Below, piece after piece: positions 1 through 64,000 of a stretch of DNA of 64,000 bases. This DNA comes from Vitis vinifera (Eukaryota > Streptophyta > Magnoliopsida > Vitales > Vitaceae). The DNA is taken from assembly GCF_030704535.1 (NCBI RefSeq), contig NC_081818.1:28662001-28726000 (forward strand), read 5' to 3'. The position numbers were made by a program, and so were the translations under genes. Within the stretch, counting starts at the first letter, position 1. The number at the start of each line of letters is the position of its first letter. Under the pieces are notes generated by a model. It did no database searches, was not told the DNA's origin, and saw only the letters and a program-made list of their open reading frames with translations.

Positions 1-876
1 GATACTTTGATTGTGAGGAATTGTCAAATCAATGGCTAAAAAATATTTTCCTTAACAATTAAGCCACTAATTGACCTAAAAGCTTAATCTATTAGGTAAT
101 AATGGACCAACAATATATATTAAGTTGATTTTGGTTAAAGCCCTAACATGACTAACAGAAAAAAAACCAACCACAAGATTCTAGCCATCTTAAGATGAAG
201 GAGCATATGATTTGTGGGTCCCTCTCCTTGCCCACATAAATAACACATGCTAACCATAGTCCTACCCCTTTGCATAGGCTAATCAATGGTGAGAATCTTT
301 CCCCAGCTTCTTCCCAAGCAAGCAAAATTAAAAAAAAAAAAAAAAATTAAAATTAAAAGAAAAAACCTCGCCCTGGATGGAGCATTGGAGTGCCATGCTA
401 ACAACAAGAAAGAGAAGAAAGCCTAGGAGAGAGCACCAAAGAGAGAGACTTGATAAAAAATCTCCCCTTTTAGATGCCTGACATGAAAGAGTGTTTTCCT
501 TGTCCTCCCTAATACAACAGCTGTGAACCCAAGCCATGAAAGACACCACCTGCTCGAGCTCTCAATCATGGAAACTCTTGAAGAAACATTTATTAGGCAA
601 AGTAGTTTGTATTTATGAGACAACCAGAAGATCTTAGCATGGGCAACCATTTTTTTTTCCCTGGGTGGGGTTATGTTGGGAGGGAGGAAGGTAAAGGGAG
701 AGACAAATTAGAAATCCTAGGTGTAATAGATAATTGCCTAATGGTTAGTCAGACTCATGTGTGACTTCTTTGACACCTAGAATGGAAAAAACCTCAAAGA
801 AAATGCATAGGTTACTGAAAGATTTGCTCTGTCTGTCCACTTACTTTAATCTCTCTTAATGAAAATGGTTCTGCAG
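1..876 (+). other. Intron (3' part) of the PELP1-like gene
   Basis: No exon-like coding stretch was recognised here. The segment ends in a plausible 3' splice site (TTCTGCAG at 869-876) directly before the last exon of the PELP1-like gene, so I read it as intron sequence whose 5' part lies beyond the left edge. It contains an A-rich run near 328-365 and otherwise unremarkable AT-rich DNA. A small upstream exon could be hidden here; I could not find one. Confidence 0.55.
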
Positions 877-1679
877 GTAAGCAAGAAACCGGAACCAGGC
901 TTGCTGAATTCTGTACCCATGCTCTTTTGGCTTTGGAAGTGCTCATTCATCCTAGGGCTCTTCCACTGGAGGATTTCCCCACTGTTAATCGTAAATCCTT
1001 TGATAATGGAGCTAATCACAAATACCCAGAAAGTATGTACTCTGGTGGTCAGGACCTCAACACCCCATTTTCAAGGGGTCCATTGGGAATGGCACTTGGT
1101 GTTCCCAATCCAGATTATGATCTGTACGACAAGTGGCTGGGGAGCGACGATGAAATTGATATTCCAGTGACTGATCCCAGTAAGAATAGGAATAATGTTG
1201 ACGATGCTTCAGAAGCCTTTAGAGACCACCAGACAGAAAAGCTTCCTTCTGTGGATGGTGCATCCAGTCCAAAAGTTGCAAAGAAAATTGATCACAGGTC
1301 AGCAGCAACTGGTGCTGACATGAGGGAGGGAGGAACAGAGGAAGAAATTATGGTTGAGTCACACCAATTTCCAGAATCTATTTCTCAGGAAGAAAGCACA
1401 TTTCCTGCTGTTATCAGTGCATCAACAAGCACTAAAATAGAAATTGGGAAGGTTGCTTCAGACAGTGGTGCATTAGATCCTGGGGATAGTGAAATAGCAA
1501 CTGGCAATGATGTCTTAGTGGCTAAAGGTGATAGTTTTGCTATACAGGGAGAAAATGCTTCCACTGCAGTATCAAATTCTGAAAGAAGTAAAGGACTTGT
1601 GTCCGAATTGGACAATGAATCATCTATGGATTCATTTCCTGATATTGTGGATGCGGATCCAGATTCTGATTCAGAATGA
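877..1679 (+). CDS. PELP1/Rix1-like protein, C-terminal exon (partial gene)
   Basis: This is the last exon of a gene that starts outside the window. The exon opens in phase after the acceptor at 876 and encodes KQETGTRLAEFCTHALLALE, then VLIHPRALPLEDFP, a block I recognise from plant homologues of PELP1 (proline-, glutamate- and leucine-rich protein 1; Rix1 family, linked to pre-60S ribosome maturation in the nucleus). After this block comes a low-complexity, Ser/Asp/Glu-rich tail ending in PDIVDADPDSDSE and a TGA stop. An acidic tail is typical of the PELP1 family. About 267 residues are visible; the helical-repeat N-terminal body is missing because of the window edge. The open frame and conserved block argue for a functional gene. 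The family call is from memory of conserved sequence, not a search. Confidence 0.75.
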
Positions 1680-2879
1680 AGTGATAGTTCTAGTAATATA
1701 CTTAGAGCATGATATGACATGAAAAGGACTTAAAGATGTTATGGAGCTTCCCATTATTTAATGTAGTTCTCAAATCACAACTGAGCTGTGGCTCAATAGA
1801 ATGACTGAGAATAGAGGTTGGTAGTTGAAATCCACCAAGGTAGAATGGAACTTATTTATATGATGAAGTTGTAAAAAAACTGAAGTTTTTAGCCTATTTC
1901 TTGATTGGTTATGAGAAAGGGTAGTTTCTTTCTGTTTATCTTATATACTCAATGCAGTCTTTAAGCTGAAAACGGGTGCAAAGACAGGGTTTTCTGAGAT
2001 TTCCATTACTCAAAAGGCTAACCATGATACCTTCTTAGCTGGCCTAGATTATTTTTGACCATGTAGAAATAAAGCTCTACTGATATTGACTACACGGCAA
2101 TTACATGTTATCATGTAAGACCCCTGTGATACCGCAACCCTTCTTATTCTTCAAGACTCCATGGCATATTCTTCTTTTTTCCTAGATTTATTGATGTAAA
2201 TTATAGGTGGTCGGACTTGGTCTTCCGCAGAATAATAAACAGAACAAAGGAAGATGAGGGAAAGAAAATGGTTGATTGACAAGTGGGAAAAATGGGTGGA
2301 TGGTCAAAACAAGATATGTATAAGAACTTTACAACACGTATGAGAAAGGAAAATTATAAATGCATCCACTTAAGCTTGTTTTACATCCACCTTATTTACA
2401 CATCAACCTGAAAATGGAAAACTTATTATTACATCCTCATAATTTAAAAAATACCCAAAACATTTTTCTCATTATTCTCTCTCTAAACTCATCTTCTTCC
2501 ACCTTTTTCTGTGAATTTGTTTCTTCCAACCCACAAACTCTATTTACAATTCATTTTGCTTGAATTTTATTTGATGTTATAAAACTATTGTAGGTATGTC
2601 CATAACTTATTTATTTATTTATTTTTACATTTTGTTTCAATCCATATAACACAAAACATGAAAATCTTTTAAGGTTTATTTATATATAATTTTTGACAAA
2701 AAGCTTGTAGAAATAGTTGAAAAACAATTAAGAAGAATATGGATGTGATTTAAAAGTAAGAAATTATGAAAAATTGCAATTTCAAAGGAGGAAAAAAATT
2801 TGGAACCCTTGGTGTTCGAAGTTGGAAGGTCAGACATTTCAACTCTATTTGGTCCGAGAAAGTCGAGTATAGCTAAGAT
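1680..2879. other. 3' flank and intergenic DNA
   Basis: This spacer follows the PELP1-like stop. The first few hundred bases probably include the 3' UTR. The remainder is AT-rich with no coding stretch that looks conserved on either strand; short open frames around 2360-2563 lack any family signature. Confidence 0.6.
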
Positions 2880-3625
2880 GTTCGACCCTCTAATGCTAGA
2901 CATTTTCGCTATGTCCAACCCTCCAATGCTGGACATCTCAGCTATATTCGGCCCTTCAATATTAGACAAGATATAAATCAAGTTTTTTTTTTTTTAATAT
3001 AGTTTAATTTTACTAAATTTATTACACTTACAACTATGGAAGGTACATCTATACATATGAGGCTCATAGCATTAGCTAGGAGGCTACCCTCCAATGTTGG
3101 ACATCTCCGCTATATTCGGCCCTTCAATACTAGACAAGATAGAAATCAAGTTTTTTTTTTTTTTTTTCAATATAGTTTAATTTGACTAAATTTATCGTGC
3201 TTATGAGGTTGATAGCATTTGCTAGAAGGCTACCCTCCAATGTTGGACATTTTCACTATGTCCAGCCCTCAAATGCTGGACATCTCAACTACATTTGACC
3301 CTTCAATACCAGACAAGATAGAAATCAAGGTTTTTTTTTTTTAATATGGCTTAATTTGACTAAATTTATTATACTTACAACTATGGAAGGTACATCTATA
3401 CATATGAGGCTCATAGCATTTGCTAGGAGGTTACCCTCCAATGTTGGACATTTTTCTGGTTGTCCAACCCTTCAATGTTGGACATCTCAACTATATTCCG
3501 TCCTTCAATGCTAGACAAGATGGAAAATTTTTTTTTAAATATAGTTTAATTTGACTAAATTTACTATAGTTATAGCTATGGAAGGTACATCTGTACTTAT
3601 GAGGCTCATAGCATTAGTTAGGAGA
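2880..3625. repeat. Degenerate tandem repeat, about four copies of 140-205 bp
   Basis: A block containing TCCAATGTTGGACAT, a T-tract, AATATAGTTTAATTTGACTA and GAGGCTCATAGCATT recurs in the same order about four times. The GCTCATAGCATT landmark falls near 3062, 3415 and 3606, with a diverged version near 3207. Within each copy the short motif CAATG(C/T)TGGACAT is itself repeated two or three times. No reading frame is maintained across copies, so this looks like a non-coding satellite-like array rather than a repeat protein. Confidence 0.75.
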
Positions 3626-5342
3626 GGTCATGGCATCATGAACCCCTCTACTATCTCGGAGGAGCCTCATGACTAACCTCATAATGTGTAATCTAATGTG
3701 CAATTCGTTAAAGATGGTCTATTTGATACGATGGAGTTGATTGAGTTGACTAGCCATTTCCTTAGAGGGCTAGATAACATTTCATTACTTAGGAATTTTC
3801 TATTCCATATCACAACAATGATATGAATGTCATTTTGTGCATTATGATCGTTTTGCAAACATTTTCCATATTATATGCTCTTATTACTATAACCTTCTAT
3901 GCTTGCAACTTTTTTAACGGTCGTATGTAACCTAAACACTACCATGAATATTCAAAATGAAATCAACATCTAAATCATCATTCAACAATAACAATACAAT
4001 AGATCATATATCATCAATCAAATACTTTGTATCTTTCTTGCTTACATTATCATACGACATTAATAATACAATACATCATAAATTAGCGTCCAAATCAACA
4101 ATATCTTGTGTGATAACATTGCCAAAAATTAAACCACAAAACATTACAATGACTACTACATATGGAGTCGCCCAACCTTTAGCATAATAATATTGACTCC
4201 AATACCAACCACTCACAATAGGTGGTATTGGGGCTCTAGGTTGTATCATAACCCACAAATCAATTTTATGCACTAAATAACTTCATTAAGATTGATTAAG
4301 GAATTGGAAATAAAGTATATTAGTATTCATGATATTACCTCCACAAAATGATTGTTGTTAACAAAACCAATTGATATAATTTTTTGTTCAAGTATAGAGA
4401 ATGATGTTGATAGAAGAGGCAGGAACATTGGGCATTGTTGCATTGATATGTGGACAAGCATAACATTATATTTAGAAGCTACGATATGGCCCATATTGGG
4501 CATAGTCATTCATCTCTCATGATCGGAGTTTCTAATATAGACACATCATCTTGTATTAAAATTTTAATTCAATTAATTTTTTCAATAAAAAATTGTTGTT
4601 TAGTTGTACAAAATCAAACACTTTTATAGATGTCCAACATTATATAATCAAACATTTTAAAGATGTTTGAAGGTATATAGCCAAACACCCTTAAGGGTAT
4701 GCTAAAATATATAGTCGAACACCCTTAAAAAGTGTCTAAGTATATGATGGAACACCCTTAAAACTATTCGGAGGTAGAAGGCCAAACAAATATAAAATGT
4801 TTGGTTTTGAAACTTTGAATGATATCCGTAACTCCTCTTTTCTTCCAACCTAAAAAATAGTGATAAAAATGTTGAAAAAATAATTATAAAATCTATACTT
4901 GTGGACTTGTAACATCATTGGATATGGTTATTTGATTATCCAATTAGTGAGTAGCACAACTCTATTTGGTTAGGATTATGAAGAGATTAGAAGAGGAAGA
5001 ATAGAGAAAGGAGAGAAATATTTGTATTTTTGTGTTGAAGGGTAGTTTGGAGATTTTGTTAGGGGATATTTATATCTTACAAGATATCATTAAAAGGGTG
5101 AATGCAATAGAAAGTTTGAGTGAACACATTTATAATTTCCCTTTAAGAAATTAACAAATTTCACCCCGATATATTAGATGAGACGGGGCAATTACTATTT
5201 GCAAAAGGCGGAAGGCAAGCTCCCTAATCTCCTTAATAATTTACTTGATTTCTTTGTACGGACTTTCTCATCTCCTACTTGAGGTCGGAGCAGGAAAATG
5301 CCTCATGGCTGCTTCTGAGAAGTGAGCCAACAGGGCCTAAAC
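3626..5342. other. Intergenic DNA with a short imperfect repeat near 4660-4770
   Basis: AT-rich spacer without a supported gene. Near 4660-4770 a motif close to AACACCCTTAA recurs about three times at roughly 50-bp spacing, a small local duplication. Short open frames at 3957-4273 overlap each other on opposite strands and show no family signature. Confidence 0.5.
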
Positions 5343-5504
5343 TTACACCGCTTTTTCCTTCTCTTTCCTCTCACTTTTTTTTTTTTCCCCTGAAACCCTA
5401 GTCGGTGTCTGATCGATGACGATTCTATCCGACTGATCTGTTTTCCGGCAAGATTCCTCGTTCGCCGGCGAATCTGTCTGCGTCGCTGACTGGTAGCAGA
5501 AAAG
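5343..5504 (+). promoter_or_regulatory. 5' UTR/core promoter of PP2A gene with telo-box
   Basis: The stretch before the PP2A start codon is CT-rich (pyrimidine tract at about 5351-5389) and is followed by AAACCCTAG at 5393-5401, a telo-box-like motif. CT-rich tracts plus a telo-box are common around transcription starts of plant housekeeping genes. The exact start site cannot be read from sequence. Confidence 0.45.
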
Positions 5505-12789
<7,285 letters not shown>

Positions 12790-14677
12790 TCTCTATATCA
12801 TTTTTCAGTCGCTCGTTTATTTCTTTTCCGCAGTTGTGTTGCTGTAGATTTGACTGGAGAGGATCATTATCATAATGACCACCGCGGCCACCATTCTTTC
12901 ATGTCGAGCTGTTTCTTCTGCTGCTTTCTTGACAGGCTCTATAGGATTTCTTGTGAAGGGCTTTACTGAACTTACGTATTCTGTATTGTTAGGAAGAAGC
13001 AGAAATAACAAAGGTATCTCTTGTTTTTATGTTTCTACATTTTTCTTGGGCTTGAATGGATCCGCGCAATGGGTGCTGTTCCTGCGGTTCATTCTCCTGC
13101 TAAGGATTTTCTTGTAAACGTGTGTTTCTCACTATTTTTATGAAATTGGAGTGGAGGATGGAGAGATTGAAGCTCATTATTGCTACTCCAATCCTCAATG
13201 CCGCCTTTCCTTTGCACACCCCACCACCCCCGAAACAAGGGAATAGAACCCATGAAGTAAAATAACACATTCCTCTCCTTATGAGTAGTCTTTTTTGTTT
13301 TCAAAATCTAGAAGATAAAAATTCCAGTCATGTATCAGCTGGAAATTGGAATATTGGCTAGTGAAATCGGTATACCAAAGGTGGAAATGGATATATTCAG
13401 TAACACAAGGGGTGAAGGAAAACTCAAAGCCAAAGAAAGAAAGGCTTGTTTGCATATGTTTTTGAAAATACTTCTCAAAAAATAATATTTTAAAATAATT
13501 TTTAAAAATAGTTTTATAATGATTTATAAAATAAAATTCTTTTTGAGAATTTGAATTATTTTTAGTATGCTTTTTACATTTTCAAATATTTCTCACAAAC
13601 AACTTTTATTTGTAATGTTTCATTTTCAATCATTTTTAAAACACTCAATTTTTTATATTTATACAATTTCTTCAGCCAATAGAAAACAAATGAAGATAGC
13701 TTAAAATAATTGAAGTATGTTTTTAAAAACAACTTATTTTTAAAATAGGTTTTTAGAAAACTATCTTTTTTAATCAAAAATTGAGACTTGTTTTCAAGTC
13801 TTAAAAAAATAGTTTTTTTTAAATAAGAAAATAATTTTTAAACAATTTCGAACAGGTCCAAGTCTCCTCTAGATTCTTGGAGTCTGGGAAATTCGTCTTT
13901 TCTTGCACAATTTCCAAAAGTATGCGCGAAGGACTAGAAGGCTTTGCATTTGGATTTTAAATTATTGGCCTTCTAATCCTCCAGATCAAACATCCTTCAC
14001 CCATTCACCCCACTAAATCCAAAATAAGGAAATGGGGCCTCAACTCTCAAAATTAAAGAAACGTGTGACAACAAGACTCTCTATCACGCGTCTCTCCTAG
14101 GTGTTAAAAAGTATAGGGTTGGTCCATGTATATATAGGGAAATGATATGTTGGTCATTTCATTGGGAAGAATGGATACTCTCAAGGATCTTTCATGATCA
14201 TATACTCATCATCACAAAGGGGTTGCAGTCAATGGTGGCACCATCAACAGCAGCAGTAGCAGCATTAAGAATGGTGAGCGTGCTGAAACATGGAAGCCAG
14301 TGGGCCCAAAGTGGAAGATCACCACATTTTGCAGAGCAGAAGCAAAATATAATAACACAACACCCACTGCTTCTGTGGTAGTGCTTAAATGCAAAATTTC
14401 TAAAGGCTACAAAGGGAGGAGCATATTACAAACATGAAGGAGTCTCGGAGCCCAGAGGGTTGGGTTGTTTCCTGAAACGCTTAAAAACTACATATAAAGA
14501 TGTTTTTTTATTGTATCATACAGCTAAATCCGACAAAATGGGAAAATGTTTTAATGGAATCACAACATTTACATCAAAAGCCTTCAAGAACTTACCATGA
14601 AATGCAGAAACTTGATATGGTTGTGTTTTGATTTGAATCATTTAGAATGCTCTGCCTCTCCCATTCCTGCTTCAAAG
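12790..14677. other. Spacer between convergent PP2A and BIR-like genes
   Basis: The first part is probably the PP2A 3' UTR and the last part the 3' UTR of the minus-strand receptor gene. A possible MITE lies at 13443-13859. Open frames in 12817-13304 and 14142-14394 overlap on both strands and have no signature of a protein family. Confidence 0.55.
13443..13859. mobile_element. Possible AT-rich MITE
   Basis: The left edge GGCTTGTTTGCATATG and the right edge CGAACAGGTCC are approximate inverted copies (right end reversed: GGACCTGTTCG). The interior is dominated by TTTTAAAA-type sequence with local palindromes. The ends resemble those of the element at 24734-25409. No clear target duplication was found. 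Confidence 0.4.
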
Positions 14678-16519
14678 CTACGCTTGATTATCATGATCTT
14701 GCTTCCCAAAAATCAGAGGAAATTCATCATAGTGTTCAGAGAAACCATGGTGGTCTCCCATGCTCTTCAATGATTCAAAAGCCTGGTACATGGACAACCT
14801 GTCCTTCGGCCTAGGACCCAGACAGTTGCATGCAATTTTCAGAAACTGCAGAATTTCTTCGTCGTGGCCCTTTCCGCAGAGAGCCTCATCGATTACATCC
14901 TTGTTTCGGCCAGAGCCACAGAGCTGATTTACCCACTCCACTAAATTGCCCTTGAATCCTTCTTCAGCATTAGTGACTTCAAGGGGCTTCTGCCCAGTCA
15001 CCAATTCCAGAAGCACAACCCCAAATCCATATACATCTCCTTTCAGTGAAGCAACCATTGTGCTCGAGTACTCTGGAGCAACATAACCAAATTCTCCCAA
15101 TCCTCCATTGACAAAACTACTCCCATTGGAGTCAGAAGTTGCCATGAGCCTGGCCAATCCAAAATCCACTATCCTAGCATCAAAGTCATCATCAATGAGA
15201 ATCACATTCGAGCTTATGTTTTCATGCAGGAGTGGTGGTTGGCAGCCATGGTGAAGCCAAGCAAGACCTCTGGCAGCCCCCAAACCAATCCTGAATCTAG
15301 TTGCCCAATCCATTGGGGTACCATTTCCATGCAACAGAGAATACAGAGTCCCGTTAGACATGTACTTATAAACCAAAAGCTTCTCTTCTTCCACAGCACA
15401 AAATCCCAAAAGGGGTGCCAAATTCGGGTGCCTGAACTGCCCTAATCGATTCATCTCGGATCGAAACTGCTTCTCACCCAGATTGCAGGTGTTGAGCCTC
15501 TTGATTGCCAGTGCAGATCCATCAGGAAGAATTGCCTTGTAACTAGTCCCTGTCCTGGTTGAGTTAATGATATTCTCAGGGTGGAAATTGTTGGTAGCTG
15601 CCATCAAATCCGCTAACTTGACTTTAACAATCGGTTTCTGAAATAATGTGACTTGAACAAGCTTGTGAGCCCTCAACCTCTCAGTCCAGCTGCTATGATC
15701 ATCTCTTCCAATTCCATATCTCCTCTTTCTCTGCCCCCTCAGCCTTGCAAAGAACCACCACCATAACCCGAATCCTAACAACAAGGACGCGGCTGCACCA
15801 AAAACCCCAGCTGCAATTATGATTGCAAGACTCTTCTTATTCAACCCCCCACACTTGGATCCAAGAGGCCTACCACAAAGTCCACTGTTCCCATCAAAAC
15901 CCGCCTTATCAAATTTCCCAAAAGCTGAAGGAATTGTACCAGTGAGACGATTATTTGCCACAGAAAACTTCTTCAGGCGACCCAAACTTGATAATTGGGA
16001 CGGAATTATACCAGACAATTGATTATCCGCCAGTAAAAGACTATTCAAGAAAGAGCAATTTGCAAGGTCGGGTGGGATCGTGCCGGAAAGATCATTATTA
16101 GACAGATCCAGGGTTACTAAATAAGGTAGCCATGTACAAATTTGAGAAGGGATGTTACCATAGAGACGGTTACCTGATAGATCCAAAGTTTGCATACTCT
16201 GACAGTACTCCAAGGGTTTAGGGATCTCCCCAGATAGTTTCATGTCAGGTAGTTCGAGGCCGAATATACGATTCTCACGGTCATTCCAGCATGCAACCCC
16301 CACAAATTTGCATAAAGACCCTACTGAAATGTTTGAAAAAGACCATGAGCTGAGCTTACCTTGAGGGTCGCTGAGAGATTCCTTCACACCCCGCAAACAC
16401 TTGACATCGTCTTCGGCAACTGCTGCTGAGAACAGAGCAACACAACACAATATTACTATGGTTAACAGAACCAAGCTACACCCTTGGATATGGCCTCTTA
16501 GATCCTCTGAAAGTTTCAT
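14678..16519 (-). CDS. BIR2-like LRR receptor pseudokinase
   Basis: A single-exon gene of 613 residues. In order: N-terminal hydrophobic signal sequence (about 12-35), LRR N-terminal cap with a CKFVGVACW motif (70-78), about five short LRRs (about 85-200), a transmembrane helix (about 230-257), a basic juxtamembrane part, and a kinase-like domain (about 300-590). The family is the BAK1-interacting receptor-like kinases, which hold BAK1/SERK co-receptors off immune and brassinosteroid receptors at the plasma membrane. The kinase looks catalytically dead: the glycine loop reads NSTRTGTSYKA (319-329) and HRD is replaced by HEN (432-434), while the ATP lysine (K340) and DFG (452-454) remain. Reduced catalysis is a known trait of BIR2/BIR3. 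LFQKPIVKVKLADLMAATNN and GLGAARGLAWLHHGC are close to Arabidopsis BIR2 as I recall it. No introns or frame breaks. Confidence 0.93.
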   Translation of the reverse strand: MKLSEDLRGHIQGCSLVLLTIVILCCVALFSAAVAEDDVKCLRGVKESLSDPQGKLSSWSFSNISVGSLCKFVGVACWNDRENRIFGLELPDMKLSGEIPKPLEYCQSMQTLDLSGNRLYGNIPSQICTWLPYLVTLDLSNNDLSGTIPPDLANCSFLNSLLLADNQLSGIIPSQLSSLGRLKKFSVANNRLTGTIPSAFGKFDKAGFDGNSGLCGRPLGSKCGGLNKKSLAIIIAAGVFGAAASLLLGFGLWWWFFARLRGQRKRRYGIGRDDHSSWTERLRAHKLVQVTLFQKPIVKVKLADLMAATNNFHPENIINSTRTGTSYKAILPDGSALAIKRLNTCNLGEKQFRSEMNRLGQFRHPNLAPLLGFCAVEEEKLLVYKYMSNGTLYSLLHGNGTPMDWATRFRIGLGAARGLAWLHHGCQPPLLHENISSNVILIDDDFDARIVDFGLARLMATSDSNGSSFVNGGLGEFGYVAPEYSSTMVASLKGDVYGFGVVLLELVTGQKPLEVTNAEEGFKGNLVEWVNQLCGSGRNKDVIDEALCGKGHDEEILQFLKIACNCLGPRPKDRLSMYQAFESLKSMGDHHGFSEHYDEFPLIFGKQDHDNQA

Positions 16520-16850
16520 GGTGAAACAGAACAGAGGCCCAAAAAAAAAAAAAAGAGGGAGGGGGCGCTGGGTTCTTCTTCTGTATTTTTAGAGTTGGGG
16601 ACCTGGGGTTAGGAATATTAGCTCAAGACAATGGTGAGAAGAGCAGTCTGGAGACGACCATTGACTTTGTTTGGTACATTTGAAACTACCAGACAATTGC
16701 TCAGAGAGAGAGATGGATTATTGTGACTTTTCCTTGTGGGTGTGTGGCGACGAATTCAATGGTGAGTGTGTGCTTGATGATTACAGACAGATTCTTTGAC
16801 TAAGGATGGATTGTTTAAAGGGTTTAATTAAGGGTTTTTTGACCACAAAC
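16520..16850 (-). promoter_or_regulatory. Upstream region of the BIR-like gene with W-box cores
   Basis: This is the 5' flank of the minus-strand receptor gene. Three TTGAC(C/T) W-box cores lie on the plus strand at 16661-16666, 16796-16801 and 16839-16844, about 140-325 bp upstream of the start codon. W-boxes bind WRKY factors and are frequent in immunity-related promoters. The motif is short, so three in about 330 bp is suggestive, not proof. Confidence 0.4.
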
Positions 16851-17695
16851 TTTTGGTAAGGTCCACCAAGAATGGCCTGTTGGACTCGGCACTATAAATT
16901 AAATGGTCCTCTTTATTTTATTAGTCGTCAGTCAATCTGTTTTTTCTGTCCATTTTTGTTTACTTATTTATTTTTATCCAGAAGGATTTGCCCTTTATAT
17001 GGGATCAATGGGGAGTTTGGGGAATTGGGGCCTCTGCCCAATTTACCAAGGTGCCACTAATTTGTGGGGTTACATGCTGAACTCCACTATATGGGTTTGG
17101 GTCCCTTTTCTTTTTTTCTTTTTCTTTTTTTCTTCTTTTTCCCTTTTTTGTTGTTGTTGTTGTTGCCGTGATGTCCTTGAGAAATCCCTCGTTCGTTGGA
17201 TCATATTTGAAGGAAACCTGAAGCTTATTCAAAATTGTGATGTCTTTTTGTATGGAATTGTGTTTCAGGTAAGGCCGAATTGGTCAAACAATTTTCAAAA
17301 CTGTGGTAATCTTGCAAAGATTTTATATATATAACCTAGATATCATGGAATCTTTGAACCGGGTTTAACTACATTCCTGTTTGACTCAGTACTGGTTTAA
17401 CTGCAATTTTCTATACCTCGACTGGCCATTCAATAAAAGACAATGGAAAATGATACTTTTTAGAACATTTCTGAGATATTTCTTCTTTAAACACAAATAC
17501 ACCACAACCATCCACTGAGTGCTGATATTGATTATTTACCCTTGGTTTTTGAAAAATTTCACGAAAATTGCAAAGAAAAAATAAAATTAATATATTATTT
17601 TTATTTACTTTTTCTTTCATATCTTTTATGATTAACCAGACGTGAAAAAAATCATTTTATTTGTATTGCTTTGTCCTTTCCTTATTATTTAACAT
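16851..17695. other. Intergenic spacer
   Basis: AT-rich DNA with a T/C-rich run at about 17106-17165 that ends in a short GTT microsatellite. No gene or element boundary could be supported. Confidence 0.55.
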
Positions 17696-18261
17696 AGCTT
17701 TTTCGTACGCTCAAGCTCGACTCGAGTACTCAAGACTGGGCTTACAACTAGTCCATGAGTCCGATCGGCCCACCAGCTGGTCCTCACAGTTCCAGTCCGC
17801 CGCGTAGGTGGGCTCCGGCATGATCCGTAGGCCTGTGGGGTCATATTGGGCCAGGATTCGTAGGCCCATTCCTTCAGCAAGGGCCGACGCGTAGAAATTC
17901 TAGCCTGGGCCCATCCAACCAACGACCAAAACACGTGGCGTCGTCGCCGTTTGAAAATTTAAAAATTGAAAATGATTCCATAACCGCGCGTTACCACAAA
18001 GTACCGACCATATAATAAAAGGTTCCATACGTGGACCCAACTGAATAAAACGACGACGTTTCAACCCATCAAGACGGTGTCGTTTCCACTTACGCTCCCA
18101 ATCCAACCGCCTTGTCGATGGACAATCTCGCAACCGGTTAGTTGAAACTTGAAACAGCAATTTCGTAGTTCAGACTCAAAAGTAGGGACAAAACGGTAAT
18201 AACGAAAGAAATTTCAGTTCATAACAGACAAAGCCAGGAGAACAGCAGTCTCCCACCTGCA
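17696..18261 (+). promoter_or_regulatory. Promoter region with site II (GGCCCA/TGGGCC) motifs
   Basis: GC content rises sharply compared with the flanks. Site II-type motifs occur at 17767-17772 (GGCCCA), 17847-17852 (TGGGCC), 17863-17868 (GGCCCA) and 17906-17913 (TGGGCCCA). These lie about 350-500 bp upstream of the start codon at 18262. Such TCP-binding motifs are typical of genes expressed in dividing cells. Open frames on the minus strand here are long only because of the base composition; none resembles a known protein. Confidence 0.5.
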
Positions 18262-21200
18262 ATGGAAGAGGAAGCACAGGTATTAAAATAATAATGAAAA
18301 GGGAGAGGAAAAAAAAAAACCTAACCACCATACACTCACACCTCAACTACCCGCTCCACCGCCGCGGCCACCACCGCCGCCGTGGAGGTGGAAATTTTAT
18401 AGCAAATGAGAGTCGATTTTCGTATGTTTTCGCTATTTTGCCCTATCTGATTCATCGGTGTTGTTGCAGAAAATGATGGCTTTGAAGAAAGCCTACGCGG
18501 AGATAATACTCAACACATCGAAGGAGGCAGCTGCTCGGATTATGGCGTCGGAGAGGAAAGCTTTGCGGTTTCAGCAGGATCTGTGTTGCCTGAAAGACGA
18601 GGCGCTTCGAATGCTGCTTCGATTGAGACAAATGATTGATTTTCAGGTGGGAATTAAATGTGTTTTTCTGATGTAGATTTTGTTACTCTTTTGTTCTGTT
18701 TTGTTGGTAGTTTGGTGTACGAGTTTGAAAAAAGGTGTCTTTTTTAGTTATTGATGAGTATTTCGTTTTGCGACTATTTGGATCGAAAAATTTGAATTTG
18801 GATTTGAATCTGGATTCTGTTAGGATATGCAGATGCTTTACTGTTACTGGTGTTTACCTATCTGCTAGTGTGTAGAGGTTTTACTGTTATAATTTGTTAG
18901 AAGTGCTTGGATGTTAGGATTGACGGTGCTTTAGCAGAAAAATGGTGGTTCGGTTTAAGGGTCGTGTGCCCACTAATTATATTGGAATTCTAGATTTAAG
19001 CTGGAGCAGTCATATTCAAGAGATTTTATACTATGGTCTTGTTTTAGAAGAAACAATGTGTTGAAATCCAAAAGTGTAAAAAAAAAAAAAAGAAAAAAAA
19101 AAAAGAGAAGAGTTTCCAAATCTTAAACAGAACACTATTTCGTAGGGCCTGAAACCCTAATTCTTGCTTAGGCTTTGTTTCTGACATTTTATACTGTATT
19201 GAATTGGATCTCAATTATTATGCGGTCTCCTTACTTGATCATGGAGTCTGAATTTGGGGCCTTGTTTGCAGAGATATCATTTCCTAATTTTCCCAATTGG
19301 GTTTATCATTAGTAGGCTCTGTTTCTTTTAAGTTAAACAAATCATGCTCAAGATATTACAGATATTTTTTTCTCTTGGTTTTTTTTGGAAATTTATCTCA
19401 ATTTTTTTCTTAAAAGCCCACCACATTGTATTCTTATTATCTGATGCTCTGGTACATTCAATAATGGACAACACCTGACACTGGATGAACCATTGATTAA
19501 TTTTCTGTGAAGGAGTAGATTCACTGGATATCACTGTCTTCTTTCTATCTCTTGTAGTGAGCCTTCAGAGTGAGGTGACAGTTTGTAAGTTGATGAGAAT
19601 TGTCTGGTTCTGTTTCAATAATAGAGCAGATATGAATGATAATATATTACAAATCATGTTGTGTCTTGCTTTGCTACTTTTTATTAGTGTATTGATTGAT
19701 GACTCAGATTCATTGTGTATTGGGAAGAAAACTTCAGGAAGAATGATCATTGTCGGCTCCAAGAAAGGTTTTTGCATGCTTACTTTAGAAGTCAAGAGTA
19801 GAATAAAAACAAAAATATAACATAACACATGTCAGGATCAATCCATTGCTGGGTTCAGGATTTATCCTTCTTTTATAAGCAAGAAAACGTCACTACTCAG
19901 TAACAAAATAAAATATTATACAGAAATAATGTCACAAGTTCAATGAACATGGATTTAACTTGATTTTTCTCCTTTTGCTTCTCAATTTTGAAGTCTGTAT
20001 GTTGGAACCAGCAAGTAGTGATTTTTCCCCTTTTAATTGTGTATCTATTTTGTATATAAATATAAACTACTCCATTATGCAACCTTTTTTATTGTTGGAA
20101 AAGGAGAACACAATTCAGAAGTTTAACTCATTTTTGGCATTTATGGTCATAGGAAACCTTATAGAAAATTTCACGAGCAGAAATTTTGTTAGTTTCAGTG
20201 TTCTTCCAATGCAATTTCTGATTTATTTCAATAGTTCTCTTCATATCAAAAAGTAATTGTATTCTTTGTTTCAATTATGTAAACATATCAGATAAAATTA
20301 CAACTTCAGATAAAATTCTACCAGTAAAAATTTCATTAGTTTCAGTACTCTTCCGAAGCAATTACTGTATTTGTCTAAGCAAGTAATTGTTCTTTTCAGG
20401 CCAAAAATAAATTGCATGCTTTATTTCAATTATTTAAATAATATCAGCTAAAGTCTATAATGCATTGAACCAAGTAAAAATGTTCACTGAGGTTAATAGA
20501 GCATTAAAACCATGGATGTCCCTTGCAGTGCCTGCTCTAGTTCACCTTTCTTGGAACTTTTAAGTTATTAATACAGCTTTGACTAATGTTTCCTTTACAG
20601 ACCACTGAAGCAGAGACAACATCCTTAAGGCAGCGAAGTAGGATTGAAGAGCTTGAAGCACAGCTCCATGAGGCAGAGGATATTATAGCAGACCTTAGAG
20701 TAGAGTTGAAAGAGACTAAAGGTGAACTGCAGAAGATGAGGAACAAAGAAGTGCAACCTTTAAATGGACAACTTCCAAAGGTGGATGCAACTTCTCCTGA
20801 AAATGGAACATATAATGACAGACTAAATACAACTGAACTCATGTCAGCCTCTCCTTCAGATTCTGGATTTGAAATTTTGCCCACATCTGATATAAAGGAT
20901 ACACCTATGCATCAGAGGGTTCTGGACAATATGGGCTGTAATACAACAAGACAGACTGAATCTTCAAGTGATTCTCATTTGGATAATTATTATGCTGATA
21001 ATCCTGATTTGGCGCCCATCATCATGAGAAGCAAAGAGCCTGAGCTGTACAGAAATGGACGTACTCAGAGAATTCGGGCACTTGAAAGCAACTTGCTGAA
21101 TGGAGAATTGCCTCATGAAGATACAGCTGATCAGTACTCACTCATAAAGAATGAATCAGTCATTGAAGCAGATGGAAAAGGTGAAGGATTACATACTGTA

Positions 21201-22837
21201 CCCTCTTTCAAGGCCAAGAATATGGATAGAATGAAGAACCTAGCTGAGTTAGAAGATGGAAAGCAGCTAAGTGGTAGCAGCAATGAGGATCAGCCTGTTA
21301 AGGTTATTTGGAGACTTCGGAGAAGAAGAACTCGATATGGGACTCGGAAAACTACTTCACGGAAGCCTTTTCCTCATCAGCTCATAAAATCTTCTCAACC
21401 ATCTCCTGTTCTTTCCCACTGCAAAACATATTCAGATTCAATCACTGACAGAGTCAAATCTGGTGAGGGAGCCTGTACTGTGTCCTCTCCCAAGGGCGAT
21501 GATATGGATTATGTGAAAAATTATACTGAGTTGGGACAAAAAATGCAGCATAATGGCATCTGTTACAAAGATCAAGCATTTAAATCTACGTACAGAAGAT
21601 ACACAAAAAGAGATGTAAGATATAGTGCCGCTTTTGAGCCCTCATGCAGATCTCCTCTTGATCAGCTCACTGAGTCTAGTCAACCATCTTGTTTTCTATC
21701 CCATTGCAACACCAATTCATGTTCAGTCAGTAGCAATGTTAAATCTGGTGAAGAACAATTGCAGATAGCTGAAAATGAGGCTAAGATGAAGCCACCAACC
21801 CGTTTGAATCCAGGGTTGACTTTGATTAAAACTGACATAGATCCTATATCTGGATCTGTAAATGTTACATTGAGTGTCAAGGATGTCAATAAATCTGGAG
21901 CTGTTCAGATTGCTGCAAATGATGACACAGAGTTGGCGGATGAGCACATGTCAGTAAAAAAGGATGCTGCAGGGAGTTCTAGGCTTCTGAGTTGCAAATT
22001 GAACCTTGAGATGGTTGATGCACAATCAATGAATTCTGATTCAATTGATACAAATGCATCTGAAGCAGCTAATGGAAGTCCAAGTCAGGGTGACAACAAT
22101 AGGCTTCTTAAGTACACTTTCCAGAGGAAGAGGAAGAAAGAATCCTTGAACAATCCCGATGAGAACTCTTCACCTGAAAAGAGCACTATTAAAAGGAGGG
22201 CAATGAGGAAACAAAATGGAGCACCAGAAGGCCAGAAATCTAACTTGATAAATCAATCGTCTAGGGACAGTCGTAGACTGGCTCAAGTTGCTCGTCAGGT
22301 TGGTGATCCTTTCCCCTTCTCAGGACTCTCAAATGTGCCTGGAACTTTTCGTTTGGTATATTTCTATATTTTTGTTCGGGTATATAAGGCCTTGGTTTTA
22401 TGCCAGATGCAAGGAACTGAGGCCCCAGTTGTGGGTTTCACCGACTTAATTTGGGCTGAAAATTGGCTCCACTAGATGAACAATCTGAAATGTTCCAACA
22501 TTAATATTTGTTTTTTTTTTTTTTTAAATTGAATGTTGAGAGAAAGAGAGCAGAAAAAAAAAAAACAAAAAAGTAACTTGTAGTTAGCTGAAAAAACCTA
22601 TCAGTTTACAGCGGTAGACCATTATAACAAAGCCCCCAAAGGAAGCCAGATGTCTGCTTAGGTTTACATTATCAGATCTTTATAAGATCCTGATAATATA
22701 CAGGGCACAGGTAGCTTTTTGGTGCCTCAAACAACTGGTCGCATGTTGAGTTTTATATTCCTAGATGATTAATCTATCTTTTCTAATCTTGTATTCTTTT
22801 CCTGCAGCTTATTTCCTTATCAGGAAAAAGGTGGTGA
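18262..22837 (+). CDS. Plant coiled-coil protein of unknown function, four exons
   Basis: Exons fitted by splice sites and phase: 18262-18279 (only 18 nt, MEEEAQ), 18470-18646, 20601-22298 and 22808-22837, giving 640 residues. The N-terminal 120 residues are heptad-rich and likely coiled coil (residues 6-120, including RIEELEAQLHEAEDIIADLR). The middle is Ser/Asn-rich and apparently disordered, with basic patches such as RLRRRRTRYGTRK and, near the end, FQRKRKKE and KRRAMRK, which may be nuclear localisation signals. I chose the small last exon because it joins in phase to the conserved-looking SRRLAQVARQ and ends LISLSGKRW, a C-terminus I associate with plant homologues. Reading through the donor at 22299 instead gives a hydrophobic, unconvincing extension to 22475. 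I do not know its function. The two near-duplicate RR(R/Y)TxR blocks in exon 3 suggest an internal repeat. Confidence 0.8.
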
Positions 22838-25800
22838 TAAATGATAATAGAGCAGTTTTGATAAAATTGCTTATTTCAAAGAAACCCCTTGAACGGCAGG
22901 AGGCATAGTAAGAGAGAGCTAAAGCTTCCCAATCAATAATCGTGTGTGCTATATATTCTTTAAGTTGTGAGCATCTATGTACCCTTAAAAATTATCTGTC
23001 GCTGTACCTTATTCTTTTTGCATGCTATTTAATCTCAATTTTCGCTTACTGAATAGAAGTTATTTAACCCAGAAAGCTCTTAGCTCTTGGTATCATATCA
23101 TGGCTAATGATCTGATCAACGGTTTTTAATTTGCTGAATGAATTTAGATACCTCAGCATGAGGTTTGGGCTACTACTTTCATTCACAAATTCGTTTCGCA
23201 GTTCACTGTCCATTATGCATTTTAAGTGATTTTGCTGTTCAGTCGTGCAGCATAGGTGGATATGGAAACATTACATGGGAAAAAGAACTGGATTCTATCC
23301 TGTTTCCTGTTGCCTGTTGCAAGGGTTGTCTCCCTCTTCCATTTGCAACTGATTCATGTTGCCTGCCATCTGCTCTCGAGCCTTGTTTTCACTTGTGTTA
23401 TTCTTATTAGTCATTTAGGTTTTATAATGCATTTCAGTGTTTGCATCCCAAGTGTTTTTAATAAAAATATTTTAATATTAGAAATGATTTTTTAATACTA
23501 TTTTTCAAAATTTTAAAAATGTTTTTTATATTTTATCAAATATCTTTTTTATTTCAAAAACACTTTCTAAATTAAAAATGATTTAAAAAGCCCTACCAAA
23601 TGTACTCTTGTTTATATCCACAAACCAGAAAGTGGGTACATGGGTCAGTTATGATTCTGCCTGCAATTTGTGCCTTGGTTTCACACTTTCACTTCTTCTC
23701 TTTTACTGGATCCAGAAAGCAGAGAGTGGACACATGGGTCGGTTATGATTCTGTTGGGGTTCCTCTGTGGTAGCTGTGACAGCCATAATTTCTATGTCTT
23801 CTCTTCAACCAACAACATGCCTCACACTCGTAAGTGGGTGTGATGGTGGTTGAATCACTAATGCAGGCTGGTTTAGAAGACAGACTGCTTTTGAGATGAA
23901 CCATCATAATTGCCATCAGGTTTACCAAACATGAAGCCACATAAATTATATGTATATATTCAAACATAATCTTATTTATTTATTATTTTATTTTTAAGGA
24001 TTCCCCCATAAATTTTTATATTTCAGCTGTAAACATAAAAAAAAAAAAGTGGCTTAAATATATATAAACATTCTACTTTTACCATTCCTCGTTGGGAACA
24101 TTTCTGCTCTACTCTGAAAACAATTATAACTCCATCATTTGCATCTCAAAAGAGTATAAATTATAGTATCCTTTACATATTTGAAGTTCTCTCACAATAA
24201 AATTCTTTTATAGTGCAAACTAACTCATACAAAATGTATGAATCCAATGTCGAACTATTGTCCATAAACTCGTATACGAAAGGTATTGTGAAAGCGTATG
24301 AACCCAATGTCTAACTATTGCCCATAAAAATTTGAACCATATTTGTTAGGTAAACATCTTTCACAACATCTCACATCCAACATTTTTGGTCAAAACTTAT
24401 CAAATGTATTTTTTGAATTAAAAAATATTTTCTAATATGAAAAATAAAATATTATTTTTAAGAACAATTTTCAAGGAGGTTTAATATTTCGACTAAGATC
24501 ACTAAATTTTTCATCCTTACCTATATTTTCCGTCATTTCTCAAAATACCTTAAAAATATACGACCACATCTCAAATTGCTTCAAAAAATCAGCAGCATAT
24601 TTTTGGTATAAATTTTTTTAAACTGTCTTCAATTTAAAATTGAAATTGGTATGTTGTTTTAAAGAATAATTTTAAAAACTATTTTTTTAACTACAAAGAA
24701 CCAAATAAATAAATGGGTTGCTTGGAGACATAAGGCCTGTTTGGTTATTATTTTTGAAAACTGTTCTGGAAAACAATTTTTGAGAACAGTTTTTTGTGTT
24801 TTCAGAAGAAAAAAAAAATTATGTCTGGGAATTGAATTTTGAAAAAACAATTTTTGTTCTAAAAAAAAACATGTTTGACTGAGTTAATAAAAAAAAAAAT
24901 TGGAATAAGTAAAACAAAAAATATGTTTAAAAGTTATTTTTTTTAATTAATAAAATATTTTCTTCTATTAACTTGATATTATAAATATATAAATAAATTT
25001 CATATGTACAGTTTATTTAAATTTAAAAAAGTATTCCAAAATTTTTATACCGGTTATAATTTTTTTAAATAAATGATGATTTTATCATCATGTGTAAGTA
25101 TATTAATTTCAATAATTTAAGGAAGAAGAAATGGTTTGCCGATGGGGGTGTGATGGTTGGATGAAGCTCATACTTGTGAAAATACAAAAAAATGGCTAAG
25201 AAAATACATAAAAAAAAGAAGAGAAAACACGAAAAACAATATATTATTTTAATAGTAAAAAACAATGAAAATATCTTTTTATTGTTCACAAAAAAGTGGT
25301 TTTTGAAAGAACAAAAAACAAAAACATCATCTTTTCCTCAAATAAGTTTTTTATGTTTTTTATTTTTAACAACAAAAAAGAATAGTTGAAACAAAGAAGC
25401 AAACAGACCATAAATCTTTTTTATTTTTAAACTTTGGGGCTATTCTGGTAACTTAGTAGTTTGTACAAGAAAAGGACCCCGTTTCGTTGCGAGTACAGAG
25501 TGCTTGACTTGTCATGGGTCGGATATTGTTGGGTCATGCGACTAAACGAAATCAGAGCTTGGCTTTTCTCTCTCTGCCACATGTGGGGTCACTCTCTGAT
25601 CATTACCTCTCAGCTAAAGCATGCCTTCTTTCCCAGACAAAATCATCACGCTTCATCCATTCCCCCCATCCCCATCCTCTCATCCTCCGGCAAACACCTG
25701 CTTTCCTCCAGAAAAAGTCATGCGGACTCGAGTACCAGATTCCCTCTTCCCAACGGTGAACACTACGTCAAATTACGTTTACACCCCTCCTCATATCAAT

Positions 25801-26133
25801 TACTACCTCGGCGTTCCATGAATCTCCATGTACCTCATCACCTTCTCTCTTTTTTTCCTGTTTTGATCCACTTGATGTGATCCGACGATGAGAGGGAGCT
25901 GGGCCTACAGTGCTAAGCTGCACAGCAGTGCACCTTATAATGCCACTCCAAATGCCGAGGCAATGATAGGCTGCTGGCGCCACTAGTCTGTTTGTCTCGC
26001 GCAGTCCAGACCCAGGTCCAGGCCCAGTCAAGACAGAGGCATTTCCGTAAATAAAGCAAACTTCTAGGCTGGTCTCGTTTCCCACACCCATATAAACCCC
26101 AAAACAACACGTTCCAGCCCAAGGAAAAAAAAC
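22838..26133. other. Repeat-rich intergenic spacer
   Basis: The beginning is probably the 3' UTR of the coiled-coil gene. A short imperfect duplication (ACATGGGTC(A/G)GTTATGATTCTG) lies near 23638 and 23731. A MITE-like element occupies 24734-25409. The last 600 bp upstream of 26134 are GC-richer; TATAAACC at 26091-26098 is a candidate TATA box for the next gene, though it lies only 43 bp before the start codon. Confidence 0.5.
24734..25409. mobile_element. AT-rich MITE-like TIR element
   Basis: The left end GGCCTGTTTGGTTATTATTT and the right end AAGCAAACAGACC (reversed: GGTCTGTTTGCTT) form an imperfect TIR. ATAA flanks both sides, but that is too short and common to be decisive. The interior is AT-rich and non-coding, with T- and A-runs. 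GGCCTGTTTGG ends are typical of a large family of plant hAT-type MITEs. Confidence 0.55.
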
Positions 26134-26694
26134 ATGGAAGAGGCGAAGAGAGAAGAGGTGCAGAGAGTAACCGTAGAATTGAAGCACGGAGACGATCGGA
26201 CACACACGGTGTTGTTCGCAGCGGGAACGGCTCTTCTGATAGCGTGGCTGAAACGCGCCGTCATGGTGTGCCTAGTGGAGCAGTGGCGCGCGTGGGTGTT
26301 CCTCGCCCTCAACCTCGTGCTCTTGGCTATCGTCTTCACATCTGCACGCTCCTCCACCACCACAAGCGAAGATGAAGAAACCAATGAAAGTAGTGATAAT
26401 AGTAGTAGTAGTAATAATAATAACAGCAATGCAGAAGTAGTGGAAGCGGAGAGGAAGAAGAGAAGGAGACAATGTAGACGGTCTGGAGCAGCAGAAGTGG
26501 GAAACAAGCACGGTGATTGTGGCCACAAAACGTATAGGAGAAGAAGCAGTAGGGTCGAGGCAGAGCGAATAGATGAAGGAGTGGATGCAGAGAATCGAGG
26601 GTTGTCAAAAGAGGAGCTGAATGAGAGAGTGGAAGCTTTCATTACAATGTTTAGGCAGCATTTAGTTTTGGACGCGAGAAGAGGTCGAAGCTAG
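26134..26694 (+). CDS. Small membrane protein with DUF761-like C-terminus
   Basis: An intron-less frame of 186 residues. Two hydrophobic segments (about residues 24-47 and 50-67) suggest membrane anchoring. They are followed by a Ser/Asn/Glu-rich linker that includes runs of Ser and Asn encoded by AGT/AAT microsatellite DNA, and a basic stretch KKRRRQCRR. The C-terminus LSKEELNERVEAFITMFRQH resembles the short C-terminal motif of plant DUF761 (cotton-fibre protein-like) proteins, EELNRRVEAFI-type. Function is not established for this family. The start at 26134 is the first ATG of the frame. The long open frames on the opposite strand are shadows of the same composition. Confidence 0.75.
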   Translation: MEEAKREEVQRVTVELKHGDDRTHTVLFAAGTALLIAWLKRAVMVCLVEQWRAWVFLALNLVLLAIVFTSARSSTTTSEDEETNESSDNSSSSNNNNSNAEVVEAERKKRRRQCRRSGAAEVGNKHGDCGHKTYRRRSSRVEAERIDEGVDAENRGLSKEELNERVEAFITMFRQHLVLDARRGRS

Positions 26695-27202
26695 CAGCTT
26701 CTTATTAGGGTTTTTTATTCACATATATGGATTCATTCACATTTTCCTCTATTACTGATCTTGGGACCTTTGTTGATTTATGTCTCCTCCTCAGTCGCCG
26801 CTCTGCAGCCAGTCCACAGGAGGTTTCCAAGTTTCAAAATCCGGGACTTTGGCATGTGGCAAAGGTTTACTTTACATTTTGAAAATTTGAACCTTTTTGA
26901 CACTTTATTTTTGGACCTTTAGTGCACCATGGGAGGTTGGCACGTGGCGCTGGTGTAGTGGCATATTTCTTCCTTTCTTTCTTAGAATGGTATTATTTAT
27001 TGAGGTAAACTTCACTCATTTTGGATTTAAATACACTAAGGTGATGATTGTTTTTTATTTACTTAAGTCAATAGCATTAAGTTATTTATTTTTTAATATT
27101 TTATTTTTATTAATTATTAAGAAATAAAAATTTAAATATTAAGAATTTTTTTTTTAAAAAAAAAACTAGATTCATTTTAATAATTTTGATGATTTACTTT
27201 TA

Positions 27203-27469
27203 GGTTATGTTTGGTTCTGAAAAATGTGAGGGAAAGAAAATAGAGATGAAAAGTGGAAGAAAATAAAAAATAGATTTAAAATTAATAAATTATTTTTACA
27301 TGTTTTTTCAAACTCATTTCATTTAATCTCCTTCAAATAATTTTAAAATGTATAAATTTTTAACTGATTTTAATTATATTTAATTTTCTTTAAAAAAATT
27401 TATAATGAAATCAAACATGAGAAAATCATTTTTTTTTATTTGCTATTTTTTGATGAACCAAACATAACC
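27203..27469. mobile_element. Tourist-like MITE with perfect 15-bp TIR
   Basis: GGTTATGTTTGGTTC at 27203-27217 is exactly the reverse complement of GAACCAAACATAACC at 27455-27469. TTA lies directly outside both ends (27200-27202 and 27470-27472), the 3-bp target duplication of PIF/Harbinger-type Tourist MITEs. Length 267 bp, AT-rich and non-coding. Confidence 0.85.
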
Positions 27470-30400
27470 TTAATATTTAGAAAAAATCAAAGTAAAAAAA
27501 TTTTAAAAATAAATAATAAATCAATAAAAATCTAATAACAGACCATTCAAAAACTAAAAGTAAACGACATTCCATATTTAAAGTTCAAAAAACAAACACT
27601 ATCTTACTGATTATGAATTTAAAATTTCATCAATTGAATAAAAGTTCATATTAATAATAATTATAAATTTAGTACAAAACTTAAGAAGATGATTGAAATT
27701 AAATTATTGAAAATCAAAAGGAAATTAAAATTTTAAAAAGAAATCAAATCCAAATTTAGTATACTTAATTCAAAATAATTGAATTTAATGTACTTTTTAG
27801 ATGAAACAGCATCCAGTTATTTTAATGTAAATATTGATGATATATTTAAACATATCCACTGACATGAATTATCAATCACCCAGTCACCCTAATTCCTAAG
27901 GAATGTCCAACCAACAGACAATCATCAAACACCTTTGATTTTACGCTAATTTATTATGTTCCAAGAAACTATGATACCAAGAATTTCTATCATCATTAAA
28001 AGGAGAAAAAGAAAAAGGGTGAGCGAAAAATAAATTAATAATTTGTTCAACCCCACCAATGAGAAACGTTGAAAATGACAAAAGATAGTCATTTTCCAAG
28101 TCAATTTTCCTTTTTTTTTCTTCTCTTTTTTGAATCTTTAAGGCTATGGATTTATGAATGGCGGTTTGTTATGGGAATGGTCAAATATAGAGTAGCAATC
28201 TTTTTAATACCCGGCCACGGGCATGGGGTCGTTGGGGTGGACGTTGTGGGGCAGGGTGTAGTGGAAGGCAGCCATTCCAGAGTCGGCCCTTAAATGCTTT
28301 ATTCGGGGAACGGTGACCCATCGCTGTCTATAATCCAGTCTGGATTGGATGTAGAAAACTGAAAACCCAATTGTGGTGAGGGACACTGGCCCATCCTCAT
28401 TCCTCTGCTCTAGAATCCATTATTTCGTTGGTAGTTCTGTGGAGTTGTGGAAATGTAGAAACCCAGTTATATAAGAGGTGTTGATATGGGAGTGTAGCTT
28501 TTACCACTGTTATGACGCGTTTTATCATAAGTTATACGTGAACTGGCTGCTCTCTTTCCCCTCCCAAAATTTGATTTGAGGGAGGAATGAAAGCAAGAAG
28601 TTTGGTCATGAAAAAGTACTTTTAAATGGGAAAATTGGAATAATATGTGATAGATTAAAAATAGTGAAAAAATATAATTGATTTTTCACTTTTTTTTTTC
28701 AATTTAAAAAGATTAAAATACATTTATTTTATGTAAGGATACTAATTAATATTTTTAAAAAATAATGCCTAACATACCCTTTATTTTTAGATCTTTTTTG
28801 AAAATTTGAAAAATAACCATAGCTAGTGTTATATAATAATTTTTTTTCCTTATTTCAATTTGATTGGTTGAAAATAGAAAATTAAAAGATTTTATTGCAA
28901 AAAAATCAAATCAAACAGACATTAAAAAAGAAAAAGAAATTGATGTTGAAAATTAGGATGAAAATGTTCTAAAAAATGGAGTTTTTGTGAGAGTAAAATG
29001 AATGGTAAGATGTCATTTAAAAAAAATATAGGTAGTATAAAGAGTTTAATTATATATATATATATATATATTAATTAATAATATGCTTTTTTAATTTTAT
29101 AAAATAAAAAAATTCTTATTATTTAATAAAAGTTCCTATATGTCTTCTTATTTTAAATAAAATGTATTTTAATCTTTTTGTATTCAAAATTTTAAAAATT
29201 ACTTGAATTTTCTAATATTTTATTTTATAGTAAAAGTTTATATATTATATATTAAATTTCATTTTTAAAAATAAAAAATAGGAAACCCATCAAAGGCAGC
29301 CTGAAAAAATGTAGACTGAATTGAGAATCAAAATAAGCAATAATGTGCTTTCTACCCGAGGGATAGAACTCTGAATCCTTGGTCCCAGCTAATTTTGCAG
29401 AAGAATGGAAAACAAAAAACCTAAGTTGAAATCCAACCTTCCACGACATGTGTAAGGTGCAGAAGGGGTGGGGGGAAAGGCTTTCCCAACATTTATTGTT
29501 ACCTATCCAGATGAGGCGGGCAGCTACAGGGTCTCATGCGTCTCATTATGATTGAAATTGAAAGATACCTGCAATTACAGAAACCTCATCTACTTTTGGT
29601 TAGAATGTCGCAACTCATGAAAGCTACTGGTGTTAGTATGTCCGACTCTCTGTAATCTTCTCACTACTCTTCCTCTCTAATCAATGTGTCCTATTATAGT
29701 TATTTGCTCTTTGGATTTAGGGTTCCAAATTCCACTGGTGGGCCACCTGATATTATAGTACTGGACACTGCTATGTCTAGGCTTTTCTTTCATCGTCAGG
29801 GGATCCCTCAATAGAGTGCATACATTTTTCAAACTAGGACTGTTGAAAAAAAAAAGAAAAAAGGAAAAAAAAAAAAGAAGTAATTTTCATTGGTTGGTAG
29901 GAAAAGATTTTTTTATGACCTCGTGGGTTTGTTATATTATCCCATGAGTTGAGCTTTATGTAATAAATTTAGGTTAGTTTCATGGTTTGGATTAAATATA
30001 TCTAATTATTTTTAATTCAAAAGTTAAAAGAGAGAAAAAATGAGAAAAGTAAGAGGATATTCGAACAAATTTTAGGCTACAATAAATCTAGTAAAATAAT
30101 AATTTTGATATTAAGAGAAATTACTATAGTCAATAAATAAATAATTTATTAATTTAGAGAGTATCATCCCTCTACTATATTGAATTTGTACATCTAGTTT
30201 ATAAATCCAAAAAATAGATATAATAAAAAATTAATAAATAAAAGTCTAAATACTTTTTAAAAGTAATTATTAATTTTAGAAACTTGAAATAATTAAGAGA
30301 TGTATCAAAACTTAATATCCTAAAAGATAAAGAAATTTCAATAACATGATTTTAGGCGTGCAATGATTCCAAAAAGAGAGTTAGAATAAAAAAGTAAAAA

Positions 30401-30838
30401 TAATTTAAAATATTATTCAATATTATGTTTTAAATTTTTATTTGCTATTTTTTTTATAGAAATTTTAACAATTATAAATTTATATTTCATTGGACCCTTA
30501 AAACTTTTTAAATTATCTTTTATTATATACAAAGAGATTTATTATTGTTTCATACTACGATGTTAAGTGTATTTTAAGAGGAACGGAATTAAATCCAAAC
30601 AATATAAAATAATTTTTTTTATGAAATTAAAATTATTTAAATTTACAAATCCAATCATATTGTGGGCCCTTAATTCAGTAAGACTCGTGCAGACGATGAT
30701 TTTTATTATTTCTAATTAAAAGATTAGGACCATGAAGTCGTGGATCTCATTTCCTGCCATAAGTAAAATATCATGACAGCTCAGCTGTATGGTCCACAAC
30801 TTACTGTACAGTACTATCCTCTTATCAGGTATAAAATT

Positions 30839-30900
30839 GTTGACCTGGACGTCAAATTAACTTGTCACGTTAAAAATCAGCACGAGGCCTACGTGACGAG
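30839..30900 (+). promoter_or_regulatory. Cluster of W-box and ACGT-core motifs
   Basis: About 440-500 bp upstream of the 5-phosphatase start codon lie TTGACC (30840-30845), GACGTCA (30848-30854) and TACGTGAC (30890-30897). These match W-box and bZIP (ACGT-core) binding motifs, the latter like abscisic-acid response elements. They are read from motif identity only. Confidence 0.35.
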
Positions 30901-31340
30901 CACTACACCTAACAACTCTAATGATGAGGCAAATGATACAGGCTTGTGAGGCCCATAATTTTCTTTTTGATTACATTTTAGACCAGATATTAATATCACA
31001 CATTGTGCTGTGCGAGAACTTTCATAGAACGACACAACTAGCTTTGACCTTCATTTTTCTTCCATCTCTTCTTTCTCGGGCTCATCGCTCGAACTGTAAT
31101 TTGTAAAGCCCGTTGGTTTTGTCACTTTCTTTCAGTTTGATCCGTCTGGTTGATAGGCGATTAACACAATGGTTCCTCACACAAAAGCCTAGTTTTATTG
31201 TTAAGATTGATGAACCTGGTAGACATGCTAGGGGGTAAATAGCTCTCGTCTGAGGGAAGTGCAGTTCGAGAAACTCCACAAGGCGCGTCGACTCCATCAC
31301 CTTGTGTTTGGTGAATGGACCGGGATCTTTCTTGAGAGTA

Positions 31341-33862
31341 ATGGATAGCGAGAAACAGAAGTCCAGAACTAGGAGTTTACGAAAGTGGTTCAAGTGGAAG
31401 CACAAGAGAGCCGACCCATATAATTTGAGTGAATTTTCAGGTTTGCTTTTTCTCCTCCTCTAGTCTGTGGATTTCCGTTGTAATTTACTTACAGTACTAT
31501 TGGCTTCTATTTGCAGACGGGGGTGAAGATGAAGATGATGATTACTCTGGCGATATTTTTGTTAGGTCTTTTGAGATGGAACCATGCAGCATATTAACCA
31601 ATGAGTTAAGGTGAGGTTTCAGGATATATATTTTCCTATGAGATCGAAATGGATGAAAGATGACAAGATTGTTTTGCTATATGAGTGATGATATATGACT
31701 ATATCTTTTAATCAATTTCCTAAACTATCAAAAAAAATAATATATATAATTTTATCTTTATACTCCAGGATTTTTGTGGGTACCTGGAATGTTGCTGGAA
31801 GATCGCCGGTGGGGAGCTTGGCTGTAGATTTGGATGAGTGGTTAAATCCCCAGGATGCTGCCGACGTGTATGTTCTTGGGTATGTGACGAATTGAAGATT
31901 ATCTGAAATCTAAAATCAGGACTTCGTAACACCACTGTAACAGCAAAGGTTTTTGTCTCGCAGATTCCAAGAGATTGTCCCCTTAAACACGCTGACGGTG
32001 ATTGGCTCGGAAGACCCAACCGAAGCAACCAAATGGAACTTGCTCATTGGGAAAACTCTTAATGACAAGTATGGGTGCCCTTGGTTAACGCCCATGTTGA
32101 ATCCAATCTCAAGTGACAACTACTTCTATGTGGGAATCCCTGGCTCTGAAAAAAGGAGGCACAGCGTTAGCACACTGCCGGAGACACCAACGAGATCAGG
32201 GTCAGTAATCCAGCATGATAGGCCATTTGGGCGCAGTAAGTACAAGTTAATGGCAAGCAAGAAGATGGTCGGGGTCTTCATAAGCGTCTGGATGAGGAGG
32301 GAATTGCTCAGGAGGTATTGCATTTCAAACGTGAAAGTAAGTTCAGTACCCTGTGGAATCATGGGTTATTTGGGAAACAAAGGCTCGGTTTCCGTTAGCA
32401 TGTCAATTGAAGGAACTAGCTTTTGCTTCATTGCTGCCCATCTAGCTTCTGGTGAGAAGAAGGGCGACGAAGGGCGTAGGAATCACCAAGTCTCTGAAAT
32501 TTTTAGGCGAACTACCTTCCCTAGACTCCCTGAAGATGATGATAATCCGCATCCTTACACCATCTTAGGACATGAGTAAGTGGTCAAACTCTCATCAAAT
32601 CATATGAGAATTTGAGAATACTGTTGTCAAATCTGTCCAGGTTGATTTCCAATTCTCTTGGACCCATGCGTGAGCAAGGTCTCAATTTTGATGAGATGTT
32701 GCAATTTTGTTTTGATCTAGTCATTTCAACACTTTTGATAGCAGTATTTTCATCCCTATAGAAAGAGATTAAAAACTAAATAGTCTACCCATATAGAATA
32801 TGGCTTTTGATAAAATTTTAATATGGGTGGGAAAGAATTAATTGAAGAATGAAGGCAACATGAAATGGATACCTCCATATTAAATGAAAAGTTCATTTTT
32901 TTTTAATGACAATTTAATATGTCATGGAACAGTCGGATATTCTGGTTGGGGGACCTCAACTATAGATTATGCCTGGAGGACAACTTAGCCAGGAAGCTGA
33001 TAAAAAGACAAGACTGGAGAGCATTACAAGAGTTTGATCAACTAAGGAGGGAGCAAGAGGATGGTGGAGTATTCCAAGGTTGGAAAGAGGGCAACATAGA
33101 ATTTGCTCCTACCTACAAGTACTCTACATCAAATTGCAATCGATACTCAGGTGGGCTTCCAAACAGATCAGGAGAAAAGCAAAGAACTCCGGCATGGTAC
33201 AGTCAGTCAACCATATTCTGGATATTTGATGCAGTGATGCTTTTTACTATTATGAGTATTGCCTCCTTTGGTCAGGATTTAGTATAATTTTGGTATATGG
33301 GCCCATCAAGGGACCTAGGTCACGGGCCATATATATGATGAGCCCGGGGCCTTGTCTAACCTGCAAATGCTACAGTTCTAGCATGAATATTTTTTTCAAC
33401 TCTCACTATTTCCCTTTAATTAAATAGTTTCATGAGGATGATCCATGAAAAGAGGTATTGGTTATGGCAACAGGTGTGACAGGATTCTATGGTATGGAAA
33501 GGGAGTAAAGCAACTGACCTACTTTCGGAGTGAGAGTAAGTTCTCAGATCATCGCCCTGTATCTGCCCTTTTCTCGACACAGATTGAAGTTGTCAAGTCC
33601 ACCAATCCAAGAGTTGCTCCTCTCCCCACCATAACTCCTTTCGACCAAACAGTAAGTACTCCATGACCCTGTCAGTTGAAGGGGGTTCCATTAAGTAAAT
33701 CTCTAGGACAAATTCATAGGCATATGACTGCAGCAATCATATTGTTACAATTCATTGTCATGACAGGGACCCAGCAATGGCGATGAAGAGGTCAAACCTA
33801 CATTGCTATCATTAATTGTAAAGGATATGGAAGCATCAACAAAGCAAACGCTAAGATTATAG
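31341..33862 (+). CDS. Type I inositol-polyphosphate 5-phosphatase
   Basis: Seven exons fit splice sites and phase: 31341-31440, 31517-31610, 31769-31879, 31964-32575, 32933-33196, 33474-33651 and 33767-33862, totalling 1455 nt and 484 residues. The catalytic domain runs from [14 protein letters not shown] (about residue 65) to about 430. Family signature motifs are intact: [10 protein letters not shown] (about 308-317), [11 protein letters not shown] (about 392-402) and SDHRPV (about 418-423). These enzymes remove the 5-phosphate from inositol phosphates or phosphoinositides such as IP3 and PtdIns(4,5)P2, and so tune calcium and membrane signalling. The short N-terminus with a basic [13 protein letters not shown] stretch and an acidic EDEDDD segment follows the layout of plant type I enzymes (CVP2/BST1 group). 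Exon 5 uses a GTACAG donor. I cannot say which Arabidopsis member is orthologous. Confidence 0.95.
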
Positions 33863-34737
33863 ATCAAATATATATATAATTGTTGCAAGCTGGCTTATGT
33901 AGCTACAGGCCAGGTTTGTAGAGAAGTGCTATTTTGTTGTTGCCTTCTTTCTTTTGTCATTTTTTTCTTCTATTCCTAATATTTTTTTGATTGGAATTCT
34001 ATTCCTAATATTTGCCATACAAGTTAGGCCTCATGGCAAAAGTAGAGCTGATAATTAAATAAATAATATCAACATTTATTTAATACTAAAAATATGTTAC
34101 CTCAAGTCAGTGTAATGAGCGATCAGGCAACTAGGCTCTTAGAATTTTGTGGGAAATTAGATGAACTGATCTGATTGAAGCATCAAAACAGGAAGTCAGT
34201 TTGAAACAATTAACATACTCGGTCTCACCTTTTGGACAAAATGCAACCTTTTGTCACAGGGCTTTAGCTTGATTTTCTAGAGCCAATTGCAGCCATACAA
34301 CAAGTGCAAGAGATATGTCCATCAAAATTCCCACTTACAATACAAATTTGAGAAGGTCAACACTTCAAATGTAATTGTCCTATTTGTTTCACATCCAACC
34401 ATTCAATTGTCCTCATTTGCCTAAAGAATTCCTCCCAAGGCCTCAACATTGTCTTGCTCACAATTGGGACACATGCACCTTCTCTGAAACTCCTCACCAA
34501 GGGAAGCACAAGTTTCTTCTAGTTCAGAAGTCTGCTTGTTTTGAGTCAAAGACAGGTACAGACCAGCATAATTAATATTCAATAAGTTGTTAATAGGATA
34601 CTAAACTCTGGCTGATTGCAAGAAATGCAGGAATAGAAGGAATTTTGGAAATTTCAACAACCAATCCAACTGAAATTAGTTGTGAGACTCCATACATTCC
34701 ATTCTTTTCCTCCATCTTCTCAATGTCAAATCAGTGG
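33863..34737. other. Spacer between convergent 5-phosphatase and coiled-coil genes
   Basis: The spacer probably holds the 3' UTRs of both flanking genes. No gene or element was recognised. Confidence 0.6.
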
Positions 34738-37700
34738 TCATTCAATCAGTAGCATGTAATGTAGACAAGGATATCTGGTTAATTCCTGCAATTCTTTTGT
34801 TTCCTTCATGATTGCCTCCATCAGAGTCACCTTCTTTTCAATATTAATCAACTCTTGCTGGAGCTGCAGCAGTTGTAGAGCAGTCTTAACTTTTTCAGAT
34901 CGTTTTATAGGGAAAATGTTAATAATTTCATCAGCTAAAGAAAAGGACTTGACGGTATTTTAATCAAATTTATAACATCAAGCCTTCTGACAATTGCATT
35001 ATTACAGTGTTTTAGGATGTGCAATGGACAAATTTCTTACCTGCTTATGAATATTTTGTTCTGCCTGATATTCTTGTTCTTCCATGTTCGTTTGAGAAAT
35101 TATATGGGCAAGTTTATCTTCAAGAGTTCTTAAAGCAACTTGAGCATCTTGCTCATTCACAAGTTTGTTGCCTGCTTTAAGAGCATGTTAAAATTGACTT
35201 ACCAGAATACATTGCATAAACACATACCTAAATACAGACCTAATATATAGTGGCAGATATTGTAAAGAGAGGAGAAAGAAAAAGGATCAAATACAGTGAA
35301 GAAGAGGGGAAACAGGACCAAGTGTACAGTTCAGTCACAGTGCAGACTGTATTGCCATCTTCAACGTATGCAATCCAGTGTAGATTGCCAAAAATGTCCT
35401 AAGGTTCTTCATTTACCTAACAATAACCACATGCCTCTTTGGTAATATTTGACAGATATTTTCCAATTAGAATTCTATCTAGAACTCATATTTTAGGAGG
35501 TTTTCAAACTTTGTTTCAGCTTCAATCAGTTATCCTGATATTGGATATCATCTATGGAATTTCATGGAAGCTTACTAAAGATCAAAACACAGTCAAATGT
35601 GAGATATACAAAAAGATTTGACAGGTATCAGGTTTTGAACTTTAACTCGATCAAAGTTTGGTCATTCAGGAAGTGGGATAAATTTTGTAGAATTAAGTAA
35701 CTGGAAAGATCTCATTTATCTATTAAAGATCCTCAATCACAGGTATAGTAGCTGGAACACAAACAAGGAAAATTGATCATACATGTGTACATCTGTAGAT
35801 AAATGCATACAAGTACATCCACAAACTTTATAAAAATTGATCATACATGTGTATGTCTGCAGTAAATGCATAGAAGTATACTTACAAACTTTATGACATG
35901 CTTCTGAAAGTAACCTATCTTACAATACTCTAGGTTTCACAAACAAGCAGAAGAAAAGTTTTAAAAGAATCACAATCACAATCACAATTCTAACTCAACA
36001 AAAACATATATTCCACGAGGCATCAAAGATGAAGAGGGTAATGCTAACCAGAAATTTACTCAGGGCTTTAGATTTAATGATGATCTGATTACGGATCAGA
36101 CAACTATTGCACTCAGATCCCACTAAGTTTATTATTTGGACAAAATGGTATTTTTTGACAGCCTCCAAGTCCAATTAGATGGAGCTAGATGCAACCAGTA
36201 TTGCAAAGTCAAGGTTAACACTCATGTATATGCCTCCTACAACAACAAATTGCAGAGGAGTTGCTGCATAATTGACTCTGTAAACAAGTTCATTCAAACC
36301 TGAACTAAGTTAAGAATTCATATTTACTGCCACATTCAAACAACCAATTTCCAAGTAAAAAATGTCATATCATTGTGCCCACGAACATTCCCATGCAAAC
36401 ACACACATCAAGTAATAAAAACAGACCATTATCTGATGAAGTTGCAATGCAACTCTCTTTATGAAGAGTAGAAGCAGTTGTCTCCTGAAATCTCCTGCAT
36501 TAGCAATTTAAAAATTAACCAATCCATAATTTCCCAGTGGTAATACCCGAATGCACAACTCAAATCCAAAAAAGTACAGCCCATTTCAACTAGCCTGTAA
36601 AAGGAGAAAAGGAAACCAATACACATTTCATAATGCTTTGAACACACTCTGATCACTGCACCATAGTAAATCAAATATTATGATATTTGTATTAAGATAT
36701 TTATCATTTACTATGATTATTTCCATGAGAGCCATGTCTTGCACGGCTAGAATTATTAAGGAAATATGCAAGTGATAGAACTGGTATAAGCAATCATATC
36801 TCTCCCTTCCATGCTGTTTGTTTTTGTTATTCTTTATTTCAAATTTCCTAGTACTTATTTTATATGGTAGTACGTGAATAAGACCTTGCCCTAAGTGTTT
36901 TTCTTATCACTTTCACATTTTATAGAACAAGTCAGGTATCATTTTTCCTTCTTTGTTTTCCTCGCTCTGTTTGATCTAGCAGTTAGGAAAAAACGCTTCA
37001 ATGAGTCAGGCGACACTAGTAATCTGCCAGATAATTTTCCCTTCTTTGTCTTCCTCACTCTGTATCTAGTCATAAGCAAAAACCACTTCAATCTTTCTCT
37101 TCATTTTTCTGGACCCACTGGCTGTCTGTTTTCTAGCCAATCTAATTTTTATCAAGTATTGGTTAACTCTCCCTGATTTTTCTACTTTCCAGTGCCTTGA
37201 CTAATAGCAGAGGACTTCATCACAACATATTTATCATTTAAAGGGAGTTTATTCATTCACTTCTATCATGTCTTTGAGGCTTTGATGCTTCAAAAGCAAG
37301 TCTCTAAGTCATGTTTTATAAGCATTGATTTGGGATCATGTTCTCAGCTATTGCAACTTGCAAGTGCATGCTAGAGAAACCAGTACAAGTTTCTTGGCAA
37401 TCACATATTCAAGAATCCAATTTTACTGCTTAATTACTACTATACATGGGGCTTGGCCATACAAAAGTAGGTTTCCTCTGGTGTCAAAACTGAAACCCAT
37501 CGAAGGTAGGAAAGCCAATAAAACTTAAGTCATTTTTGCAATTCTTAGGAGGTTGTCAGGACAAACTGAATCTTCAAGGTCACTACACACAGAATTATAA
37601 ATTTAAACAGTAAAGATTATCTGAGCTATCAAAATCTACTAATACGATTTTCAGATGGTTTAGAACAACTAAGTAAAGACTCTGTTCTACAGTTTGAATA

Positions 37701-38833
37701 GTAAGTTAAGAGCCTTTAGACCATCTGAAGTCCACAAAGAAACAATTTCATCATTATATGCCAAATTAAGCAAATAAAATACTAATATCTTAATTGAGGA
37801 GACGAACCTTATTTTTGTGTTTAACTCCATCATTTGTTTAATAAAGTTGTCTCTGCATAGAGAATTTAAAAAAAGAAAAAGAAAGAAAGAAAAAGACCGC
37901 AGACAAACAAACAAAACAAAAGCATTAATAATAAACTAAAATAATTTTTCGTTTGATTTTTAAACATACGATGTTTTTTAAACCGAAGCAAGTAATCAAA
38001 ACGATGATGACTGATCTGTACCGTAAAGCTCCTTCTTCATTCTTTGCATGACCCAAGGATAATTTCCCAGAATAGAGTATGTAAAAACAACATAAGAGTA
38101 TAAAACAAGTAACAGATTAAGATCAAACAGAAGAATCTTAATCAGATGAGAAAACGCCAGAAATAAAACCTATGAATACCTTAAGAATCCCCAAATCAGA
38201 TCCAACCATCGAAACCTCATATTGAATCGCAGCATTTCTTGCCTATAAGTAATTTAAACAGAAATCAATAGGTAATTCAACAAAATATAATGAATTTGTG
38301 AAGAAATCCAATCAATAGCAGGATAAGTTAGAGAGCAACAAACCTCTAGAGTTTGAATTGAAGCTTCGTTCATAGCCAATTCAACTTCGTAGCCTTTGAG
38401 CTCTTGCTCAGCAGCTTCCTTGGAGCGTTTTGACTCTTCGAGCTCTGCATTGGCTATATCCATCTCAGATTGAAGCTCCTGGATTCGCTTCTTCAGGCTC
38501 TCCACTCTCCGTTCTGCATATCTCGCAGCCAGGAAGGGTTTGATGTCAAATATAAAAATAACAACTACTCTCCGTTTTCGGTGGAAAAACACTGCTGTTT
38601 GGTTGCTGAGAAACTGTAAGAAAAATAAAAGAAAATAAAATTTTGATTCCGATTCTTCTCTTGTTTTGTTTCCAAAAAAATTAAAACTCAATGGAGTTTT
38701 TATTTCTTTCTTTTTCCTACATTTTCTCACCAAAAACAACACTACAGAAATTATTTTCACCTCCTTGAGATTTTTCAGCAGCGAAGTCCCGAATTAGGGT
38801 TAGGAGTTGCTTCCGTGAATCAGTTCCCGCCAT
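34738..38833 (-). CDS. Coiled-coil protein of unknown function, eight exons with microexon
   Basis: I assembled this minus-strand gene from splice sites and phase: 38761-38833, 38344-38513, 38180-38242, 38022-38041 (20 nt), 37808-37852 (45 nt), 36427-36494, 35041-35171 and 34738-34947. The sum is 780 nt, a 259-residue protein starting MAGTDSRKQLLTLIRDFAAE. Residues 25-80 are strongly heptad-like (RRVESLKKRIQELQSEMDIA, AELEESKRSKEAAEQELKGY). The 20-nt microexon encodes NEEGALR with the following exon, joining SDLGILK to DNFIKQMMELNTKIR. The C-terminal half is again helix-rich (LRTLEDKLAHIISQ, TALQLLQLQQELINIEKKVT). I recognise a plant-conserved protein but not its function. The last exon's acceptor (GTCAAG before TCC TTT) is weak but is the one that keeps phase. 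Upstream, GGGCCA/GCCCA motifs near 38900-38990 look like site II elements. Exons 38022-38041 and 37808-37852 are duplicated near the right window edge. Confidence 0.8.
37045..38066 (+). repeat. Segmental duplication, copy 1 (partner 62995-64000)
   Basis: From about 37045 the text matches, in direct orientation and over about 1 kb, the sequence from about 62995 to the right edge. Shared landmarks include TTCTGGACCCACTG, GACTAATAGCAGAGGACTTC, GCAACTTGCAAGTGCATGCT and GAGCCTTTAGACCATCTGAA. This copy lies within the coiled-coil gene (introns and two exons), so it is most likely the source. By eye identity is near 90 percent with small indels. Confidence 0.9.
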
Positions 38834-40154
38834 CAATGGTGCTTGGCTTTGAGCTCCCGTTCCCGCTTCAAACAGACCCCGGGACCACATATAAATAAAA
38901 GTTCGTGGGCCAAATTTGAGGGGAGCCCAGCCCAACATACATTCCATGACCCCTGGTGAAGGCTTCAGCATAGATCTATGGGCTCAGGCCAAGCCCAATT
39001 ATTTGCATGAGTAATGGACGCAATGCCCACATTCCCTTGAGCACCAAGTCACACAAGGTGGTGAAAAAAAGCCCACAAGGCTCATGTGCTTGCTTAAATT
39101 AAACAATATCTATTAGGAGAAAGAAAAAAAAAATGAAATGCGATCAATTATGAGAATATGCTGGTGGTGTAAGAGAAAGAGGTAAGTAAGGAAATATATC
39201 CCTAAAAAGTGATACGTATCATCTTTATCAAACTATAAAGGGTCAAGAGCTTCTAGAACAAATAAACTTTTTCAACCAAATCAACATCATCTTAATAGGC
39301 TACAAACAAAAGAGCACCTCATTTCTCTATATATGGTTTGATCTTCTATTTCTTCTATTTTCTTCTCTTAAAAGCTTAGTCAGGATGGAGCTTCAAGAGG
39401 TATTGCATGAGGCACATGCATTATGACAAAATTAAGAAGTGGCATTAAATGAAGCAGATATAGAATCCGTCAACCTTATAATAAAGTGAAACCACTTTTT
39501 TCCTCTCAACTAACTACTAACCTTTGAAAAAGCATACAGTGCTCTTCTTTTAAATGCATAAAAAAAGTGTTCCTAACTTCCTATTTATGGACTGAATTTC
39601 TCTACTTAAGCTTTGAAAAAAGCATATACACTATGCTCCTTTCCACGCCTGCAATAAAGGAAAATCAAATTCTTCATCAGTCCATGGAAAATCTCTGGGT
39701 GAGACAGTAGAAAACTCATATGCTTCCATGGAGCTGCAGCCATGGAATGAAAAGAAAATTCTGGGTGTAAATAATGCAAGTGCATGAGTCAGCAACAAGT
39801 GCAAATGCATTTCCTGTAGAAGCTCTGTCCACCACAATTACTTCTTCTCCAACTGAGACGATAGTTGTTGACCAATCCAATAAAAGCAATATGTGAGAGT
39901 ATCACACATTATGCTTATAATAGTGAATCATTTGCATAATGATCCAACAACCACAACAATATTTTGATCTGATCTTGCCTTTATCTTTCTTTCTTTTTTC
40001 TTTTTCTTTTTTGGATTAGTTGATTAGATGGGGATTGGTCAAGAACTTATATAACGCCAGGAACAACTCCCTTATCAAAATTAGTTCCTATCCACGCTTT
40101 GTGTTCCAATAAGAACACACCATCTTAGTTGGCCACGGGTGAAACTCTTTTGGA
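38834..40154. other. Intergenic spacer between coiled-coil gene and ABCB remnants
   Basis: The first 150 bp is probably the minus-strand gene's promoter (GGGCCA, GCCCAGCCCA, AAGCCCA motifs near 38908-38997). The rest is AT-rich, with no coding signal strong enough to support a gene. Confidence 0.55.
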
Positions 40155-40550
40155 TAATACCAAATAGATGTGACAAGATTAAGAGATAGCGAGAAAAAAT
40201 GTGTGAAGGGTTTCTTCAAAGAACAATAAATTGATTAACCATTCAATCAAATCACGTCAAATATATTTCATATCTCTTTTCGATAATGTCAAATATATTT
40301 CATATCTCTTTTCAATAATACCAAATAGATGTGATAGGATTAAAGAATAGGGTGAAAATGTCAATGAAAGTGAATTGTTTCAAATAACAATAAATTGGTT
40401 AACTATCAATTAAATGACATCAAATATATTTCATATCTTTTTTTGATAATGCCAAATAAATGTGATAGGATTAAAGGATAGTGTGAAAAATGCTAATTAA
40501 AGTGAAGGTTTCTTCAAACAACAATAAATTGGTTATATATACAACATCAA
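40155..40550. repeat. Three-copy imperfect tandem repeat, 131-161 bp unit
   Basis: CCAAATAGATGTGA(C/T)A(A/G)GATTAA starts near 40159, 40320 and, as CCAAATAAATGTGATAGGAT, near 40451. Each copy continues with a TTTCTTCAAA/TTTCAAATAACAATAAATTG block and CAAATATATTTCATATCT. Copy 1 is 30 bp longer because the ATATTTCATATCTCTTTTCG block is itself doubled. Non-coding; it ends just upstream of the first ABCB exon. Confidence 0.85.
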
Positions 40551-41384
40551 ATACAATTCTCTCTCCCCATTTCTATTATATATACCCATCGCTCCCATTC
40601 ATTTCTTCTCGCAGTAGTATTTATAAAGGACAAAAACGTTTTTTGGAAGCAAGCAAACGGTAGAAAGTAGAAAAGCAATGGCTGGGAGGGAGATGGTTGG
40701 GAGGAAGAAGAGGCAATGGCTCTGTACGGTCCATTTTCATGCATGCCGACGCTGCAGATTTGTGGTTGATGGCCTTCGGGTTCCTCGGGGCTCTGGGTGA
40801 TGGGTTTTCCATGCCAGTGGTTTTGTATGTGACCAGCGAGATTATGAATAATATCGGAAGTTCCTCAACTTCTGCTGCTGATGCCTTCGTTGATAAAATC
40901 AACGAGGTCCTTTGTTTTTCTCTCTCTTTATCTATTTATGTATACACAGGGGTGTATGTATAACTAAGCTAACCGGGATTTGGGGTTTTGGGTGATATAA
41001 TGCAGTGACTTTGTTGTACATTGCTTGTGGGTCATGGGTTGCTTGTTTCCTAGGTGGGTTTTACTTTGATTTTGTTTTTACTTTTTTGTGTTTTTTCCAA
41101 GGTTGAGTCAGAGATTGAATATTGGACTTTGCTCGTTTTGTTTTGATTTTCAGAGGGTTATTGCTGGTCAAGAACAGCAGAGAGACAAACCACAAGGATG
41201 AGGGCTAGATATCTGAAAGCAGTGCTGAGGCAGGACGTGGGCTATTTCGATTCGCATGTGACCAGCACAGCAGAGGTCATCACCAGCATCTCCAACGATA
41301 CTCTCGTGATTCAAGATGTTCTTAGCGAAGGTTGGTTCTTTCAATGCTGCTGTGTCTCACATGATTCATGATTTTGTTGGCTGC

Positions 41385-41992
41385 AAAATTGTAATGTTGG
41401 CTGATGTTTACCAGGAGGGAGAACACGGCCAATCCAACGAAACAAAGCGAATATGTTCTGGTATTTTTCTTGATTTCTGGTATTTTTCTTGATTTCCTCA
41501 TGCTCAGGCGAGAAAAAAACCGATATCATCGATCCCATTGCGAAAGCGTACACCGGCTGAACCGCACCAAACAAGATTGCACTCAAACATCCCATGCTAG
41601 CTTGCTTTCACTCAGGAACGTTCATTGCCGGCAGTCTCCGGATGATGGCACTGGAAAGTCTTGCTCCCCCGTAGTGGCTATTTCTCCGGCGGGCCGGCTT
41701 GGTGCGTTTGAGTTGGCGGAACTCGAGCGGCTGACCACAGATAGACTGCGGATGCTGGTGCTGTGGAGATCCAGGCTGGTTGAGATCGCTGCGGTTGAGG
41801 AAATCGCGAGAGAGGAGGCCTCCGATGACTTCTCAGTTTGCTGGAGGCGGACGAGGGAAGTGTAGAGTCCGTCGTCGTTCTGGATGAGGTCGTGGTGAGA
41901 GCCGGTCTCCATGATCTGGCCATTCTGGACGACAGCGATGATGTCCGCGTTGCGGATGGTGGAGAGGCGGTGGGCGATGATGATGGTGGTGC
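41385..41992 (-). pseudogene. Inverted ABCB fragment: NBD1 end, linker, TMD2 start
   Basis: On the minus strand, from 41992 down to about 41622, the reading is [20 protein letters not shown] through [20 protein letters not shown] and a Ser-rich linker. It continues after a frame slip with WKQASMGCLSAILFGAVQPV and the start of TMD2 to about 41385, where homology stops at CAATTTTGCAG. It matches copy A's segments 43543-43862 plus 46011-46300, but in opposite orientation and without the solo LTR found there. The H-loop (IAHRLS) is intact here, unlike the plus-strand copy (TAHCFS). It therefore derives from another or earlier ABCB copy. Confidence 0.9.
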
Positions 41993-42566
41993 GGCCATTC
42001 TGTGCCAACCCGGTTATCATTGTTGTCCAACAAACAAGATCCCTTCTACCCATTTTATCAAACACCCTCATCGCTTCGTCCATCTTCCCACACTCGGCAT
42101 ACAAATTCAGAACCGCTGCCCCAACAAAAACATCATCCCCATACCCTTGATCAATCGCTTCGCGCCAAGTCTCCTCGCCACTCCTCAAATCCAACGACCT
42201 CGTACACGCCTTCAGCACAACAGTGTAAGTTGAGCTATCGGGTCTAATCCCTTCTGACGCCATCCGATGATAAAGACTCAAAGCTTCAAACATCGCACCT
42301 CTTCGTGAATATGCGATGATCATAGCACTCCAAGCATCTACACCACATTGAGGCGATTTGTCAAACACTTGGCGCGCAGATTCGATGTGGCCCAGTCGAG
42401 CGTATAGTATTAGCTTCGCATTGGAGTTTCCATGACCAAAGATCCCAGTCAAGATCGCGAGAGCATGGATTTTAGCAATAGTTGGTTTGTCTTTCGAGGC
42501 TACTAGAAGAGTTTTCAGACTTTTTGAACTAACTAACCTCATTGCCGACACCGAGGAAACGACCAA
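41622..42566 (-). pseudogene. Chimeric open frame: PPR protein N-terminus fused to ABCB NBD1 end
   Basis: An uninterrupted minus-strand frame of about 314 codons. The first 193 or so residues are a PLS-type pentatricopeptide repeat protein: [96 protein letters not shown]. This resembles, from memory, At3g25060-type organellar RNA-binding PPR proteins. The frame then passes without a stop into [19 protein letters not shown] of ABCB NBD1 and its linker. The junction is near 41992-41998, where both parents would read close to TGGCC(G/A), a microhomology join. The first in-frame ATG is at 42542. The remaining 400 or so residues expected of such a PPR protein are absent, and NBD Walker motifs are absent. 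No promoter is evident. Most likely a rearrangement relic, though the frame is open. Confidence 0.8.
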
Positions 42567-43862
42567 GGGCGGGAAACCACAGCAATATCTCTGTTGCAGA
42601 GGTTTTATGACCCACTTGGTGGGGAGATTCTTCTTGATGGGGTGGCCATTGATAAGTTACAGCTCAAGTGGGTGAGGTCACAGATGGGCCTAGTGAGCCA
42701 AGAACCAGCACTTTTTGCAACCACCATTAAAGAGAACATACTTTTCGGAAAAGAGGACGCTATCATGGAGGAGGTGGTTGCTGCTGCCAAAGCTTCAAAT
42801 GCTCAAAATTTCATTTGTCAGTTGCCTCAGGGGTATGATACCCAGGTTCGTTCTACTTGTCGCGTCCTGCACCTCTCCTCTTTCGTTTTCTGTCCCTTTC
42901 TTTCCTTTCTTTTTAGCTACTAACTTTGGTTTCGCACATTCTTGGAAATCACTTTTTGCATACTATATCATATGACGAATACGCTTTAAAATATATCATA
43001 TTAAGAATGTGTTTTATAGCGTTGTAAGAATTTTTATTTTTTATTTTTAATAATTAAATGATAAAAAAAATTTAGAAAACGTATTCTAAAATTAGACTAA
43101 CTTATACACGTATAATATTCTATAATTTTATTATTGATTAAGATAATCAATGTGAATATTTTTCATGATAAAACTACTCGCATAAGTTAGTTCATAATTA
43201 ACTAATAATTAATTTAAAATTATATTATGTAGATTTCATAGAACGACAAGTGATTCATTCATGCTTGTCCTTAGAATTTAAGTTCAGAAAAATATTAAAA
43301 ATGTTTTTCAAAATTATTATTATTATTTAAAATTTAAAGTAAAGTAATAAATAAAAGATGATAAGCACGTGTGCAGGTAGGGAAGAGAGGAGTTCAGATG
43401 TTAGGAGCACAGAAGCAAAGAATCGCCATTGCATCCGCCATCATCAAAGCCCCACAAATCCTCTTCCTCGATGAGGCAACCAACGCGTTAGACTTCGAGT
43501 TGGAGCGAGTTGTCCAAGAAGCCTTAGACAAAGCGGTCGTTGGCCGCACCACCATCATCACCGCCCACTGCTTCTCCACCATCCACAACGCGGACATCAT
43601 CGTTGTCGTCCAGAATGGCTAGATCATGGAGACCGGCTCTCATGACGACCTCATCCAAAATGACGACGGACTCTACACGTCCCTCGTCTGCCTCCAACAA
43701 ACTGAGAAGTCATTAAAGGCCTCATCTCTCGCAATTTCCTCAATCGCAACAATCTCAACCAACCTAGATCTCCACAACACCAGCATCCACAGTCTATCTC
43801 TGGTCAGTCGCTTGAGTTCTGCCAACTCAACCGCACCAAGCCAGCCCACCAAAGAAATAGCC

Positions 43863-46010
43863 TGTAATGACCGGGTATTTTATGACACGTTAGCATTTTT
43901 AGTTTGAAAAGTCTTATTTTGTGTGATGGTTGAAAAGTCAAAAAGAAAAGTGTTTGGAGAACACGTGTCAATTTCGGATCGGTGAATTTCATTTTATTGT
44001 GTCGGTCAAATAGACGAGTTGAAATTTTATGTCATGTCAGCCTTAGGGTAGAAAATTTCTTAAGATTTTAGAAATTGAAAATTTTCGGAAACGAAAAACG
44101 AAAACGAAAAAAAAAATGAATTAATTAAAAATTAATTAGAATTAATAAAAAAAATTAAATTAAACTTATGAATAATAAAATTGAGAAAAATTAGTTTTAG
44201 ATTGGTGTTAATAAATAAATTTGTATGTTAAAAAAAAATGAATTGGAAATCAAATAAAACAATTAGAACAAACAAAAGAAAATAAAATAAAAGAAATAAA
44301 ATAAAAATATTCATTGGGCTTTGAATATTGGCCGTTTAAGGTAATGGGTTATAAAAGAAAAAAAGATATGAAATGGATTGGGCTTAGATATGGGCTGGTG
44401 GTAGGAAGCCTTTGTTGTTAAAAAAAAAAGGAGGAATTTTTGAAAAGGGCAGAACGCGGGGAGAAGAAAGAAGCAGCGGCTGTGGAATTTTGGGGTTCTC
44501 GCCGGATCTTTGACCGGCCGTTTGGATGGCCAAACGATCTCTGTTTCAGCCCAAATTCGGAGGAAGTGCTCTATTCGACTAGAGGAACAAGTCTACGATG
44601 GCTGATTTCATTTTTAACGGGTCAATTCTCAGATTTGTGATAGGGGAAAACTAACCCTAAAACTCAAATTTAATGTATTTTTCATTGAAAAAAATTATAA
44701 ATCTGATAATTATGAGTTAAGTAGGTAATTGTGATGTTGTGTGAATTTTCTAGAATGATTTGGGATTTTTTTCTGGATTTTTTTTGTAATTTCCGGAATT
44801 CTTTGTAATTGATAAATAATTATTTTAAGTGTTAAAAATTGTTAGAAATGTAGGAAAATTCCGGAATTAGGGCAAGATTTCAAATCTAGTGATTTATGAA
44901 TTTTTGAAAATTGATTGGAATATTTGTGGTAATTTTATTGTGAAAAATTAGTTATTTTCAAATATTAGGAATTATTAGAATTATTGAAAAAATTTGAAAT
45001 TGTGATATAAATTCAAGTATATTGATGTGTGAATTTCCGAAAATTCGTTGGTATATTTTCGGGAATTTTAATGTGAAAATTTTATTTTATTGGGTTATTG
45101 AAAATGTTGGAATTGTTGAAATTATTGAGGAATTTTGGAGTTCGTGGCATTCATTTGCATTATGGTTGTATGAAGAAAAAAAAAATTGTGAAAAGTGTAT
45201 GAAATGAAAAAAAATAAAATAGTGATGAAAAGTGAAAGCCCGTGTGAGGCGAACTAAGAAGGGAGAGAGATCCCTAGGGTGAAAGACCCAAAAGTTTACC
45301 CCGGAAAGACTCCGAATGGGGAGTATATTTGGGTGCGGACACGTATCCTTCGGTGAAAGCCCGAGAACGATAGAGCATTGTATGACCGTGTGTCACACGT
45401 TCATATGTATTCATTTAATGATTGGATGTTGTGGGATTGAGTATAATGTTATATGTTAAATTGTGTGACTTGATTTATATTGGTAAACTGTTGTGTTTGG
45501 GTTATTGAAATATAGAAATTCCCCATTAACCCTTTGGGTGTTAGGCACCCTACTGAGCAATGTGGAAATGCTCACCCTTTTTTTTTATATATATTTTTAG
45601 ATGCAGATATCACTCCTGAGGATCCACAAGTGGGACAGGGAGGACTTCAGGATGCCCCTGGAGCGGTTTAGTGGAATGTGTTTTATTTATTTATTTTTAT
45701 TGTGTTTGTGGCATTGAGACCTTGTAATAAGTGAATTATGGATAATGAAATAAGACCTTAATTTGATTAAGGGGATTTTTATGAAATTTTATTTTGGAAT
45801 GCAATGATGTTTATTAAATCTTAATGTGTTTGAGTAAGGTTTGAAATATTTTTAGTTGGTGAGAACCTAATGGGACTTATATGTGGAAAAAAAAAAATTC
45901 AGAGTGTTTTAGTTGACTGCCAACGTGGAATAGGAGAAACCCTTAGGGTCAAACCTTTGACCTGGGGTCACGGGCCAAATTTTGGGTCGCCCGGAATTTG
46001 GGTCGTGACA
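43863..46010. mobile_element. Solo LTR, Ty3/gypsy-like (fossil)
   Basis: A 2148-bp insertion bounded by TG...CA: it starts TGTAATGACC and ends GGTCGTGACA, near-inverted ends. The 5-bp target duplication TAGCC is exact on both sides (43858-43862 and 46011-46015). It sits inside the NBD1-TMD2 linker exon of ABCB copy A; removing it in thought restores continuity of the linker. There is no internal region and no second LTR, so it is a solo LTR left by LTR-LTR recombination. Length and ends fit large LTRs of Ty3/gypsy elements of the Tekay/Del kind; lineage is inferred. It is absent from the inverted copy of the same segment. Confidence 0.85.
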
Positions 46011-46434
46011 TAGCCACTACGGCAAAGCAAGACTTTCCGGTGCCATCGTTCCGGAGACTGCCGGCAATGAACCTTCCTGAGTGGAAGCAAGCTAGCATGG
46101 GATGTTTGAGTGCAATCTTGTTTGGTGCGATTCAACCGGTGTACACATTTGCAATGGGATCGATGATATCGGTTTTTTTCTTGCCTGAACATGATGAAAT
46201 CAAGAAGAAAAAAAAAACAGAACATATTCGCTTCGTTTCGTTGGATTGGCTGTGTTCTCTCTCTTGGTAAATATCAGCCAACATTACAATTTTGCAACCA
46301 TGGGAGAGCACTTGACCAAGCAAGTGAAGGACATGATGTTTTCAAAGATACTGACTTTTGAAGTAGGGTGGTTTGACCAAAACCAGAACTCCACTGGTGC
46401 CATTTGCTCCTGGCTCGCCAAAGATGCCAATGTG

Positions 46435-47071
46435 GTAAGTATATTATTTTAAATTTATAAAAAATAATTATTAAAAAACTCAAAACTGACGTCACTTTTT
46501 CCTTTTTGTTTTGAGCTAAATTATTAAAATTGTGAATGATAAACTTGAACAGATGTCGGATTAAGAAAAATAATTAAGTATATTACATTACCATCCATCT
46601 TGTTTTAGTCATCCCTCTATACTTAAGGAAAGATGTCTCTTGTGAGACTTTAAGTAAACTGAAAAAGAATAGCAAGTTGTCGCCGTAACCAGGGTACTAA
46701 GTTTGGTTCAAAGGCATAGCCACCTTCATTGTTTTAGTGCTTAAAAAAATTAGTAAATTTATGGCTGGGAATGTCCACGATAAAGTCATCTCTAATGTTA
46801 TGTCTTTACTTTGCAATGAACTAGTGGTTTCCCTAGATGGTGACTTGTTTTTGGCTTAAACAATTGGAACACGTTAATCACTAATAAATTAATTAAGATT
46901 GATTGATCACTGATTGTGGTTAATGATTACAAGAGTTTATGACGGCCATGGGCAGACTCAATCAAGGTTAAGGGATGGGTGACCCTATGGGCCTAGAGAC
47001 ATGACCAACAACATTAATAACATTGATTGCATGCACATCACGTTAAGTTTATTTGTGATTTTTTTCAGTAG
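46435..47071 (+). other. Intron of ABCB copy A (TMD2)
   Basis: A GTAAGT donor follows 46434 and the acceptor is CAGTAG at 47066-47071. The first 290 bp match the sequence after 55615, the corresponding intron of the terminal ABCB copy. Confidence 0.75.
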
Positions 47072-48349
47072 GTGAGATCATTGGTGGGTGATCGAATGGC
47101 ACTTGTTGTCCAAACCTTCTCAGTTTTGATCATCGCTTGTGCAATGGGTCTGATCATTGCGTGGAGACTTGTTGTGGTGATGATAGCGGTTCAACCGCTC
47201 ATTATAGTCTACTACTACACCAGACGGGTGCTTCTCAAAAGCATGTCCGCTAAGGCTATCAAGGCCCAAGAAGAAAGCAACAAGCTCGCAGCCGAAGCGG
47301 TATCTAATCTCTGAACCATCACAATCTTTTCATCCCAAGCCCGAATCCTGAGAATGTTTGAGGTCACATAGGAAGGTCCCCTACGGGAAAGTATCCGTCA
47401 ATCATGGTTCGTTGGGATCGGACTCGGGACCTCCTAAAGCCTCGTGACATTTACTTGGGCTCTAGATTTTTGGTATGGGGGCAAGTTAATCTCATAAGGC
47501 TACATTTCATCAAAAGCATTGTTTGAGACATTGATGATCTTAATAGGCACCGATCGTGTCATTGCCGATGTCGGAAGCATGACCAATGATATCACCAAAT
47601 GGTCAGACGCGGTTGATTCGGTTTTCAAAGTCCTTAACTGCTACACACGAATAGAACCCAAAGATCCGGATGGTCACCAACCCGAAAAAATAATAGGTCA
47701 AGTTGAAATTCCTGAGGTGGACTTTGCTTACCCAACCAGACTTGATGTACTTGTCTTTAAAAGCTTCTCAATCAATAGAGAAGCTGGAAAATCAAACGGC
47801 ACTTGTAGGATAGAGAGGGTTCGACAAATCAACTATCATTGGCTTAGTAGAAAGATTCAACGGCCCACTCCAAGGAATCGTCAATATCGACAGCAAAAAT
47901 ATAAGGTCCTATCACCTTAGAGTACTACGGAAACACATCGTACTAGTGAGTCAAGAGCCCACACTATTTGCAGGCACCATAAGAGAAAACATTGACTACA
48001 ACGTATCTCATAAAATATTCTAAAAAATTTCAAGTATTAAAAGTTTTATAAACGTGTTCTAAAATTATTATGAAACATACTAACTTATACGCATATAATA
48101 TTCTATAATTTTATTATTGATTAAGAAAATAAATGTGAACATTTTTTCAAGGTTCATGGCAAAACCACTCATTATAGCATAAGTTAATTCATAATTAACC
48201 AATAATTAATTTAAAATTATATTATGTAGATTTCATGAAACCCTTAGAATTCAAGTTTAGAAAAACATTAAAAATGTTTTTCAAAATTACTATTATTATT
48301 TGAAATCTAAAGTAAAGTAATAAATAAAAGATGATAAGCACGTGTGCAG

Positions 48350-48414
48350 GTAAGGGAGAGAGGAGTTCAGATGTCAAGAGCGCAGAAGCAGAGAATCACA
48401 ATTGCACGCACATT
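48350..48414 (+). pseudogene. Truncated NBD1 second-half exon of array unit 1
   Basis: After an intact CGTGTGCAG acceptor (ending at 48349) the exon reads AGGAGTTCAGATGTCAAGAG CGCAGAAGCAGAGAATC and is cut at about 48408-48414 (ATTGCACGCA). Unrelated sequence follows to about 48490, where a second partial copy of the same intron begins. This marks a deletion or rearrangement breakpoint private to unit 1. Confidence 0.75.
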
Positions 48415-48489
48415 GCATGTGTGTAGTAATAAGCCTTGGTTTGTTTTTGGGTTGGATGCGTTCAAGTCACACCGCTCACGTACAAAGTT

Positions 48490-48934
48490 GCACATTTTTT
48501 AAGTATTAAAAGTTTTTTTATTTAATTGTTTTTTAGCACTTGAATGATAAAAAAATTTCAAGTATTAAAAGTTTTAGAAACGTGTTCTAAAATTATTATG
48601 AAACAGGCTAACTTATACATGTATAATATTCTATAATTTTATTATTGATTAAGAAAATAATTGTGAATATTGTTTCAAGGTTCATGGCAAAAACACTCAT
48701 TATAGTATAAGTTAGTTCATAATTAACCAATTATTAATTTAAAATTATATTATGTAGATTTCATGAAACATCAAGTAATTTATTCATGTCACCCTTTAGA
48801 ATTCAAGTTCAGAAAAACATTAAAAATATTTTTCAAAATTAATATTTTTATTTGAAATATAAACAAAAGTAATAAATAAAAGATGATAAGCACATCTGCA
48901 CATGGGGAAGAGAGGAGTTCACATGTCAGGAGGG
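48490..48934 (+). repeat. Extra partial copy of the NBD1 intron and exon start
   Basis: The blocks TCAAGTATTAAAAGTTTTA, AATATTCTATAATTTTATTA, CATGGCAAAA and GATGATAAGCACATCTGCAC repeat the intron at 48023-48349. The exon start GAGGAGTTCACATGTCAG then runs into a solo LTR at 48935. The acceptor AG has changed to AC here (TGCAC), as in array units 2 and 3. Confidence 0.8.
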
Positions 48935-50731
48935 TGATTGGAGCCAAAATATGTGCTCTGATGGCACATATTCGATATGATTTGTGCACCAAAGGACATT
49001 CAAATCACCCAACTTGACATAAATCAATGCTAAGGCCTTAGCCATGAGTTTAATCTATACTTTGGAGATTTATCTCAAGTTCAAGGGAAGAAAATTGTGC
49101 AAATTGAATGACTTTAGATTTTGAAAGATCAAGAAATGGCTAAATGAGGAAATAAGTGAGTCAAGACTCAATGAACGTAAGGAAAGGAAAAACAAGGATA
49201 TCATGAGGTTGGAGGATGATAAACGACCATTATGGAGTAAGAAAGAAGGCAAGAAAGCATGGGAAATGAGACATGAAGCAAGATTTAGCTGCATGGAAAT
49301 TTAGAACTCAAAAATCTAATGGCATTATATACTCTGATTTTGAGGATAAATTTGGAGCACTTTCTGGAATCCATTATATATATACACTATATATCGTTTC
49401 GAAGCTCGGGAAGTCAGGAGTCCAACTCTTCAAACGGTTTGCAAATCGGAGCTGAAATGAAGAAGTTATGACCATTTGAAGACAACTGCACCAAGTTGGA
49501 GGGTCATTTCGAAATGATTTTGAAATTCAACTTATGAATTCGAAATCCACTTCGAAATGACACCAATTTCGAATTCACCCACTGCCACTTTGATGTTCCG
49601 CCTCCTCTACCTCGGGAATTGCATCTAAAGCACTCCATCCGCCCTAGGTGGACCCCACACGACTAGAAATCACAATTTTATTATTTTTTAATCATTTTTA
49701 GGAAATTATTTTGTAAGAAGTGGCCAATGAGAGTGTGCCACATGTTAGGTAATTGAGGATATTATATAAACTCTCTCAATTCTAGGTTTTAGGCATCTTG
49801 GATTTTTTTTCTGGAAAGTTTGACATTGAAAGTGGAAGAAGACGAGAACTTTGGTTTGTTTTCTTTTTCTTCTTTATTGAATATATTGTTTTTAGTTTCT
49901 TTTGATTCAAATTATGGATTTTTACCCTATTATGGATTGTGAATGTGACATCACCCCCATGAGAGGCTGAGAGCCAACTTGGGGCTTGAAGCATGAAAAC
50001 CTAAGGGTTAGGAAACCTATAAGGACAATGGGTAAATTATTTTAACAATGAGATTAATTATTGGTTGGGTGACAATTTATCATTTTTTTTATCCTATCCT
50101 TGTGAGTTCGTTTAGGGAATGATACGGTAGGTTATTACTTGATACTAGTGATTCTTGGTAATTCTTGATCATTAGTTATCCTCGTCTTACCTACCGTTAT
50201 TTGCCCCTAAACAAAGCTATAAGGAGTAGGAAGGGTTAAAAAGTCAAATCTTAAATTGATAATCAATCTCATTCATTTGATGGTTTTAGGAATCTGTTTG
50301 AAAAATGAAAAATTAGGTTTCAGATGCAATTTTGAGTTATAGAACCCAACTTGATCGCGAGTGGCCAAGGATCCCAAAACCCTAAGATCATATTACTTAA
50401 AATACCCTTGTTTTCTATAATTTCTATACCCTAGGTTGGATTGTGGAAAACCCCAAACTTGAATCAATTGAATTTAAAATCAATATTCATTTTCTCTTAT
50501 TAATCCAATTTCTTTTACTTAGTTTCACATTATTCACATATTGTTTTTCACTTAAGGATTTAAACAAAAACAATTCATTTATTCTAGTATTGACAATTTT
50601 CATAAGCCAGTCCTTGAGAACGATACCCGGAATACTACAAAAGTCGTAGTGACTCTTTCTCTAGTTTTTCTTGACCAGAGTTACTACGTAAAAAGGCTAA
50701 GTATTTTGGTACAATAGAGAAATTTCGGTCA
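48935..50731. mobile_element. Solo LTR, Ty3/gypsy-like (fossil)
   Basis: A 1797-bp insertion starting TGATTGGAGCC and ending AATTTCGGTCA, with an exact 5-bp target duplication GAGGG at 48930-48934 and 50732-50736. It splits the NBD1-derived exon of array unit 1. Internal features fit an LTR: a non-coding AT-rich body, a TATATAAACTCTCTC promoter-like stretch near 49753, and a 3' part with GATACCCGGAATACTAC. No internal domain or partner LTR is seen. Ty3/gypsy assignment (possibly Tat/Ogre-like) is tentative. The other array units lack it. Confidence 0.75.
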
Positions 50732-52162
50732 GAGGGTAGAAGTAGAAAATCGCCATTGCACCCGCCATCATCAAAGCCCCACAAATTCTCCTCCTCAACG
50801 AGGCAACCAACGCGTTAAACTCCGAGTGGAGACTTGTTGTGGTGATGATAGATGTTCAACCGCTCATTATAGTCTGCTACTACACCAGACGGGTGCTTCT
50901 CAAAAGCATGTCCGCTAAGGCTAGCAAGACCTAAGAAGAAAGCAACAAGCTCGCAACCGAAGCTGTATCTAATCTCTGAACCATCACAGTCTTTTCATCC
51001 CAAGCCCAAATCCTGAAAATATTTAAAGTTGCACAGGAAGGTCCCCTACGGGAAAGTATCCGTCAATCATGGTTCTTTGGGATCGGACTCGGGATCTCCC
51101 AAAGCCTCATGACATTTACTTGGGCTCTATATTTTTGGTATGGGGGCAAGTTAATCTCACATGGCTACATTTCATCAAAAACATTGTTTGAGACATTAAT
51201 GATCTTAATAGGCACCGATCGTGTCATTGCCGATGTTGGAAGCATGACCAGTGATATCACCAAAGGGTTAGACGCGGTTGATTCGGTTTTCAAAGTCCTT
51301 GACCGCTACACACGAATAAAACCCAAAGATCCGGATGGTCACCAGCCCGAAAAAATAATAGGTTAAGTTGAAATTAGTGATGTGGACTTCGCTTACCCAG
51401 CCAGACCTGATGTACTTGTCTTTAAAAGCTTCTCAATCAATATAGAAGCTGCAGGAAAATCAACGGCACTTGTAGAATAGAGTGGGCCCGACAAATCAAC
51501 TGTCATTGGTTTAGTAGAAAGATTCTACAACCCACTCCAAGGAATCGTCAATATCGACGGCAAAGATATAAGGTCCTATCAACTTAGAGTACTACGGAAA
51601 CACATCGCACTAGTGAGTCAAGAGCCCACACTGTTTACAAGCACCATAAGAGAAAGCATTGACTACGACGTATCTAATAAAATATTCTAAAAAATTTCAA
51701 GTATTAACAGTTTTATAAATGTGTTCTAAAATTATTATGAAACATACTAACTTATACACATATAATATTCTATAATTTTATTATTGATTAAGAAAATCAA
51801 TGTAAACATTTTTTCAAGGTTCATGGCAAAACCACTCATTATAGCATAAGTTAGTTCATAATTAACACATAATTAATTTAAAATTATATTATGTAGATTT
51901 CATGAAACGTCGAGTGATTTATTCATGTCCACCTTTAGAATTCAAGTTAAAAAAAACATTAAAAATATTTTTCATATTATTATTTTTATTTGAAATCTAA
52001 ACTAAAGTAATAAATAAAATATGATAAGCACATTTGCACATGGGGGGGAGAGAAGTTCAGATGTCAAGAGGGTAGAAGTAGAGAATCGCCATTGCACCCG
52101 CCATCATCAAAGCCCCACAAATCCTCCTCCTCGACGAGGCAACCGACACGTTAGACTCCGAG
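50732..52162 (+). pseudogene. ABCB array unit 2 with the preceding NBD1 joint
   Basis: 50732-50826 is the end of the NBD1-derived exon ([22 protein letters not shown]), joined directly to TMD2 at 50827. The TMD2-NBD2 part reads [14 protein letters not shown], then [20 protein letters not shown] and [20 protein letters not shown], ending near 51690. Defects: TGA in VSNL*TIT near 50977, TAG before the Walker A remnant near 51478, and Walker A Asp in place of the last Gly (GPDKST). In the following NBD1 intron copy the acceptor AG is lost (TTTGCACATG near 52035). The unit ends at the joint at 52163. Confidence 0.88.
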
Positions 52163-53498
52163 TGGAGACTTGTGGTGATGATAGCAGTTCAACCGCTCAT
52201 TATAGTCTGCTACTACACCAGACGGGTACTTTTCAAAAGCATGTCGGCTAAGGCTACCAAGGCCCAAGAAGAAAGCAGCAAACTCGCAGCCGAATCAGTA
52301 TCTAATCTCTGAACCATCACAGTTTTTTCATCCCAAGCCCGAATCCTAAAAATGTTTGAGGTCGCATAGGAAGGTCCCCTACGGTGAAGTATCCGTTAAT
52401 CATGGTTTGCTGGGATCAGACTTGGGACCAACCAAAGCCTCGTGACATTTACTTAGGTTCTGGATTTTTGGTATGGGGGCAAGTTAATCTCACAAGGCTA
52501 CATTTAATCAAAAGCATTGTTTGAGACATTGATGATCTTAATAGGCACCGGTCGTGTCATTGCCGATGCCGGAAGCATGACCAGTGATATCACCAAAGGG
52601 TCAGACGCGGTTGATTCGGTTTTCAAAGTCCTTGACCGCTACACACGAATAGAACCCAAAGATCCGGATGGTCACCAGCCCGAAAAAAATAATAGGTCAA
52701 GTTGAAATTCATGATGTGGACTTCGCTTACCCAGCCAAACTTGATGTACTTGTCTTTAAAAGTTTCTCAATCAATATAGAAGTTGCAGGAAAATCAACGG
52801 CACTTGTAGAGTAGAGTGGGTCCGACAAATCAACTGTCATTGGTTTAGTAGAAAGATTTTACAACCCACTCCAAGGAATCGTCAATATCGACGACAAAGA
52901 TATAAGGTCCTATCACCTTAGAGTACTACGGAAACACATCGCACTAGTGAGTCAAGAGCCCACACTGTTTGCAAACACCATAAGAGAAAACATTGACTAC
53001 AACGTATCTCATAAAATATTTTAAAAATTTTCAAGTATTAAAAGTTTTATAAATGTTTTCTAAAATTATTATGAAACATACTAACTTATACACGTATAAT
53101 ATTCTATAATTTTATTATTGATTAAGAAAATCAATGTGAACATTTTTTTCAAAGTTCATGGCAAAACCACTCATTATAGTATAAGTTAGTTTATAATTAA
53201 CCAATAATTAATTTAAAATTATATTATGTAGATTTCATGAAACATGAAGTGATTTATTCATGTCCACCTTTAGAATTCAAGTTCAGAAAAACATTAAAAA
53301 TATTTTTCAAAATTAATATTTTTATTTGAAATATAAACTAAAGTAATAAATAAAATATGATAAGCACATCTGCACGTGGGGGAGAGAGAAGTTCAGATGT
53401 CAAGATGGTAGAAATAGAGAATCATCATTGCACCCGCCATCATCAAAGCCCCACAAATCTTCCTCCTCGACGAGGCAACCAATGCGTTAGACTCCGAG
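52163..53498 (+). pseudogene. ABCB array unit 3
   Basis: Exactly 1336 bp from joint to joint. It carries TMD2 (with a 3-base deletion at CTTGTGGTGATG), the cytoplasmic segment [20 protein letters not shown], and NBD2 first half to about 53022. Then come the NBD1 intron and NBD1 second half up to the next joint. It shares with units 1 and 2 the TGA in VSNL*TIT (near 52310). It shares with unit 2 the lost acceptor (CTGCACGTGG near 53372) and the degenerate signature GAAGTAGAGA/GAAATAGAGA. Walker A reads GSDKST. Confidence 0.88.
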
Positions 53499-55615
53499 TG
53501 GAGACTTGTTGTGGTGATGATAGCGGTTCAACCGCTCATTATAGTCTACTACTACACCAAACGGGTGCTTCTCAAAAGCATGTCCGCTAAGGCTATCAAG
53601 GCCCAAGAAAAAAGCAGCAAGCTCGCAGTCGAAGCGGTATCTAATCTCCGAACCATCACAGTCTTTTAATCCCAAGCCCGAATCCTAAATATGTTTAAGG
53701 TGGCATAGGCCTTATGGGAAAGTATTCGTCAATCATGGTTTGTTGGGATTGGACTCGGGACCTCCCAAAGCCTCGTGACATTTACTTAGGCTTTGGATTT
53801 TTGGTATGGGGGCAAGTTAATCTCTTAAGGCTACATTTCATCAAAAGCATTGTTTGAGATATTGATGATCTTAATAGGCACCGGTCGTGTCATTACCGAT
53901 GTCGGAAGCATGACCAGTGATATCACCAAATGGTCAGACATGGTTGATTCGGTTTTCAAAGTCCTTGACTGCTACACACGAATAGAACCCAAAGATCCGG
54001 ATGGTCACCAACCCAAAAAAATAATAGGTCAAGTTGAAATTCGTGATGTGGACTTCGCTTACCCAGCCAAACCTGATGTACTTGTTTTTAAAAGCTTCTC
54101 AATCAATATAGAAGCTGGAAAATTAACGGCACTTGTAAGACAGAGTGGGTCCGACAAATCAACTATCATTGGTTTAGTAGAAAAATTCTACGACCCACTC
54201 CAAGAAAGCGTCTATATCGACGGCAAAAATATAAGGTCCTATCACCTTAGAGTACTACGGAAACACATCGCACTAGTGAGTCAAGAGCCCACATTGTTCG
54301 CAGGCACCATAAGAGAAAACATTGCCTATGACGTATCTCATAAAATATTCTAAAAATTTTCAAGTATTAAAAGTTTTATAAACGTATTCTAAAATTATTA
54401 TGAAACAGACTAACTTATACACATATAATATTCTATAATTTTATTATTGATTAAGAAAATCAATGTGAACATTTTTTCAAGGTTCATGGTAAAACCACTC
54501 ATTATATCATAAGTTAATTCATAATTAACCAATAATTAATTTAAAATTATATTATGTAGATTTTATGAAACGTTAAGTGATTCATTCATGTTCACCCTTA
54601 GAATTCAAGTTTAGAAAAACATTAAAAATGTCTTTCAAAATTATTATTATTATTATTATTGGAAATCTAAAGTAATGTAATAAATAAAATATGATAAGCA
54701 CGTGTGCAGGTGAGGAAGTTCAGATGTCGGGAGTGCAGAAGCAAAGAATCTCCATTGCACCCGCCATCATCAAAGCCCCACAAATCCTCCTCCTCGACGA
54801 GGCAACCAACGCGTTAGACTCCGAGTCGGAGCGAGTTGTCCAAGAAGCCCTAGACAAAGCGGTTGTTGGTCGCACTAGCATCATCATCCCACCGCCTCTC
54901 CACCATCTATAACGCGAACATCATCGTTGTCGTCCAAAATGGCCAGATCATGGAGACCGACTCTAAAGACGACCTCATCCAGAACGACGACAGACTCTAC
55001 ACTTAACTTGTTTGCCTCCAACAAACTGAGAAGTCATCGGAGGCCTCATCTTTCAAGATTTCCTCAAACGCAGCGATCTCAACCAGTTTGGATCTCCAAA
55101 GCACCAGTATTTGTAGTCTATCCGTGGTCAGCCACTCGAGTTTCGCCAACTCAAACACACCAAGCCGACTTGCGGGAGAAATAGCCACTATGACGAAGCA
55201 AGACTTTCCGGTGTCGTCGTTCTGGAGATTGCTGGCAATGAACCTTCCTGAGTGGAAACAAGCTAGCATGGGATGTTTGAGTGCAATCTTGTTTGGTATG
55301 GTTCAGCCGGTGTACGCATTCGTAATGGGATCGATGATATCGGTTTATTTCTTGCCTGAGCATGACGAAATCAGTAAAAAAAAAAAGAACATATACGCTT
55401 TGTTTCATTGCATTGGTTGTGTTCTCCTTCCTAGTAAATATCAACCAACATTACAATTTTGCAGCCATGGGAAAACACTTGACCAAGCAGGTGGAGAAGA
55501 TGATGTTTTCAAAGATACTGACTTTTGAAGTAGGGTGGTTTGACAAAAACCAGAACTGCATTGGTGCCATTTGCTCTTGGCTCGCCAAAGATGCCAATGT
55601 GGTAAGTTCATTATT
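53499..55615 (+). pseudogene. ABCB array unit 4 continuing into NBD1 end, linker and TMD2 start
   Basis: The least damaged TMD2-NBD2 half: the VSNL(R)TIT stop of units 1-3 is a CGA arginine here, and 53850-54353 is an open stretch of 167 codons ([39 protein letters not shown]). Walker A is still SGSDKST. The NBD1 intron keeps a normal acceptor (GTGTGCAG to 54709). The next exon has a 7-base deletion at its start, signature SGVQKQ, Walker B LLLDEA, then the linker, WKQASMGCLSAILFGMVQPV and TMD2 start to 55615 (GTAAGT donor follows). A private stop interrupts VF*SQAR near 53667. Intron sequence after 55615 matches copy A until about 55918, where a retroelement begins; nothing further of this gene is in the window. 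Confidence 0.88.
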
Positions 55616-55920
55616 TTAAATTTATAAAAAATAATTATTAAAAAACTCAAGATTGACGTCACTTTTTCCTTTTTGTTTTGAGCTAAATTATTAAAACTGC
55701 GAACAATAAACTTGAACAGATGTCGGACATGCAATGATTGAAGAAAATGTAACCCACATCTAGACCTCTTAATTTAAGAAAAATAATTAAGTATATTATA
55801 TTACCATCCATCTTGTTTTAGTCATCCGTCTATGCTTAAGGAAATGTGTCTCTTGTTGAGACTTTAAGTAAACTAAAAAAGAATAGCAAGTTGTCGCCGT
55901 ATCCAAGATACTAAGTTTTA

Positions 55921-57157
55921 TGGGGGCTCATCTCCATGTGCCTCTCTTTTCCAGCTGGGAAGGCACCTTGGCTGACCGTGGGGCATGGCAACCACTCGAA
56001 TCATTCCATCCAAACCACTGCCAGTTCTACCCGATATCAGGCATAAAGAAGCATTTGCCCTATAGGGTTGATTAACATAAGGAAACCGGACTCCCCAAAC
56101 TAACAGTACCGCCCGATCAAGACTTCAAGACCTACTGACATATGTAATTATTCACATCTGGCATGGGAATGGCTGATGGGATCTTTTCTAGCCCTCAAAT
56201 CCATGTCAATTGATTAATACACACAACCCCATACCACCAGCAGGTTGAAGGGATAGGCGACTGCATGGTCAAACATCATGACACATCATCTGACAGCACC
56301 TGTCAGTCGTCCAAAACTGTAATGATTGCTCTACCACCTGCAAGACAATCATCATTACTGAGAAGATCAAAGTGCTTAGTCAGCACTACAATGACATTCT
56401 CTTCAACACTATAAAACCTTCCTAAAACACAAACAAGGTACGTGCACATAAACTGGCATATTCACTCTCTCAATTGAGGAGCTTGAACTATCTCTGCCTG
56501 ACTTAAGATTCGGAAGGGCGTGCCCAAACCATCTGTCCAGACATCCTTTGTACAGGTAGTAAGCTCACCTAGTCTCATCATTGCTGGGCAAAAGCTCTGA
56601 GAAGCACAACGTGGGGAGGAAGGTTGTCTAATCTCTATTAATTTAAACGGATCTGACTCTGGTTGGTTTTGCACCAACATTGGCATCGCCTATGGGAACG
56701 TTTAAGGATGTCAACACCCTTTAGAAGTCGATCGTCATCTATGGGTAGTGAGAGCTACTTTGACTGGATTGAAAGCATGGAAAAACGCTAGCAAGAGAGT
56801 GAACGACAGGTACAGTCCCTGCTCTGCGAGACAAAGAGACTTAAGGAAGAAAATGACGAGTTGCGAGCCCAAGTATCATCATCGAGCCCTCTCACAGCCG
56901 ACTACCTAAGCGCTAGCGAACAACATCCAGACAGAATGACAAGACATCTTTTCCCAGGAACATAGAGTCCCCTTCTGGCAGTTATGAGATACAGCTAGAA
57001 GAGAAGCTTCCACCAACCCATTAGGTGCAGTTGGAAGAGAGATCCGACTCCACCCATGTGTCAACAAAGAGGAGGCGTGATAGGAGGTCACGTCTGTCTA
57101 ACGTAATGTGAGCTCGGTTGGGACCCCAATCACCTAGCATAAGAGGAAAACCTTATG
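55921..57157 (+). mobile_element. 5' end of a Ty3/gypsy-like LTR retrotransposon (fossil, incomplete)
   Basis: ABCB intron homology stops at about 55918. An LTR-like segment TGGGGGCTCATC...CACCAACA (55921-56679, about 759 bp) is followed by TTGGCATCGCCTATGGGAAC, close to the leader that follows the 5' LTR in Athila/Tat-type Ty3/gypsy elements. The start of a gag-like region rich in Glu/Arg codons follows at about 56741. The element is incomplete: only the LTR, leader and the beginning of gag are seen before a different inverted-repeat element begins at 57158. No second LTR is in the window, so age cannot be estimated here. Confidence 0.7.
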
Positions 57158-59725
57158 AATGTCCTCCCTTTGCCACGCAAGACTCCAGCTAACCTGCCCA
57201 CATGAGAAAAAAAAAAAAAAAAAAAAAAGAGCAAAACAAAACTCCAACATTCTTTTTCTTCATTTTCTCCATTGAGCACTGAACCAAACAAAAAAAATTC
57301 ATCTCCTATTCTCCTTATCAAAAACCCAACTTCGTGAAACCCAATGTTATTTGGATGCATTGTTTTTTAAAATTATTATTATTTATTTTGATTTTGTAAA
57401 AACATTGTAAATTAAATTTATATAATATTAATTAAATTTTAAACATAATTCAATATATAATATTAATTAAATTTAATAAAATTCTTATTGAAAATAAAAT
57501 TAGTTTTATATTTAAACAATAAATAGTTTTTAGTAAAATAGGAATGGTAATATTATATTACAATCACAAATTTATATAGGGATAATTGTGTTTCGACCTA
57601 GTTGGGCCCAAAAATTAAGCTTTGGTCTATATAAGTTCACTATTTAAACCCAAGACCTAGAGAAAGTGTGAAAATTGAAAAGAATGATAAGGATTTTTTA
57701 TCTTTCCAAAAATGACATTTATTGACTATGAAAAAAAAAAAAAGAGTAGAAAAACATTAATTTAAATTATATTTCTTTTGCAAACCTCAATAAAATTTAG
57801 TGATTTGGAAAAAAATAAACTATTTTCCAAAAAAATAAAAATAAATTATTATTATTTAAAAATCAAACATCTTATATATTAAAAAAATTATGTATATAAA
57901 AAATAACTGAAAATATGTCAAATTTATTTTTTTTTAAATGATATATTTTTATAATATATTTTTTAAAAAAATTAGTTTTCTAAAAATAATAAATTTTCAG
58001 AATAATTATTAAAAAAAATAAGATAAAAAAGTTTTCAAACATTATGATAAAAAATAGTTTTGAAGGGTATATTGATCTTTTCATATTTTATATCCTCTCC
58101 ATTAATTATGCAACTTTCATGAGCCAAATCTTAATTTTTTAGTATAGTTGGGTCCAAAAGACAATTGTCCCATTTATATATATATATTTTTTTACAAAAG
58201 TTATACCATTTTACCCTTTATTATGGAAATGTGGATATAATTGATTTTTATTAAAAAAGAATAACAGTGTTTTAAAAATAATAATGATTAATAATATTAT
58301 TTAAAATGAATTTATTATACTATTTTCCTCTTTATTATAGAAATATGGATATTGACATCTTTGTAAAATAATAATTGATTTTTTTTATTAAAAATTAATA
58401 ATAATATTTTAAAAATAAGAATGATTAATAGTATTATTTAATATAAATAAATTCAACAAAAAATATTGTTTGATTTCAAGTCTATTTTTCTAGTTAAAGA
58501 AATTATAATGATATAACTATGTTCATAAATAAATAATAGAATAAATCAATTTTTATCCAAAAATTTATGGTATTAATTGGTTAACTATTTGATTTTAAAA
58601 TTATTTTTTACTATTATTTAGACTTGTTAATAAATCAACCGTATTAAATTTTATTTAATTTGAAGCTTATATTTTTAGTAAACAAAATTTAAAAAAAAAA
58701 GATATGATTTTATATAGAAAATAAACAATAAAGTTATTAATTTTTTTTCATAGATTTCTTATATTAATTTGATCACTATTTGAGTCTAAGGGTCACAAAA
58801 GAAGACCCAAGCCTTGAGATAGGTAGAACCCAACTTTAATTAAGGTAGTACCTAAGGTCCCTTAAGATAGTACCTAAGGTAAATTAAGGTAATACCTGAA
58901 GGATATTAAGGTAGTACCTAAGGGCTATTAAGGTCTCAAATAAGCAAAGGTGAACCCCTGACCACACAAAAAAAATCACATAATGGCATGGTCTAAGGGT
59001 CATAAAGGAAGGTCTAATGATTGGGAAATGTAGACCCTAACTTTAACTAAGGTAGTACCTAAAGTCCCTTAAGGTAGTACCTAAGGTACATTAAGGTAGT
59101 ATCTAAGGGCTATTAAGGGTAAAATGTTATATCCATATTTCCATAATAAAGGGTAAAATGGTATAACTTTTATAAAAAAAATCAGGTCCCTTAAGGCAGT
59201 ACCTAAAGTACATTAAAGTAGTATCTAAGAGCTATTAAGGGTAAAATGTTATATCCATATTTCCATAATAAAGGGTAAAATGGTATAACTTTTATAAAAT
59301 ATATATATATATATATAAATTTGTGATTGCAATATAATATTATCATTCCTATTTTACTAAAAACTATTTATTGTTTAAATACAAAACTAATTTTATTTTC
59401 AATAAGAATTTTATTATATTTAATTAATATTATATATTTAATTATGTTTAAAATTTAATTAATATTATATAAATTTAATTTACAATGTTTTTACAAAATC
59501 AAAATAAATAATAATAATTTTTAAAAACAATGCATCCAAATAACGTTGGCTTTCACGAAGTTGGTTTCTGATAGGGAGAATAGGAGATGGAGAATTTTTT
59601 TTTGTTTGATTCAGTGCTCAATGGAGAAAATGAAGAAAAAAGAACGTTGGAGTTTTGTTTTACCTTTTTTTTTTTCTCATGTGGGCAGGTTAGCTGAAGT
59701 CTTGCGTGGGAAAGGGAGGACATTT
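57158..59725. mobile_element. 2.57-kb element with about 425-bp inverted arms
   Basis: The left arm (57158-57582) and right arm (59312-59725) are inverted copies. AATGTCCTCCCTTTGCCAC, GCTAACCTGCCCACATGAGA, GAGCACTGAA, AATGCATTGTTTTT and a long AT-rich tract all reappear reverse-complemented in the right order. The interior has no coding sequence but contains a second inverted pair: GTTATACCATTTTACCCTTT at about 58199 against its complement near 59273, also duplicated at 59152. A GGTAGTACCTAAGG minisatellite lies at 58837-59245. Long arms suggest a Mutator-like or foldback-type non-autonomous DNA transposon. I could not identify a target duplication. Confidence 0.8.
58837..59300. repeat. GGTAGTACCTAAGG minisatellite within the inverted-arm element
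   Basis: A unit of about 20-24 bp close to ATTAAGGTAGTACCTAAGG is repeated about four times at 58840-58930, three to four times at 59040-59120 and three times at 59186-59240. The blocks are separated by a larger duplication: TCTAAGGGTCA(C/T)AAA(A/G)GAA near 58786 and 58992. A 65-bp block, AAGGGTAAAATG...ATGGTATAACTTTTAT, is also duplicated at 59115-59175 and 59235-59297. Confidence 0.85.
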
Positions 59726-62700
59726 TTTACATTAAAAAACACATCAGCCAAGAGTGCATGAAGACCCAAATATTTTTGGGAATAAAGTTGTTAATTTGAA
59801 ATAAGAATAGTTAGGTTTTGATTTTAATAATATTTTCATATGAGAGGATAATAGCCAAACTTTCCCCAAGGAAAAGTGGTGGAGAAAGGGACCCACTCAT
59901 CCTTGTTAGGAAAAGACCCCAGTGGGGCGTACTACTCGCTGGTGAACCTCCAGATGAGGTCCAACACCACCAACATGGTCAACTAGAGGGCGAAGATAAG
60001 ATGCCTTTGCGATGAAATAGGCTTTTGTTTGCCATCATAAGACATATTCATGGAGGCCCAACAATCTCTGCATACCAAAACCTAAGATATTTGTTTCTCC
60101 AATCAGAACTCGGCACTCATCTTCCATTATGTTGTGCCCCTTTCCAAGTAAATAATAATAATAATAATGCTACGTTGCTGTATAGAACAGCAGCTATCCA
60201 AAAATCACTTTTAATTTTTGAGTCATTTTCTGAACTAAAACTTATTAAAATTTGGAATGCTTGTGAATAGAGCCAAAGGATGTCATCTGCGGCACCACTC
60301 TCTAACCCATGCCAAATAAACAAGATAAAAATAAAAATAAAAATAAAAATAAAAAGCTGATTCTTTTGTTGGGGCTCAGCACACAACCAACTCTAATATG
60401 AAATGCAATCATGGCAAATTGAAACTTACAGATTTTACAGATAATGTGGGGGTACTCCGATACCATCCATACGGAGATTCGAGTCCCCGCTAAGCTGGTT
60501 CGCCTTTGTCCATCTCTTGTTGAAAAGAATCACCCAACTTTTAAGTCTTAACAAATGAGAAGAAATCGAGGTGAAATTTGAAGTATCATTGTATTTTCAT
60601 GTCATCCAAAAGAGTAGGGATATGGTAAGCAGCCTGATCCCATTTTGATTATTTAAACAATTTATATCTTGCCCCAAAAAACTATTTTAAATGGAAATTT
60701 CTCATAACTTATGATTTTTTTTTTTAACATGTTAGAAAAAGAGAAAAAAAAATATTAAATAGTTTTTTATTTAATTATATATATAATTAAATAGATATTA
60801 AAAATGTTGGGGACGGGTGGGTATAAAAGAACCAATTCCTTTATCATCCCTACTCGAGAAAAAATAGATATTTTTAACAAAAGATAAGGCGCATAAGTCA
60901 AATCGAGGGAGTTTAGGTTTGTACGGTAGGCAAACTTGTTGATCTCATGATTGTCCACAGTATTTTTCTACCAGACAAACGAATTTGTGTATTGCTTTAC
61001 TGGCTGTCACTATCCACTGAGATTGATACAAGTTATGTCTGGTCAAGGACCAAGCAGATTATATAGAAGAATAAGAATATGTGTCTTATTTAAACAGTAT
61101 TAGGTTCATTCTATTAATGATTGATTTCAGAATTCAGTATATGAAAGGATCCTTTTGTTGGACTGTGAGTAGTGCAATACCCAAATTCCACATAGGCCTC
61201 TTAATAAAAAGCCCAAGCCCAAATACTACGGGCTACAGGAAAGAAAAGGCCCCAAAACTAAGTTGCTCTCAATTCAATGATTGATATTTTGCCTTTTTGG
61301 CATATAGGTTATTGCCATTCCACTCATCTCACGACTCTAAAATGGAACTCACTTTTCAACCTTAACTATGGTTTTTTTTTTTCTCTTTCTCATTGCTTTG
61401 TCTTGACTTGAAAGATGAAATAAGAGTTCCCCAATTAACCATCAACCCTATTGTTAGTGAAAATGTTATGGTTGGGTATCATATTGTACTCCAAATCTTA
61501 TAGTTGATGTGTATGGTTATATTCGGACCACTGAATAAAAAGTATGAAAAACGAGATTAAGATTCAAAGAAATGATATTATGGTTCAAAATACTAAGAAA
61601 AGTACAAGTAAATAAAATGTGACTACAAACAAATGAAATATAAATAGTAAGTAAATTGGACTATTTTATCACAAGCTATTTTAAATTGACTACTGCTCCA
61701 TTTTTTATTTTTTTTGTATCAAAAAAACTACTTATGTAATTGGGATGATCTTATCCACCCTCTTTTTTTTTATCCCTTCTATATTAGATATGTTAATCTT
61801 ATGCAAAAATATGTTATATGCATATTTAATGCATCATAATTTTTTATTTTTTTATATACTCATTTTGTAAAATAATTTTTTTATTATAAATTAAATTTAT
61901 GGTTAATAAAAAAAATTATAAACAACTATTAATATATAATATATAAATTATTTTTATATATTGAATAACATAATGTAAAAAAAAATTATCTATAAAGTTT
62001 AAATATTTTAATCATAAATATTGTTAAATATTAGAGAAATTAAGTTTTTCAATAGAAAATATTAGAATGTAATATAATATTTATTTTAAACATTACAAAT
62101 AATATATATTTCATTTTATTTTTTTTATTCATTTCACAAATTAAATATAAATATAATATATTATAACTAATCGGATAACCTGATTTTATAATATACATAT
62201 CCAATCCTATCATATCCTATCCTGCCAACTAAACCTAGTCTTAAGCTCTTTTTGAACACCAATATGCCAGGGAAAACCTCAAAATCATCAAGAACAATAG
62301 AGAATGTGTGTAAAAGTGCAAGATAATAACAAAGTAGTTTTAAGTCGACAGTCACATCCATATGGAAAGGGATTTTTACCTATATATTATCTTCTATTGG
62401 TACCAAAAGTCCCTTTCTTCTTCAACTTCAGCTTTACTGAATTATTTTATAGACACTTCACCTATCTAACATTGTTTGCATGGTGTGGTTTCTAATATCT
62501 GATAAACTGGATCTTTTTTCACTGTCATTAGTGTTTAGTGGCTCCTGTGATTTTGTTCTATAACTGGGCTACCATTAGCCCCTTTCCCAGATGTTATCCT
62601 GCTCGAACTAGCTTATGGTTTTGAGCATTTGTCCACATATATTTGTTGAATATTTTTAGTTTACTTTGCTATTCTTAATAAAACAAAAAAAATTAAAAAG

Positions 62701-62994
62701 AAAATTTTCAATCTACTATTTCTAATAGTCAATATCTAATAATGATCTCAATAGAATTTCCTCATACTATATCATAAACACCTTGTCAGGATATTTGGTT
62801 AGTATGGTTTGATCCCCAATCTTGATCAAAGAAAATTTTGTTTTTCATTTGACTCTTTTGAATGAATGTCTGTTCTCTATTGTAGGCCTATGGTTTTATG
62901 TTTAAAGTCTCAAGAGTTCATTCTCTTACTTCTTTAGTAACCTTGTTTATCTTGCATTATTGTTCTTTTATCTACTAACATGTTTTTTTGCCAA
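59726..62994. other. Repeat-rich spacer without a supported gene
   Basis: Mixed composition at 59800-60560 with short overlapping open frames and an ATAAAA microsatellite at about 60323-60353. It becomes very AT-rich at 60640-62160. No family signature was recognised on either strand. A T-arm-like GATTCGAGTCCC at about 60476 is not part of a foldable tRNA. Confidence 0.5.
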
Positions 62995-64000
62995 ACCTTC
63001 TTTTTGTTCCTCACTCTGTATCTAGCCATACGAAAAGACCACTTCAATCTTTCTCTTCATTTTTCTGGACCCACTGACTGTCTGTTTTCAGGCCAATCTA
63101 ATTTTTATCGAGTATTGGTTAGCCCCTTGGTTTTTCTACTTTCCAGTATCTTGACTAATAGCAGAGGACTTCATGACAGCATATTTATCATTTAAGGGGA
63201 GTTTACTCATTCACTTCTATCAGCTGTCTTTGATGCCTTGATGCTTCAAAATCACATCTCTAAGTCATGTTTTGTAAGCATTGATTTGTGATCACATTCT
63301 CAGCTCTTGCAACTTGCAAGTGCATGCTAAAGAAACCAGTACAAGTTTCTTGGCAATCATATATTCAAGAATCCAATTTTACTGTTTAATTACTATTATA
63401 CAGGGGGCTTGGCCAGACAAAAGTAGTCTTTCCTCTTGTGTCAAAACTGAAAACTATCAAAAGGTAGGAAAGCCATTAAAACTCAAGTCATTTTTGCAAT
63501 TCTTAGGAGGTTGTCCTCAGAAACAGAACCTTCAAGGTCACTACACACAGAACTATAAATTTAAACAGTAAAGATTATCTGAGCTATCAAAATCTACTTA
63601 CTTGATTTTCAGATGGTTTAGAACAACTAAGTAAGACTGTGTTCTGCAGTTTGAATCATAAGTTAAGAGCCTTTAGACCATCTGAAGTCCACAAAGAAAC
63701 AATTTCATCATTATATGTAAAATACTAGTATCTTAATTAGGGAGACTAACCTTATTTTAGTGTTTAACACCATCATTTGTTTAATAAAGTTGTCTCTGCA
63801 TAGAGAATTTAAAAAAACAAAACGTATAGAGTATGTAAAACAGAACATAAGCATTAATAATAAAATAAAATAATTTTCATAACATATGATGTTTTTTAAA
63901 CAGAAGCAAATAATCAAAATGATGATGACTGATCTGAACCGTAAAGCTCCTTCTTCATTCTTTGCATGACCCAAGGATGATTGCCCCAGCCACGGAATAG
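62995..64000 (+). repeat. Segmental duplication, copy 2 (partner 37045-38066)
   Basis: Direct-orientation copy of the coiled-coil gene segment about 26 kb away. Differences are scattered substitutions and indels; for example copy 1 has extra sequence around 37760-37780 and 37865-37910. The match begins abruptly near 62995 and continues to the window edge, so the full duplication is longer. The partner's 3' exons (36427-36494 and beyond) have no counterpart at the expected place near 62430. Confidence 0.9.
63751..63959 (-). pseudogene. Duplicated exons of the coiled-coil gene (partial copy)
   Basis: Two exons of the eight-exon coiled-coil gene are present with intact splice sites. The 20-nt microexon (63940-63959, NEEGALR) is identical to its partner, and the 45-nt exon (63751-63795) reads DNFIKQMMVLNTKIR, with Val for Glu relative to the source gene. 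The downstream exons are missing inside the window, and upstream exons, if any, lie beyond the right edge. It is either a truncated duplicate or part of a rearranged second gene; the missing 3' exons favour a pseudogene. Confidence 0.65.

What the first reader, a model, noticed from the sequence alone, without database searches (positions are those of the whole stretch)
47162..54825. Tandem amplification of a chimeric half-transporter module (1336-bp period)
Units 2 and 3 are both exactly 1336 bp, measured from the TGGAGACTTG landmark. Each unit fuses ABCB TMD2 and the front half of NBD2 to the NBD1 intron and the back half of NBD1, then loops back to mid-TMD2. Two events are implied. The first is a recombination joining an NBD2 front half to an NBD1 intron, plausibly between neighbouring tandem ABCB genes. 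The second is a microhomology joint (shared GGAG) that created the repeat unit, followed by unequal crossing-over. A satellite-like array born from part of a transporter gene is unusual.
Basis: partly seen in the sequence, partly recalled or inferred. Interest (0 to 1): 0.8.

Follow-up and report, generated by a model that had tools for sequence, protein, structure and literature searches.

The report
Broken transporter gene's small tandem array
A dead plant ABC-transporter gene has had one half repeated head to tail, shortened by a deletion and copied a few more times, leaving a small decayed array that looks like a fossil of ordinary gene-cluster rearrangement.

Summary
The landmark lies at 47162, 50827, 52163 and 53499; two intervals are exactly 1336 bp. 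Each unit runs from mid-TMD2 through the front of NBD2 into an NBD1 intron and the NBD1 back half of an ABCB-type transporter. Units are 91.3-93.3% identical, which argues against simple assembly duplication. No unit is free of stops.

J1 (NBD2 front | NBD1 intron, 4 copies) runs backwards in gene order, so it makes a tandem of half-transporters of about 2.8 kb. J2 (NBD1 | TMD2, 3 copies) keeps native order and is best read as an internal deletion of about 1.5 kb that shortened the unit to 1336 bp. Its overlap is GT, not GGAG. Unequal exchange between the repeated intron/NBD1 segments probably added units. The odd first interval holds a partial copy and a 1797-bp solo-LTR-like insert with 5-bp target-site copies.

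'Satellite-like' overstates it: three full units plus partial copies in a pseudogene cluster, with Drosophila Sdic as a precedent. Species, expression, copy-number variation and intact paralogues could not be tested.

The parts
42570..42851 (+). NBD1 front exon of the undeleted copy, ending ...GYDTQ, then intron
   Evidence: Pfam ABC_tran on 42537-42920; translation
42852..43389 (+). NBD1 intron of the undeleted copy (G43); its 3' part from about 43094 matches the unit tails
   Evidence: self-BLAST 43094-43842 vs 54407-55166, 84.8%; alignment; exact limits inferred from translation
43390..43862 (+). NBD1 back half and linker of the undeleted copy
   Evidence: tblastn and translation
43863..46010 (.). 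2148-bp insert, solo-LTR-like: TG...CA ends, target-site copies TAGCC at 43858-43862 and 46011-46015
   Evidence: no second copy among the self-BLAST pairs listed
46016..46435 (+). TMD2 first exon(s) of the undeleted copy, direct copy at 55178 on
   Evidence: 46007-46560 vs 55178-55727, 90.3%
47072..48017 (+). unit 1 head: TMD2 with its native upstream exon start (landmark 47162) to NBD2 front, ending at J1
48018..48407 (+). unit 1 tail: NBD1 intron and start of NBD1 back, broken at 48407
48496..48934 (+). partial copy U1b: NBD1 intron with extra, native-looking upstream intron and no J1; NBD1 back begins; ends in target-site copy GAGGG 48930-48934
   Evidence: 48550-48935 vs 53023-53409, 92.8%
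48935..50731 (.). 1797-bp solo-LTR-like insert, TG...CA, second target copy GAGGG at 50732-50736
50737..50826 (+). rest of NBD1 back of U1b, ending at joint J2
   Evidence: self-BLAST places that start at 50728
50827..52162 (+). unit 2 (U2), 1336 bp; J1 near 51684; J2 at its 3' end
52163..53498 (+). unit 3 (U3), 1336 bp; J1 near 53018; J2 at its 3' end
53499..54824 (+). unit 4 (U4), 1326 bp; J1 near 54347; no J2 at its 3' end
54825..55917 (+). undeleted continuation: NBD1 end, linker, TMD2 start; similarity to the first copy stops about 55917
41378..41997 (-). inverted copy of NBD1 end, linker and TMD2 start next to PPR sequence

Best explanation
A decayed ABCB-type (full-size) transporter locus of a plant. 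Step 1 (inferred from structure): joint J1 put the front of NBD2 against the middle of an NBD1 intron, giving tandem half-transporter segments of about 2.8 kb; either half of one gene was duplicated, or two neighbouring genes were fused by a deletion. Step 2 (inferred): joint J2 deleted about 1.5 kb from NBD1 to mid-TMD2 in one segment, shortening it to 1336 bp. Step 3 (inferred): unequal crossing-over between the direct copies of the intron/NBD1-back stretch, now 1336 bp apart, added units carrying both joints. Step 4: two solo-LTR-like inserts and point decay. It probably has no protein function.
For: J1 is the same in 4 of 4 units and J2 the same in 3 of 3 places, so each arose once and was copied. 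Undeleted copies flank the array: 43390-47162 upstream, 54825-55917 downstream. J2 joins NBD1 to TMD2 in native order and in frame. The three J2-bearing tails (U1b, U2, U3) share 7 sites against U1, U4 and G43 at 51934-52073 and group at 96% bootstrap. Tree support shifts along the unit: U1+U2|U3+U4 sites lie 5', U1+U4|U2+U3 sites lie 3' (8 vs 21 sites, Mann-Whitney p = 0.0015), as expected if units were exchanged. U1b, lacking J1, has upstream sequence resembling the native intron (anchored score 26; 0 of 200 shuffles and 0 of 297 random window pieces reach it). Decay: 12 stop positions upstream of J1, each unit with several; variable sites 34 of 202, 25 of 202, 25 of 201 at codon positions 1, 2, 3, so no sign of purifying selection; 72 of 129 singleton changes are C>T or G>A against 20 reverse.
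Against: In the same tail stretch two sites (52020, 52053) group U2, U3 and U4 against U1, U1b and G43, and four more sites follow other patterns, so the J2 clade is not clean. Of the 7 'J1-type' sites, 6 lie upstream of the joint in non-homologous sequence and were dropped, so its rank test is void and only one site (51807) groups the J1 tails. The native-intron match of U1b is weaker in other tests: 4 of 100 shuffles reach it for 48408-48548, 0 of 100 for 48460-48549, and 48408-48490 has no match (41 of 100). The origin of 48408-48495 is unknown. Recurrent C>T change could mimic some sharing.
Confidence: 0.7

Rival explanations
1. One reading: recombination made the NBD2/NBD1 chimera, and the second joint looped the sequence back to TMD2 and thereby created the repeat.
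For: Both joints are real and all J2 copies are identical.
Against: J2 joins NBD1 to TMD2 in native order (undeleted copies at 43390-47162 and 54825-55917), so alone it makes no repeat. One J2 (50826/50827) follows U1b, which lacks J1.
Confidence: 0.15
2. Assembly artefact: a repeat wrongly multiplied or joined.
For: No reads or second assembly were available.
Against: Units differ by 6.7-8.7% with private indels, and one interval alone carries an insert with matching target-site copies. A false join of paralogous haplotypes is not fully excluded.
Confidence: 0.05
3. A working tandem of half-transporter genes or exons used in splicing.
For: J2 keeps the reading frame; unit 4 has a 174-residue open stretch matching ABC_tran.
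Against: Several stops per unit; the last glycine of Walker A reads as aspartate in 4 of 4 units (GSDKST); the intron 3' end reads TGCAC in place of TGCAG in U1b, U2 and U3; codon positions vary alike.
Confidence: 0.03
4. A regulatory locus: the inverted copy 41676-41997 pairs with 43541-43862 in a read-through RNA, giving small RNAs against intact ABCB relatives.
For: 322-nt arms, 89% complementary, 1543 nt apart.
Against: No expression data; inverted fragments are common in decayed clusters (general knowledge); no Rfam family found in the window.
Confidence: 0.05

Closest known systems
Sdic cluster of Drosophila melanogaster (passages of PMC3395120 read)
   Same: Tandem duplication, then one or more deletions fusing parts of two genes, then amplification to about four tandem copies between the parental genes, with retroelement pieces in the cluster.
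   Different: Sdic is expressed and testis-specific, repeats are nearly identical, and the parents are two unrelated genes; here the parts are two halves of one transporter family and the copies are decayed.
Partial gene duplicates with internal or tandem amplification, e.g. fish AFGP and AFPIII (passages of PMC3449122 read)
   Same: Fragments of a gene, including introns, become a tandem repeat.
   Different: Those gave new functional proteins; no function is indicated here.
Plant full-size ABCB transporters
   Same: TMD and NBD parts match by sequence.
   Different: Order, completeness and catalytic motifs are broken.
Satellite DNA
   Same: Head-to-tail units with exchange between them.
   Different: Three full units only, 7-9% divergent, inside a gene cluster.

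Membership tests
ABCB full-size transporter gene fragments (homology) | Sequence match to ABC membrane and ATPase domains | tested here: met
   3 of 10 window pieces given to Pfam matched ABC_tran or ABC_membrane above the cut-off; 5 gave none, 1 PPR, 1 only sub-cut-off coiled coils. PDB matches to plant ABCB1/19.
Functional ABCB transporter | Open frame and intact Walker A | tested here: not met
   12 stop positions upstream of J1 over four units; GSDKST in 4 of 4.
Partial tandem gene duplication | Head-to-tail copies of part of a gene with shared breakpoints and parental sequence nearby | tested here: met
   J1 in 4 copies, J2 in 3, undeleted flanking copies.
Unequal crossing-over array | Exchange between units visible as conflicting trees along the unit | tested here: met
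   8 vs 21 informative sites ordered along the unit, p = 0.0015; parallel C>T change could contribute.
Satellite DNA | High copy number in long arrays | tested here: not met
   Three full units plus partial copies in this window; rest of the genome not available.
Sdic-like new chimeric gene | Expression and a new open frame | not testable with these tools
   No transcripts held; frames broken.
Solo LTR (two inserts) | TG...CA ends and 5-bp target-site duplication, with full elements of the same family elsewhere | tested here: inconclusive
   Ends and target copies met; family copies elsewhere not testable.

The most novel reading that the evidence does not exclude
The array is a seed of a gene-derived satellite still changing in copy number among individuals by exchange in the intron stretch, and together with the inverted fragment at 41378-41997 it feeds small RNAs that silence intact ABCB relatives.
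Probability: 0.06. Interest if true: 0.6.

Novelty: new member of a known kind. Interest (0 to 1): 0.3.

Why it matters
It is a compact worked example in which the order of events (backward joint, deletion, exchange, insertion, decay) can be read from one locus, and it shows how a deletion inside one copy can set the period of a new tandem repeat. It would matter more if copy number varies today or if the locus makes small RNAs.

Tried and rejected
Rejected: GGAG microhomology (out of register by one base). Rejected: the Mann-Whitney test on tail sites, because 6 of its 7 'J1' sites are upstream of the joint. Corrected: the deletion length printed (1503) used an end six bases too far; 3662 (same call) minus 2153 gives 1509. 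Discarded: stops after column 625, where dropped columns broke the frame; redid that part in the frame of U4. Inconclusive: context of C>T change (CHG 14 of 224 vs CHH 45 of 1336, p = 0.055; CG 13 of 304 vs CHH, p = 0.49), so methylation is not shown. In one search, 2 of 8 tblastn queries (TMD2mid_U2 and the inverted linker piece) were taken in a shifted frame; they still matched their copies but were not used for domain labels. The PDB search of the NBD1 back half favours the first NBD in 5 of 5 plant chains, but the second in many animal chains, so the label rests mainly on continuity with the linker. Tandem Repeats Finder lists no such array because its longest period is 500. Rfam: no match in the window.

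Paper searches (9 of 10 used). Searches listed nothing; from the other listings only PMC3395120 and PMC3449122 were opened, passages only. No listed title described this array, but the library is partial and the species is unknown, so nothing is claimed about absence from print.

Full report
Observation. The landmark TGGAGACTTG lies at 47162, 50827, 52163 and 53499, with intervals 3665, 1336 and 1336. Units 1-4 align over 1345 columns at 91.28-93.26% pairwise identity; K2P distances are 0.071-0.094. Unit 1 is cut at 48407, U2 and U3 are 1336 bp, U4 is 1326 bp to the point where it continues as unbroken NBD1. U2 and U3 have equal length although they differ by 4 indel events.

What the parts are. 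The head of each unit is TMD2 and the front of NBD2: plant ABCB1 and ABCB19 chains score it higher on the second than the first NBD in the three alignments shown, and Pfam finds ABC_membrane in a U2 piece and ABC_tran in a U4 piece. The window's own NBD1 front exon (42570-42851) is 44-48% identical to the four heads. Animal ABCB1 chains give the first NBD as best stretch, so the label leans on the plant chains and the adjoining TMD2. The tail is an NBD1 intron and NBD1 back half: it matches 43094-43505, and after U4 it runs into the linker and TMD2 start, as does the inverted copy, which matches ABCB19 550-652.

Two joints. J1 sits just after CATAAAATATT at 48009, 51676 (first base A in U2), 53010 and 54339 and joins NBD2 to the middle of the NBD1 intron, backwards in gene order. 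J2 reads CTCCGAG|TGGAGAC at 50827, 52163 and 53499. Beside the unbroken NBD1 (CTCCGAG|TCGGAG) and unbroken TMD2 (ATTGCG|TGGAGA), the only overlap is GT. J2 keeps gene order and frame. In the undeleted copy the same points are 3662 bp apart; less the 2148-bp insert and one 5-bp target copy that is about 1509 bp. By arithmetic on the coordinates, the undeleted period from the intron breakpoint near 43065 to J1 at 48017, less 2153, is about 2.8 kb.

Hence the proposed order: J1 gave tandem half-transporters; J2 shortened one; exchange in the intron/NBD1-back stretch then added 1336-bp units. Supporting this, tails next to J2 (U1b, U2, U3) share 7 sites against U1, U4 and G43 in 51934-52073, with 6 other sites there in different patterns, two of which group U2, U3 and U4. 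The tail tree gives 96% for U1b+U2+U3 and 84% for U1b+U3; its alignment includes some non-homologous columns upstream of J1, which would pull against that grouping. Informative sites along the four units shift from U1+U2|U3+U4 (8) to U1+U4|U2+U3 (21), p = 0.0015, with 3 sites of the third split. U1b lacks J1, and its upstream bases resemble the native intron: 0 of 200 shuffles and 0 of 297 random pieces reach its anchored score, though in unanchored tests 4 of 100, 0 of 100 and 41 of 100 shuffles reach the score for three sub-stretches.

The long first interval. It holds the broken unit 1 tail, a stretch 48408-48495 of unknown origin, U1b, and a 1797-bp insert (48935-50731) with TG...CA ends and GAGGG on both sides. 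A second insert, 43863-46010, has TAGCC on both sides. Both look like solo LTRs; no internal region or second copy was seen in the listed self-BLAST pairs.

Decay. Upstream of J1 there are 12 stop positions over the four units (11 before column 625, 1); 0 of 12 is in all four, so that part may have been free of stops when J1 arose. Yet all four read GSDKST in Walker A, where the plant chains have GSGKS or GCGKS, so the parent NBD2 was probably already damaged. Variable sites by codon position are 34 of 202, 25 of 202 and 25 of 201. Of 129 singleton changes 72 are C>T or G>A and 20 the reverse; the context test is inconclusive. In U1b, U2 and U3 the intron's 3' end reads TGCAC where G43, U1 and U4 read TGCAG.

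Comparison. Drosophila Sdic (passages) was modelled as duplication, deletion-fusion and tandem amplification; partial duplicates in arrays are reviewed in PMC3449122 (passages). The present case is of that kind. Species could not be identified; 'plant' follows from the gene content (plant ABCB, PPR) and is otherwise recalled. No genome is held.

Verdict.

Noticed in passing
41622-42656 (-): One 344-residue open frame joins PPR repeats in frame to ABCB NBD1 end and linker sequence: a possible PPR-transporter fusion or chance read-through of two fragments.
   Followed up: partly
41676-41997 and 43541-43862: Inverted ABCB fragments, 322 nt, 89% complementary, 1543 nt apart: possible hairpin RNA.
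   Followed up: no
37040-38068 and 62996-63986: Direct repeat of about 1 kb, 87-88% identical, flanking the whole ABCB cluster 26 kb apart; may mark an older block duplication.
   Followed up: partly
57158-57578 and 59312-59724: Inverted repeat, 92% identical, about 2.6 kb end to end, enclosing 22-bp tandem repeats: probably a fold-back or MITE-like element.
   Followed up: no
14678-16588 (-): Intact 636-residue open frame that looks like a leucine-rich-repeat receptor kinase (label from recall; frame).
   Followed up: no
31941-33287 (+): Open frames that look like an inositol polyphosphate 5-phosphatase (label from recall; frames).
   Followed up: no
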